NCBI GenBank assembly: GCA_020746875.1
Contig: JAGTJL010000001.1
Location: 4,712,001-4,776,000, forward strand
DNA: 64,000 nt
Direction: 5' to 3'
From: Rhexocercosporidium sp. MPI-PUGE-AT-0058
Taxonomy: Eukaryota; Ascomycota; Leotiomycetes; Helotiales
This document shows, piece by piece, positions 1 through 64,000 of the stretch. The translations under genes were made by a program, and so were the position numbers. The notes beneath the pieces were generated by a model. That model had not been told where the DNA came from, ran no database searches, and saw nothing but the letters and a program-made list of their open reading frames with translations. Every line of letters begins with the position of its first letter. The first letter of the stretch is position 1.

Positions 1-454
1 ATTGTGAGCGATTTCACCTTGGACAATAAAGCAAAATCTCGGGACTCGCCAGCTGAAATGAGCCGAACTCTTTCGAGGCTGATCAAGGCGGACTGGTAAT
101 GGTACCAATGGATACTGTGCGCGCGAGTGACTACACGCGTGAGAAAAGCTTGGTTGATAGAGCTTGTGTTCTTACACGACGAAGCTCGACATTTAAAGAA
201 TTGAAGTTCTGACCTTGAGGAGGGAGGCGGAGCTAGTTTCCACGCTAACTCCCCACTACTTTAAGCGAAGTCAACATGCGGGGTTTCCCTGGCAGCAAGA
301 ACGAAAGCTTCGAAAGGATTTCTGACTCCTACCTAGGCGGCATAGGATGCACTGAGAGATGTATGAAGAGGAGTGGCCTTGGCTTAGAAGCTGGTTCTCA
401 TTCTTGAATTTTACAGAATTATGGACATGTTCCTTTCCAGAGTATTTTCCCAGT
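1..454. other. 3' flank of the GH39-like gene, no gene seen
   Basis: I see no coding frame with recognisable protein character, no RNA gene and no repeat. Open frames here are continuations of the final-intron frame of the neighbouring minus-strand gene. Confidence 0.5.
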
Positions 455-2037
455 TCAAACAAATTCAAACGCATAAGCAGTATTTGCTGTCTCGGGTTGC
501 ACAAAAAAGGTGATCTATGGCCGCGGTTAGTATCAAGTTCAACTATGGGAACTAGCATGAGAAGCCCTACCTGGTCATTTGCAATGGTATGTCCCCACAC
601 ACCAAGATCCACCGGCGCACCAACTTCCCCATACTTCCCATTATTGTCAAATCTCCGCGTACGGATATTGACACTGCCAGAGCTCAGTCCCACAGCACTA
701 AGCCCAGTGACGGTAATATCATATAGTCCAGTGGTCCCACGAGTTCCAGCTAGAATCTTGACTGTGTTTGCAGCACCGCCTCGAGTGGCGAACACATCGA
801 AGAGGCCATCCGCAGAACCAGAAGTAGCAACACGCTGTCCAGTCATAGAGCCAGCATAGTACTTGTATACTTGCCACTCTCCTACAGGCCAGTAGCCACC
901 ACCCGATGGCTCATAGGTTGAGGTCTCTGCGCCGGGCTTCCCCAGCATATTGCCAAGATAGTCGTGTAGCTCAAAAGCTGAAGCCCAGTTGGCACGTAGA
1001 CCCTGGATATTATAACGCTCAAGTCTAGAGATGTACCATGCTCCAGTGGATGGAATTTGCTCGTATGGAGCGCCATACTCGTTGATGTTCTTTGGTCTGT
1101 CAGGAAGGCCGTATTTTTCGCGCCACTGAGTAATGAGTGGGAGTGTTTTGACGATGTCTAGACCGCTGTCTAGATTGTGCCAGGTGTAAACGTCGGGGAC
1201 GCTGTTATTCGAGGAGATGAATGATCCAAAGGCGGTCCACCATACCATATTTCGGTCAGGGGGTGATGCCACTGAGGGACCACTGATGAGAGCACCAGGA
1301 AGTTCTCTCCTATTTAACGTTAGTGTTAAAACCAGGTCATCAATCAGAGTTTGAATTTACTTACCTGAATCTATGGTATCCAACTCCCCACATCTGCGTC
1401 CATTGCTCGGGTGATCTTGCCCAAAAGTTTTGAATATCTGGTTCGTTCCAAATATCCAAATCCAAGCCTTCAATCATGTCATTGTCCTTCAGACTTGCGA
1501 TGAGTCTTGTTAGAAACGCGTTGTAATTCGTGAAGTCACCGTTATCGCCGGGAAAGACTGAGTCTGCACTTTGAAGCGAGTCCGCGCCCCACAGATCGTG
1601 GACTAGCAGGATGAAGCGTGCGCCAAATTTGCGAGAGGTACGGTAGTTGGACAGGGCAGATGCAAATCGATTCTAGATACATAATTTCCATTAGAGATCT
1701 CTATTCTTTCAAGGTGTAGAGGTACGTCAAGTCTTACATCAAATTCCTCAGGACCGAAAATCCAACCTCGGCTCGGTGCGGGAAGCTGAGCTCCCCCTGC
1801 ACGGCAGTAGTTGAATTTGATGTCGGCGTAGAAATGGTCTGGGACCTGAGTTGAGGTGGATGAGCCATTGTCTGGAATGCCGTAGATGAAACCTGAAGCC
1901 AGCTGACTTGGCGTTCCGGATGGCTGAGCTAGAGACACGGTTGCTGTTCCGAGTTGTCTTTTCGCTACTTCCACAGGCGTTGCACTGGCATGGAGAGCTA
2001 CATTTGCAGCGAACACAAGTGTACTTAGGAAATGCAT
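455..2037 (-). CDS. Secreted glycoside hydrolase, GH39-like
   Basis: Spliced model: complement(455..490, 571..1309, 1365..1672, 1738..2037), 460 aa, frame kept across all three introns. The N-terminus is a classic signal peptide (MHFLSTLVFAANVALHASA) followed by a Lys-Arg Kex2-type site, so the enzyme is predicted to be exported. A WNEPD motif near residue 185 is the expected acid/base glutamate of a clan-A (TIM-barrel) hydrolase, and INEYG further on is a candidate nucleophile region. The C-terminal third is beta-rich in character, and the tiny last exon ends in AYAFEFV-stop. Family knowledge: fungal GH39-like proteins act on xylo- or arabino-type plant polysaccharides; the exact substrate cannot be read here. 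It is divergent from a sugar transporter. Other clan-A families (GH5, GH30) are possible but less likely. Confidence 0.8.
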
Positions 2038-2814
2038 CTTGAAAACGGAAGCTTAACGATAGCTGCTGTTTGATACTGAATAGGATTTTGCATGCTGCGT
2101 CTCTTATGTACATTTTCCTCTCGGACTAATTGTCCCTCACTTGCCTCCTTCAGCTTCCACATGCCGAAGAGGGGCGATTTGTTTACCTCCAAGGGCAGGG
2201 TGTACTTGGCGATGCTGGCACATGAGAATTTTCTGGGTCAGTGCGATGCAGGTGAATGCGGGGAGTCAGGTACAGGACAGGAAACAAGGGCGGGGTTGAT
2301 TAGGCCAAGAAAAGTGATTGCCTTCGTTCGAATTGTAGTCCTAACCATACTGTATTCATGCGCTCCAATAACACAAGCAGATGATCGGCTCCACACAAAC
2401 AAACAGATCTCTTGCCCGGAGAAGAACCAGGGTCACTAGGCTCCGGCGGGGTGGCATCCATGAAATACCTCGTGCTCGGAGCTTTTGCGGGGGTGGATCT
2501 GCCTCGTCCATCGTTGCTCCAATGAGATTAGTATCTTTTGGTAAGGTTTACCCCAGAATTCCCCCGCAGCTAGAAGACCTATCATTGTACCAATCCATAT
2601 TCGGGATCAGCATCTGAGGATGCATAAATCAGGATGCCTGAGGAGCTTGGCCAAGCCTGCGGACCTGGAGCTATAACAAGGGGGTCGGCCACGATCGTTG
2701 AGACCTGGGGATAGATTTTGGGTCGGTCTACAAAATTCAAACTACTGTATCCATTTTCCAAAGTTCACAGAAGTCCACTTGCACGCTTTGGATCCACTCT
2801 CAAACCCATCCACG
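2038..2814. promoter_or_regulatory. Divergent promoter, GH39-like gene and sugar transporter
   Basis: This 777-bp region lies between the two divergent start codons. It contains TGCGGGG at 2257-2263, TGCGGGGG at 2486-2493 and CCCCCGCA (same motif, other strand) at 2561-2568. The core GCGGGG fits the fungal CreA/Mig1 consensus SYGGRG, and also the kind of GC-rich box bound by C2H2 factors such as the one encoded at 8052-11337. Direct function is inferred. Confidence 0.5.
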
Positions 2815-4434
2815 ATGTCTGCACCCGACGAGAAGCAGATTCAGGTGGAGAAGGAGGAGATGGCAGGAGTGCATCATGACGAAAAAATGTCCAAAACAAA
2901 CGACCTCGCACAACAAGCTGCAATCGATGAGCATGACCTTGGTGTCAAAGAAGCCATCCGACGCTATCCTCGAGCGATAATGTGGTCCGTTCTGGTTTCC
3001 ACCGCCATCATCATGGAAGGTTACGATATTGTCTTGATCAGTTCATTCTTCGGTCTCCCCAGTTTCACCAAAAAGTATGGCAGCTTTGTTAACGATGCTT
3101 CTGGTTATCAAATCTCTGCACCATGGCAAGCAGGTTTGAGCAACGGAACATCGATCGGAACGCTCATCGGATCGCTTGCGAACGGTTTTTTCGTCTTCCG
3201 ATACGGTTACCGATTGACGTTGCTCGTCTCGCTCAGTCTGATTGTGGTCTTCGTCTTCATCCCGTTCTTCGCTCCCTCGCTCCCTGTTCTACTTCTTGGC
3301 CAGATCCTCTGCGGAATTCCCTGGGGAGTCTTCGCGACCATGGCCCCTGCATATGCGTCCGAAGTCTGTCCCTTGGCTCTCCGTGGCTACTTGACCGTCT
3401 ACGTCAATCTCTGTTGGGCATTTGGGCAACTCATTGCTGCCGGAGTTCTGTCTGGATTCTCGGAAGGCACGAGCCAATGGTCATATCGTATCCCCTTCGC
3501 AATTCAATGGGCCTGGCCAATTCCATTGTTCGCAGTACTATACTTCGCACCCGAATCACCATATCACCATGTTCGGCGAGGCGAGTACGAAAAGGCGGAA
3601 AATTCGGTTCGAAGACTCGGTTCTGCATCACATCCATCTCAGAGCGTTGCCCTGATGATCCACACAAACGAGCTCGAGAAAGAAATTGATGCTGGAACTT
3701 CATACCTGGACTGCTTCAGGGGTATCGATCTGAGACGCACAGAGATTGTATGCATGGCGTTCATCGCTCAGCCTTTCTGCGGTTCTGCCATGGGAGGAAC
3801 GCCAACGTACTTCTTTTTGCAGGCCGGTCTGCCAACATCGATCTCCTTCAAAATGTCCGTTGGAGGACTAGGACTTGCTGCAGTTGGAACACTCATCTCG
3901 TGGAAACTTCTGCACGTATTTGGGAGACGGACTCTGTATCTTGCTGGTCTCGCTGGTCTCACTGCAATTCTTTGGATCGTCGGTTTCATCAGCGTTGGCG
4001 CTGGTAACTCAACTGGAGGATACTATGCGCAAGCGACTATGATGCTCCTGTGGCTCTTCGTTTATTACATGACAGTTGGACCTATCTGCTACGCTATCAT
4101 TGGCGAAATCTCCTCCACTCGTCTCCGAAACAAAAGTATTTCTCTATCACGCAGCTCCTACTACATCGGCCAAATTATCTGCAACGTCGTCAACCCATAC
4201 ATGCTGAATCCCAGCGAAGGAGATTGGAAGGGCAAGACTGGATTCTTTTGGGGTGGCTGTTCCTTTGTGTTCTTTGTCTGGACTTGGTTCCGCTTGCCAG
4301 AGTCGAAGGATAGAAGTTTTGAAGAGTTGGACCTTCTCTTCGCTCAGAATGTCAAGGCAAGGGATTTCTCGAAGGCGGTTGTTGATCCGTATGCTGAGGA
4401 TCTCAATGCCCGGGTCACTTTTCCCGGGAAGTAG
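2815..4434 (+). CDS. MFS sugar/H+ symporter, alpha-glucoside permease type
   Basis: Single exon, 539 aa. I start at MSAPDEKQ (2815) rather than the upstream in-frame ATG at 2698, because family members begin with a short charged cytoplasmic tail. The protein has the sugar-porter layout: an acidic N-tail, EGYDIVLISSFFG in TM1, RYGYRLTLL after TM2 (the G-x-x-x-D/R-R-x motif region), PESPYHHVRRGEYEKA at the start of the central loop, FGRRTLYLAG in the second half and PESKDRSFEELDLLF after TM12. This signature is that of fungal maltose/alpha-glucoside-type permeases. It is expected in the plasma membrane, importing an oligosaccharide. Its place between a secreted glycosidase and a cytosolic GH31 enzyme suggests uptake of the liberated oligosaccharide. 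The substrate is inferred. Confidence 0.93.
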   Translation: MSAPDEKQIQVEKEEMAGVHHDEKMSKTNDLAQQAAIDEHDLGVKEAIRRYPRAIMWSVLVSTAIIMEGYDIVLISSFFGLPSFTKKYGSFVNDASGYQISAPWQAGLSNGTSIGTLIGSLANGFFVFRYGYRLTLLVSLSLIVVFVFIPFFAPSLPVLLLGQILCGIPWGVFATMAPAYASEVCPLALRGYLTVYVNLCWAFGQLIAAGVLSGFSEGTSQWSYRIPFAIQWAWPIPLFAVLYFAPESPYHHVRRGEYEKAENSVRRLGSASHPSQSVALMIHTNELEKEIDAGTSYLDCFRGIDLRRTEIVCMAFIAQPFCGSAMGGTPTYFFLQAGLPTSISFKMSVGGLGLAAVGTLISWKLLHVFGRRTLYLAGLAGLTAILWIVGFISVGAGNSTGGYYAQATMMLLWLFVYYMTVGPICYAIIGEISSTRLRNKSISLSRSSYYIGQIICNVVNPYMLNPSEGDWKGKTGFFWGGCSFVFFVWTWFRLPESKDRSFEELDLLFAQNVKARDFSKAVVDPYAEDLNARVTFPGK

Positions 4435-5242
4435 ACGGATGATGCATCAAGTTTAGCAAGAATGAGCGATGGAATGCCTGTGCTGCTGTCAATGTTATCT
4501 AACCCTAGCTGTTAACACAAGAATGTAATTCCGATACCCGTATAAACCCTCTTGTTACTGCTATCAACATTGTAATAGTGTCTAGATCTATGATACATTT
4601 TTTTTTAGAATGAGTAAGTGACAGCGCGTGTTTGCTTTATTGGTATCAAAGCTGAAGACCCGCTGCACCTACCCCGCACCAGCAACATCCTAGATCTCCA
4701 AAAAGAGACCTCGACCGGCTAAACTTACTTTCTCATAATTAAGATGAACGATGCATGGGTGTAGTTCTACAGCTGACTTGTCCTCGGAAAATTATGTAGT
4801 AGGCATCGCCTGTTTCCCTTTTCCAAGACCCGCCCCCGCAAGGCCTCCGGCGCCACTCCGTGCGACATCCCACCTTTGAGGGTGATCTGTGGTAAGCTCA
4901 AGGACAGCGATACCTTGCAATGTATCGAGCTCTAGGTATTTACCTCGCCATAAGCAGGGGGAAAATATTTCCCCTGCATTGTTTGCTCTATCACATGCGT
5001 GGTATTTAATATGGCTCCGTCATGATGTGTAACCCCACTCCGGTGGAGGTAAATGATGAGGAAAGAAAGTTTATCGAAGAGCTTGAGACGCATAGCTTTA
5101 CGAATAGCTTACTGAAGCTCATAGTTATCTGATTCTTAGTATTTTACGTTCCTCAGCAACCCCCACGGTTGATTTTTCTTTTTTTTTTCTTCTTCTCCTG
5201 AATCTCCCCGACATCCCGATACCACTGTGAGGACTGCTCAGA
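4435..5242. promoter_or_regulatory. Transporter terminator region and GH31 promoter
   Basis: This gap of about 0.8 kb has CCCCGCA at 4672-4678 and CCCCCGCA at 4833-4840, the motif also seen in the GH39/transporter promoter. It also holds a near-perfect palindrome at 4954-4977 (GCAGGGG / CCCCTGC arms around an A/T core). A T-rich pyrimidine tract lies just before the GH31 start codon, as is usual in filamentous fungal promoters. Confidence 0.45.
4954..4977. promoter_or_regulatory. Palindromic candidate operator upstream of GH31 gene
   Basis: Seven-base arms GCAGGGG and CCCCTGC flank an A/T-rich core (GAAAATATTT), so the site reads almost the same on both strands. Symmetry suggests binding by a dimeric regulator. 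No binding evidence exists in the sequence itself. Confidence 0.3.
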
Positions 5243-7558
5243 ATGTTGTACAAAGACGGGAACCGTCTCGTCTTTCGATTTGATGCAGAAGAGGTGTGGA
5301 TCGAGCCATGGGGAGAAAATGCATTCCGAATCAGATCTACCAAAGAATCCCACTACCCAGACGAAAAAGAAGGATGGGCGCTCCAAGACATCGAGTCCAA
5401 AACCGGAGATATCACATTAGGAGAGAAAGAAGCATCCATCGTCAATGGCAAAATCAAAGCTACAGTCAGCAAGCATGGCAAAATCAAGATCTTCAACTCG
5501 GCTGGGAAACTCCTTTTGGAAGAATACATGCGGAATCGAAACGATCTTTTGGACGCAAAATGCAGTTCTCTCTGCGTTGAGGCTCGTGAATTCAAGGCCA
5601 ATCTTGGGGGAGACTATCATCTTACCCTTCGATTCGAGTCTCTTGACAAGCACGAGAAGATCTTTGGTATGGGGCAGTATCAGCAGCCATATCTTGATCT
5701 TAAAGGTCTGGATTTGGAGTTGGCACATCGTAACTCCCAAGCTAGCGTTCCCTTTGCACTCTCGTCTCGCGGATACGGAATTCTTTGGAATAATCCTGCT
5801 GTAGGCAGAGCTGTGTTTGGGAAGAATATTCTGAGTTACGAGGCCTACTCGACGAAGTTCCTGGACTATTGGGTTACTGCGGGAGACACGCCTGCTGAGA
5901 TTGTGCAAGGATATGCTTCTGTGACAGGAACAGTCCCCATGATGCCTGAGTAGTAAGTAACCAGCCTGTTTTGAAACAGAAGATTATGGAAACAAGGTAC
6001 TGATTACTTCGGTTTACCAGTGGACTGGGATTCTGGCAGTGCAAGCTACGGTACCAGACACAAGAGGAACTCTTGAAAGTCGCAAGAGAATATAAAAGCA
6101 GGGATCTTCCGATTGATCTCATTGTCATTGACTTCTTCCACTGGCCCAAGCAAGGAGATTGGAGATTCGACGCCAATTTCTGGCCTGACCCAGGTTAGTA
6201 CCAAAATGCCCACTCATTGAATTCAACTGACACATATTTCTCCTGCAGAGGCCATGGTTCGTGAACTTAACGAAATGAAGATCAAATTGATGGTCTCAAT
6301 CTGGCCTACAGTAGACAAACGCTCAGAGAATTTCCAAGAGATGCAAGAAAAGGGATACCTGATACGCGTTGATCGTGGAATTCGCACCGCCATGGACTTT
6401 GAGGGAGAGTCGGTCCACTTCGATGCCACGAATCCGAAGGCAAGAGAGTTTCTCTGGCAGAAAGCTAAGCAGAACTACTACTCCAAGGGCATTGAGGTCT
6501 TTTGGCTTGATGAAGCAGGTCAGTCTCCGAATGCCTAGCCATCATAGTTCTACATGACTCGTTTCTGACATCCTTTTCCACCAGAGCCCGAGTACAACAC
6601 CTACGACTTTGACAATTATCGGTACTGGCGAGGTTCTAATCTTGCGGTCGGAAACATATACCCAGTTGAGTACGCAAAGACCTTTTACGAAGGTATGGAA
6701 GCGGCTGGGCAGAAAAATATCGTCAACCTGATCCGTTGCGCTTGGGCGGGCTCTCAGAAGTTTGGAGCTCTTGTTTGGAGTGGCGATATTGCATCATCTT
6801 GGTCGAGCTTCCGGAACCAGCTGTCTGCGGGACTCAATATGGGGATTGCTGGTTTGCCATGGTGGACTACAGAGTGAGTAAAACCCAGAAAACCTCGCAT
6901 CTGACCTGCGACAAATTGACATCTCTCATGTTCGATTGCTTCATGTTTTTTCTTCCTCATATTCTTCACAGATGTGCTGACTCGAAATTTCTGCAGCATT
7001 GGTGGTTTCCACGGTGGCGACCCCAACGACCACCACTTCCGCGAACTATTTGTCCGCTGGTTCCAATGGGGCACATTCTGTCCTGTCATGCGCCTTCACG
7101 GCGATCGCGAGCCACGACAACCACAAGTTGGAGAAGGAGGCGGAGCGAGCTGCTGCAGCGGTGCCGACAACGAAGTCTGGTCATACGGAGAACACGTCTA
7201 TGAAATCTGCAAGAAATACATGAAGCTCCGCGAGGAGATGCGGGAATACACGCGTTCGATTATGGAGGACGCACATAAGCGTGGAACTCCCGTCATGAGG
7301 CCGTGCTTTTATGAGTTTCCTGGCGATGCGATGTGCTGGGAGGTGGAGACGCAGTATATGTATGGTCCCAAGTATCTGTGTTGTCCAGTATTGAGCCCGA
7401 ATCAACGACGTATGAGTGTTTATCTGCCTGCTGGGGCAAGATGGACTCTTGATACGAAGGAGTTTGCTGGTGGACAGACAGTGGAGGTTGAATGTCCTAT
7501 CGAGGTCATGCCTGTGTTCGTTAGGGAAGGAAGGGAGGCTTTGGAAGAGAAGTCATGA
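5243..7558 (+). CDS. GH31 alpha-xylosidase-like glycosidase, cytosolic
   Basis: Spliced model: 5243..5952, 6021..6193, 6249..6518, 6585..6873, 6997..7558; 667 aa, all joins in frame. There is no signal peptide, so it should act inside the cell. It has an N-terminal beta-sandwich, then a TIM barrel. FWLDEAEPE near residue 375 carries the GH31 nucleophile Asp and WSGDIASSW near residue 450 the acid/base Asp, followed by GLPWWTTDIGGF and the C-terminal beta domains. WLDEAEP and the short length resemble bacterial XylS/YicI-type alpha-xylosidases and their fungal relatives rather than secreted alpha-glucosidases. Expected role: releasing alpha-linked xylose (or glucose) from imported oligosaccharides such as isoprimeverose. 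It is co-oriented with the transporter and the regulator. Confidence 0.93.
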
Positions 7559-8051
7559 AGTTTTAAAATTGCAATTGGAGTATAGATAATTACTTTGATA
7601 GTTGGGATAGAGTTCTTACACATTTGATGTGAAGTGAAGTGCAGTCAACAAGGCTCCTGCCTCCCGGAGGAAATTAGCGAGCTCTAAGTCGGGCTCCGAA
7701 TGAAGGGAATGGACTACGTAACTGCGCGCTACTCAGAAAAGCGCTCCCGAAAAGATTTGTTTTGTCCTGTAACTTCGAGAGAATGCACAACAACTCTTTT
7801 GGTCTCCACTGCTCTGAATTACTCGTTTCTTCTCAGGGGTAAAGCACTAGCGCGACGGGCCATCGCCAATAGTCTGACCCCTGACCTCCACCCCCGCACT
7901 TGCTTCCGGGTAATGAATCTTGGGAACCACATGTTTGGTACACTTCTACTGCACCTCATACATAGTACTGCTGAAGATCTCGTCTTGATGCTATTCCTAG
8001 CTACTAATTTTACCTTCGCTCTTCAAATCCAGTTGCACCGTTCGATACACC
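7559..8051. promoter_or_regulatory. Intergenic: GH31 3' end and regulator promoter
   Basis: The region contains CCCCCGCA at 7891-7898, matching the TGCGGGG motif of the two other promoters in this cluster. This raises the possibility of autoregulation or of CreA control of the regulator. No coding or RNA gene is seen. Confidence 0.4.
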
Positions 8052-11000
8052 ATGCCAGCCGAATCGCCACGTCGTCGAGCAACCACCATCAAATGCCAGC
8101 GTTGCGGTCAGGAATTCAGTCGGCCTGAGCATCTAACTAGACATCTTCGTACGCATACCAATGAGAGACCACATATTTGTACAATCTGCCGCAAGGGATT
8201 TTCCAGATCGTGAGTTTCCTTCCGGCCAAGTTCTCAGCTTTCGTACTGATGAGAACGTGCTAGGGATGTCCTAAGTAGACACCACGCTGCCCATCATGGC
8301 CCAAATGCTAGTGATCAAAGAACCGGGCCATATTTTCGCGCTTGCGTGCCTTGTGCAGTAGCGAGAGTCAAATGCATGGGTTCACGTCCATGTCAGCGCT
8401 GCTCTATCAAGATGATTGATTGTTGCTACCCGGGCGCTGGTGGATCACGGCGTCAGCCTCAGTACACAGATGGCGAAAGAGCAATAGACCACGAAGAACC
8501 CAGTCTTTCATCTAGGGGTCAATTGGCTTCTACTGGGCCTGCGACATTGGATATCTCTCAGGCCGAAGCCTGGACTGGCATTCGTCCTGCTACCAACATG
8601 GCCCCCATCGAGACTCAAATTGGTGATACAGGCCCGGAACAGCCCATATTTTCGAGAACTACAGAGCAAGCGCTCTCAGTACAGCCTCTCAGTGCGTCTT
8701 CGCATGTCTCTGAGGGCTATGGGATGCCCGAAATGTCAGCACAGCCTTCCAACTCGTTTTCACGTGACCTGGGATACCAGCTTCCCGATGAAGATCTTAA
8801 TGGTGATTTTGTTGGCTATCCTTCAGTCACTCCATACGACTTTGCACTATTATCGAACCAGTCGATGGAGCAACCTCAGCTGGGTGATTATGGCTATTCC
8901 GCCATTAATTGGCTATCTCCGAAAGACCTCGGTTACAGCGAATTCAACTACGAGTCCCAGTACTTGGAAGTCAATGACTTTAACTTTTGGGCAGGACCTG
9001 CTACTCAGTTGGGCCCCGAGCAAAGTTTTAGTAGCGAGGGGGATGCTATCATGGACCAAGGTATTTGCCATCCTCCTAACGAGTCTCAGAGAGACAAAAT
9101 ACTTGCCACTCCAAACAACAACCAAGAAGCGCAGACTGCTTCGGCCTCGACGCCCAGCCACGACTCACCCAAAACGTCAAGCACTCCCTCAAAGTCCTCA
9201 AACTATTACATAGACGGCGCTGGGGCAAGGGAACCTCGATACGGCAAACTCCGAAAGCAACGCGTTGTCTGGGAAGGAACAGAAGATGCGCCAATTCCTG
9301 CGCTAGACCAAAACGAAAACAGCGATGAATCCAAAATATCTTTTCCGCCATCGATTGAATCGTATTTGATTGGGAACGAAAACTTTGCTCCTTATAGTCT
9401 GCCAGAAGAAGTCCATCAGAGACTTGTCGATGAATTCCGCAAAAGATGTCTCGGCAGCACTCATCCTTTCACGTCGGATTACTTTCCATCTGCTGGTACT
9501 TTCAACTTGGCGAAGAGCCTGTATTTCGAGTACTTTCACCCAGTCTTCCCGCTTCTTCATAAATCCTCCATGATGGCGGAATCGACATTCTGGTTAATCG
9601 AACTTGCTGCCGCTGCTGTCGGAATCAATTATCTCGGTACAAAAGTCTCGCAGCAATGCAGCGATGTATTCGTTGAGTTTCTAAACAGGTGTCTTGAGAG
9701 CTCTAGTACTTTCAGCAACAGTCTTTTCAACGATAGTCGGATAAGTGATCAACTTGAAGCTCTTTGCGAAATACAGGCGAGGATTTTATGCTGTGTAGCT
9801 ATGTTTCACAGTCGAAATGCAAGCATGGTTGAGAAAGCCTTTTCGCTCAGATCTCAATTGGTGGGACTTTGTTTACGTCGTAAGATGCTCTCAATGACAA
9901 GGACGCTCTCCTCGGACCCAGAACAACAGAAAGAAGATACTTGGGAAGAATTTATGATGAAGGAGTCGAAGACCCGAGCTGGTTACTGCATATTTGTAAG
10001 TTGTTTCCTTCGCACTCTAACATAACCTCGCTATTCTGCTGACTGGTACACGACAGTGGCTCGATTGCTTGATGGCATATCAATCAGACCTCCGACCACA
10101 GATGCAATTGGAAGATGCGAAAGTAGCTCTACCTTGCTCTGAAGATATGTGGGAAGCGTCGGATGAGTCAACTTGGCTCCGATTATATTCGCTGCGTCCA
10201 GGTGAGATGTCCACATCCTGCAACGACCTCTCACTTACCTGTAGAACGGTAGACAACCCTTCGTTACTTACTGCTCTCGAGATCTTATATAAGAGAAAGA
10301 CTATTGACTCGAATATCGGCGAGTTTGGTAGGATTCTACTCATCCACGGTCTATTCCACCGGACTTGGGAAGTGGCAAGATATCACAAAGATACACTTTC
10401 GAACTGGATTCCATCGGCGCCTGGTACTAGGGCTCCTTCTCCCTCAGTTTCGGATGCGATGACAGATTGGCTACCACGAAATCCAGTTTTTTCCAAGTGG
10501 CGAAATAGTGCCTGTGATTGTCTGGATGTGTTGCACTGGTCAGCAAACAGCCAAGTTGCTCAACGAGCCGGGCTTGAGCATCCCACAATTCTCCATCTTC
10601 ATCTAGCTAGGCTCATTCTTCTCACCCCCGCTTCAACAGTCCAGAGCTTGGCTTCCTTGATAGTGCAGAACGCCAAGAGTGGTACTGTTCCACAGGATTC
10701 GTCACAGGCACAGTACCATGAAGATCGAAGCGAGGTGCTGAGATGGTTCATCCAGGACCAATATAAAGCCCGTCTAGCTCTCGTACACGCTGGCGCAATC
10801 TTCTGGCATGTTCGACGATACAGTCATGATAGTATGTTGGAGCCGTTCGCGGTACTTCTCGCTACATTGGTTGTTTGGGCTTATGCTACATCCTCACAAG
10901 CCATCGATCAACAGCAACGGCAAGGACTGGCCAGCTCAGGGAACAAAAAAAACAACAATTCGCAAACGCAGCCAGAAGGATCCTCCTCTAGATCCCAACA

Positions 11001-11337
11001 ACACGATAAAGAACCAGAAACTGATCCACCCGATCTCCCCTTCATCAACCTCGATCGGCTCTGCGACGACGAGCTCATTCAAATGTATGTCCTCCACGGG
11101 TCACGGATGAAAGGATACATGGCTGGCATAGGAGATATATGCAAAGAAGGGGCTTCGGTGAAGGTCCTACGAGAGGGGGCTAAGATTATTGCTTGCAATG
11201 GCACGCACCGAGGTCGTTTTCTGCAGGCTGGTGGTGGTGAGAGACCAGTAGCTGCACTTCCTACGTGGGGAATCGGTGTGAGACATGCGCTGTTCTTGAG
11301 GGAGCTGGCTGATGCTAGTCAAAGGCGTCTCGGGTGA
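8052..11337 (+). CDS. Transcription factor with C2H2 and Zn2Cys6 fingers
   Basis: Spliced model: 8052..8209, 8264..9995, 10057..11337; 1056 aa, in frame. Two tandem C2H2 fingers open the protein ([21 protein letters not shown], then [22 protein letters not shown], with an intron splitting the second). They are followed directly by a Zn2Cys6 cluster ([28 protein letters not shown]). After a Q/S/P-rich linker comes a fungal-specific transcription factor region from about residue 390, with [13 protein letters not shown]. This double-finger layout is a known fungal subclass. It is likely a nuclear regulator of the adjacent glycosidase and transporter genes; that link is inferred from position and the shared TGCGGGG motif. 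Confidence 0.92.
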
Positions 11338-12011
11338 AGACATCGCTGCTTTTGGTGGTTCTTTATGGAACGACGAAGTTGTGGTGTACTCTCTAGGCTT
11401 CGCTCACTGAAGGTTAGCCGTTGAGACCCAGCTTGAGGCTGCTGGTGAACAACGGAAAACGAAACTCGCTAAATTTGCAGCGTCTTACAGGCTTCCATAG
11501 CCTGGTTCCAGGCACCACACCCTGAACTCATGAACCCTTGAAGCGGAAGATCCATGGGCAGTTTTAAACTTTGTAGTCATGAGAACTGATCTCAAGATGC
11601 TGGTTACAGAATTTTCAATTAGTATTTAAATATTTCTTGTACTGTACATATGCGAGAAATCTGCACAATATATATCCGCTTCAGGATTCTTCAAGAGACA
11701 TCCGACATTCCACCTGGGTTCTCGGTTTGGTCTTATATATACATAGATGCTTTCGGTAAAAACACCTATCTTCTCCACCTCACTAACATAGCCTCTTCCA
11801 TCGCTATCGAGGATGTAGAACGCAACGAAGAAACATGAAGCCAGCATCCGTCTGCCATTGCATCGTCTGACCCACCTCTCGATACCAAGCATCTGAAAAT
11901 ATATCAAGCATTCCCGGTGCCACCAAACCCATCTACGGAATCAACCTCCTTCCCAAGAAATGGTACTATAATTCACAGACAAAGAACTCCTCCTCTACAA
12001 AATCAATCCTC
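11338..12011. other. Intergenic, 3' of the regulator
   Basis: AT-richer sequence with no recognisable gene. Short open frames on both strands around 11626-11907 overlap antiparallel and have no domain signature. Confidence 0.4.
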
Positions 12012-12300
12012 ATGAACCTCAAGACCCGCCCGGACGTACGTCTCCCTCTCTCCTCCCCTTCCATTTCCCTCCTCCCGCCCTCCTTCCATGGCCTTAGAAG
12101 TATCCACAAACTCTCTACTCATAACCACAGGTCGACTGGTCTATAATCGCACAACTCGCGGGATACAAGAACACCGATTCGGTAGGTCGACCATTCGGGC
12201 AGCTGGGAGAGGAACATCGAGCGGTTATGGGGTGTGAAGGAGAAGGAAAAGAGACCGTCGAGAAGGAAGGATGTGGTGGCGCAGAGTGATGGGACTGAGA
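12012..12300 (+). pseudogene. Relic of a small SANT/Myb-like fungal protein
   Basis: A short ATG exon (12012-12035, MNLKTRPD) is followed by a possible intron, then by VDWSIIAQLAGYKNTDS near 12131-12180. That resembles the small fungal proteins with a W-x(n)-A-x(n)-G-Y/F-K-N/S-x-x-S helix-turn-helix core. Immediately afterwards the frame would have to shift to stay open, and the expected downstream helix is not continuous. I read it as a decayed copy; an unusual intron is the alternative. Confidence 0.3.
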
Positions 12301-12496
12301 AAGCTAAAGTACTAAATGGGAATGGAAATGGCAGAGAAGGAGGGCAGAGAAGGAGAGCAGAGAGGAGAATTTGCCACGAGATCCTCGTGGTTCGATACTT
12401 GGGCTGATGGGATGGGCATGCGAGGGAGGATGAATTTGTTGGGTCAAATGAAGACCCATGACCTTACTTCCCCTGGTAGAAGAAAAAAGAGACATT

Positions 12497-13205
12497 ATGA
12501 TTGCAGCATTACACCCGGAGCCTGGGGGCAGCATTCTCCTACGAAGCCTGGAAAGAAGGCAGAAACGGCAAATTCATCGTGGGTGCACCAGACTTTGTGG
12601 AGGGCGACCGGGTACCGATGCAAGCTCCTGATCATGACGAGGGCCTCTATACCATAGATCTCCAAAAAAAACCTTCCAGCAAAAGGGGCTACAGATTATC
12701 ATTCGCCTTCGGGAGGCGAATCTCACGCCCACCAATCCCACTTTCACTGGTAGTTCGACGTTTGAAGCGCAACGGAACGAGCACATAGTTTCTACCGCTG
12801 CCTATATTTACTCTTCCTCTAACGTCACCACCCCACAGCTCTCTGCGATACAACGCGGCCTGGCAGATTTGGTATGCTCCTTCTTTATCTTGTCGGTCCC
12901 AACTACCGCATCTACTTGACAGCCAATGTGCCTCCACAGCAGCATGACTGGTGGGCGGAAGTGGCACTCGACCAGGCCGTCTTTGGGACAGCTGCTATTC
13001 CATAAGCACAGCATGTACCGCAAGAATTTCGTCAGGTCCTCCCTCGATGGTTTGAATCTTACGCGATGTATTTCTTTGCAGGATTCGCTGCATCAACGGG
13101 CGCTATGTTTTATGCTATCCTCCGGTATGGAAAGCATGCTTGGATGGGAATCAAGGAGAGCTGTAATGAAAAGCGTGATTCGCATAATGATCTATGTCTC
13201 AAACT
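12497..13205 (+). pseudogene. Degenerate DUF4246-like gene remnant
   Basis: Conceptual translation across 12531-12860 gives protein-like stretches in shifting frames. From 12672 it reads TFQQKGLQIIIRLREANLTP, then after a short linker NEHIVSTAAYIYSSSNVT. The spacing of GLQxIxxL, LTPxxP and NEHIxxTAxYxYxSxNxT is what I know from the C-terminal part of fungal DUF4246 proteins. Around 13030-13150 another frame encodes a hydrophobic segment (FAGFAASTGAMFYAILRYG). Frame changes and the absence of a continuous ORF point to a pseudogene. The family call rests on memory of the motif. Confidence 0.35.
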
Positions 13206-14002
13206 AATGTATCACGTGAAATCGAAGGCTCTAGAATAGAGCTTGATTTTTAAGACATAGAGAGCTCTAGAAGCTCTTCCTCATATATATAAACCTATTC
13301 TCGCTCTGCCTTTAGAAGAGTGAGGCACGCAAATACAAGAATTTGACATCTATTGCGTTCAGCAGTTATGTTAAGTAAGAATTAAGCATATTAGGTTAAC
13401 TTCAAAATAAAATATAAAATAAAACTCCAAATTATAGGTTATTGGAGTTTGTAAGCAGAGCAGAACTACCATTGATGATTTTCTCTAATTCTAAACAAAG
13501 AATGTATCAGAAACTAACATTAAATAAACCGTTCGGCACCCATTTCATATCCGCAATCTTTATTCTTTGACAACAAACGTAGTCCCCGAATCGATGCTAA
13601 GGGCTGATCTCCCAAGAGCGCTTCCGCAAATTCCCCATTCAGCTACATAATCTAGACAAACACCTTTTCTCTCTTCATTTCCAGACTACAGACCAGACAG
13701 ATGGCTCCGGCCGCAATTATAGGGACGTAGGCGAGTTGAATAGCTCTTGTAATACCATGGAGAGCTTCAGACGCTACTTAGCAAAAGAAATGAAAAGCAT
13801 TTTCAGTATGTAAAAAAAAACGTCTAGCTAATGTATAGTTTCCGTCCTAGTATTATCGTAAATGACTAGCGGATCGCAGGTGATTGCGAGGTTTTGTTGT
13901 GTAAACTAGGTAGTGCATGCAAGGAGGCTTAGAGCGGAGTTATTTTAAAAACACAGTTTCCTTGAGTAATAATAAATGAACGAGTACTTCCAAGGAATTT
14001 AT
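13206..14002. other. AT-rich intergenic
   Basis: No coding frame, RNA gene or clear repeat apart from a short inverted motif around 13241-13280 (CTCTAGAA / GAGCTC-rich). This lies 3' of the amidase gene. Confidence 0.4.
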
Positions 14003-16184
14003 TTATCTCCGTGATTTGTCCAAAGCCGCGACGACTTCCTCTGCGAGAGCGAGCACCTTCTCTTCTTCGAGCCTCCGACCAACAACTTGAACTCCAACTG
14101 GTGCTCCGTGAAACGTATCGGGGTCATCTTTTCACGAATTAGTCCTCGCTTCCATGTCGTGTTTCGTAAAACCCACTGGGCAATACTCACAAGTCTTCCA
14201 GACATTTTCGTCTAGCTCGCTTCCCGCAATGAAATCCTCTCGCCGAAGGTCAACCATCTTGTCAACCCTAGTTACTGGCACAACTGCTGCCGAGAAGTCG
14301 AGCACATTAAACACGCCCGTGTATCCAAAATACATGCCTTCTTTCGGACGGTAAGATGCCGTTGGGGAAGCAGGGATGATGATGGCATCTACCTTCCGGC
14401 CTGACTTTGTGATCCCTCCGGTGGAGTTCCAGTAAGCGAGATAGCGAGCTTGGTAGTTGTAGATCGCGGTTTGCAGTTCCCATAGCTCGTTGATGTTGGA
14501 GGTGGGGAGAGCTCCGAATTTTTCTCCGTATGATACTGAGAGTTGGGGTACTGGTGGCTCGCCTGATGCGTTCAGGACGTTGTGGATGTCTCTACCGCCA
14601 TCTGCTGCGAACGTGTTCCACTGTTGGCATTAGTTTTAGTAACTGTGGGTGTACAGGCACAACTTGGGTGTTGAAATACATGATAGAATACTTACTAGGA
14701 GTTGAAATGCCTCGGAATGCGACGGCGGTTCCCATTCAATGACCTATTTTACATTTAGGTTTAAGAATAAATAAAAATGGGGGGGGGGGGGGGGGGGGAG
14801 AATCTTCAAAGTGCTAATTCGCCGAAGGGAGCCAGTGACGAACCTCGTAACCTTGTGCTTTCAGTGCTAAAACGGTTTCTTCCACAGCCCGCAAAACAGG
14901 CGGATGCGGTGCTACGACACTATCAGTTCGCAATATAGCAAAGGTAAGCTTACCATCCTTCGCTCTGGACTTGACTTCTTCTTCTGCTGTCGTATTCCAG
15001 GGCAGAGCTATGACTTTTGGGTCCTCCAGCCAGGGCTCAGATTCAAGGATAAACCTCGTGAGGAGACGAAGGTCAGAAATGCTGTGGCCCATTGGGCCGA
15101 TAACGGACGGAACAGTGTTATGACCTTCCATCTGTAAAGCGGGCTATTAGTCACTGCCCTGAAGAGAGAGGTTGGGTAATTACACTATTTGCGACGCCAA
15201 GATAGGGTAGACGGCCATGAGAAGGCTTTAAGCCGTAGATACCACAGAATGCAGCGGGAACACGGATGGAAGCTCCAACGTCCGAACCAAGGCCGATTAT
15301 ACTGCCGCGAAGAGCAAGTAATGCCGCTTCGCCTGTGAGAGAAAGAGTTCAGTATGAAACCGTAGTTCATACGGGGCTTCACAGAAGAGACTTATTTAGG
15401 GTTTCATACCTCCTGAAGAGCCTCCGGAGGATAGCAGACGATTGTAAGGGTTGGTTGTATATCCGATGATATTGTTATTCGTCTCAATGGCCTTTCAGTA
15501 AATCAGAATTACAGCTGAACTCGACTTTTGGAAAAAGGAAAAGGAGAGGGGTGATGTTACCATGAGGCTAGTCGGTACATTTGTTTTGACAAATATAACT
15601 GCCCCAGCCTTTCTCAGTTGCTTCACCAACAGCGACTCCGTGTCTTCCGTCTCTTTCTTCCCCAGCCATGCTACATATCCAACGGAGGTTTCCGTGCCCT
15701 TTACCCTGAACTGGTCCTTCAGTGAGACTGGTAGACCATGGAGAGGGCCCACGGGCTTCCCATATGTGCGGAAATAGTCATCAAGTTCTTTTGCACGATG
15801 AACGGCCTCTTCGAACATAACTTCACTAAGACAATTCACCTAATAACATCCTGTTGTCAGTACTTGTGGGTGGTCATGAAAAAAAGGAAAAACCAAAAGA
15901 AAAGAAATGCTCACCAATTGGTGTGCAATGGTTGCACGGTGGCAAAATGCTTCCGTGACTTCCAACGAAGTGAGCGCACCATTCTGCAGACCCGCAATTA
16001 GCTGAGCAGCAGTGAGCCGTTCCGTGAGCTCAATTTCACGTTTGGTCAGGAAGTTTTTGGGGAGGTTCGCGACATCCCGATCGTCTGGGTTGAGTTGGGC
16101 TTGCCCGATCTTCCAATGCTCAGGAAGTCGAGAATTGATGCTCTCGCGCTTTTCAGCGGATATTTTCTGCCACGCTTCTGACAT
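14003..16184 (-). CDS. Amidase signature (AS) family hydrolase
   Basis: Spliced model: complement(14003..14127, 14191..14620, 14696..14743, 14844..15131, 15184..15332, 15410..15491, 15561..15839, 15915..16184); 556 aa, all seven introns keep frame. The AS fold is marked by [12 protein letters not shown] (catalytic Lys), SSGGSSGGE (cis-Ser region, split by an intron) and [23 protein letters not shown] (nucleophilic Ser in the signature). GPMGHS and the C-terminal [12 protein letters not shown] also fit. It is closest in character to fungal acetamidase/fatty-acid-amide-type enzymes hydrolysing a small amide. There is no signal peptide. It sits next to, and might belong to, the secondary-metabolite region, but nothing ties it to the NRPS directly. 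Confidence 0.93.
14744..14843 (-). repeat. Amidase intron carrying a 20-base homopolymer
   Basis: The fifth intron of the amidase gene contains an uninterrupted run of 20 G on the + strand (14779-14798), i.e. poly-C in the transcript. It sits 36-55 nt upstream of the 3' splice site. Such a tract is length-unstable and could affect splicing. Confidence 0.7.
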
Positions 16185-16478
16185 TGTTGGGTATTGGATG
16201 AAAGTCAAGTCAAGGAGAAAGTATCGAATAGTCACTCTGCAGAAGGAGAAGGAATCGCGGTATCTTAGGAAAAGAAGGGTTCGGTTCCAATTGCCTCTGC
16301 TGAGAAATCAAAACAACGACCTGAGTGAGGCTGGATCGTCTGTTCTCGCCCTAGGCCCGAAACTTTGACAACACGTATCTTTCGTACTTTAGGCACCACT
16401 TCATGCTCGACGCTCGACGGTGTCTGGTCAAATTAAGCTTTTCCTGGGCTGCAAGATCCCCCTGCAGTGCTACAGTAC

Positions 16479-16554
16479 TAACCCCCCCCCTGGCTTCAAA
16501 GAAACCTCTAGAAGTCTTGGCAGGACATACTTCTAATACCCGAGTACCAAAGTA
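16479..16554 (+). repeat. Dispersed repeat R, partial copy
   Basis: This stretch carries CTAGAAGTCTTGGCAGGACA and ends in GAGTACCAAAGTAT. It matches 19790-19867 in the same orientation and 22667-22707 plus 23191-23220 in reverse. It probably derives from an old transposable element. Confidence 0.7.
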
Positions 16555-16756
16555 TAAGCAAAGGCGGTATGTTACTAAAGTACTTGCCGGCCGCGTCTCC
16601 TAGTCTTGCAATGTCCTTCCTGTAGGGATTTAAAGTAACTACAGGAGAGCCCCCGCAGAAAGTGACATGCCATGTCCTGTACAGCACTGTAGGGGGCCAA
16701 ACTACAAGTAGCTACAGGAAAGCCAGCAGACACTGGCGAGCTCCCTGCCGCCAGTC

Positions 16757-16764
16757 TATATAAA
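16757..16764 (+). promoter_or_regulatory. TATA box of the reductase gene
   Basis: TATATAAA in a GC-rich surrounding, suitably placed upstream of the reductase ORF. Confidence 0.5.
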
Positions 16765-16936
16765 GGTTCATGCCGAGTCCACAAACAGACAGCACCACGC
16801 CATAGCAAATCAACATCTGGTTGTTCATCTGAGCATCTACGTCCGCTACGACGTTGTACATTATACTGTATAGTACTGTGCTGTGCTGTGCTGTCCTTAC
16901 TCCTTCCTCAGTTCAGATATTACCACTCACTACGCG

Positions 16937-17992
16937 ATGGCAGCCCCACACGCCCTGACCTTTGCTCAGACAAGCAGCAACCCTGGCGAACACCTCCACT
17001 TGGAGAGCTTCCCCGACCCGAGCCAGGAGGAGCTAGCGGCGACGTCGGTCCTCGTCAAGCTCCTGGTCGCCGCCATCAACCCGCAAGATCTCCTCGTGCT
17101 CACGGGCCGCTATCCGGTCCAGCCGCTCTACCAGCTGCCAGGCGGGCGTGGGCACGTCGCGGGCTTTGACGGCGTGGCCGAAGTCGTTCGTTGCGGGACG
17201 GCTGTTGACATGCTGCGGCCCGGCGATCGGGTTATTCCGAAGCGACACGGGCTGGGGACTTGGCGTCCGGTTGCGGTATGGCCCGCAGCCGACCTGCATC
17301 GCATCACGCCCCAGATCGACGTCGCGGCTGCGGCTGTCCTGCGCATGAGCGCCCTACCCGCTTTCCTGCTTCTCGAAGACATGTGCAGACTCAAGCCGGG
17401 AGATTGGCTCATCCAGAACGCCGGCAGCAGCGCAATCGCGCAATTGGTTGTCCAACTGGCGCGGCTTCGCGGCGTGCACTCCGTGAGCGTCATCCGGGAC
17501 GGGCCGGGGGCTGCCGCCACCAAAGTTGCCCTGGCAGGTATGGGCGCTGCAGTCGTCCTCACGGAGTCGCAGCTGGACAATGCCGATGACGTCGCTGCGC
17601 TGGACTTGAAAGCAGGAGGCAAGCGTTTCGTGCTCGCGCTCGATGCCGTCTTTGGGCGGTCGGGCGAGAAGATCGCTGCTGTGCTTTCGCCGGGAGGCCT
17701 GCTGGTCAACTACGGCAGCCTGGGGGGGTCGACCTTTACCCTGACGCAGGAAGTGCTCTTCTGGAAACGCATCCAGTTGCGGAACTTCCGCTTGTCTGAA
17801 CAGCTCGGTGCGCGGACGCAGAGCGAGCAGGACGACGCCCTCCGCTGGCTGGAGCAGCTTTTCGTCGCAGGAAGACTGGCACCACCTGTACTGCAGAGTG
17901 TGAGGTGGGATGCGCAGGTGCTGCGGAACGTAGTGGAGGCCGTTACGACGGCTGAAGTGGGTGCGCGGAAGAAGCTGCTTGTTTTCGTTTGA
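16937..17992 (+). CDS. MECR/ETR1-type 2-enoyl thioester reductase (MDR family)
   Basis: Single exon, 351 aa, taking the second ATG (MAAPHALTFAQ). An earlier in-frame ATG at 16883 would add 18 residues. The protein follows the mitochondrial enoyl-thioester reductase pattern: INPQDLLVLTGRYPVQP, GFDGVAEVV, PGDRVIPKRHGLGTWR, LPAFLLLEDM, PGDWLIQNAGSSAIAQLVVQ (nucleotide-binding loop) and SVSVIRD. Family role: NADPH-dependent reduction of trans-2-enoyl-CoA/ACP. No clear mitochondrial presequence is visible, which fits a cytosolic or cluster-associated copy. The gene is strikingly GC-rich (63% and 67% in two 60-base lines I counted, against 42% in an NRPS line) and intronless, and repeats lie on both sides. 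Transfer or relocation is plausible. Confidence 0.85.
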   Translation: MAAPHALTFAQTSSNPGEHLHLESFPDPSQEELAATSVLVKLLVAAINPQDLLVLTGRYPVQPLYQLPGGRGHVAGFDGVAEVVRCGTAVDMLRPGDRVIPKRHGLGTWRPVAVWPAADLHRITPQIDVAAAAVLRMSALPAFLLLEDMCRLKPGDWLIQNAGSSAIAQLVVQLARLRGVHSVSVIRDGPGAAATKVALAGMGAAVVLTESQLDNADDVAALDLKAGGKRFVLALDAVFGRSGEKIAAVLSPGGLLVNYGSLGGSTFTLTQEVLFWKRIQLRNFRLSEQLGARTQSEQDDALRWLEQLFVAGRLAPPVLQSVRWDAQVLRNVVEAVTTAEVGARKKLLVFV

Positions 17993-18371
17993 GCCCAGGT
18001 CGCTGGCCATGGTCTGTAGAGCATGCATCTGGCTAGTATCGTGATGGCTCAAGTTACCCACCAGGCTATAGAACTCGAGAGAGATATTTTGATATTCAAA
18101 AGGTTTGCGAACAGCTATAGGCCAACTTTTACTGCTTTGATCCGTGTCGATTCAGTCGGTAGTTCATTTCACTTGATATTGCTTTGATGCCGGTGTTCGG
18201 TAGATGGCTCCATTCGTATCTATAAGCAAAGGCTCCCAATGCTGCTTGCAGGCTGGCTAGGAGATGCTAACGAGGGATCTGAGAATCCAGCGTGAGAAAT
18301 GATTTGATTTGATTTTTTTCTTCTCACGCTGTGAGAATCTGCCCCGAACAACATCACCAGCATAAGCTATT
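17993..18371. other. Intergenic between convergent reductase and AhpD-like gene
   Basis: Base composition drops sharply right after the reductase stop codon. TCTCACGCTGTGAGA around 18323-18337 is a short palindrome that could form a terminator-like hairpin. No gene is seen. Confidence 0.4.
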
Positions 18372-19061
18372 CTAATCTACATAGGATATCTCCTTCTCAA
18401 TAGCCGCAGCATTATACTTCTTCAACACATCCTCTAACCCTGGAATGGGCGGGTCGAAATCAATCTGGGCACTATTCATGATCTTTGCCAACATGGCATA
18501 GATGCTATGGATAAACAATATTTCCATGGCCCCCTCCTCTCCAAAAACGCCCTTCGCTTTCTCCATGGTCTCCAAGTTGACCTTATTTCCTACCACCAGC
18601 TGATCGACCATGTCTGCAATGAGGCGCTGGCGATCTTTGAACAGGACTGAAGAAGACAAGTCCTTCGCTTTGATCAAGGCGAGCTGTTCGTCGCTGAACC
18701 CGAAGACACGCGCGACGGGCTCATTGACGTCCCATTCGTACGGTGCATTGAGGCTGCTAGCGGTGTACAGGACCGTCGTTTGCCAATCCGAGGATCGCAC
18801 CTTGCGCGTCGGGCTCCAGGCGCATGAGAGGAGCTTCATGAATGTTGGGAAGAAGGCCTCAGAGTTGGCGAGGAGCTGCAAGCATGTACATTTTAGTTGC
18901 AAGGAGGGTTGAGATGTGGGTAGAACTGGATATACCTTGAATATGTTTCGCTCGAATGGCAAGGTGCGAAGTGCTTCTTGAACATGCGGCTCGGCCGTGT
19001 TCGAGTCGACATATGGGAGAATGTGATTGTTAGTCACGGAGCGATCAGTCCAAGATGCCAT
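18372..19061 (-). CDS. AhpD-like / carboxymuconolactone decarboxylase-family protein
   Basis: Spliced model: complement(18372..18875, 18936..19061), 209 aa. The all-helical core with RSSDWQTTVLYTASSLNAPYEWDVNEPVARVFGFSDEQLA resembles the CMD/AhpD fold (usual pattern: ReliiL...YEW..H...A...G.s). The catalytic Cys-x-x-Cys of AhpD is absent and the usual His after YEW is replaced (NEP), so peroxidase chemistry is unlikely. Many fungal secondary-metabolite loci carry such small CMD-like proteins of unknown role. It is convergent with the reductase and divergent from the transporter, with TIR elements filling the gap. The specific reaction is unknown. Confidence 0.7.
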   Translation of the reverse strand: MASWTDRSVTNNHILPYVDSNTAEPHVQEALRTLPFERNIFKVYPVLPTSQPSLQLKCTCLQLLANSEAFFPTFMKLLSCAWSPTRKVRSSDWQTTVLYTASSLNAPYEWDVNEPVARVFGFSDEQLALIKAKDLSSSVLFKDRQRLIADMVDQLVVGNKVNLETMEKAKGVFGEEGAMEILFIHSIYAMLAKIMNSAQIDFDPPIPGLEDVLKKYNAAAIEKEISYVD

Positions 19062-19240
19062 GGTTATTCGGAGAGTTGAAGCTTGTGGGATTTTTGTAAC
19101 TAAAGTTGGATGGATCAATTGAGCTTAAAAACATGCGAAATGTGGCTGTTTTATAATCTTGCTTCCTGATTCCTGACTCGTAGTGTTTGTGTGACGGTGA
19201 TGTTCCTACCCCTTCCCTACGAATTCGTGCTGGGAACATA

Positions 19241-19452
19241 CAGTCCTCCTCCCCGTCCCAACGTTATTCGGCGGATACTTTTTTCTCGGCTGCTTTTACG
19301 GTAGCAAAGTTGCTTCCCCTCACGGTTGCTCTGTCAACATACTAGATTAATTTCCGTATATTCTTTGTCTAATTATAAGGCAGCCTGAAATCTGCCCCTT
19401 TTGCGTTTAAGTGATCTCCACCGTATAACGTTAGGGCGGGGGAGGGGGGCTG
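19241..19452. mobile_element. MITE-1 copy A (212 bp, TA target duplication)
   Basis: The element begins CAGTCCTCCTCCCCGTCCCA and ends with the imperfect reverse complement of this, GGGCGGGGGAGGGGGGCTG. It is flanked on both sides by TA (19239-19240, 19453-19454). Arms of about 36 bp share AACGTTAT. It has no coding capacity. TA duplication fits Tc1/mariner-type mobilisation. Confidence 0.75.
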
Positions 19453-19542
19453 TAAAAGTAAAATAATTTCTTCCATTGATTTTAAAGCTGGGAGGGTCTA
19501 CCCCCCGTCCAAACTCCACCAGGGTTTGTTTATACGGAGGTA

Positions 19543-19699
19543 CGTAAGGGGGTGGACAGTGGGTCTCGTCCAGCCCTGTCTTCTGCGTTTACATTTGAGG
19601 AAATTCATGGAGAACATTCTAGATATTCAGACTACTGATTGGAAGAATAACCTTACTGCCTTACAACGGTGGACGAGACCCACTGTCCACCCCCTTCCG
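19543..19699. mobile_element. MITE-2 (157 bp, 30-bp TIRs, TA duplication)
   Basis: The terminal inverted repeats are 30 bp with one mismatch (left arm contains GGGGGTGGACAGTGGGTCTC, right arm its exact reverse complement). TA lies on each side (19541-19542, 19700-19701). The arms are much better preserved than in MITE-1, so this insertion looks younger. Confidence 0.8.
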
Positions 19700-19721
19700 T
19701 ACAGCTACGAAGTAGTACTTC

Positions 19722-19867
19722 GGAATAAGTCCAAAGTCTCGACATCTGGAATTTACTTAATTTAGTAGTAATTTTCGGAATCCGAAAAATCTATTGGTTA
19801 AAACCCCCTGGCTTCCAAGAAACCTCTAGAAGTCTTGGCGGAATATAATACCCCGAGTACCAAAGTA
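19722..19867 (+). repeat. Dispersed repeat R, longest uninterrupted copy
   Basis: It includes AAGTCCAAAGTCTCGACATC and CTAGAAGTCTTGGCGGAATA. An inverted copy is found at 22667-23295, split by a transposon, and a shorter direct copy at 16479-16554. This copy serves as the empty-site reference for the insertion at 22708-23190. Confidence 0.75.
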
Positions 19868-20028
19868 TGTTTTGGCCCCTGTTTTTGCAAGGGTTCACGG
19901 CTTTCCTTGTTAAGGTAATAATCCCACAGCTCTTGTGTCTGTGTCTGCTCAATCATGTGTTTGTTTATGGCCCTAAGAATTAAAGTGCTGAGAAGCCCCT
20001 AGCTAGCTTAAAAACAGGGGCTAAAACA
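19868..20028. mobile_element. MITE-3 (161 bp, TIR TGTTTTRGCCCCTGTTTTT)
   Basis: The left end TGTTTTGGCCCCTGTTTTT and the right end (reverse complement TGTTTTAGCCCCTGTTTTT) differ at one base. TA flanks both ends (19866-19867, 20029-20030). It lies directly at the end of repeat R. Confidence 0.78.
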
Positions 20029-20285
20029 TACTAGCTGTACCTCCGTACTTCGTACGATTTAAACTTTTCTCATACAGCGGGGCGAGGGTTTAGGCCAGGT
20101 GGGAACTACCACGACACGATTTGTAATAAGAAAAGTAAAGTGTAATTGACAATCTCGACTTACCCTAAACTTAGCTGTGATATTGTAGAAAGACCTGCAT
20201 TATTTCACTTCTCTCTGAAAATCAATCCTTTTGTCTGTTTTCCCCCTTAGAAATCGACGTAGTACATCTTCCCACAACCAGCAAA

Positions 20286-21704
20286 ATGCCATCGACCCTT
20301 TCGGTAAAGGATAAGAGGAAAGAATCTGGAGAACCGTTTACGGACAGCACCTTGGATGTGCCAACTCAGCCTGAGGCTACCAATCCAGTCCCAAATCAGA
20401 TTCCCAACGGTGGATTGCTGGCATGGCTTCAAGTCATCGGCGCATTCTTTCTCTTCATGAATTCCTGGTAAATGAACCCTTTCCAAGATTCTTGTTCTAC
20501 CATCTAAATGTCTTCTCTAGGGGTGTCACAAACGCCTTTGGTGTCTATCAAGCATACTACGAGACGGATCTCCTCAAAAACGTATCAGCGTCTAATATTT
20601 CATGGATTGGTTCCTGCCAAGCATGTCTCCTCCTCATAATCGGCGTCATCACCGGTCCTATCTACGATGCTGGATACTTCAACAGCCTCCTCATTGCTGG
20701 GTCTTTCTTGGTTGTTTTCGGCATGATGATGACGAGCATCGCAACCAAATTCTGGCAAATATTGCTAGCACAAGGTCTCTTCATTGGCTTTGGGAGCGGC
20801 TGTCTATTCATACCAAGTGTTGCTATCGTGTCAACGTACTTCAGCACAAAAAAGTCATTTGCAACTGGCATTGTAGCAAGCGGCAGTAGTATCGGTACGT
20901 CAAGCATACCACATTCTTCAGGGCACCAGTACTAATTTTAATTGTTACATAGGCGGTATCATATATCCGATCATTTTCCATCAATTGCAGCCGCGTATTG
21001 GATTTGGATGGGCGACTCGAGTTATCGCGTTCATCATGCTTGCTACGCTTGCCGTATCCATGTCTGTTTTGAAGGCTCGCGTAAAGCCTTCGTCAAAGCG
21101 TCAACTCCTCCAACTCTCGGCATTCAGAGAGATCCCCTATACAATGTTCGGTGTAGCCGAATTCCTTGGATTCATGGGTCTTTACATCCCCTTCTTTTAC
21201 GTTCAACTTTACGCCTCTCAGAAGACGGATATGAGCGGTACCCTGGGATTCTACATGCTTCCCCTTCTCAACTTCGCCTCGATCTTTGGCCGTATTATTC
21301 CGAACTTCTTAGCCGACAAGATGGGTCCATTCAACATTCTCATTCCATGCTCTCTTATATCAGCTGTCCTGGCATTTTGTTGGATCAAGATTAACACCAC
21401 TGCCGGGCTCATCATCTTTTGCATTTTTTACGGATTCTTTTCCGGTACCTTCGTTTCATTGCCTCCAACGACGGTAGTGAGCCTGTCGCCAGATATGGGG
21501 GTTGTGGGAGTCCGCATGGGGATGAGTTTCTCGCTGGCAGGTCTGGGATTGCTTATTGGAAACCCTGTTGCTGGCGCGATCCTTGGGTCGGGTAGCTGGC
21601 TAGGCGTTCAAGTGTTCTGTGGAGCGTCTGTAGCGTTGGCAGCTTTGGCGTGCATTATTGCGCGGATCTCAAAAGTTGGGCCAGAATTGCTCGTAAAGGC
21701 ATAG
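20286..21704 (+). CDS. MFS transporter, monocarboxylate (MCT) type
   Basis: Spliced model: 20286..20467, 20521..20894, 20953..21704; 435 aa, frame kept. A short hydrophilic N-tail is followed by about 12 hydrophobic segments. PNGGLLAWLQVIGAFFLFMNSWG, NAFGVYQAYYE, STYFSTKKSFATGIVASGSSIGG and YPIIFHQLQPRIGFGWATRV are hallmarks of fungal MCT-like MFS proteins. Members of this family in gene clusters often export or import small organic acids or metabolites, at the plasma membrane. Position: upstream of the NRPS and on the same strand, so export of the peptide product or uptake of a precursor is a reasonable inference. No substrate can be read from sequence. Confidence 0.92.
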
Positions 21705-21780
21705 GTTGAATATTGGTCCCTCAAGCTCCCCAACCCCTGTTAGGGGATAGCTGGATCAACTGATTATTCAGGATTGCCTT

Positions 21781-21865
21781 GATCTAATCCATGATCTGAT
21801 ACTAATCCACGGTTTTCATCCATGATTTGATACTAATCCATAATCTGATCCATGACCTAATGCGG
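21781..21865. repeat. Short tandem repeat, ATCYATGATYTGATACTA-type units
   Basis: Units related to CTAATCCATGATCTGATA recur four to five times with small changes just downstream of the transporter stop codon. Confidence 0.55.
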
Positions 21866-22707
21866 TGATCTTTCCTGCTCTTTCGACATATATCTTCCTT
21901 CTCCTGTACTTAGAACCCTCGTAGTTGACCTGAAAATATCTTGATTACTACCGTTACAACCCCATGAGGAAGGTTTTTTCTTCTTCCGGTTTTCCCCCTT
22001 ATAGGGAAGGGGATGGGTCTCTATATTTGCCTTGGACAGATAACGCCATCTAGGAGAATTAAATTTGAACTTCAATTCTCCTGATTAACTAATTAAATCA
22101 AAAACAAGACTAAGTGATTCTTGTTGCATTAAAAGTTAAATCTTGAAAGCTAGCCAAGAGATCATATTTCTCAGTGAAATCTTGCTAAGGCCACTCAATC
22201 CTGGAACTTTCAGACGATCCTTGACCAGCTCGCGCGAGCCTATAATTCTCCGACAGATTCAGCCGACAGGGGAGATCCTATGGAAATTGGTCGGATTAAC
22301 TCTATTGAGATTAATCATTTGGGTGAGATCATATACCCGGACCCGAGCAAGGAGGATCTCAACGACGTTCAAGCACAGTTGAACGTTGTTTCAACATTTG
22401 GGCGTACGAAATGAGGTAATATTTCTGCAGATCCAGGAGATCTCTTGGTCAAACGCTCCCTGCATTGAAGAAAGTCTTAAGAATTCTTGCCAGAGCGAAT
22501 ACTCCGTGGGGCAAAATATATTCACCCTTTGTTTGGGAAGGTCGGTCTGCAAAGGCAGAGCCTCCACTTCTTGTGATTTTGAGATATGCATGGGACAAAA
22601 GATCGCTCATATAGAGTTTCTCGATCAAACGTTTAAAAATGGACCCGAAGAACCTAAAGTTTCATTTACTTTGGTACTCGGGGTATTATGTCCTGCCAAG
22701 ACTTCTA

Positions 22708-23190
22708 CTATCCCCCCCCCCCCCTTAACAAACGTTAAACCGTACCTTTTGTGGATCAGAACCCTGGAGAGCTTGCTCTACTAGAGCCCTGGTAACCTCA
22801 ATGCACAGGCCAAAATCTGATCAGTTGTAAGAACCAGGGTGGCTGTAGAAAGTTTTAGCACCTGGCGAAGGCTGAAAGCAGCAGAATTTACAGTAACCTC
22901 CCCTGTCCCAATGTTATTCGGTGGGGACAATTTGCCTATCGGTTAAACGCAAAAGGGGCAGATCTCGAGCTGCTTTGTAGTCAGACAAGGGGCGTACGGA
23001 ATTCGAATTTGGTATGTTGACAAAGCAACCGTGAGGTGATATAACTTTTGCCACCTTTAAAGCAGCTGAGAAAAAAAGTCTCCACGTATAACATGGGGGG
23101 TGGGTACTGTAGTGGTCAGACGCTCTTGTTCGCTACCTATACGTTGTCCAAAATTTGTGTGTTTTAACGTTTGTTAAGGTGGGGGGATAG
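22708..23190. mobile_element. TIR element (483 bp) inserted into repeat R
   Basis: The left end starts CTATCCCCCC and continues into CTTAACAAACGTTAAAC. The right end is the reverse complement (GTTTTAACGTTTGTTAAG ... GGGGATAG). TA is present at 22706-22707 and 23191-23192, while the uninterrupted copy of R has one TA at this point. Non-coding. It carries MITE-1 copy B inside. Confidence 0.8.
22891..23109. mobile_element. MITE-1 copy B (219 bp), nested
   Basis: Reverse-complement relative of 19241-19452: shares CTCACGGTTGCT, GTCAACATAC and ATCTGCCCCTTTTGCGTTTAA. The ends are CAG...CTG with TA on both sides (22889-22890, 23110-23111). It is inserted inside the 483-bp element and is strongly diverged from copy A. 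Confidence 0.75.
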
Positions 23191-23576
23191 TAGAGGTTTC
23201 TTTAAAGCCAGGGGGTTTCAACCAATAGATTTTCCGGATTTCGAAATTACTACCAAATCAAGTAAATTCCAGATGTCGAGACTTTGGACTTATTACCGGA
23301 TGGCAGGAGTAGCCTACGTATTGGACGGAAGGAAATATTCTACTACCGAGCTTGTTATTCTTTTGGGCAGTTAGATGGGCCTCTGAAAGAGCCCCTGCTC
23401 GATAATTAGATATACAAAGTATAAGTCTTTCGTGGCTTTTTCTTCTATCGGAAAACATTCTCCATAGAATTCACCTGCCTCCTCCGATCTCTTGAAACCT
23501 TCCCATATCGTTGCTTCATATAGCCATCACTATCTCCAGAAAGACTTCAAAATTGTCCAAAACACTACTTTTCCAT

Positions 23577-26500
23577 ATGGGTTCTCTATGTTTTGACGAG
23601 AACATGCACTCTCACCATAATGGAGAAGGGTGGTTTCGTATTCAGATGAATATGTCAGCCTTCTCGATCTCAGATGAGGGAAAGTTACTTCTGGGATACA
23701 AGGCAATAAATTCCAAGTGTAAGTCCTCCCAAAAAGTTTCGGGTTCCTTTAATCTAGCTGGTATAAATGTTCATAATTCATTACTAACATGTTAGAATCC
23801 AGTTCCGTTTCTCCAGATGGGCGCAAATTTGAGTTATCAATCCATCCTGAATTCCAATCTTTCCTCCTCAATCGTCACCGACAAAAGCATTCCAGCTCGC
23901 CTTCCTACACCTCCAACTATGTCAGGAACACCATTTCAATCGGAGTCGCCGCCAAGGAGCCCTCCATTGCTTTCTATCAAAGACAGTAAAGCTCGCTTGA
24001 CTCTCGGCACATCCAACCAGCCTAGCAACGAATCGATATTGACTCTCGATGTCCACCGGACACTATTTGATCAATTTTCTCTAAATTTGATCAACTCGGA
24101 TCTCAGGAATGGGAAATTGAGCCGCGATCTCGAGGGCTTGGCATCTAAGCACCTGAGTGGGAGCAAGTCTTTTTGGGGTTCTGTCCTCTACGGAGCTGCC
24201 CCTAAATCCGCAATCCCATGGAAACACATTGCCGATGAATATATCTTGTCCAGAAACAGGATGTCGAGAAAAGTCAAAATGGAGCTATCTGCCTTGAACA
24301 ATCTGCAAATGTTTAAAACTTCCTCCGGCTTATCAGAAAAATTCTTGCTGGAAGCCTTGTGGGTCGTCGTTCTCTACCACCATACCGGAAGCTCCAATAT
24401 TCTCTATGCATCAGCTGGGAAAGACGCCAACGTCGCCGCGCCCTGGATTCTAGATATTTCCCCAGATTGGGTGTATCCAGTTCAGCTATCAATAAACCCT
24501 GACTTGACACTCGATGCCCTTGTTAAGGCAATTGCGTCATTCAAAATCTTGGCCTCTCCGAACGCTTACCTGGGATATGATGAGATACTATCAAGCGCCG
24601 CAGCCCTCAATATTGAAAGCTTCTTCAAGTACTCTACAGACACGACCATATCTTCATCAGCCGAGCATTTCAAGAGATTCCCCATGGCACTGGAGGTTTC
24701 TGGTTCTCATACCATCAATATCAGCTTCGAACATGGCCGTCGGATTGATCCAGAAGATGCAGCAGTCCTTCTTCAGCACTACTGCAATACTGTCCAGACT
24801 GTCCTGAATACAACTGGTTTCTCAAACTTGGCCATCAACGAAATTGGGATCGATTCCAAAGATGAATCTCAAGGCATTATCTACCAAGCAAAGAGTTCTG
24901 CTATCATCGAACCCACAAACATTGTCAAGATGTTTGAGGAGCAGGTTAAATCTCAGCCGTCGGCACCTGCTCTCCAGTTTGAGCAACAACCGCCTTTGTC
25001 ACACGACCAACTCAACCGACTGTCCAACCTGATTGCTCGGAAACTCTCTATCAAGAAGGGAACAATCGTTCCTATTTGTATGGATCGTTCCACTGAACTC
25101 ATAGCCTGCATTCTGGCAGTCCTTAAATCTGGAGCGGCGTATGTCATACTCGATCCAGAAAGTCCTGTGTCACGAAACACCTTCATCATCAATGACTGCG
25201 AGGCGGAGCTCGTCCTTGCTCACCGCAGAATTTCACATAATTATGAGAGAGCTTGCATTATCGAGGATCTACTTGCGAAGGTAACCGAACCATCGTTTCA
25301 AGGGGATGATTCCAATTTATCTCTGAATATTGATTCAGAAAACACTTCCTACCTCATCTATACCTCAGGGTCAACCGGGGCTCCCAAGGGCGTGCTGATA
25401 ACTCACCGGGCTGCAACAAATGGAATTTCCCACTTTTCGCTCGGTGGGAAAATGCGCTGGCTACTCTTCTTCAACCCGATATTTTCCGCTGCACAGCGAA
25501 CAATGCTCGCCACTTTAATCAAAGGTGGCACGCTTCTCCTTGCCAGTAAAGAGAAACTGTCAGCTTCCCTTGCAGATGTCATCAACAGTATGGAGGTAGA
25601 TTCCCTGGGTATAACCCCATCGGCTCTCTCCCTGATTTCACCATCAGAAGTGACAAAACTCAAACAAGTCACATTGATTGGAGAGGTCATACCCCAGGAT
25701 ATTGTGAAGACGTGGGCTGGACATGTCGAGCTTCGGAATAATTTCGGACTGAGTGAATGCACGCAACTAAACCTTGGATCCAGATTATTACCCGGTAGCA
25801 ACCCTCGGGTAGTTGGCAAACCTAGAGATACTACGTGTGCCTACATTCTTAGGCCTGGAGGCGTTCAGATGGCTCCTCTTGGCACAACTGGTGAACTCTG
25901 CCTTGCAGGGCCCCAACTTGGTTCTGGGTACCTCAAGAACCCCGAGCAAACAGCAACAGTCTTCATCGACAATCCGTTTGGCACCGGAAAGCTCTACCGG
26001 ACTGGAGATGCAGCAAAATGGCATGCTGATGGATCTATTGAGATTGTTGGGCGAATAGACTTTCAAATCAAGATCAATGGCCAGCGAATAGAGCCCAAAG
26101 AGATTGATGAAGCGATGAGGAAGTCCAGTCTAGTAAGGGATTGCCTGACAGTGGCAGCTTCCATTGACGACCGAAAGGTTCTGGTTGCTGGCATTATCCT
26201 CAATGAGAGAAGTAGCTGGCAAGAGTCCATCCCACTACTCCGTCAGCACATGGAAACTCTGGTACCGGCGTACATGGTCCCATCGTTCTGGATGCCACTG
26301 GAGAATATTCCAGTCAATGCTAATGGCAAGGCAGACGTTCCAAGAACCCGCGAACAGGCTGAGCTTCTTGGCCTGGAGGGGCTAGTACGACCTCTACGGC
26401 CTCTGCGCCAAACGGAACCAAACGACGAGATTTTACACGAAGCTGAAACTAATCTTCGCAATATTTGGGCCCAAATACTCAAGGTTGATGCTGAGACCAT

Positions 26501-29500
26501 TTCTCGAGATGACTCATTTCTCGTTCTTGGGGGTGATTCTCTCCAAGCACTTCGGGTTATCGTTGCTTTGCGGAAGCAGAACTACAGTGTCACACTTGGG
26601 GCCGTGCTCGGAAGCAAGTCTTTGAGCGAGGCGGCGAAAGCATGTATCCCAATTCTAGGCGGATCAAACGAAGACGCGAAGCCCTTTGAGTTGTTGAATG
26701 ACTCTGCGACATTCGGCCAGCAAGCTGGAATAGGAATCGCTGATGCATACCCAGCAACACCCTTCCAGGAGAGTTTGGTTGCAGCTTCACAGAAAGGCTT
26801 GACTATGTACAATTACCAGCGGGTCTGGGATGTGAGCAATGCAAATATTGGAAAGTTACAGAGTGCTTTCGCGTATGTCATGGGCAACAACGAGATCCTC
26901 CGGACTTCATTTGTCTCTGATGGGAACGGAATTGTTCAGACTGTGAAAGAATCCACGGATCTCCCGTGGTCACATGCATCCAGTTCTCTCGAAGATTTTC
27001 TCATCGCCGATAAAGCCAAGGGATTCCTCTTGGGAGAAATTTTCTGGAAGCTCACTCTTGTGAATCAGACACTGCTGGTGGTAACAATGCACCATGCACT
27101 CTTTGATTTCTGGTCACATAGATTTCTGTATGAAGATGTTGCTGCAAGATATCTTGGCAAGTCGGTTCCAAAGAGAACACCTTTCAGGCGATTTGTTAAG
27201 CACTTGCTGCAGAGAGACACCGCGAAAGATGATAAATTCTGGATAAAATACCTCTCTGGTGCCGAGCGCTCCATTTTGAACAACTCCCCGGTCCCAGAGA
27301 GAGTCAGTTTAACTCGAAATCTGGACTTTGACCTGAGTTTAGCCGCCACTAAGTTGAAACTCACACCGAGCTCAATCATTTATACGGCGTGGGCCATTCT
27401 CCTCGCTCAGCGCCTAGGCAACAATGACGTCTCTTTCGCAACCACACTTTCTGGTCGTGATACCCCGATTTCTGGAATTGAGGATGTTGACGGGCCAACA
27501 ATGACAACTGCAATGCAGCGAATCGTGGTCGACCCAAAACAATCAGCGACCAGTCTAGTCACGATGGTTAACAAACAATTCTTTGAGCTTGTGGAACATT
27601 CACAATTGGGTTTGCATAAGATATTGTCCTCGACAGGCACTCACTTGCAAAACTTCGACACACTGATCAACATCTTGGTAAGAAAGGAGGAAGACGAAGA
27701 TACGACGGCACTATTCAAGCGTCATGGTGAGAAAGCTGCATGGGAGTCAGAATTTACCAGTATCGATGTTGAAGATGTTCCCACTGGTACAACACTCCGG
27801 ATCTCAACAAATATGGAGAGCCGTCGGGCTTCATTCATCCTAGAATCTCTCGCCATTACTATCAAGGCAATCCTTGATCATCCAACTCGGGAGATAGGTT
27901 CAATGGCACTAATGGGGGAAAACGAAATCGACTTTCTCAGCAACGAAATCTCGAACAGGAATACTTTGGTCGTACCAGAGCCGGCTTTGCTTCAATCCCT
28001 CTTCGAGAAGGAAGTTGAGAGAGCACCAGGTACTATTGCGATCGACTGGGACTCGGAAACATTGATCACATATCAGCATCTAAATACAATGGCTAACCAA
28101 CTTGCGTCCTGCCTGATCGTAAATGGTATCCACCCAGGGGACACGGTTGCTTTACTTCTCGACAAATCTGTGGACACAATTGTCGCAGTATTGGGAACAA
28201 TGAAGGCGGGGGCTGCGTACGTTCCTCTCAATCCAGACGCTCCTGTGGAGCGAAATGCTTTCATTATCGAGGACGTGAAATCCAACCTAGTTTTGGCGCA
28301 TCGAACTCACACAGAGCATATCGATACTCTTGGCGCCACCTCGTTGTACATGGAAGATCTGAGACTGGTTGAATATCCTTCCCATCGTCCTACCGTTCAA
28401 GTTTCTCCCTTGAATCTCGCTTACGTCATATACACATCTGGTAGCACTGGGAAGCCCAAAGGAGTCCGAGTGCCCCATGCCTCAGCTCATTCTGCAGTCG
28501 TGAGCATGCTGAATGCTGAAGGTCGTTTTAAGGGAGAATGGCGCACACTTCAGTTCGCTAATTACGTTTTTGATGCCTCAGTTCAAGATATCTTTAATAC
28601 ACTAAGCTCGGGGGGGACGCTCTGTATGGCCCCAGCTGAGAAAATGATGTCGAATATCAGTGGCGTTATCAACCAAATGTCTGTCAATGCAGCAATCCTG
28701 ACACCTACCGTCGCAAAGCTATTCAAACCAGAAGACGTTCCAACGTTTGTCACTCTCATCGTGGGTGGCGAGCCGTTGACGCCAGATGTTATTCAGACTT
28801 GGGCACCAGGCCATAGGGTCCTCAATGTCTATGGTCCAACAGAAACGTCAATGGTGGTAACCAAAAAAGTCGTTACGGGCGATGGCCACCCTAGCAATAT
28901 TGGAAAGCCCTTTCCTACGGTTGAGGCGTTCTTGCTTCATCCCGACGGAGACAACCTGGTTCCATACGGATCCATTGGCGAGCTTTGCATCAGCGGACCA
29001 CAGGTCACTGGCGGCTATGTTAACATGGAAAATTCTAGTAGCTTCGTCAAGCATGGGGGGCTCGGAAGTAAATCTCATATTTTGTAACTAACGGTAAATG
29101 CTTACTAACCAAACCAGTCAATCACATGTATCGGACAGGAGATTTGGCCAGGTGGCTACCAGGTATCCACTCAATATACCAAATTACCATATCAAGCGGA
29201 ATACTGATATTTTATTAGGACAAGAACTCCAGTGCCTCGGGCGTAAAGACTATCAGGTCAAGATTCATGGCCATCGCATCGAAATAGGCGAGGTCGAACA
29301 AGTGATCCTCAGGTCCGACGCAGTACATGATGCCGTTGTAGTTCTCGCGGAAATCAACCAAAAGCCCCAGCTCACCGCATTCGCAATTTTCAAAGATGGC
29401 ATTCAGGGTGACATGACCTACGAAAGCAACCTCGCCGAACTCAGGAAAGGCTTAAGTATGTTGGCTCCCTACATGGTTCCAAAAGCCGTTTTGCCAGTAG

Positions 29501-31261
29501 ATTCGTGGAGAAAGCTTCCCTCTGGTAAGGTAGACCGGAAGTTTCTGAAGAGTCAGGCCGAGCGAATGACTCTGAAAGAGATGTCTCGGTACTATATTGA
29601 TGGTGCTGGTAGAAAAGCTGAGGTAGTTCCCGTGACAAGTGAGGAGGAGAAGGATTTGGAAGAAATCTGGGCGAAGATATTCAATCTCCCCCCAGCTGAT
29701 ATCGGCTCTGCAGCTAATTTCTTCTCGCTGGGCGGCGATTCAATCTCTGCCATCAACATGGTTAGTTTGTGCCGCAAAGTTGGCTACGAGATGACGGTCG
29801 GCCAAATCTTGAAATTTCCTGTGTTGAAAGACATGGCTGCCAGGTTCACGAAGAAGGTTTCTGATGGTAAACTGAAAGAAGAGGAGATTTTCGTTCCATC
29901 AAACGAAGTAATTCAGGAGATAGAGCGGGTGGGGCTCAACATGAACTCCGATGTTGAATATGGTAAGATTGTCCTAGCTGCTTGCTTTAGCCTCGTAAAG
30001 TTTAGTCTAACAAAGCTGTCTTGCAGTATATCCGAGTCCTCCAGGCCAAGTGGAGTTCCTCAATCACGGAAAGCGCGACGGCCAATTCTGGGTGTTGACA
30101 ACTGTTCGAAAGCTTCCTAGTACAACAAATGTGCTGAAGTGGGTGGAAACCACGCTCCGACTGACAGAAGTCAACGATATACTGAGAACGACTTGGCTTC
30201 AAGTTTCAAACACTGAGTGGGTTGGCGTGGTACTCAAGCATTCGAACCTTCAAGTTACCTTCAACAATTGGAATACTGCGGAAGAGAGGGAGCGGATTAT
30301 CTCTCGAGTCCGAGACACCCGATTTTCCTTTGGCAAACCCTTCATTCGATACGATTTTCTCCGCAATACGTCAGAGCACAACGACGTCTCATGGGAAGTT
30401 GTTGTGAAAGTGGACCACGCCGTCTATGATGGAACACTCTTACGGATCTTCCAGGATCATTTCTCTGCCATTCAAAGTGGAGTTTCTCTTCCGCCGCATG
30501 AAAAATTCAAGGACTTCACGTCATTCATATGGAAAGAGAATAAGGGATCATCTTTAAGCTTTTGGAAGGAGTTCATGAAAGACAAGACATTCGTTTATCC
30601 TGCAATACCTACCCCTCAGATCACTCGAGCAATCGTCAAGGCGATCCCCATCAACCTTGACGAAGTATCCCAACTTTCCAATGTCACTGCATCTATCATC
30701 TTCCAAGCTGTCTTCCAAATTTGGCTCGCCCGCATTACGAAGCAAACAAATGTCGCCTTTGATTATCTTCTCAGTGGACGAAACGTGGCTCTGCCCAATC
30801 CTCAGAGTATCAATGGCAATCTCGCAAACATTTTGCCCTTCCGGTCCAATATTGTCAGCAATATGACAATACAACAATATTTAGAGGAGACTCAGTCCCT
30901 CTTTTGGGAAATCACTGAGAACGGAATGGTCGGCCTGGATAGCATTTACAATGCTGCTGGAGTCCAGAGACCACTGTACGGGAACAAAACCTTGTTTCTT
31001 TTTCAACCATTTGAGCCCAACAAGGGAAATTTGAGTGATGAGATGCAATGGGTCGTTATGGCAAAGTCTCAGGTGACGATGTATCAACCATATGGTCTAG
31101 TGGTAGAGGTATCAAAGGCCCTGAATGGATACAAACTTACAGTCATGTATGACGAGACACATTATGACGTGGCTGATGCAGAGGCCATTGCAGAGCAACT
31201 CCACTTGTTGCTGGAAGAGATGCTGGGGAATCTTCATGCACAAATAGGCAAATTTCTTTGA
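23577..31261 (+). CDS. Two-module NRPS, C*-A-T-C-A-T-CT
   Basis: Spliced model: 23577..23718, 23803..29067, 29118..29162, 29219..29962, 30027..31261; 2476 aa, in frame. An in-frame ATG at 23511 is an alternative start. Domains: residues 1-390, a C domain whose active site reads HRTLFDQ (about 132) instead of HHxxxDG. A1 follows, with YTSGSTGAPKG (about 566), FGLSECT in place of YGPTE, and GRIDFQIKINGQRIE; FSAA stands where FDAS is normal, so the Asp that binds the alpha-amino group is Ser. T1 has LGGDSL (about 957). C2 has HHALFDF (about 1144). A2 has YTSGSTGKPKG (about 1591), FDAS and YGPTE. T2 has LGGDSI (about 1989). The terminal C has DHAVYDGT (about 2195), fitting the xHxxxDxS/T pattern of fungal cyclising CT domains. 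There is no TE or reductase domain. Inference: it makes a cyclised two-unit product from a non-alpha-amino first substrate (for example anthranilate-like) and an amino acid. Confidence 0.93.
23719..23802 (+). other. First intron of the NRPS gene
   Basis: GTAAGT donor, branch site TACTAAC and acceptor CCAG. Using the nearer TTAG acceptor (23792-23795) would create a TAA at the junction, so the CAG at 23802 is the one that keeps the C* domain open. The exon before it adds the N-lobe of the first C domain. Confidence 0.75.
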
Positions 31262-34096
31262 TGATTGAGTATTTATACATATCATTTTATTATGCTTTCC
31301 TTAGGTAAGAGTTATATGCTTTTTGTACTATTATATAGACTGTTTCAATTAATATATCATTTCACAGTATACCAACCAGGAACTTCAACTAATAAGTTAG
31401 TCTTCTCTCTAAGCGACTAACGTCATCGCAAAACACGCTTCCGAAATCAACCTACACCCATCCGATTTCGACACCGTTCTTTCCAAAATCTGCAGCGAGC
31501 TAAACGTCTTCTCCAAAAGCATTTCACACACCAAAACCACCTACGCCGAGAATCAGCTGGTTTCAAAGTCCTGCATACCATCAAAGTCCCCGTACGAGAG
31601 GACATCTTCGTCCTCGCACACGTCTACCTCCCACTTCGCCACGGCAGAAGATATCTCGTTCTCCTTAACTAAACAATCTACAACCAAAGAACATTTGTTC
31701 CGGCCCCAACCTCGAGGACGAAAATGACGCTGCCGCATTGGAAAGAGTGTAAGATGAACGGTACTCAACATTCCCAGGGACCGACATCTCCGTTCGAATT
31801 CCTGACAGTAGGATCTGGACCGGTGAATGGATTCGCCAGTGAGGATTCTGGAATATTGCGACTTTTAATACGTATTAGTATGTACTGCATAGCGTTGCTC
31901 AGCGAAGTTATAAGTGGCGCCATAAGTAAATCTCAGGCAAGCCTCTAGCAGTCCTCACATGTATCTGCTATAGCCGCTAAATACTCAAACAGAATCTCAA
32001 TTTCCTCTCAGACTATAAGTTCGGGGTTTTACATCAAGATACCGGAGACAGAGATGTTCATTGGGCAAGTGTACAGAACACTTCTTGGACTGTTTATCAA
32101 TTACGTATGATGCGTAGGCATTTCTCTCCATGCTAACTCAAGTCTTTGTTCTGTTTACTCAAGCTGAGTGTAAGAAAGGTCGGATAATAGACAACAAATG
32201 CCCCAAACTCATTGGCGCCATCGATCCACAGCCAGGAACGCCCTCAAGACTCAAAACTACTACTTGCAATCCGTTCTCTAGGGTATGCTCGGACCAAAAG
32301 TACTCTTTAGAGCATGTTCTCATAATTCTTGGCTTTACTACGCATTGATCGCGGCCCTGATGTCGTATTCTTGACGTGGCTGGTGCAGAAGTGTAAACCG
32401 AACTGGAAACTGGACAAAAGATTTAATCTGGGGATTATTTTCAGCGGCGGGAATGTGTTTTTTGTTTATCAGCCTACAAACTTATTGATTTCTAGTGCGC
32501 TCTCCGCCTTTTTGTGAATTCATTCTCTCAGTCCATGTTCTTTTTGAGTCTCGGCTAACACTTCAAAGTTCGAACTCATGGGTTATGCGCATTGCTACCA
32601 CCCAGTCTGTTTCCGGAATTACAACTATCTCCTGGGGGTTAGACTTGACTAGGGTCCTCAGTTGATGCAGATTGTGATGGTCTTTGGCATCGACTTGCCG
32701 AACAAGGCGTTTCTCGTATGCTGGGGCAACAGCACTGTGGTCGATAGATGCTTCCTGCATCAAATCTTCTCGCTGCAGCGCAGCGATGAAGAGTATCGCA
32801 GTATCACTATAGGGAGATGTCTGTTAAATTTTTGCAACCCTTGGTATGGTCTCACATTTGTTCTTTAACTCATTACGTGAAAAGGTTGAAAAGGTGAATG
32901 GGAACGTGAGGTATGGGGCATATGGGATTCTTAAGATGCTTTAGTCTTTGTAAGGTGTGTTGTTGATGATTCAAAATCACACATAATCTCAGGGCGCTAT
33001 GTGGCAGTATATTTTATGATGACTTGTGGTCTTGATTAATGATGACAAATTATCTGCAGGTGTCAGACAGTCCACACAGACATTCCTCTATAAAGTCCTA
33101 TCAGGTGCAAATCTAGCCATTCGACGGGCTCCTGTATGTGGCAGACAGGGCATTCAATCGTACTAGGGACACGTGACCTATGGAAGTTATTCTGATGGAT
33201 TGTCCAGCTCGAAGGTCCTTGTATGGCTTTCTGACACCAGCGCAGCTGTATTCACTGCAAGCATAGCAGGGCTAGGTGGTAGGGCACCGATAAGGGGGCC
33301 ATTGTCTGGCATGTACGAAGAATGGAAGGTGTTTCGGATGCAGAATCGGATTCGGAGAATGAGATATCATCAAGAAACTTGGAAGTGACAGTTAAGGAAA
33401 GCTCCTTCTTGATGTGTTTGTTGGGGGGACTGGAGGGCTGCACGTGGGTTCACATGTTTTGAGATGCTTCCTTGGCGGTAACTTTTGTTCTTGGTGATAT
33501 GTTCTTCTTTGGAGGTATCTCCCCTTCGAGTTGGAGTTTCCACCGCTGCGGTCACCACCCAAACTGTTTATATTCATCGCCATCTTATAGTAATCTCAAA
33601 GATCGTCAGCAATTTCTCTATAGCGCACTCAGATTGGCGGAGGTGCTAGAAACTCACCTTTGTCTACTTGCATTTAACCTCTTGATTTGCGACGAAGGTT
33701 TATGCAGAGTCTTCCAAGGAAGTGTGAAGCTGAGTGAAGTCGATCTAGGTGATTATATATTAAGAGACGAGGTAGTAGAAGATACTCTTAGATTCAAGGC
33801 GTGCTCGGCCTGGCAGGTGGTGAGGGGAGTGTGGGAAGTAATATTCTCGCTTCTTATTTGGAAATGTAGGCAAGTGCTGTCTGGGTGATGCTTGGAGAAT
33901 TTGCCCCTCTCTATTCCAATGATTAAAAGGACCTTGAAGTCTTTGAGGCAGAACGTTCGATTGAAGGGGCAATTTAAACCAGAGTACCACAAATCAATCT
34001 CTAGAATGCTCAGGCAATCACACCGAGCAAATGATGGTCTCTTCGAAGACTTGAGTTGGCAAACATATACCTTCTGCGCAAAAGATCTTGTTGCTG
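31262..34096. other. Gene-poor region downstream of NRPS
   Basis: About 2.8 kb without a convincing intact gene. 31407-31900 holds a protein-like relic (separate entry). On the minus strand near 33090-33150 a frame reads TIECPVCHIQEPVEWLDLHL, a Cys-x2-Cys zinc-finger-like fragment with no intact ORF around it. The rest shows only random short frames. Confidence 0.4.
31407..31900 (+). pseudogene. Relic coding fragments, possibly CocE/NonD-type hydrolase
   Basis: One frame near 31560-31665 reads FKVLHTIKVPVREDIFVLAH followed by VYLPLRHGRRYLVLL, the spacing of the N-terminal strand of CocE/NonD hydrolases (VPMRDGxxLxADVYxP...). Another stretch near 31780-31830 reads RIRIPDSRIWTGEWI. Stops and frame changes lie between them. 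The family assignment is tentative. Confidence 0.2.
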
Positions 34097-35541
34097 CTAG
34101 TCCAAGTCTTCCCAATCGTGCTCTATAAGCTCAACGTCGATTGTCTGGCATCCCAGTGTCATCCAATCTGCAATTTCCCTTCCATTGACGCCCACATCGA
34201 AAGTTCCATCACTCAGCGCCTGATGATTCAGCCATGCCCAGGGTCTGTAGGCAACTTCCATATTTTTGAATATCTCTACCAACTCGTCTTCGAACATCAG
34301 CAGAAATTGGACCGCAGTTTCAGTTGCCTTCCGCTCATGAGAAGGTGCACGGAAACTAAGTGGTATCATAAATGGCCGCGAGCCTCTCAAATCGCTACAG
34401 GTCTGACAAAATGGCAGAATGGAGGACTGAATCGACTCAAGCCGAAATATGGTATCCCATAACCCTAGATTTGATGTATTCTCCATGTCGCTTTTCTGCA
34501 TAGCTGCTTGAGCGAGTAGATGTGCTTGCTCGAGATGGTGGCGCTTGGTGTATTTATAGAGCCGCTCCAGATTGCGGGAGAGGTTTGCGCTTGCATCTAT
34601 GAGAGAGAATTCGTCTACTGGTGGGATGAGACCATCCTTATCTATCTGGGCTTGCTGCTCGGGCGTGAGGTAAAGATACTCACTAAGTCGGATCTTCTCC
34701 TTCGGGTGCAAGTCGAGTGATCTGAGGAGATAAAAATCAACCGTATGGCTACTTTGATCATTATCACTGGTGGCATAATATTCTGGATAGTATCTTCTAA
34801 CGTAATCCATATTCTCGGTAGTGCATAGATCCTGGGACAGTCGTTGATACCGTTCTGGAATTTTCGAGATCCAATTAGGAAGCAGTTGCGGATAATTGAG
34901 TCGAATTGCCACGTCCCAATCGTGAAGTGGCAGATGACTGAGTATTATCAGCCGCAATTCAGGCGGGAATCTAGAGTTAAATTTCGAAATCGCGCTTCTA
35001 AAAGGGTCCGCACGCTCTGGCCATGCGCATTTAATTCCCTTGAACGCGAGAGGAGTTCCAAAAAACTTGCAGGCGGCAGAGAATGGAACGAAATCAATGT
35101 AATGATCGTGCCCCTCAGGAATATTGTCTTGGCCTTTGCGTGTATGCAGGAATTGTCAAATCGATGGCCCGGAAAGTGGCACGTTTGAGCTGTATACCAC
35201 ATGGCCCATTTGCCAACCACTTGCATCGCCGCAAGACACAACTGTGGAGGTCTGGTCGTCGCTTAACAGAGCTGAGTTGTTCCCTCGGATTTTCAGAGCT
35301 CCTAGGAAGTGATCGTGATATACCATAATTCCGCCATAATACTTAGCACTGCGACGACATCAGCAAACGCTCACAGATTGCGCATCATTAGGAATGAAAC
35401 TTACAAAAGATAGAGCTTCTCGATGCGGTCAAGCCTAACTTCCATCCAAGCATTGTAGAGCTCGGCATTTCTCTGGTGCTGTTCAGTCTGATTATCGAGA
35501 ATACGTTGCTGCTCCTTCGTGAGCACAAAATCTTCGTCCAT
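34097..35541 (-). pseudogene. Fungal hypothetical gene with one in-frame TGA
   Basis: Model: complement(34097..35348, 35405..35541), about 462 codons, with a clean GTAAGT intron between. The first exon reads MDEDFVLTKEQQRIL and forms a charged helix. The second continues in one frame to 34097 except for a single TGA at 35156-35158, between GHVVYSSNVPLSGPSI and QFLHTRKGQ. After the stop the frame stays open for 352 more codons, including FPPELRLIILSHLPLHDWD (F-box-like/ordered helices) and PNWISKIPERYQRL. Protein-like character on both sides of the stop argues that they were one gene. Alternatives are a second short gene starting at Met 34957, or an unrecognised intron; I found no plausible one. 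Function unknown. Confidence 0.55.
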
Positions 35542-36982
35542 CTTCAGCGATACGCGAATATTTCTCTGCGAAAAGGTTTTGAAGAATCATGTATGAGATT
35601 TTGTGGGTTAAATGTCAATGGGTGGGATAGGTGTCCGGTGCTAAAACCAGCAAGAATCCAAGTAAGCTATGCTGCCAGTCCAGATAGCAACTTGATTCAA
35701 TATCTCCGATAAAGAGACAAGTTTCTGGTTCGATTTGACTGGACGGGTGGCTTAGGCTGTATTCTAATGTACTTCTACTGCACAACACATGTCACTAGTT
35801 TGCTATCTCCTTCCGTAAAAAAGTGACTACATCACAGATTTGTTGTGACTTGGTCGTGGTAATAACCGTGAACAGCTCGTGCGTCGGGTCCCAAATGACT
35901 ACTAAATCTACTAGTCAGTCTGCACATGTTCATATCTCATTTCTAAAATCATGTTATTTTGTGCGTTACGGTGCTTGTTTTAAATGCCCCTATAATTTTC
36001 TCCGCGGCCCAAGGTGTGGCAGCTACAAAGCAACGTTACCGAATTATTGGTTAGTAGGCCTTCAGTCTACTTTCTGATTTTTAACCTCCGTGTAACACCA
36101 AATATGGCTTACTAGACATCATAGAGAGCCTAGCGCTTTTAGACCTCATTCGGTTCGCCAGAATCAATTAAATGGAAGACTGACCTTTTTTTTGGTCCTT
36201 GTGGCTCGTCTATCCGTTCTAATTTAGTGGTTAAATTAAGCGAAGCCCCTGAAATAGGTAAACAGTCCAGACTTCGAGACCAGCAACTTAAAATAATACA
36301 ATTAATACTAGTCATAAGATCGATTGAGTGGGTTATTGTTCACCGCAGGACCCTTAATAAAAGGTAAGATCAGGAATTGTAGTGCGTTACCGTCATAGCA
36401 ATGCCTTAGCTTATTTAGCTCCAAGCGTCACGTGATAATAAATGGTTGCAATGGATCCTGCTAGTAACCTTTCTGTTCGGATGACATCTAAGAGATGTCA
36501 CTGTAAACGGTCATAAATCATTCAACGACTTCCATATGACTAATTAATTGACAGAAGTGAGGCGACGATAATCGAGTGTCCGATTTTGCTGGATGGCGTT
36601 CTTGAACCGACCCTCGGACTCAACACCCTCCTGATTGGAGAAACAGGTGTCTCGTAGATCGAGCTCCATAGGAAAACCAGTACAATGACAATTGTTCCTA
36701 AAAAGAACCTACTGTATGTTATTTGTCCCAATACTAAACTATGTTTATATACTCGTCATGATTTCTTTCCGCGTATTCCCAACTTCGTTCCGCAGCCGTA
36801 AAAGCTATCCAGCATATCAATACTCAACCTTGAGATTCGCAGCTTAGCTCAAGAATGCCATATACGACTACATAGAGGGATTCTAAATCCCGCGAGTGCT
36901 GCAGAGGGCAGCGCACATATGCAAATGATAACCGCCTTTGTAGGCGCCCAAAATCTCTCATCAAACCAAAGCCACGCTTGTC
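35542..36982. other. AT-rich intergenic, no gene seen
   Basis: Roughly 1.4 kb of AT-rich sequence with stop-dense frames on both strands. No RNA gene or TIR element was recognised. Confidence 0.4.
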
Positions 36983-37884
36983 ATGCTTCAATCAGAAGCA
37001 AGCACAGCAGCCAACATAACGCCATTAAGACCTCACTCTAAAACATCGCTGAAAGCCAAAGTCACGCTGACAAAACCCGCCGCGAGGAGCGCGTCTCAAT
37101 CAAGTAACAACATGACAGTTCGAAAAACTGTACGACTGGCCGATATTTTCCCAAAACTACGACAGCTGAAAGTTACGGAACTAAAAGCAAATTTAACTAA
37201 ACTGGCACTACAGCAACTTCTCAGGCGGATAGAACTAAGCAACAGCCTGACTAGAAGCATACTTCAACCTATTCTCTTCAACTTACCCTCCTATCTCAAC
37301 TCCCTCACAAACACACAGTCACTACTAATGCTGTCTAGGTTGAGAGTAGGATCTTGCCCCCGAAATCACTGCCTATAATTTCGTCGGCATTTGTGTTGAT
37401 CGTGAACCCGAGCTTGAAATCAACTTCGAACACGCCTTCTAGACAACGCCCCCACGATGGAACTCCTAGTCTATATTCAGATAGCGAATGGAGACCGCAA
37501 ATCTCAAGATGACAACAGCGGAAGATGTGTAAAGCTCTTCAAGAGGCGCGTGAGCTAGAAGCGACACTCGATAGTGCCGCTAGTAAACCTTCGATCAGAC
37601 ACATAGATGGATATGCCTCAAATTTAGACATTAAGAGAGAATTCAACAGCTCCGATGATGAGCCAGCGCTGTCATCCAGACAGAACAACACAGCTGGAAA
37701 TACAAGCGAGAGCCGTCCTTCAAAATTGAAAGTGGATATCATCCCGACCGTGTTGTATCAGGCTGAAGAGAGATATCAGAATAAGATGGTAGAAAGATAT
37801 AGAGCATCTACCAGGAATGCCGTGCGGTGTATGTCCGAGATCGATGATTCGGATAGCGATGAAGATGACTTTGTTGGTTTCTAA
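36983..37884 (+). pseudogene. Probable decayed gene with intact C-terminal exon
   Basis: 37525-37884 encodes 119 aa with natural character: charged coiled segment ALQEARELEATLDSAAS and an acidic tail DDSDSDEDDFVGF. The same frame extends upstream to about 37380 through SNTPSRQRPHDGTPSLYSDS but is broken by stops (TGA after QISR, earlier TAG and TAA). Several of these could come from Arg/Gln codons by C-to-T change. A different frame (36983-37378) is open for 131 aa. I cannot name a family. A spliced intact gene remains possible. Confidence 0.3.
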
Positions 37885-38246
37885 AACAAGAGGTCATCCA
37901 ACCTTGGATTTTATGGCCACTAAAACTCCTGCAGAAATCTCGTAAACTAGATCATGGTGATTTCAAACACTGTACAGACTTATTTACATGACGTCATCCC
38001 ATTGCTCTCAAGAATAATGCTTCGTATCAACTCGACGGAAATGGACCTAACACGGGACAAAGAACATTGTAATTACTTAGTGCCACAACCTGCTGAACCC
38101 AGCTAAAAATCAAGTGCCCTTTGACTTGAGATTCCTTTGAACATGAAAACAATAGAGAATCTTGTTTCCCGGCCTTGTCCTAACTAGTGACATGAAGCCG
38201 CTGTAGATTCCAAATATACACGCTCGTAGTTACCAGCAGTACAAAA
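37885..38246. promoter_or_regulatory. Amidoligase promoter region
   Basis: 360 bp separating the relic from the amidoligase start. No recognisable site. Confidence 0.3.
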
Positions 38247-39782
38247 ATGCCCAAAAATGTCACGCACCCTCCTCTCTCCGATTTAGAAACCTCCAATCTT
38301 CTATCGAAACGCCAGCACCCACAGCTAACCTTCGGTCTAGAGATGGAGCTCGACTTCTCCGTCGCCCGCCATCTCTATTTCGATTGGCTCGCCACACTTC
38401 CCAACATCCCACCCTACCCCGATGACACCGACATGGACGATCTCCCTACCCGCTCTACTGACCACTGGGTCACAGCCAGAGAACGATACAACGACCGAAT
38501 CGTCTGGGGCCTACAAGATCCATCGCCAACATTCAGCCAAGCGACCTACAGTACAGAATCGACCGATTCGCAGGCATCAGCTAATCTCCGCCAGAACCTT
38601 CTTCAATACTTGCTGGCGTTCCTAAATCGCGAACTGTCTACTTCTAAGCAGGGGAAGATGTTGATTGGAAATGTGGTGTGGGGTGGGAATCCGAAGACAG
38701 CAATGAGTGAGGTCTGGACTGTAGTGAACGATGACAGCGTCGCACCTGGGAGGGAAGCCTACGGGCAGACATTCCAGCCTGCGCAGCCGTATCATGTGAT
38801 TAGGCAGTTCTTTCGGTGTGTGGGTGCGGAATTGGTTTCGAAGGTCTATGCTTTTGATGGGCTTGAGAATGAGGTGTTCCCGGCGCTTAAGGAACTCCAT
38901 GAGGATATGGAAGATGACTATCAGCATGGGGCATGGTTTACAGGCGAGACGCACCTTCATGTGCATTTTGGGATTGAGAACGAGGAGATCACACTGGAGT
39001 TGGCGCAGACGCTGTGTGCTCTGTACGGTCTGTTCGAGAACCAGATTGAGAGATTTGTGAAGAATTCGCAGAGGGAGTCGCCGTGGTGCAGACGGTTGCG
39101 GAAAGGAATGGAGGGGAGGCAGATGTATACGGCGCCGATTACTTTGACTGGCGACGTGGACCTTGCCATGAGACCCGAGCGAAGATACACACAAGAGGGG
39201 TTCACTGATGAGGTATACGATACCAGATCTCTGCAGGAGCTGAAATCTCTAATGAGTGGCTACTCGGCAGGGGAAGATATCCCAAACAAACCTATACCTA
39301 TACTTGGAGTCAGAGAGTGGACTGCGCTGAACATATCCGTAGCCAGAGACAACACACCAACGACGTTTGAGTTCCGCCACCACCACGGTACTTCCGACCC
39401 AGAGGAGATTAAATTCTGGGTACAATTATGTGGCAATATGTTGAGATTCGCATATTTACTCACGCAGTTGGGGATCAAGCTTAAGGATCCTGTGGCAGAT
39501 ACTGCGAATAATGGGAGTGGCCCTACTTGCTTAGAAGACTGGACTAAGAAGGATATCCTGGATATCGTTGGTATGTCGAATGAGGCAAAGGCGCATTTCT
39601 GGGCCCAGACCCAGAAATTCCACGATAATGCTAATGACAGCGAGAGAGACGTGGAGGAATGGATGATTGCAAAGAGAGTACAGAGACGCAAGGCTGGAGA
39701 GGAAACAGGAATTTTCATGGATAGTGAAATCGTGGCTAGCCCAGTAAGCTTTCGTCCTTCTCGAGTATCTCCGCGTCCCTAG
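38247..39782 (+). CDS. Putative amidoligase enzyme (Amidoligase_2 type)
   Basis: Single exon, 511 aa. The hallmarks of the fungal/bacterial amidoligase family (glutamine-synthetase/GCS-like fold) are in order: FGLEMELDF near residue 30 (metal-binding Glu pair), the central ETHLHVHFGIEN near 235 (His cluster), and TFEFRHHHGTSDPEEI near 375, followed by a helical C-terminus. Family knowledge: these enzymes use ATP to form an amide bond between a carboxylate and an amine, often on peptides or proteins. Substrates of the fungal stand-alone members are largely unknown. There is no signal peptide. A basic, Ser/Pro-rich tail ends the protein. It borders the repeat-rich accessory region, with no evident partner gene. 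Confidence 0.85.
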   Translation: MPKNVTHPPLSDLETSNLLSKRQHPQLTFGLEMELDFSVARHLYFDWLATLPNIPPYPDDTDMDDLPTRSTDHWVTARERYNDRIVWGLQDPSPTFSQATYSTESTDSQASANLRQNLLQYLLAFLNRELSTSKQGKMLIGNVVWGGNPKTAMSEVWTVVNDDSVAPGREAYGQTFQPAQPYHVIRQFFRCVGAELVSKVYAFDGLENEVFPALKELHEDMEDDYQHGAWFTGETHLHVHFGIENEEITLELAQTLCALYGLFENQIERFVKNSQRESPWCRRLRKGMEGRQMYTAPITLTGDVDLAMRPERRYTQEGFTDEVYDTRSLQELKSLMSGYSAGEDIPNKPIPILGVREWTALNISVARDNTPTTFEFRHHHGTSDPEEIKFWVQLCGNMLRFAYLLTQLGIKLKDPVADTANNGSGPTCLEDWTKKDILDIVGMSNEAKAHFWAQTQKFHDNANDSERDVEEWMIAKRVQRRKAGEETGIFMDSEIVASPVSFRPSRVSPRP

Positions 39783-40738
39783 AATTTCCGGGGTTTGCAG
39801 ACTTGTGAAACGCAATAGTAACCCTTCATATAGGAATATAAAATCCTCCAACGCTACCACCCCCTCCTACAATTCCCTCCACACCCACCACTAACAGACG
39901 ACGACCAACTTATCCTAGGTCTTCAAAACGTCTTCGCGGTAATTGAAAGAAAATTAATCCCAGACCACAGGAGAAGACCTCGAGACTACGAAGACCTGAA
40001 AGAAAATGCAAGTCGTGACGGTACCGGGCAGCTCGCAGTGTGGTTGAACTACCAGACATATATTCTGACGGAAGATAGAAGACGAGCAGGAAATCGGGGG
40101 ACGGAATGCGCGGTTATGTAATGTGAAAGGGGAATGGCCTATATACGGTGATGCTTGGAGTGCTTCAAGAAGATAGGGAGACATAGTGGTTACATTTTGT
40201 CCCAAACTTAGGAATTATGAATCGAAATCTCTTTCCCCGTTACATGATCGGTGCTGCCTGTTTCTGCAAAAAGTGACGCTGTGTAGATCCTATTCTGCTT
40301 TGCTTGCCTGAAGAATATAGATCCTTCAGTTACTATGTTCTACTATCAACAATCCTTTGCTTCGGCGGAAACATACACAGGACAGTAAAAGCTGAGCAGT
40401 AAAGATAGATTCATAAGCGTCAACACAGAATGAGGAAAGATTCCGGTGTAAAAATCAACAAACAAGACATAAAAAAAATGCAAATCACAACACCCGCAAA
40501 CTGAAGGGGCTCCCAGAGAATCAAAGTGCCATTCTTATGCTCAACCAAGCTCCTTATACGTCCCCATCATAGAGTACGTAATTAAATAATGACCACGCCT
40601 CCCCAACGCCATTCATCATGCCAACCCAGTTTCAAGTCCCAGCCTAGCAACCAGACTCTAAAAACGCCCGCAAATTGCTCTCTCGGATAGCATCCAGTCC
40701 AGCGGAAGACAAAAGAAAGAACCACCAGAGAAGTAAAT
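39783..40738. other. Intergenic between convergent amidoligase and Ufd1 genes
   Basis: About 0.95 kb holding the two 3' ends. Purine-rich around 39950-40100. No gene seen. Confidence 0.45.
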
Positions 40739-41961
40739 CTAGACTTTTCGTCCATCCAGTCTACGTCCCACGCTAGGCTCGGGCTTCTTCTCCTCCTTGA
40801 CTTCCACTTTCTCATCTTTCTCGCGCTTGACACCACCCTTCAAAGTATGCCCTTGTCCAGCGAAATGAGGTTGTTGCGCATCGGCATTCTCCTTGTCCTT
40901 ATCGGCTTGTGTTTTCAATGGCTTAATCTCGTAACCAAAGAATAGCTTATTCGGCGCTAATCTTAGAGGCTGTGGGCCATTCGTTCGCCGGACTGCAGCT
41001 GCGGCTGGAGCGGGTGGGTTTGTGCTAGTTCCTGCGACGGGGGTGGATGCTTTGGGAGTAGGAGTTTTGCTGCTCTTCTTTGCAGAGAGTTTCTGGCCAC
41101 CGAGGAGAAAGTTGGAGGATACTGCTTTGGCACCTGCGAGAGCTGAGATTGAGGATGGGGCAATGGCGTCGTAGTTGATGGCTTGTGCCATGGTTCCTTG
41201 GTTATGCAACATTCCTCCTGCGGGCATACCATTTCCGGATCTGGGGGTGGATGTTCCGCTTGTTCGGGTGGGTTCGACATATCCAACTGGAGGTGCGAAA
41301 TCTACTTCTACATCTGTCTCCATTACGCAAACTCCCATCTTGTCACTCTCTGGCTTGACCTCCAAGACCGCCACATCGTAGATGGTATCGTTGTATTTGA
41401 AGGAGAAGATATCGCCCTTGGTGACGGTGGAGAAGTTCCGGAAGGCTTTCTCAAGAACGGCTTTTGGGTCGGAGATCTCGAGGAAATTGACATCTTGGGG
41501 TTGGAGTTTGACGAGAGAGGCGAGGGCAAGGTCGGTGGAACGGATTTGGATCAGGTCACCGGTATCGAGGAGAAGAGCTTGCATCATCTGCTTGTATTAG
41601 GTATCACCCCTCATCGCGGGGTGGAAGAACGTACCCAGTTCGGCAGATACAACTTTCCTTCCTCAGCAATGAACTCCAATACACCACAGTGAGTCGTTCT
41701 GTCCATCTGGCCGTTTGTGAGCTCGAAGAGCATGGGGTATGTGATGTGTAGTCTGGTGAGCTTCTCGAGCGCCGAGGGTGGCATAATAATCTTTCCGCCA
41801 TAGTTCAGATCCTCTCTCTCGGGGCCAGGGAGCATGACTGTTGGATAGCAGCGGTAGTATTCGTCGAAGCGCTTGGGAGGACCTCGCATGCCGCCTCTTT
41901 GCAGCATTTGGTACATCGCCATCGGATCATCTTGCTCGTAGTAGTTTCCAAAAGACTGCAT
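40739..41961 (-). CDS. ufd1: Ubiquitin fusion degradation protein Ufd1
   Basis: Spliced model: complement(40739..41587, 41635..41961), 391 aa. The N-terminal double-psi barrel shows FDEYYRCYPTVMLPGPEREDLNYGGKIIMPPSALEKL and YPMLFEL. FIAEEGKLYLPNWMMQALLL spans the intron, and DVNFLEISDPKAVLEKAFRNFS and GDIFSFKYNDTIYDVAVLEVKP follow. The disordered C-tail carries the Npl4/Cdc48-binding segments. Role: substrate adaptor of Cdc48/p97 with Npl4 in ubiquitin-dependent extraction. The extreme N-terminus is ambiguous. Either MQSFGN starts at 41961, or an upstream exon consisting of only the ATG (42005-42007) joins through a 48-nt intron with TACTAAT and CAG to give MSFGN. Confidence 0.95.
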
Positions 41962-42303
41962 GGTTATTAGTATTTGCCTTTCTTCTTTTGGAGGGCGAAC
42001 TAACCATCTTGAAAGTATTTTAGGTAGTGTGAGAAGAAGAGGGAGGTATGTGTGTGAAGAGAAAGTGCCAAACTATTCGAGGAAGCAGAAGAAGTGGTGG
42101 TGGTTTTAAAAAGAAGCTCGAAGCTCCCAAAAGTCCAGATGACGTTCTCTTGGTTGTGCATGACTGCCGGATAATCTAAACGCCGAAATAGTAGCCTTGC
42201 ATTCCAACCCAACTCTAACCTAGATTTACTCAAAGCCAATCTCTGTTCGACTGGGATATCAAACAACCACAGAACTAAATCAATGGTTCCCTAAATAAAC
42301 ACA
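41962..42303. promoter_or_regulatory. Shared promoter of ufd1 and lin1-like genes
   Basis: The two housekeeping genes diverge from a common region of about 0.3 kb with pyrimidine-rich tracts towards ufd1. No classical TATA box is seen. Confidence 0.45.
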
Positions 42304-43749
42304 ATGTCCTCCCGCTACGCAGCAGCTCGCCCCAAACGCGCCGGCGAGCAATTCGCACGCACCCACCACGGCGAAACAGAAGACGGCAGTAGTAGCCCCT
42401 CCACAACCAAGAAACCCAAATTCGATATCCGCAATCCCTCCGCTCTCGCCCCCGACGCACCAGAAGAAGATGCCGTGCTTGAAGCTGACGTTATTGGGTC
42501 TGGGACGGGTATGAAGCGAGGAGCGGTCAATATAGATGGATATGATAGTGATTCTGAGAATGAGGGGTTCGATGCTCGCGCGGAGGAGAGGGCGAGGGGT
42601 AAGAAGGGGAAGGGGAAGGGAGAAGTTAATCTTGCGGAGGCCTTTGAGTATGGGAAGGATGGAAGTGGAGGAGGCGCTGGAGCTAAAGCTAAAGATGAGG
42701 ATGAAGACGAGGATATGTTTGGGGACTTGGAAGAGGATGACGAGAAGGAAAGGAGTACTATGGGCACCAAGGCTAAGGAGAAAGCAGTCAAATTCCTTGA
42801 GGTCGATGAGATTGAGGGCCAAGTGGACAGTAGTCGCAGCGGCGGGCATGTCTCAGGCAATTTTGCGCTCGACCCGAAAGGGAAACTTTCTACCCACGCT
42901 ATGGACGACCAGTTCTCCTCAGACGACGAAGAAGAAGCCGCTCTCGCTGCTGAAGAAGAAGATATCGACGAAGAAGTCGGCGCCGGTGGATTGAAGCGTA
43001 ATGCGCCTAAAGTCGACGCCTTCAATATGAAAGCCGAGCAAGAAGAAGGTCGTTTCGACGCCGCAGGGAACTTTGTCCGCAAAGCCAATGATCCGGATGC
43101 GAAGCATGATATGTGGTTAGAAGGCGTTAGTAAGAAGGAAATGAAGAAGGCTGCTGAAGCACACGAGAAACGGGAGGCCGAATTGCGGCAGAAGAGGTTA
43201 GAGGATGATGCGATGCTCCTCCCTGATATCTTGAGGGTACTCATTCTACATCTGGAACGCGGAGAGACAGTGCTAGAAGCACTGGCTCGTCTTGGGAAGG
43301 GCCAGACGAAAACGAAGAAAGTGCCAAAGTGGAAACTGAAGAAGAAAGGCCAAGATACGATGGATGTCGATGCGAAGAAAGAGGATGAGGATCTAGAGCA
43401 GGTTCGGATCAGAGAGGCAGTTAATAGGATCACGGGTGCGGCGGATCAGCTGCTCACGAGAGGGCAGACGGAGATCTATGAACAGGAGCGAGAGATGCTT
43501 ATTCGGCAGTACAGGCGTGAAGCGGGCGAGGATTGGGTCGAGCCGCCTAAAGAAGAGGTAGCTGGAGAACTGCCGGTTAAGATGTGGGAGTATAGGTGGA
43601 TTGATGGGAGGGATGGGGCGGCAAAGCAAGGCCCGTATGATGGAATTACGATGGTTGCGTGGCAGGATGCTGGATATTTTGGCGAAGGGGTTGAGTTTAG
43701 GAGGGAGGGTGATGATGGACCTTGGGATAGAGTTGTAGATTTTGTATGA
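42304..43749 (+). CDS. Lin1/CD2BP2-like GYF-domain protein
   Basis: Single exon, 481 aa. A highly charged N-terminal two-thirds (RPKRAGEQFARTHH, runs of Glu/Asp, KKGKGKGEVNLAEAFEYG, GNFVRKANDPDAKHDMWLEGVSKKEM) is followed by a C-terminal GYF domain: MWEYRWIDGRDGAAKQGPYDGITMVAWQDAGYF. The GPYDGITMVAW core is the proline-rich-ligand-binding signature. Homologues (human CD2BP2/U5-52K, yeast Lin1) associate with the U5 snRNP, so it likely acts in the nucleus in spliceosome assembly. It diverges from ufd1. The long opposite-strand ORF here is a composition artefact. Confidence 0.9.
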   Translation: MSSRYAAARPKRAGEQFARTHHGETEDGSSSPSTTKKPKFDIRNPSALAPDAPEEDAVLEADVIGSGTGMKRGAVNIDGYDSDSENEGFDARAEERARGKKGKGKGEVNLAEAFEYGKDGSGGGAGAKAKDEDEDEDMFGDLEEDDEKERSTMGTKAKEKAVKFLEVDEIEGQVDSSRSGGHVSGNFALDPKGKLSTHAMDDQFSSDDEEEAALAAEEEDIDEEVGAGGLKRNAPKVDAFNMKAEQEEGRFDAAGNFVRKANDPDAKHDMWLEGVSKKEMKKAAEAHEKREAELRQKRLEDDAMLLPDILRVLILHLERGETVLEALARLGKGQTKTKKVPKWKLKKKGQDTMDVDAKKEDEDLEQVRIREAVNRITGAADQLLTRGQTEIYEQEREMLIRQYRREAGEDWVEPPKEEVAGELPVKMWEYRWIDGRDGAAKQGPYDGITMVAWQDAGYFGEGVEFRREGDDGPWDRVVDFV

Positions 43750-44064
43750 GTAACGGAATCGGGATGCATGAGCATGACTAAATGATACCCAAAAGGAAAT
43801 GAAAAATAAAAGTACAGATTTGATCTCGCTTGATTTGACTTGACAAAATATCTTGGGAGCACAACTCAAATTCTTGAAAGTACACTTAATTGCATGTGGA
43901 CCTTGTCTACTTTTACAGTACAGCTTGTTCTACCATGTCATGTCATCTCGTCCCATTTTCCCTGTGCCAATTCCGTTCTACCTGCCTCAGCAAGGCTTTT
44001 TGGGAAGCAATTCAATTCATACACCCAACGCCACGAAATCGAGCCACAACCAAGAAAGTTCAAA
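43750..44064. other. Intergenic, convergent 3' ends
   Basis: 315 bp between the lin1-like and rvb2 stop codons. Nothing else seen. Confidence 0.5.
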
Positions 44065-46655
<2,591 letters not shown>

Positions 46656-49600
46656 ATGTCGAAAGACCGCCGACAATCAGACACAGCATCTTTCAATTCG
46701 TTTAAATTCACCTCCTCGCATGCTACACCACAGGAGTCGAGAGATAGGGCTAGGCACACGGACCGCTCCCGGTCACCGCAGCGGGATAGATTCGTAGCAG
46801 GAAGACACGAGAGGATCGAAGGTGAGAGACACGAATCAGAGAAGGGTGGCTATGATTCCTACCGGCCTGGTCAACCATCGTCGAGAGACATGATTCCAGC
46901 GCCTGTACGAACGTCAAACGGCCCACCTTTGTCCCCTCACCTACAATCCACCTTCAATGATTCACGGCGTAAGCTATTACCTACTTATTCACGCTCCAGT
47001 AATCTAGTGATCCACCTCACTAATACAATAGATTTAATAATAATCGTATTATAAGCTAACGTTCACAAGGCCCAAGCAAAATACGCTCACCTTCAGACTC
47101 CAGTCCTTATCGATCATCCGACCGCTCTACAACCTCGCGAACAAGTACTACTTCAGATCAGCCAACGAGACCTCCCGCGGCAGGAATTAAAATTCTTGGG
47201 CTCTCTGCAAAATCGGAGGAAGATATCAAGAAGCGTGAAGAAGCAGCTAAGATATACAAGGCTAATATGACTCAACAAAAGAGCCACGCGATGCCAGGAC
47301 AAGCTGATGCGATGGATGTTGCACCTGTGTCGGCGCTTCCTGGGACTTTAGTTGATTCGACTAGGCTCTCTTGGAAAGACAAGGCTGAGGTTGCCGAGGC
47401 AACCAATTCTAAGCAGGAGGATAACACAACAGTATCAGCAAGCGACAGCTCCATGACTCGGCTCCTCTTCGAGACATTCCAAAAGATCATTGATGAACTA
47501 ACTGAGGTTTCTTTCCTGAAGGCTCGAAGCAAGACTGCAGTAGCCAAGTTCGACAAAGTAAAGGCCGATTTCGAGAAATATAGAGACCATCATGAGAAAT
47601 TCCCGTCTATCAAGGAAACACAGAGCAATGCTAAGAAAGCAGCCGAGAAACAGTACAAGAGAGCCAATGACCAACTTGAGGTAAAGAATTCATCACTCCA
47701 TCAACTGGCTGTGAAGGTTGCGGAGCAGGTGGTTCCAAGCATTCTCCAGGGAGGTAGTAGCAGCCAAGAGCAGCAGAAGACACAAGACCGTATCGACGCA
47801 CTCGAAAGAACATGTCAGAAGTACGATCAGTTGTTACAGGATCAGAAGTCCTACTTAGAGGTTCAGCAAAAGGCCAATCAAGTGGCCGCTGAAGAATCGG
47901 AGCGAAAATACCTTGCTTTAGCGGAAGAATTTCGCCTACTTCAAGACGAGGTCGCCAAACAGAGGCCTAGACAGGACAAACTCTTCTTGAAACAGATTGA
48001 GTTTGCTATGGCCGCAACAAACATGTCTAAGGAAATAGGAGAAACTAAGGACGGTATTGCCGTAATATCGAAGATCCAAATTCCTCATAATCTCAATGAG
48101 CAACTTCAGAAGTTCAGTGAGCTAGACCAGCTACGAGAAAAGGTGAAGACGGTGGATGATCGTTCTGCCATCACGCAGTCTGGGCTTACGACCTTGACCA
48201 CCACCGTCGGTACCCTCCAGAAGACATTCGACGCGCGAGATGCTACTGTAGAAGGTTTGGCTCAGGAGCAAAACAAGCTTCGTGGAACAATATCGGGTAT
48301 CGATAGCAGAATTGGTGCCGTTGAAGCCAAGCTCGCTGATTCCCAGGAGCTGGATGGGCTGAAGCAGCGCATGACACGGATAGAGACCGCTCCACCACCA
48401 CCTGTTGCGAAGCAGACTATAGACCCAGCTTTTATCGCACAGCTAGCATCGCTTGAGGAGAAAATAAGGCCGATATCATCACAGATAGCGAAACTCGCGG
48501 ATCAGAATAGCGTGTCCAACCTCAATGCCACGGTTGACAGGTTAGACGCTACCTTGGCGACGACTGTTGACCGCGTTGCTCAGGTGGAGAAGCAGGCAAA
48601 TACTTTAAAGGCTGTTCAGAAGCAACTTAAGCCACAGAATCAAGTTGTTCAACAGCCAGCTTCTCCAAACGCCGGCGCTTTAGCCGCCATTGAAAGCCGG
48701 GTGGCAACTATTGAGAAGCTTCATCCAGGAACGTCAATTCCATCCATAGAGCATCGCATTTCCGCATTGGAGCAAGAGCGGGAACAGCAACTGCACCAAC
48801 GGAGTCAAGCAAAAGACTTACACGAGACCGAACAAGCTAGCGATCTCTTTAATCAAGTTACCAAGCTCCAAGAGGACTTGGCTTCTGTATCGTCATCGGT
48901 GGATGTTATGCTTGAGGTTACTGGAGCGACGGTCACAGAGGTTGTCGATCAAAAGTTGGGATATATCAACCCTCGTTTAGATGCTGCAGAAAGGTCTTTC
49001 AAGGAAATCAAGCAGTTCCAGGAGTCGTTACAGAACTCGTTCAATTCCTTGCAGGACTCTCAGCGATACTGTGCTGATCAAGTCCGAAACCAAAACCAGG
49101 CAATCTTGGATGCGAAGAACAGCATGGTCGGAGCTGCCGCGGGAAGTGCTATTGATATCATCAGATCTCAGAACATGTTTGCTCCTGCAACTCTTGATGA
49201 CAAGCTCACGTCTAGCCTTGACAGGGTTAACAACTCTCTCATGGAGCACATCGAAGCTCAGTCTCAGGCGACTGGAAATTTACAACAACGAATGGACAAT
49301 CTGAATACTTCAGATGTTCTTGTTGCAATGGTTGACAACATCAACCAGGCGTATCCAAGTCTTCGAACTTCTGAGATGGCATTACAGAGCCACGGCTCGC
49401 AGTTATCGACCTTAGATCTTAGAATCCAGGCATTGCAGAAGCAAGTTGAGGAGATTCGAGAAACCAAACATGCTCCTGTGCCAGCGGCCACTGCTGCTGC
49501 TTCTCGTTCTCCTGCTCCACCCAAGCAAGACGAAGTAATCCTCAAGCGCCTCCGCCTCGAACTTGACGATCTTTCCAAGGATACTGTCAGGCTTCAAAGA

Positions 49601-50209
49601 CTTGAAAAGGATGTTGCGGCTTTCAAAGGTGAAACCTCAACAAGTCTTACAGACCTTGGTCGACAGACCACTGTCCTAGGCGAAGAGCTTGGGAGCACCT
49701 TTTTCGAACTGAGGAGTTCAGGTGAAGATCTTGATAGCAAGGTCAACGATTCTATCGAAAAGGTCAATACTCTCATTGAGAAGGTCAAGGGAATCGAGAA
49801 GAAGGTCGATAGTCTTGTCCAGAAGCAGCAACAATACACTGCACCCAGAATAATCCAACCTCCCAACACTGCCTCAATCTCCCGCCATGCTTTTCAAAAT
49901 CCAGGACCTGTTCACCCGCCGTCCGCCCCCACGAATCGACATGCATCGAAATCGACCAACCGTCAAGCATCGATATCAAGTGACACCAATAGTGTTTCTG
50001 CAAAGCGGAAACGACCGCAGCTTAACGGTCGCGGTTCGGGCAGTCCACCAAAATCCAACGGATTCAAACGTAGCGAAAGCTCCCGCGGTAGTCCAAACCC
50101 CAAGCGTAGGCGCCGTACTAGGTTCGACGACGACGACTCAGACCAGGACCCCGATTACGAAGATGAAGGCGATCCGCAACCAGGCATCTCGGCACACGAG
50201 GACGAGTGA
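46656..50209 (+). CDS. Large coiled-coil protein, function unknown
   Basis: Spliced model: 46656..46968, 47070..50209; 1150 aa. The N-terminal 150 residues are Ser/Arg-rich and disordered (RARHTDRSRSPQRDRF). Residues about 215-1000 are dominated by heptad-rich coiled coil with many Gln, Leu and Glu and repeated short motifs such as IESRVATIEKL and IEHRISALEQE. The C-terminus is basic then acidic (SPNPKRRRRTRFDDDDSDQ...YEDEGDP), resembling a nuclear localisation signal plus acidic tail. I do not recognise a defined family. A nuclear structural or scaffold role is a guess from composition. The start was chosen at MSKDRRQSD because the upstream frame is low-complexity leader. Confidence 0.8.
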
Positions 50210-51960
50210 GTACACTAGAGGATGAACCACCCCTACCTTGGCTTACCCCGGCTCTTTCGTATTCTGTGTCAACCCGGGTACTGATCTGAACGATGAAGGG
50301 AGCTCCCATCACGGGCGAGCAAAGTGATAATCGATATTTCGGATTGAGAGCCTCGCAGGAGTTTGTCAGTGCGTTGTGGTTGTGGTTCTAAGGGCGGAGA
50401 ATGGTCGACGTGCGTTCTACATATTGTACACTATACATCGGTTCTCCTTTTCCTTTCCCATTTTTTCGTTTGTTTTCGGCCAAGATTGGGTGGAATTGTC
50501 GTTGCTTAATGTTAAATTATGTTGCGTCGCGTCGCATCAGCCGACAGGCGGCGAGGGACCTGATATACCCTTTTTAATTTGGGGGCTTTTCTTGCTTTAC
50601 TTTTGCCTAAAAGTATCATTTTTCTTTTTCTTTTTGGCAAAAGCAGTAAGTCTGCGGGCAAGCGTTGATTATGGATTCTTAGAGCCATGGAGAGGAATGT
50701 GGCTACTAGCTAGACAGACTAGATAGATGGAATGCGGGCTAGGCGGAAATGCCACTGTGTTCATTCCTCACTATGGAATGGCTGTGGGCAGACTAGCTAG
50801 ATAGCTGGTACGGGCTGGTACGGGTGGAAGAGTGGAAGGGACAGATTGCTAGAAGGACGAAGTACTGTCTGCGTAGATAATGAATACAACACCAGAAGGC
50901 ACAGCCCACACCAGGGGAAGGGTCCTTTTATACATAATGCAAAATGATAAGGTTGCGTGGCATGACCATGTCGTGTCGTGTTGTGCCGGACTGTATTGTG
51001 GCGCATTGCGTTCTTGTTAAAACATGTCAAGGTGTGTGCCACCGTGATATCCTGTATGGTGTCGCCTCACTCCCATTATGCATTGTGACTGATCAATTGG
51101 TTGGTAGTTGATAATCGGTATCGGTATACCCTGTCCTGTCATGCAAGATCAACGAGGCAGAGCTGAAGTAAGGCATGTCGGGCAGGTGTTGGCAGTTGGG
51201 TTGACACTCTCGGGCAAAAGTGAGGCTGTCGCCGTCAAGATTCCACCAAACACGAGACGACATGGTACGGTACAGTAATAGAAGGGGGAGGATACAGAAA
51301 TTAAAACCGAACCCCCTGCCTACACGTTGCTCCTCATTTGCTATAAGCTTTACTCCGCAAGTTATTAAGTTTGAAATACAATTACAGTAAGACTTGCTTG
51401 GTTGGGTTAGAGTCTAAGAAGGTGGGCGTGAAACTCTATTTAAGAGGGGATTCTGTCCGTGTTACTAGGGGTTCGGTATTTTGTATCCATGCATTTCAAG
51501 GTAGGTCCAATAATCAATTTAGGGAGTGAGGTCCCGGTTATGGATCATTATTACACGTACTTTACTCTCTCACCTTACTGTACTCAGTGGTGAGGATGAA
51601 GCTCATACGAGAAAGAAATGGGAAAAGAAAATGGTACCCGGATCAAATCAGCCAAGACATCTCACTCTGTGATACAACAACTCGAATTTTCATGGCCCAA
51701 GATGAATGATCGATTTATGTTGAGGGACTCGCTGGATGTTATTACATAATGCCTTTTCTATGCCTTCTACAGCCCTGTGAAGAAACGCCGCTGACTTTCA
51801 TGGTATCATCACGATAAGAAAAAGAAAGAGACGCCAGAAACGCCATTGTCCGCTAACTCGATCGCTGACTAGTCCACTGAACAAAGAAGCGCCTTTCCGA
51901 GCTGCGATCCCTATATCCAGCACCAAGCATCCAAGTAACACGATCAGAGTACGGCAGAAA
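50210..51960. other. Intergenic, simple-sequence patches only
   Basis: 1.75 kb between convergent genes. It contains loose CTAGCTAGA/TAGATAG and GTCGTGTCGTG repeats near 50700-50800 and 50970-51000. No gene or element is recognised. Confidence 0.45.
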
Positions 51961-53629
51961 CTAAAAAGCAGCACCACCCACACCCTCGCCAGCCAATTGT
52001 CGCACATGTCTCTCGCTCAATTCAGTCCTGAGGCTCATAGCGGCAGATTCTCGGCTGAGTTTATCCCATTGCTTCAATGATTGTCGGAGAGTCTCTTCTT
52101 TTGCGTAGAGCTTTGCTCGTAATGGATCTTCCTCTTCCTCTAGCTTCTTCATGTGCAATGTGACATCAGGTGTCATTCCGGTAGCTGTAGGGTCGATTCG
52201 TCCGCCGGGTATGATTTGGGGCATGTTGCTTAGAGCAGGGTGAGAACGAGGTCCGTTGTTGGCGATCGAGGTTGAAGGATTGCGTCCGTACACGCTGGAA
52301 GAGTGTTGAAGAACAGGTGGTCGAGAAGGCACGCCTGCTCTGGGGCCTGTTGGGATTGCTGCAGGACCGGTAGGAATCGCTGGTGCTGAAGGTGTGGTAG
52401 CAGATACTGGAGATGGGGTCTGGACAGGTCGAGCGTGTGTGACAGGAGCCGTGATTCTTGGTGACATTTCTGGTAGTCCACGCTGTGGTGGTGCTGCTCC
52501 CCAAGAAGAACTGTCTGGCCTGGTATTGCGGTCACTACCAAATGAACCTCTGCCTCCTCTGTAACCACCACGCGCAACTGGGGGAACATAGCCTCGAGGC
52601 CCTGCAGGTGGAACAATCGGTGCTGAATGGTTAGAAGAGTTTTGATTTGACATGGTTGATTGAATAGGTGCGGTGAAATTCCGATTGCTACTGGGCCCAG
52701 TGGGGGGTGCTCGGAATCCAGCAGGTCCTCGTGGAGGAGATCTCGGTGCTACCGGACGAACTGGTGATCGTTCTCGGGGTGTTGACCTAGCGGAATCTTT
52801 GTCTCGGTATGCAAGTTGTGCGGGTGGGGAGCGTTCTCGGACAAGTGGTGAACGTGGTCTCGAGTCTCGAGCTGTGGGTTGTGTAAGGTGTAGACGTTCT
52901 GGATGGATTGGCGGAGAGGAGCGGCGTGATGTATTTCCAGAGGTTCTACCTGATGTTGGTGTAGGTGATCGGCGTCTCCAATTGCTAGAGCTTGGTCCCG
53001 TTGGTACTCGATCGTCTCTTCGCTCTAGGCTTCGAGAACGCTGTCGGAAACCACCTCGTGGACCTGCGGGCGGGGATCTTCGAAATGGCGATCTAGGGCG
53101 CTGTATAGGACGGTCGCGCTCGAAAGGGGATCTAGATCTTCTCCTGAAACTTCGGTCAGCGTTTGTAGTACATTGGGCCTTGAAATTGTAACTCACCTCT
53201 CATCTCTTCTAGGAGGCGACCTAGCTCTTCGGTCATCTCTTCGAGGAGAAAAACGATGGGGCGGACTTCTTGCACGCATTGGAGATCTAGCTCGAGGAGG
53301 TGATCTGTTTCGGGGAGGGCTTCTAGCACGCATTGGAGATCTAGCTCGAGGTGATCTGTTTCGTGGAGGACTTCTGGCACGCATTGGAGATCTAGCGCGC
53401 AGAGGAGACCTAGGTCTTGCCCTCCAATTATCTCTTAAAGGTGAACGTTCTCGTCGAGGAGGGGTTCTTGATCGGGATCTACGTCTCGGGGATCGGTCTC
53501 GCCCAGGATGGTAGCTATCGACAGGTGGTGTTCGTGCTCTTTCCCTTCGGGGGATCTATCTCTGAATAAATCTGGTCGTGGTGGAGATCGAGGTCGTGTA
53601 TTTGGTCGGTAAGATTCGCCCCTGCCCAT
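51961..53629 (-). CDS. RS-repeat protein with apparent frameshift
   Basis: Model: complement(51961..53143, 53197..53629). The GTGAGT..CAG intron joins RRDER to RRSRSPFERDRPIQ in frame. Upstream of it are perfect-looking RS-type repeats (RARSPMRARSPPRNRSP units of 17-18 residues), then RDRSPRRRSRSRTPPRRERSP. At the G5 tract 53549-53553 the frame breaks: MGRGESYRPNTRPRSPPRPD up to RDRSP continues only if one extra base is present. The C-terminal part has R/G-rich SRSP and PTGP repeats and a terminal helix (LEEEEDPLRAKLYAKEETL). Composition suggests an SR-like nuclear RNA-processing factor; family unknown. The 5' end is uncertain. In the same frame, upstream sequence to about 53950 looks partly coding but contains two TAA codons. 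Confidence 0.6.
53230..53400. repeat. Coding minisatellite, three 48-57 bp units
   Basis: GCACGCATTGGAGATCTAGC recurs at about 53273, 53327 and 53378, each followed by a variant of TCGAGGTGATCTGTTTCG. It encodes the repeated RS segment of the minus-strand protein and keeps its frame. Confidence 0.75.
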
Positions 53630-54823
53630 CTGCGTGACTTCGCTATCCCGTTCGTCTCTGTAGAAACGAGTCAGCGGTGAATATCTCTCGTAAGGCCAGC
53701 AAATATGAGCCTGACTCGTTTGTTCTTATTCCGTGGGTTCGGTTTTCTGACTGCATGGCGAGGTTGTCGTCCAGGACTGTGGATCCAAACGAGGTTCATC
53801 TCCACCCAGAACTCGTAAATCATCAGCTCTACAGTTAGAGGTGAAAGTCGAGGACATGGGCGACTGGGAGCAGAATTATATATGTCCTGTATCCGAGGCA
53901 AAGTCGGCCGGGGTGGTATCTGTTCCGTCGGAATGCCTGCTCGTGCCCATCATGATGACCATTCGTGCATGTACAGGAAACTGCCTCTCAAAGTCAAGTT
54001 CAGGCAGAAGTATTGCACGAAGTCCACCATCTCGTCGCCGGAGAGGTCGCAGGTGGGCCTTGGACGACGACCCATGGGGAAATGTGGATCGTAAAAGAAA
54101 TCGGTAGGTCGTACATAACTTTCTTGGTCGTCTCCAACCCCATCGACAGCAGTATCTCCATCTCCTCTACCCATGATTTGTAGCTATGGGCGAGGCGGGA
54201 AAGGTACTGTTGTCGTTTAACAATATTCGAAGTATTCGATATTCGGAGGTAAGATATTCGAACCTGAAGTTCTCATCCAGGCCCAGGTTCAATTCCAATT
54301 GCAGGTCCAGATCCAGGTTCCAAGGAATAGACAGCTCGACCACAGGACAGAGTAAAAATGAAAGAGCAAACAAACCTTCGATCTCTATCACGGCCTCGGT
54401 CCATCTTGCCTTTATAGCAGACTTTGCTTCCTCGTTTGTGTATTCGTTTGTACCAAAAGTGTGAAGGCTGGGAAGGAAGAGGGACTCGTGAGTGCGGCTT
54501 GAGGAGGAGATTGTCGTCGGGCTTGGGCTTGGGCTTGTTTGCTTTCTGGCTCCGAACTTTTTGGAAGTCGCGAACCGCTAGCGGCCGCATGGGATTCGCG
54601 ATGCCAGTCACGTGTGTATCTGGGCAAGCTGGATCGGATGGGTGGGAACAGGGGAAGTCGAAGAGGAGGGGCTTGGTGGTCTCAATGTACTCGAGTAGGT
54701 ATTAAGTGCTTTTTTAGTATCTGGTATTACAGTGATTCAACTAAACTACAGTAACGGCTTCTGGCTTCTGTGTGAAGGTACCCTTCCCTCCAACGCCATA
54801 TCATGCCCCCTTTAGACACCCGT
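53630..54823. other. 5' region of RS-repeat gene and SF3B2 3' flank
   Basis: A minus-strand frame at 53950-54174 (MGRGDGDTAVDGVGDDQESY) and others around 53671-53901 are moderately protein-like but cannot be joined to the RS-repeat gene with canonical splice sites in frame. They may be its 5' exons in a damaged state. 54200-54320 contains short palindromic GATATTCG/CGAATATC sequence. Nothing else is called. Confidence 0.3.
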
Positions 54824-56622
54824 CTAGAATCTGTACGATCTCTCGCGCTTCTCGCCTCTCTTCTCATCGTCTCGCTTTTGCTTCTTCCGACTCTCCTGCG
54901 CAATCATATCACTCAGATCTTCATCATAAGCCCAGGCCCCCTTCTCCTCTTTCTTCGATGCGTCGAATCTGCGTCTGACCTCGTCCTTGCTGATACCATC
55001 TTCCGAAAGCAAGGAATCTGGATCCAGAGCAACATCGACATCTCCTGGCTTCTTCCGCTTTCTGCTATCATCCTCTTGACCCAATACCGGTAGATGTGCG
55101 TTCTGAGCACCTCGAACATCATAAGCGCGGTCTCCGCCAAAGAATCCCTCCGCACGAATCTGTCGCTCCGGAATGACCGTGTATGCTGATCTGGGCGCAG
55201 ACGACTCTTCCGTATCGGTTCCTCGTTTTGATTTTCTGACATCGAAATCGCCACCAACACTCATGTCACCAGGATACTCCGATGGCACGGATGATTCCAG
55301 TCCACCTGGGGTCTCCAAGCCACTTGGTGTTTGAAGACCTGCACCAATGTCTTCCTCGTCACCCTCCTCTTCTTCTTCTTCGCTCTCCTCATCCTCGGAC
55401 TCATCCTCTGGTGCTTGCAATTCTCCCCATAATGTCCGCTCAACTGGCTCTCCGGCTTGATTGTTGACCTGGGGTTGCAATACACCAAAGATATCTCCTC
55501 CGTAAAGTGGTCGGTTAAATTCATCTACAGGAGGCTTCCCATATCCACCAGGATGGAAACCCCAAGCACCACCAGGTGGAGGAGGAGCATTCAACCCAGG
55601 AATCTTAAGGGAAGGGTAAGAAGGCGGTGGGCCGAATCTTTGTTGGTTGATGAGCCATGGTGGAGGAGCTCCTGGGGGGATGTTCAAGGCCTCCTTCAAA
55701 TCTTCGCTCAGCTCGCCAGGACGTAGATGCCGTAAATTGGTCTCGTACTCCTTGCCCTCGTAGTAAACCTCACCATAGCGCGTTAGTTCCGGCTTGGTTT
55801 GGAACCGGAAGAAGGCTTCATACAGCTTTTGGTAATCGATGTCCAACTTTCCCATTTTTGGCTGAACTCTTTCTCTCTGCTTCTGCTTCAAGCTTGCTTC
55901 GTTCTGCTTCTCCAAAACAGCATCTCGCATCTCCGCGATTCCAGTGTCCTGAATGAATTTTGGTAGCGCGAAAGGAGGTTTCTCAACACCACGCTTCGAG
56001 GAGAGGTACTCGCGCTTCAAGGACCAATGAGTAGGTACTGGAACGATGTTCCTGTAGGATTTGATTTGGACGAGTAACCGTGGATCTGAAGCGGATGTGT
56101 CGGTCCATTCCACCAGCTCAGGCTTCTGAACGAGCGCCTTCAACTCTGCAACCGATAGCTTATCCCTCTCCTTTCTCTTCTTCTTCGATAGCTTGGCCTC
56201 CTTATCTGCATCTTCATCTTCGTCGGGTATCTCGTCATCGTCATCGTAGAACACCTCGCCCTTATCACCAGTATCTGCCGGCTTTCCAGCCTCGTCGTCT
56301 TCGGTAGTTGCGCGAAACTTCTCCATAATATCCTTGAACATCTCGAAATTAGGGTCATCTTCACTGATATCCAATATTGACACGTCTGGCTGTAAGAGAT
56401 CCTCATCATCATCTTCGGGTTTCGCAGGCACAGATGCAGCCTTGGGCGCTGGCGCTGGTACCTCCTCTGGTGTCTTCTCTGGCTCTGGAGTTTCGGAGAC
56501 CTATGATTCTCGTCAGCAAATATCTCAAGAGTATTGCGCCACAGATTACGAACCTGTGCTTTCTTTTGCTCCTTCTTCTTCATCCTCCGCATCTGGTTCT
56601 TGGATAGACCTTTGGGCGCCAT
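54824..56622 (-). CDS. cus1: Splicing factor 3b subunit 2 (SF3B2/SAP145, Cus1)
   Basis: Spliced model: complement(54824..56500, 56554..56622), 581 aa. The basic N-terminal exon (MAPKGLSKNQMRRMKKKEQKK) is split off by an intron. Then come an acidic region, the DUF382 core (VEWTDTSASDPRLLVQIKSYRNIVPVPTHW, GVEKPPFALPKFI) and the PSP domain (LRHLRPGELSEDLKEALNIPPGAPPPWL). A Gly/Pro stretch (AWGFHPGGYGKPPVDEFNRPLYGGDIFGV) and a Glu-rich tail follow. This is the U2 snRNP SF3b component that contacts SF3B4 and the branch-site region. It acts in the nucleus. Length is normal for ascomycetes. Confidence 0.96.
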
Positions 56623-57016
56623 TTTGAGAGCTGAGGGCGCACGCCCTGGGTGACTGAGAGAGTTCTGCGCGTCGAATTAGGTAGAGTTCTTCTCTGCGAT
56701 TCCCGGTTCGACAAATCGGTGCCGTCCTGATGCGTTGTGTTGAAGTTGTTGAAAAAGATTCGTGGTTCTGTTTGGTGGTTGAGGATCTTCAAATCTCGAA
56801 GGATGCGGTTTTGGCGCCCGCTAGCGGGTAGTTCCGCTCACTTTCTGTCATCCTCGAAGAACCTCGTATCAGTTATAGTCCAACCCACCCATACATATGA
56901 ATGCTCTCATCCCACGGCGACAAGTTTCAACAATCAATTCTGCAAACCTCTCTCCTGGACGTATTGCGATCAAAATGATCCCATCGTAAGGGCTAGACAC
57001 TCCTCAAATCACGACA
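56623..57016. promoter_or_regulatory. Divergent promoter, SF3B2 and TPT-family genes
   Basis: About 0.4 kb between two divergent start codons. No motif beyond general GC/AT alternation was recognised. Confidence 0.4.
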
Positions 57017-58745
57017 ATGCCTCACTCGACGCGCTCGATTACCCCCGTCCCTAGCTTCAAATTCCCAGGAGATTCGAAAGCAACGATGCGCGCTTCCATG
57101 GAGAAGTTCCCAGATCATATAGAACCCCTTGATGGGCAATCGCCATATCCTGTCAGCCCTACAAGACCGAATGGGTACACCAATGGCTCAGCGTCCGCAG
57201 ACAGATTGCAGCCCAGAAGAGATAGTGGGTTGCGGGGTTCAGCGTGGAATGGTCAAGCAAGCACAGGAGGAAGACATAACAGGCAGAAGAGCTTGACAGA
57301 TGCGTTCAGGACAATACGGACAAGGAAAGCAAGTGTCAGTGCAAATGTGCATGAAGTAGCAGATGCGCTGAAAGCACCAGTCTCCCCCAAGCTAATTGTC
57401 CGTAACTTCTCAATACCAACTTATATAGAGCCAGTACTGATTGTTGTAGGGTCTGTGTCTTGTATGGTATACGTCTAGTGCTTTGACAAATACCTCCTCA
57501 AAATCCATTCTCAACGTCCTCCCAAAACCAGCAACTCTCACCCTTATTCAATTCGGCTTCGTCGCCTTCATGTGCCTCTTCTTCTCCTACTTAGCAACTG
57601 TCTTTCCTACTCTTCAAAACAGAATCCCGGCACTACGTTATCGAGTACGATACCCTACACGAGAAGTTATATTGACGACGATTCCTATGGCCGCATTTCA
57701 AATAACTGGTCATCTCCTGTCTTCAAGTGCCACCATGAGGATCCCAGTCTCGCTTGTCCACACGATTAAGGGGCTCTCTCCCCTCTTCACAGTGGTTGCA
57801 TATCGACTCATTTTTGATATTCGGTACCCAATCGCCACGTATCTCTCTCTTGTGCCGCTCACGTTAGGAGTAATGCTGGCATGTTCGGCGGAATTCAAAG
57901 GCAATGTCTTTGGTATTATATACGCATTCATTGCGGCTTTGATCTTCGTCTCACAAAACATCTTCTCGAAGCGGTTGTTCAATGCTGCAAAAGAAGCCGA
58001 TCCAACCGGAGCGCAGAACAAAAAACTGGATAAATTAAACTTATTGTGCTATTCCTCCGGTCTGGCCTTCATCCTTACTGCGCCCATCTGGTTCTGGTCT
58101 GAAGGGCTGGACCTCCTACAAGACTTCTTCCATGACGGTTCCCTGGATCTTGCGGAAGGAAATGGCAAGCTACCTCCACTCGATCACGGGCGTCTGGCAG
58201 TAGAGTTTATATTCAACGGCTTCTTCCACTTTGGACAAAACATCATCGCATTTGTCCTCCTCTCCATGGTCTCTCCAGTCACCTACTCAGTCGCTTCCCT
58301 CATCAAGCGCGTCTTCGTCGTTGTAGTAGCCATCATCTGGTTCCAGAACCCCACCAACAAAGTGCAAGCCCTCGGAATTGCACTGACATTCTTCGGGCTC
58401 TACCTCTACGACCGAACAAGTCACAGCAGCAAAGCAGACAAGAAAGCCAAGATGATGGACATCCAAGAAGAGAGCCTCCTCCCCATGTCCAACGTACCAG
58501 GGCGTAGCACTACTCCCCGATCTGACACTCCCACCCGCACCTACACAAACGGCTACGCCCTAAACACCTCATCCGACGCTAAGAAATCCGATGATGTCGG
58601 CAGATCGGGCAGAGCGAGAGGAGCGAGCAGCGCCGCTTGGTTACCACCCGGAACGAGACAGGAGGAGACGTGGCGGCCGAGAGAGCTGAGCGCAAATGGA
58701 AGCGGCCCTGGGAATTTCCACGGCACGCATGTAGCTGTTTCTTGA
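57017..58745 (+). CDS. Triose-phosphate-transporter-family (SLY41-like) membrane protein
   Basis: Spliced model: 57017..57397, 57450..58745; 558 aa. A long cytosolic Ser/Arg-rich N-tail is followed by about ten TM segments. These contain LCLVWYTSSALTNTSSKSIL, the TPT family start (W..y...a..n...K.iL), and later VSLVHTIKGLSPLFTVVAYRL, GIIYAFIAALIFVSQNIFSKRL and SPVTYSVASLIKRVFVVVVAI. The Ser-rich C-tail is cytosolic. Homologues are drug/metabolite-superfamily carriers of the ER/Golgi, such as yeast Sly41; substrate unproven. The intron uses a GTCCGT donor and a GTAG acceptor and restores the first TM segment, which supports it. Confidence 0.9.
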
Positions 58746-61700
58746 TTGTTTGGGTTAGATAAGGGTATATAGAAGAGCGTAATAGATTGCTCTGGACGGC
58801 GTTTTTTGTGTCATTTTCATTGTATTGGATGGCTGTATCATAGAGAACCTCAAGAGTGAAAAGTAGGACCCTGTGGTTTTTGCTGTCAGGTGTTGTATTG
58901 TATTGTATCACCTGCTTGTGGCCACGCTTTTGTCGCAAAAGGTAGCCAAACCTTGCGTTGGTAGTCTTGGGTAAAACCAGAACTGAATGGTATTGCCATT
59001 CCCATGCTGCTTGAGTCATTTTTTATTATTTTTTTCTCTTTACCCTCCGTCAAAGTAGACTTTCCTCCTTACGACAACAGTATCGTTAGCATCATCTTCA
59101 ACGTTACAAGGCTAACCCTCAACTACTTTTGGCTCCCGATTACTTACCCGGTTGCCCATGTTATTTTCTATGTTTCCTCTTCTTCAAATTCACGGTAGGA
59201 TGAAGCCTTCTACTTCAGAGTCACTAGGTCCATCTGTTATTGACGCGAGTTAAATTTCAGGCCGAAGTAGAAGTGGATGAATACACTTCACATGATATTA
59301 TGCTTTTCGAGAATGTTAAGCTAGCGCCATTTACGCGAGATACTGGCCTGGACTTCGTTTCCAATCCTCCCCTCGAGAATCTGAACGTGCAATTCTTAAA
59401 CAAACTTCGAGCACAACAACTATTCCGATAAAGAATGATTATTGGAACATCCAATCTCAACCTGCACCTCACGATCATCAATAAAAATCCCCAATGCAAG
59501 CCACATGTGAAGACCATGTTCGCCAACTCCAACTTAACTCCAAGTACAAAGTCTATACCCATACAAACTCATTACTTAACACATTAACTAATATGTATGT
59601 ATCTAGTATCACATCTGCTTCCATAGCCTGCGCTATGCGCAATTCCTACTCGCTCGACCTCGCCGCTGAGCTACCTGATTGGTTCTAGAAACTCCTCTTG
59701 TAGCTCGGCGAGCGTCTCGGAAAGTTTAGTCTTTCCTGAACTCCCGCTAGAGATTCGGTTGATGATCTGGTACATTTTTGTCTGCGCCTTCGGATATCAG
59801 TCATATCCGTAATAGAGCAATGCTGACTTATAGCACTTCAATCATGCACTTTGTATTCCCTCGCGGCTGGTATTTCAGCCTAGATTTCACCACCAACCTC
59901 CAGTATCATTACGCCCACAACAGTGCAAATGGACGTCAAACGCTTAGAATTGAGTTATACTGTCCGCTCCCTGTCGCGTTTTATATTAATACGGAGAGCC
60001 GCAAGGAAACACTGAAGCACTACTGCCTTTTATACCGCCCTCAGGACCCGAAAACTAGCAAGCTAGCTTGGTCTTTCTGCTACAGTACGCGCTCTCATAT
60101 CCTGAATGACTCCTTGATCTGGTATTCTCGAATCTTCCCCTTCGTTTTAGGTCGTCGCTCGTATACCATTTAGAGAATTCAATATACTAAGATATTGAAT
60201 TGACCCTACCCTCGACGCATGTACCATCTGTGTATTATTTCCACTCATGCTCCAAGCTAACTATCTCTACACGCACCCCCTTCTCACGCGTTGTATTGTC
60301 TTCAAAATTCTCGCTTGTATATGAAGATGTCATTTAATCTCTCCTCGCCTTTCTCGAACTCTGCTCTAATTCTGTATTTTTGTAACTGTTAGCTTTTTAG
60401 CTTTAGTCATACTTGGATATTTCTCGATGTCAGTGATATTTCAAAGTAATGATATGAAGCTTCATGTAAAAACTGCTACCGCAAGAGTCATTGTGAGCTT
60501 ACTACGAAGAATGTATCAAACCTTTTCTTCGTTTTCCACTCAGGTATGAATCCAACAACCTCTCACACATAAGCTTGTCATGCTTCTACATGTATCACTC
60601 CTATATCTATATTTTTCGCCCACATGTTATTCTCAAGGCTCAATCGTTTCCAATTCTTCGCAAAAATTCGAACTAGGGTAAGAAATTAAAGCTAAGAGTT
60701 AGAAAAGGAGTTCTTATGTAACTTATCAGTAACTTCCTACATCAGACAAGCTCCATGCTTGTGCCACAAACTTTCTCACCCAAGCTGTGTGGCAAGTAGT
60801 CGATGCAGTTTAAAATCTCCTCGAACCCAGCCCCTTAAATAAGCAGACAACTTTCTTAGGTTTTTTATCTCAACAATCTCCGATCTAGCTCACCCCTTCC
60901 AAAATTCTACTCTCTATTGCACATCGTACACAAAAGTGGAACCCGCTAGAATTCTAAGCTGTTTAGCTTTTCCACTTGAGTCTTACTTTGTAGGTATACA
61001 TCACTCACACTATCCAAGATTCGTGTCCGGCTCGTAATTTAGCTTTCATACAGCAAGAGGTTTTTGCATATCGCAGAAAAAGTAGATCTCGCTAGACGTC
61101 TAGCATTTACCTCCTTTTGAGCTTGTTCGTTAAACATCACTCGCACTAGCTGAGTAGCTTTCCACCTTCTAATCTAGCGTCTTTCCTAGTGTAAGTGGGC
61201 AGAGAATGTTGCACGTCGCAAGAAAAAGAAAAAAAGCGGACTTGTTAGCGGTCCCGCCTCCGGTCTCTTCGTCTTCTAAGCAGGTCTGACATGCGCGCTA
61301 GAGTATATTTTCTTGAGAGTGTGATCTGCTGCATACCCAGATAGAAGTGGAACCTGCTAAAGATCTAATTTTCCAGGTCTTAGATTAACATATAAGTACT
61401 CTAGAAGCTATGCGACCTTCATTAGAAATAGAAACCTATTTACGTATACTTACTCACTGAAGCGTGAGCACCGTGCCATTGTTACACACTATACATTATC
61501 ATGGAAGCATCACCTCACGTCCCATGGATACGGCATGAATTAAGACGGTGAAAGGAAATTGTACTTTCGAGTGTTTCAAAGCCGTTGATTGTTATATCCT
61601 CTTATCTTTTGATCTTTTGATCCATCCCTACCCTAGCCACGCCTGTTCGTACTCAAATTCTCGCGTGCCAGGTAAGCATGACGCGATGTATGTACTGCTA

Positions 61701-62073
61701 AGAAGCGAGCGGAAGGCAGGCACTTAAGTGCATGGTTGCCCACCTTCGACTTCAAAGGCCCGATTTCAACCTACACCTTATCTCGCACTCTCCCCTTTCC
61801 TCGCCAATCACCCTTTTTGTACAGTACTATCTTTACAGTAAACATATAGTCAAACAAGCAGACTACCCCTTCCATATCCCTTGGAACTCCATGCTATGCC
61901 GCAGCTCAAAATTCAAGCGCAACCTCAACTTCTCAAGCTTAAAATCATTGATCCTGCCCAACTCCCGTGAGTATGTATTTATGTATGCGTGCGTGAAAAT
62001 AAAAAGTTTGGGTGTATGTTGACTCGTTGGTTCGTGTTGGTTGTTCCTTTTTTCGTGTGTACGCACTTCTTTC
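58746..62073. other. 3.3-kb gene-free AT-rich region with degenerate repeats
   Basis: No convincing ORF. Open frames such as 59240-59431, 59778-60173 and 61732-62022 lack domain character or codon regularity. Several degenerate repeats of about 145 bp occur between 60900 and 61420 (separate entry). The position upstream of a TPT gene 3' end and downstream of the Suz12 gene 3' end makes it a convergent intergenic gap, unusually long for this part of the window. Confidence 0.45.
60917..61420. repeat. Degenerate tandem repeats, about 120-146 bp period
   Basis: A recurring block TTGCAYRTCG followed by AAAAGTGGA/AAAAAGTAGA, a CGCTAG-like core and ATCACTCRCAC begins near 60917, 61063, 61207 and (weaker) 61328. 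Units differ by many substitutions, so the array is old. No terminal inverted repeats are seen. Confidence 0.4.
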
Positions 62074-64000
62074 TCAAGACAAACAGGAGTCGCATCTCCA
62101 CTGTCCGGCGATTGGTCTTCCGGAACTTTTCGCGCATCGTCGGCAGAAGAAACGCGCTGGACAGTTCTGTTGACCAGTGAGCAATCGCAGACTCTTGGGG
62201 TTTGAGAGGAGGTTTAGGGTTGAACTTACCATCTCACGACAAACCACCCGATTAGGAGGTATGGTAACTTCTCCACATACGCAATTGTTGAAGCCCCTCT
62301 TCGACGCAATAGGTTGCAACTCCCTGTCCATATCAACGTCTTCCTTTTCAGCACCCTGAGTCCTCTCAGCCCTCTGTTTCAAATCCTCCTTCTCCGCAAT
62401 CAGGATCCGTAGGCAGCGGTCATGCACAGCCTCATCCACGTAGCCTTTCAGAATAAAATTCTCCATATGTTTAGAGAACTCCTTTCTGCGTGATACTTCG
62501 GCCACAATCCAGGACTTGTTGGTCTCCACAAAACGGACCATTGCGTCAGGGAGGTGTCTCATGCTTGTCAAGTGTGCCTCGAAAATGAATCGGTTGAAGC
62601 GGTTGATGTACTCCTTCTCCTCGGGCGGGATGTCTGTGAAGTCTTCGATGCCATCTCGACGCTGCTGGTACAGCCAACTCTCATCGGTCTCGTCATCGCT
62701 GTTTGCTAGAACCTCGCCGGCAACGAGGAGACGCTTGGTAACCGTATCGTAGAGTGGCTTGTCCGTTTTGGGAACATAGTGAACCTTTCGACGCTGTGTG
62801 GTCGGTTCTGTTTCATACTTTCCCAAATCCAAGTCCAAGTGGTCCTCCGTATCATTTGATGTATTTGGGGAGCTTTGGCGAGATTCATGAGGGGACGATG
62901 AGTGAGAGGAATCGATCATTCGTTTCTCTACGAGGTGTCCGGGCCAAACATTATGCAGAGGACCATTACGGGCTGTTGCCCAGGACTCATCGCCGTTCAA
63001 GTGCTTTTCTAAGTCGAACAGCGTCATGGGCTGGCCCAATTGAATGATTCTTGACCGTTCGGCCAAAGGAAAAGGTCCTGGGCGGCTGCTCTTTGCTAGC
63101 TCGACAAAGAATGTGACTCTTGGTGGATTTGGTCGGCGGGCATGAAATCTGTAAGCACTATGATCTGTGCCCAAATGTAACCGCAACTCCTCTAGAGAAC
63201 GATTCCAAGACAGACAAAAGGGACACTTCAATCCTGATATCGTAGTTTCTCGCTTGATACCTGTCTCTGCTGCCTCTGATTTGCCAAAGCAATATGTAAC
63301 TGTGATTCCACTATTCTCCGGATCATGTTGCTCAGACCTGGATCTCTGCATCCGCGGAGCCCTGGGTGATCTCCCCTGTGCAATGGTGCTCAGATCCTTC
63401 AAATTGTAAGTTGGGACATTCGAGCGGCGTCTTGGAGCACGGGTGTCGCCCGGACTTTCCGGTGGCAGAAGATCTTCAGGCTTTGGAGACAATTCCCGGC
63501 ATACTGGCGTGGCCAACAGTAGATGGGGAGCTGAGAATTGTTTTGATGACCTTTTTAAGGTAGTATCGTTGAGTCGGGAAGGTAGTGACCACCTGATCTG
63601 CATCCGTAAACTGTACTTTATCCTTTGCGTCCTGCTCTTGTAACTTGCATAAAGGTCGGCTCTGCTGTGTCGTTCGGCAGACAACCAAGGGTTCGTACGA
63701 GCATACAAGGAGACATCTTCGTGTGCTATGGATTGTCCTGCCTGAAGATTTGCCATTACATCCTCATCGGTATCCGATGTCATAGCCATACCGGGCCATA
63801 GCATACTGGCTCCCTTTGGCTCCAGAAAAACCTTGATATTGTACTTGTCTGCAAAGCCAAACCCATCTGAGTGTTGGTCCCACTGCCCATTCGGCTTCCT
63901 TGTTCTACGATGCACATAGAAGTGATCTGGAGTGAAGATGAATGGCTCGGGCAGAATGACTTCCCGGGATATATCGCCGTCCGTGCCAATTGAGATTCGG
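62074..64000 (-). CDS. Suz12-like Polycomb (PRC2) protein, C-terminal part
   Basis: Partial: the frame is open past the window end at 64000 (protein N-terminus missing). Exons seen: complement(62074..62166, 62230..64000). A C2H2-type zinc finger (CPFCLSWNRSLEELRLHLGTDH) is followed by a linker and the VEFS-box region (LYDTVTKRLLVAGEV, DESWLYQQRRDGIEDFTDIP, EEKEYINRFNRFIFEAHLTSMRHL). The extreme C-terminus is a Cys-rich PHD-like module (NCVCGEVTIPPNRVVCREM, then NCPARFFCRRC and QWRCDSCLS) whose Cys ladder becomes regular after removing the 63-nt intron 62167-62229. Suz12 is the scaffold of PRC2, which deposits H3K27me3. In fungi this mark often silences secondary-metabolite loci. Confidence 0.85.
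   Translation of the reverse strand, partial: RISIGTDGDISREVILPEPFIFTPDHFYVHRRTRKPNGQWDQHSDGFGFADKYNIKVFLEPKGASMLWPGMAMTSDTDEDVMANLQAGQSIAHEDVSLYARTNPWLSAERHSRADLYASYKSRTQRIKYSLRMQIRWSLPSRLNDTTLKRSSKQFSAPHLLLATPVCRELSPKPEDLLPPESPGDTRAPRRRSNVPTYNLKDLSTIAQGRSPRAPRMQRSRSEQHDPENSGITVTYCFGKSEAAETGIKRETTISGLKCPFCLSWNRSLEELRLHLGTDHSAYRFHARRPNPPRVTFFVELAKSSRPGPFPLAERSRIIQLGQPMTLFDLEKHLNGDESWATARNGPLHNVWPGHLVEKRMIDSSHSSSPHESRQSSPNTSNDTEDHLDLDLGKYETEPTTQRRKVHYVPKTDKPLYDTVTKRLLVAGEVLANSDDETDESWLYQQRRDGIEDFTDIPPEEKEYINRFNRFIFEAHLTSMRHLPDAMVRFVETNKSWIVAEVSRRKEFSKHMENFILKGYVDEAVHDRCLRILIAEKEDLKQRAERTQGAEKEDVDMDRELQPIASKRGFNNCVCGEVTIPPNRVVCREMVSSTLNLLSNPKSLRLLTGQQNCPARFFCRRCAKSSGRPIAGQWRCDSCLS

Follow-up and report, generated by a model that had tools for sequence, protein, structure and literature searches.

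The window examined here, a 64,000 nt stretch of Rhexocercosporidium sp. MPI-PUGE-AT-0058, contains a gene for a bimodular non-ribosomal peptide synthetase (NRPS) which has Ser in place of the usual Asp in its first adenylation domain and ends in a condensation domain, and the question it raises is which acid starts the chain and how the product is released. Anthranilate-starting synthetases such as TqaA combine a first adenylation domain for a non-amino acid with a CT cyclase and no thioesterase. The NRPS resembles them in having an A1 of the non-amino-acid type and a terminal C domain with no thioesterase, and an earlier sequence-only reading had proposed an anthranilate starter and a benzodiazepinedione-like product on this analogy. 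Comparison with relatives leads elsewhere: the enzyme is a SidE-type bimodular synthetase, with fumarate probably as starter, probably joined to one amino acid.

Gene model, relatives and the first condensation domain

The features of the locus are listed in Table 1. The reading frame is intact, with no internal stops in the conceptual translation of the five exons. The junction between exons 1 and 2 is predicted, having been picked by frame and splice signals, and gains support from the alignment of exon 1 to related proteins (GWFRIQMNM...YKAINS under QWCRVRIIL...WRQISY). The public model of this gene lacks the T1 stretch predicted here. A Pfam scan of exons 2, 4 and 5 (E cut-off 0.001) found two AMP-binding stretches, two PP-binding domains and two Condensation domains, the middle and the last. 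No thioesterase was found in exon 5, where Condensation was the sole match, and the next plus-strand ORF of at least 150 aa begins at 38196. The sequence-only reading had described this five-exon C-A-T-C-A-T-C layout, the lack of a thioesterase downstream, the motifs HRTLFDQ, FSAA (with Ser), FGLSECT and DHAVYDG, and a canonical A2, and all of these were confirmed, A2 having FDAS.

Table 1. Features of the NRPS locus (positions are those of the window)
Feature	Position	Strand	Description	Basis
MFS transporter gene	20286..21704	+	1.9 kb upstream of NRPS, possible partner only; ATG at 20286	PF07690 on two pieces
NRPS gene	23577..31261	+	5 exons, C*-A1-T1-C2-A2-T2-C3, 2476 aa	gene model, Pfam
NRPS exons	23577-23718, 23803-29067, 29118-29162, 29219-29962, 30027-31261	+	stop within last exon	
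C*	23577..24887	+	degenerate first condensation domain (aa 1-409), HRTLFDQ at 24054	alignment, Foldseek
A1	24930..26342	+	adenylation domain (aa 424-894), code SARGTINQLK, putative fumarate activation	Pfam, alignment, tree
A1 pocket start	25485..25499	+	S235-A236-A-Q-R239 (FSAAQR) in place of FDxS	alignment
T1	26436..26642	+	carrier domain, LGGDS at 26526	PF00550
C2	26736..27935	+	condensation domain, HHALFDFWS at 27090, putative amide former	PF00668
A2	27996..29544	+	adenylation domain (spans introns 29068-29117, 29163-29218), code DAQIIGVMVK, FDAS at 28569	Pfam, alignment, tree
T2	29629..29847	+	carrier domain, LGGDS at 29728	PF00550
C3	29959..31258	+	terminal condensation domain (intron 29963-30026 within), DHAVYDGT at 30413, putative product release	PF00668, tree

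No clear set of tailoring genes was found by Pfam among 37 selected ORFs outside the NRPS in the window. Besides the nearby MFS transporter gene, the scan picked up, at greater distance, ORFs resembling alcohol dehydrogenase and Amidoligase_2 and one amidase-like exon.

The family set consisted of 169 proteins from two lists (best 120 of each), near-copies included, and counts drawn from it are not a census; 148 proteins including the window were aligned and 136 rows entered the full-length tree. The closest record among the matches listed is P0001 (99% identity over 97%). Both the protein search and the 136-row tree show that the whole A-T-C-A-T-C core is homologous to proteins named SidE, and identity to P0131, a SidE-type protein from A. 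lentulus, is 45% for A1, 46% for A2, 45% for C3 and 37% for C2. The SidE-type group is widespread in fungi. Bacterial relatives were sought in a contig collection by an exact-match scan with the degenerate pattern N-P-x-F-S-A-A-Q-R-T, and the 6 loci recovered look like chance occurrences, since tblastn of A1 on them gave no match better than E 0.99.

The first condensation domain, C*, gave no Pfam match at E 0.001. Its approximately 409 aa align with full-length relatives, sharing 21-26% identity with five of them, and what is absent is mainly the part bearing the first C motif. Strict HHxxxDG was found at this position in 0/91 rows with a complete motif there, of the 148 aligned among the matches listed. 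The best Foldseek matches to C* in a model of exon 2 only were C-domain proteins (query TM 0.5-0.6; mean pLDDT 76), giving only a rough fold, as confidence is low over the first 110 residues and superposition is poor (rmsd 9-15 Å in the top rows). With exon 1 alignable to relatives and the frame uninterrupted, C* is a decayed yet apparently translated domain, and a truncated domain or pseudogene was ruled out on the same grounds. Hence the analogy drawn earlier with truncated N-terminal C domains stands as far as the inert look goes and fails as to simple truncation. C* is vestigial in that its motif is lost and its sequence decayed, and it would presumably be inactive.

The adenylation domains and their substrates

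Alignment gave A1 the same code, SARGTINQLK, as had been read by eye, and 8/10 residues are common with the SARGTVSQLK of the SidE-type rows P0131-P0133 and P0137. Among the 148 aligned proteins (matches listed, window included), S235 is present in 147/148 (one gap) and A236 in 147/148, while R239 and Q330, both found in the window, occur in 148/148 each; with S235 and R239 so constant, the FSAAQR motif cannot be put down to chance. As a control, 18 long examples of the 64 A-domain matches in the same genome were compared, and 15/18 have Asp at 235; the best-scoring other A domain there is 33% identical to A1. In a tree whose rows held no anthranilate A domains (AnaPS, TqaA, AspA, TzpA), A1 lies inside the SidE A1 clade (15/15 rows, SH-aLRT 100). 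The earlier view that A1 should take an acid lacking an alpha-amino group was right, S235 standing where Asp normally does, and the choice of anthranilate was not borne out by this clade and the SidE-type code. The grouping of A1 with SidE, the conservation of S235, A236, R239 and Q330, and the fumaryl products of SidE and AlSidE together point to fumarate as the most likely substrate, and the invariant Arg239 would suit the second carboxylate of a diacid. It would be an easy mistake to read the loss of Asp235 from an A domain of a bimodular fungal NRPS as a sure sign of anthranilate specificity; the SidE type is recognisable by FSAAQR with its Arg239.

A2 retains Asp235. Among the matches listed, its code DAQIIGVMVK occurs in 71/148 rows, including the window and its own record, and the SidE A2 code DVYFTGGVLK in 19/148. 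The former occurs in Ascomycota, and two basidiomycetes, Amylostereum and Taiwanofungus, have a version of it with one letter changed. The two codes differ at 7/10 positions, which suggests that the second residue is probably other than alanine. Across the 148 listed proteins the code positions give 31 different 10-letter strings, two of them gapped. The A2 code resembles the code for Gln in bacteria, except that Ile/Val stand in both acidic positions, perhaps indicating a medium hydrophobic residue, though this was given no weight.

SidE of A. fumigatus is described as producing fumarylalanine. AlSidE of A. lentulus (A-T-C-A-T-CT) is reported to form fumarylazlactone in vitro, the compound being found in the wild type and absent in the deletion strain, and was presented as the first NRPS known to its authors to synthesise an azlactone (PMC11101550). 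A racemic product, which would speak for an azlactone, is reported for AlSidE. The NRPS shares with the AlSidE/SidE rows (P0131-P0133, all from A. lentulus, two of them named SidE) the A-T-C-A-T-C order, an A1 code of the form S-A-R-G-T-x-x-Q-L-K, HHALFDFWS in C2 and a terminal motif without SHxxxDx14Y, that of P0131 being of the same kind as in the window (DHGLYDGTLLRIFGEHFEAYQ versus DHAVYDGTLLRIFQDHFSAIQ). A1 falls in one clade with P0131, and C3 in one with P0137, which is nearly identical to P0131. Unlike SidE, the NRPS keeps an extra degenerate N-terminal C domain, where P0131 has 42 aa ahead of A1 and all 19 exact DVYFTGGVLK rows among the matches listed have <100 aa, and its A2 code is not DVYFTGGVLK. 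Hence, neither of these SidE-orthologue features, the A2 code and the missing N-terminal C, was found in the NRPS. It shares both the C*-A-T-C-A-T-C order and the A2 code with relatives from Penicillium, Aspergillus, Colletotrichum, Fusarium, Lasiodiplodia and Cladonia, among others, the best being 46-47% identical to it among the matches listed. However, the first C of the five aligned members of this group retains its N-terminal part, whereas that in the window is without the first C motif. The retained degenerate first C and the different A2 code set the NRPS apart from SidE, within the known SidE kind, its substrates and product being predicted from the family.

The terminal domain and product release

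In C2, HH and D of the motif are present in 147/147 rows with a complete motif among the matches listed. A quick C-domain tree, built from 67 of 97 prepared domains and with no CT of a named enzyme among its rows, places C3 inside a SidE-type terminal clade (14/14 terminal domains, SH-aLRT 100) and C2 likewise in a family clade (SH-aLRT 100). C3 lies apart from a four-row SH group that includes L009 and L018 (SH-aLRT 93), with the SH domains L005 and L007 elsewhere, in a tree whose deep branching is weak.

The signature SHxxxDx14Y marks CT domains of the TqaA type. It was found in 0/139 family rows among the matches listed, and the window has D-H at its start and Q at the place of the Tyr, while SHSQWDG...Y is visible in the TqaA rows aligned with CT-like C domains from the same genome. 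Two such domains have TqaA as best match (2.1e-38 and 2.2e-44). In contrast, the best TqaA match of C3 is at 2.0e-4, and its match to surfactin synthetase is stronger (2.5e-14); its predicted model (pLDDT 90.6) has surfactin C structures as nearest folds. Of the earlier claim of a terminal cyclising CT domain, release by a terminal C without a thioesterase, quite possibly with ring closure, survives as a prediction, and assignment to the TqaA type is not supported. The benzodiazepinedione is unsupported, with C3 far from the TqaA CT and the AlSidE ring an azlactone, and a chain begun with fumaryl would lack the aryl amine that such a closure requires. 'Cyclising' here probably means azlactone formation.

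The best explanation, to which we assign a probability of roughly 0.6, is a SidE-type synthetase using fumarate and an amino acid other than alanine, with release probably as an azlactone. A1 would activate a C4 diacid, by family likeness most likely fumarate, its second carboxylate held by Arg239, and load it on T1; A2 would load an alpha-amino acid, probably not alanine, on T2; C2 would form the fumaryl-aminoacyl amide; and C3 would free the chain, most likely as the azlactone if AlSidE is a guide. The azlactone could then hydrolyse to the free acid or react with other metabolites. SidE is said most likely to require no further enzyme (PMC12390756), so the pathway should be testable with one gene.

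Other readings differ in the release step, the starter or the second residue. C3 might instead join the tethered chain to a free amine or hydrolyse it, with no azlactone formed. In the chrysogine-type ftChyA, also bimodular, the terminal C forms a separate clade and its motif starts with an unusual residue (PHxxxD), and this ftChyA-CT is reported to take an untethered nucleophile (PMC9622831), namely anthranilate; the missing SHxxxDx14Y and the surfactin-like fold of C3 would fit. Unlike the NRPS, whose A1 is without Asp235, ftChyA is described as taking Glu and Ala at A1 and A2, and C3 belongs to the terminal clade of SidE, where AlSidE yields an azlactone, so that we consider this release rather unlikely. 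Up to the release step it coincides with the best explanation. A starter other than fumarate, namely a different small diacid or unsaturated acid (succinate or mesaconate, for instance), is suggested for A1 by I and N at positions 301 and 322, where SidE has V and S, by the variability of position 322 among the 148 listed proteins (T 64, S 57, A 14, N 8, other 4, gap 1), and by the account of sorbicillactone A, in which labelled fumaric acid was not incorporated into the fumaryl part; with S235, R239 and Q330 common with SidE, and G278 also as in SidE (G 121/148, D 24, E 3 among the matches listed), it seems improbable.

A true SidE function, converting fumarate and alanine to fumarylazlactone and fumarylalanine, would agree with the architecture from A1 on, the A1 signature and the terminal C clade, and the 10-residue code is reported to predict fungal substrates with variable success (PMC11253843). 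Only 3/10 A2 code residues are common with DVYFTGGVLK, though, and both types occur in A. pseudonomiae (P0141 for one, P0005/P0010 for the other), which makes them paralogues; they fall in separate starred clades of the full-length tree (61 rows at 99; 39 rows at 100), and we regard this function as quite improbable. Least plausible by far is the anthranilate starter with a benzodiazepinedione product: bimodular anthranilate synthetases are described (PMC7448278), and the lost Asp235, the degenerate first C and the terminal C without a thioesterase would all suit one, but it was rejected on the SidE-clade A1 with its invariant Arg239, which TqaA does not share, and on the distance of C3, which lacks SHSQWDG...Y, from the TqaA CT.

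Beyond this locus, we tentatively suggest, at a little under even odds, that the NRPS belongs to an extensive family of azlactone synthetases in fungi which has so far gone unrecognised, with a constant fumarate module and a constant azlactone-forming terminal C, in which the second module has switched amino acid many times, the alanine-using SidE being derived and the DAQIIGVMVK enzymes an older, uncharacterised type, together furnishing a range of reactive fumaryl-X azlactones, which would combine spontaneously with other metabolites. Adducts between pathways are described as demonstrated in the case of fumimycin, and a similar origin has been argued for sorbicillactone A. If the NRPS works like AlSidE, this reactive chemistry would span the Ascomycota and at least two basidiomycetes, with the starter conserved and the second residue variable, and metabolites credited to one pathway may in fact have arisen by the joining of products from different pathways.

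Gene model and domain organization

The Rhexocercosporidium genome that holds the window is 62.7 Mb long in 60 contigs (the genus belongs to the Helotiales), and the five exons of the NRPS gene encode a predicted protein of 2476 aa with no internal stops. Among the best 120 matches, the closest protein record was P0001, the public record of this NRPS from Rhexocercosporidium sp. MPI-PUGE-AT-0058 (99 % identity over 97 % of the query), which is identical to our model except for gaps at the N-terminus (86 residues) and around the LGGDS of T1 (31 residues). Because the DNA frame is open at those places, the gaps are read as a probable annotation slip, and T1 may go undetected when domains are searched for in the public record.

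Pfam searches identified two AMP-binding stretches, two PP-binding domains, one AMP-binding_C domain and two Condensation domains, and the degenerate first C domain (C*) gave no Pfam match at E 0.001. The domains are arranged as C*-A1-T1-C2-A2-T2-C3 and a thioesterase is absent, as the sequence-only reading had it, and every NRPS motif quoted there was found in the window. The specificity codes, with positions located via motifs and residues read by alignment, are S-A-R-G-T-I-N-Q-L-K for A1, the same as the code made earlier by eye, and D-A-Q-I-I-G-V-M-V-K for A2. The Ser proposed to replace Asp in A1 does so at position 235, consistent with the alignment to LgrA.

Assignment to the SidE family

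Some of the relatives found in the whole-length search carry the names 'nonribosomal peptide synthase sidE' or 'Nonribosomal peptide synthetase 3'. When one of the SidE-named relatives served as the query of a second search, the matches also included SidE-type proteins from Penicillium and from Aspergillus section Fumigati. The best 120 matches of each search gave 169 proteins (170 sequences with that of the window), and the 148 that are 1950–2800 aa long were aligned. S235 and A236 are each present in 147 of the 148 rows (the remaining row has a gap), R239 and Q330 in all of them and K517 in 146. When a tree was built from 48 A domains (15 family A1, 15 family A2, and 18 others of the Rhexocercosporidium genome, being the long ones among 64 matches), the family A1 domains formed a single group (SH-aLRT 100) holding the window A1 and those of the SidE-type comparison proteins P0131 and P0137. 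Asp is found at 235 in 15 of the 18 other A domains.

Of the 91 aligned rows with a complete motif in the first C domain, 71 have Arg and six have His at the place of the second, catalytic His, and none has a strict HHxxxDG. The C* of the window shares 22–24 % identity with those of relatives P0006, P0009 and P0059, whereas the same pairs share 51–57 % in A1 and 36–44 % in C2, as expected for a domain under weak constraint. C* is missing from 42 of the 148 rows (<100 aa ahead of A1), some of which may be partial gene models. These include all 19 rows with the exact SidE A2 code DVYFTGGVLK. The window enzyme differs from SidE both in having a degenerate N-terminal C domain and in its A2 code. 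Elsewhere in the genome, a C domain of another NRPS (L033; contig C4, 2213000–2215500) has SHMQFDG and long low-complexity inserts.

The exact code DAQIIGVMVK is found in 71 of the 148 rows, the window and P0001 counted, and codes other than this one and DVYFTGGVLK are mostly in small groups. In a FastTree phylogeny of 136 rows (12 were dropped as too gappy), it is also present in distant branches, which suggests, for a midpoint-rooted tree in which several long branches meet, that this may be the older A2 state. As A. pseudonomiae carries proteins of both types, SidE and the window type are paralogues.

Neighbourhood of the NRPS gene

Features in and around the NRPS gene
Feature	Position	Strand	Remarks
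Probable amidase gene	14000-16200	-	7–9 kb upstream of NRPS; extent by eye; weak PF01425 on one exon, under curated cut-off
Alcohol-dehydrogenase-like gene	16937-17992		single ORF, 351 aa
Partial repeat copy	near 19257-19445
MFS transporter gene	start 20286	+	same strand as NRPS
MITE-like repeat	22701-23197		between MFS gene and NRPS; 40-nt inverted ends, 80 % complementary
NRPS gene	23577-31261	+	five exons
T1 region with gap in P0001	26400-26700
Amidoligase_2 ORF	38196-39782		PF12224, E 1.2e-12; 7 kb downstream of NRPS; no link to NRPS seen
Conserved housekeeping genes	40742-58745		UFD1, GYF domain, TIP49 (RuvB-like), DUF382/PSP, triose-phosphate transporter family

The 37 ORFs of the window that were searched in addition to the NRPS showed no recognisable tailoring cluster, in keeping with a SidE-type enzyme, a kind of synthetase that most likely works without further enzymes (PMC12390756). 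The MITE-like repeat ends approximately 380 bases ahead of the NRPS start and has 28 further partial matches in its own genome (72–86 % identity, mostly to its middle 200 bases). The alcohol-dehydrogenase-like gene has a GC content of 0.647 (0.481 for the window) and a third-position GC of 0.75 (0.502 in the NRPS); foreign origin or unusual expression is possible.

Proposed product and mechanism

Fumarylalanine is the reported product of SidE, which incorporates fumarate (PMC10478498, PMC12390756, PMC6737921, PMC4283610), and the predicted product of Fusarium NRPS43 (PMC10455376). AlSidE, with the topology A-T-C-A-T-CT, produces fumarylazlactone (PMC11101550, section 7), which was present in the wild type, absent from the AlSidE deletion strain and also detected in vitro; AlSidE-derived fumarylalanine is racemic, and to its authors' knowledge this was the first azlactone-synthesising NRPS (PMC11101550). 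Sorbicillactone A has been argued to originate from the same fumarylazlactone; earlier feeding work, in which labelled fumaric acid was not built into its fumaryl part, counts against fumarate as the direct precursor (PMC10894215). In the accessible literature on fumaryl/fumarylalanine and azlactone/oxazolone fungal NRPSs, subscription journals being mostly outside reach, we found no characterised member with the DAQIIGVMVK type of second module.

We propose that A1 would load a diacid, most likely fumarate, for which the evidence is strong at family level, and that A2, judging from its code, would load an alpha-amino acid that is probably other than alanine. C2, in which the HH and Asp are intact in all 147 rows with a complete motif, would form the amide, and the terminal domain C3, by analogy with AlSidE, would release the product, most likely as an azlactone; C* would play no catalytic part. 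We place the window enzyme among the SidE-type synthetases; it has kept a degenerate C domain, and its second module is of a different, widespread kind.
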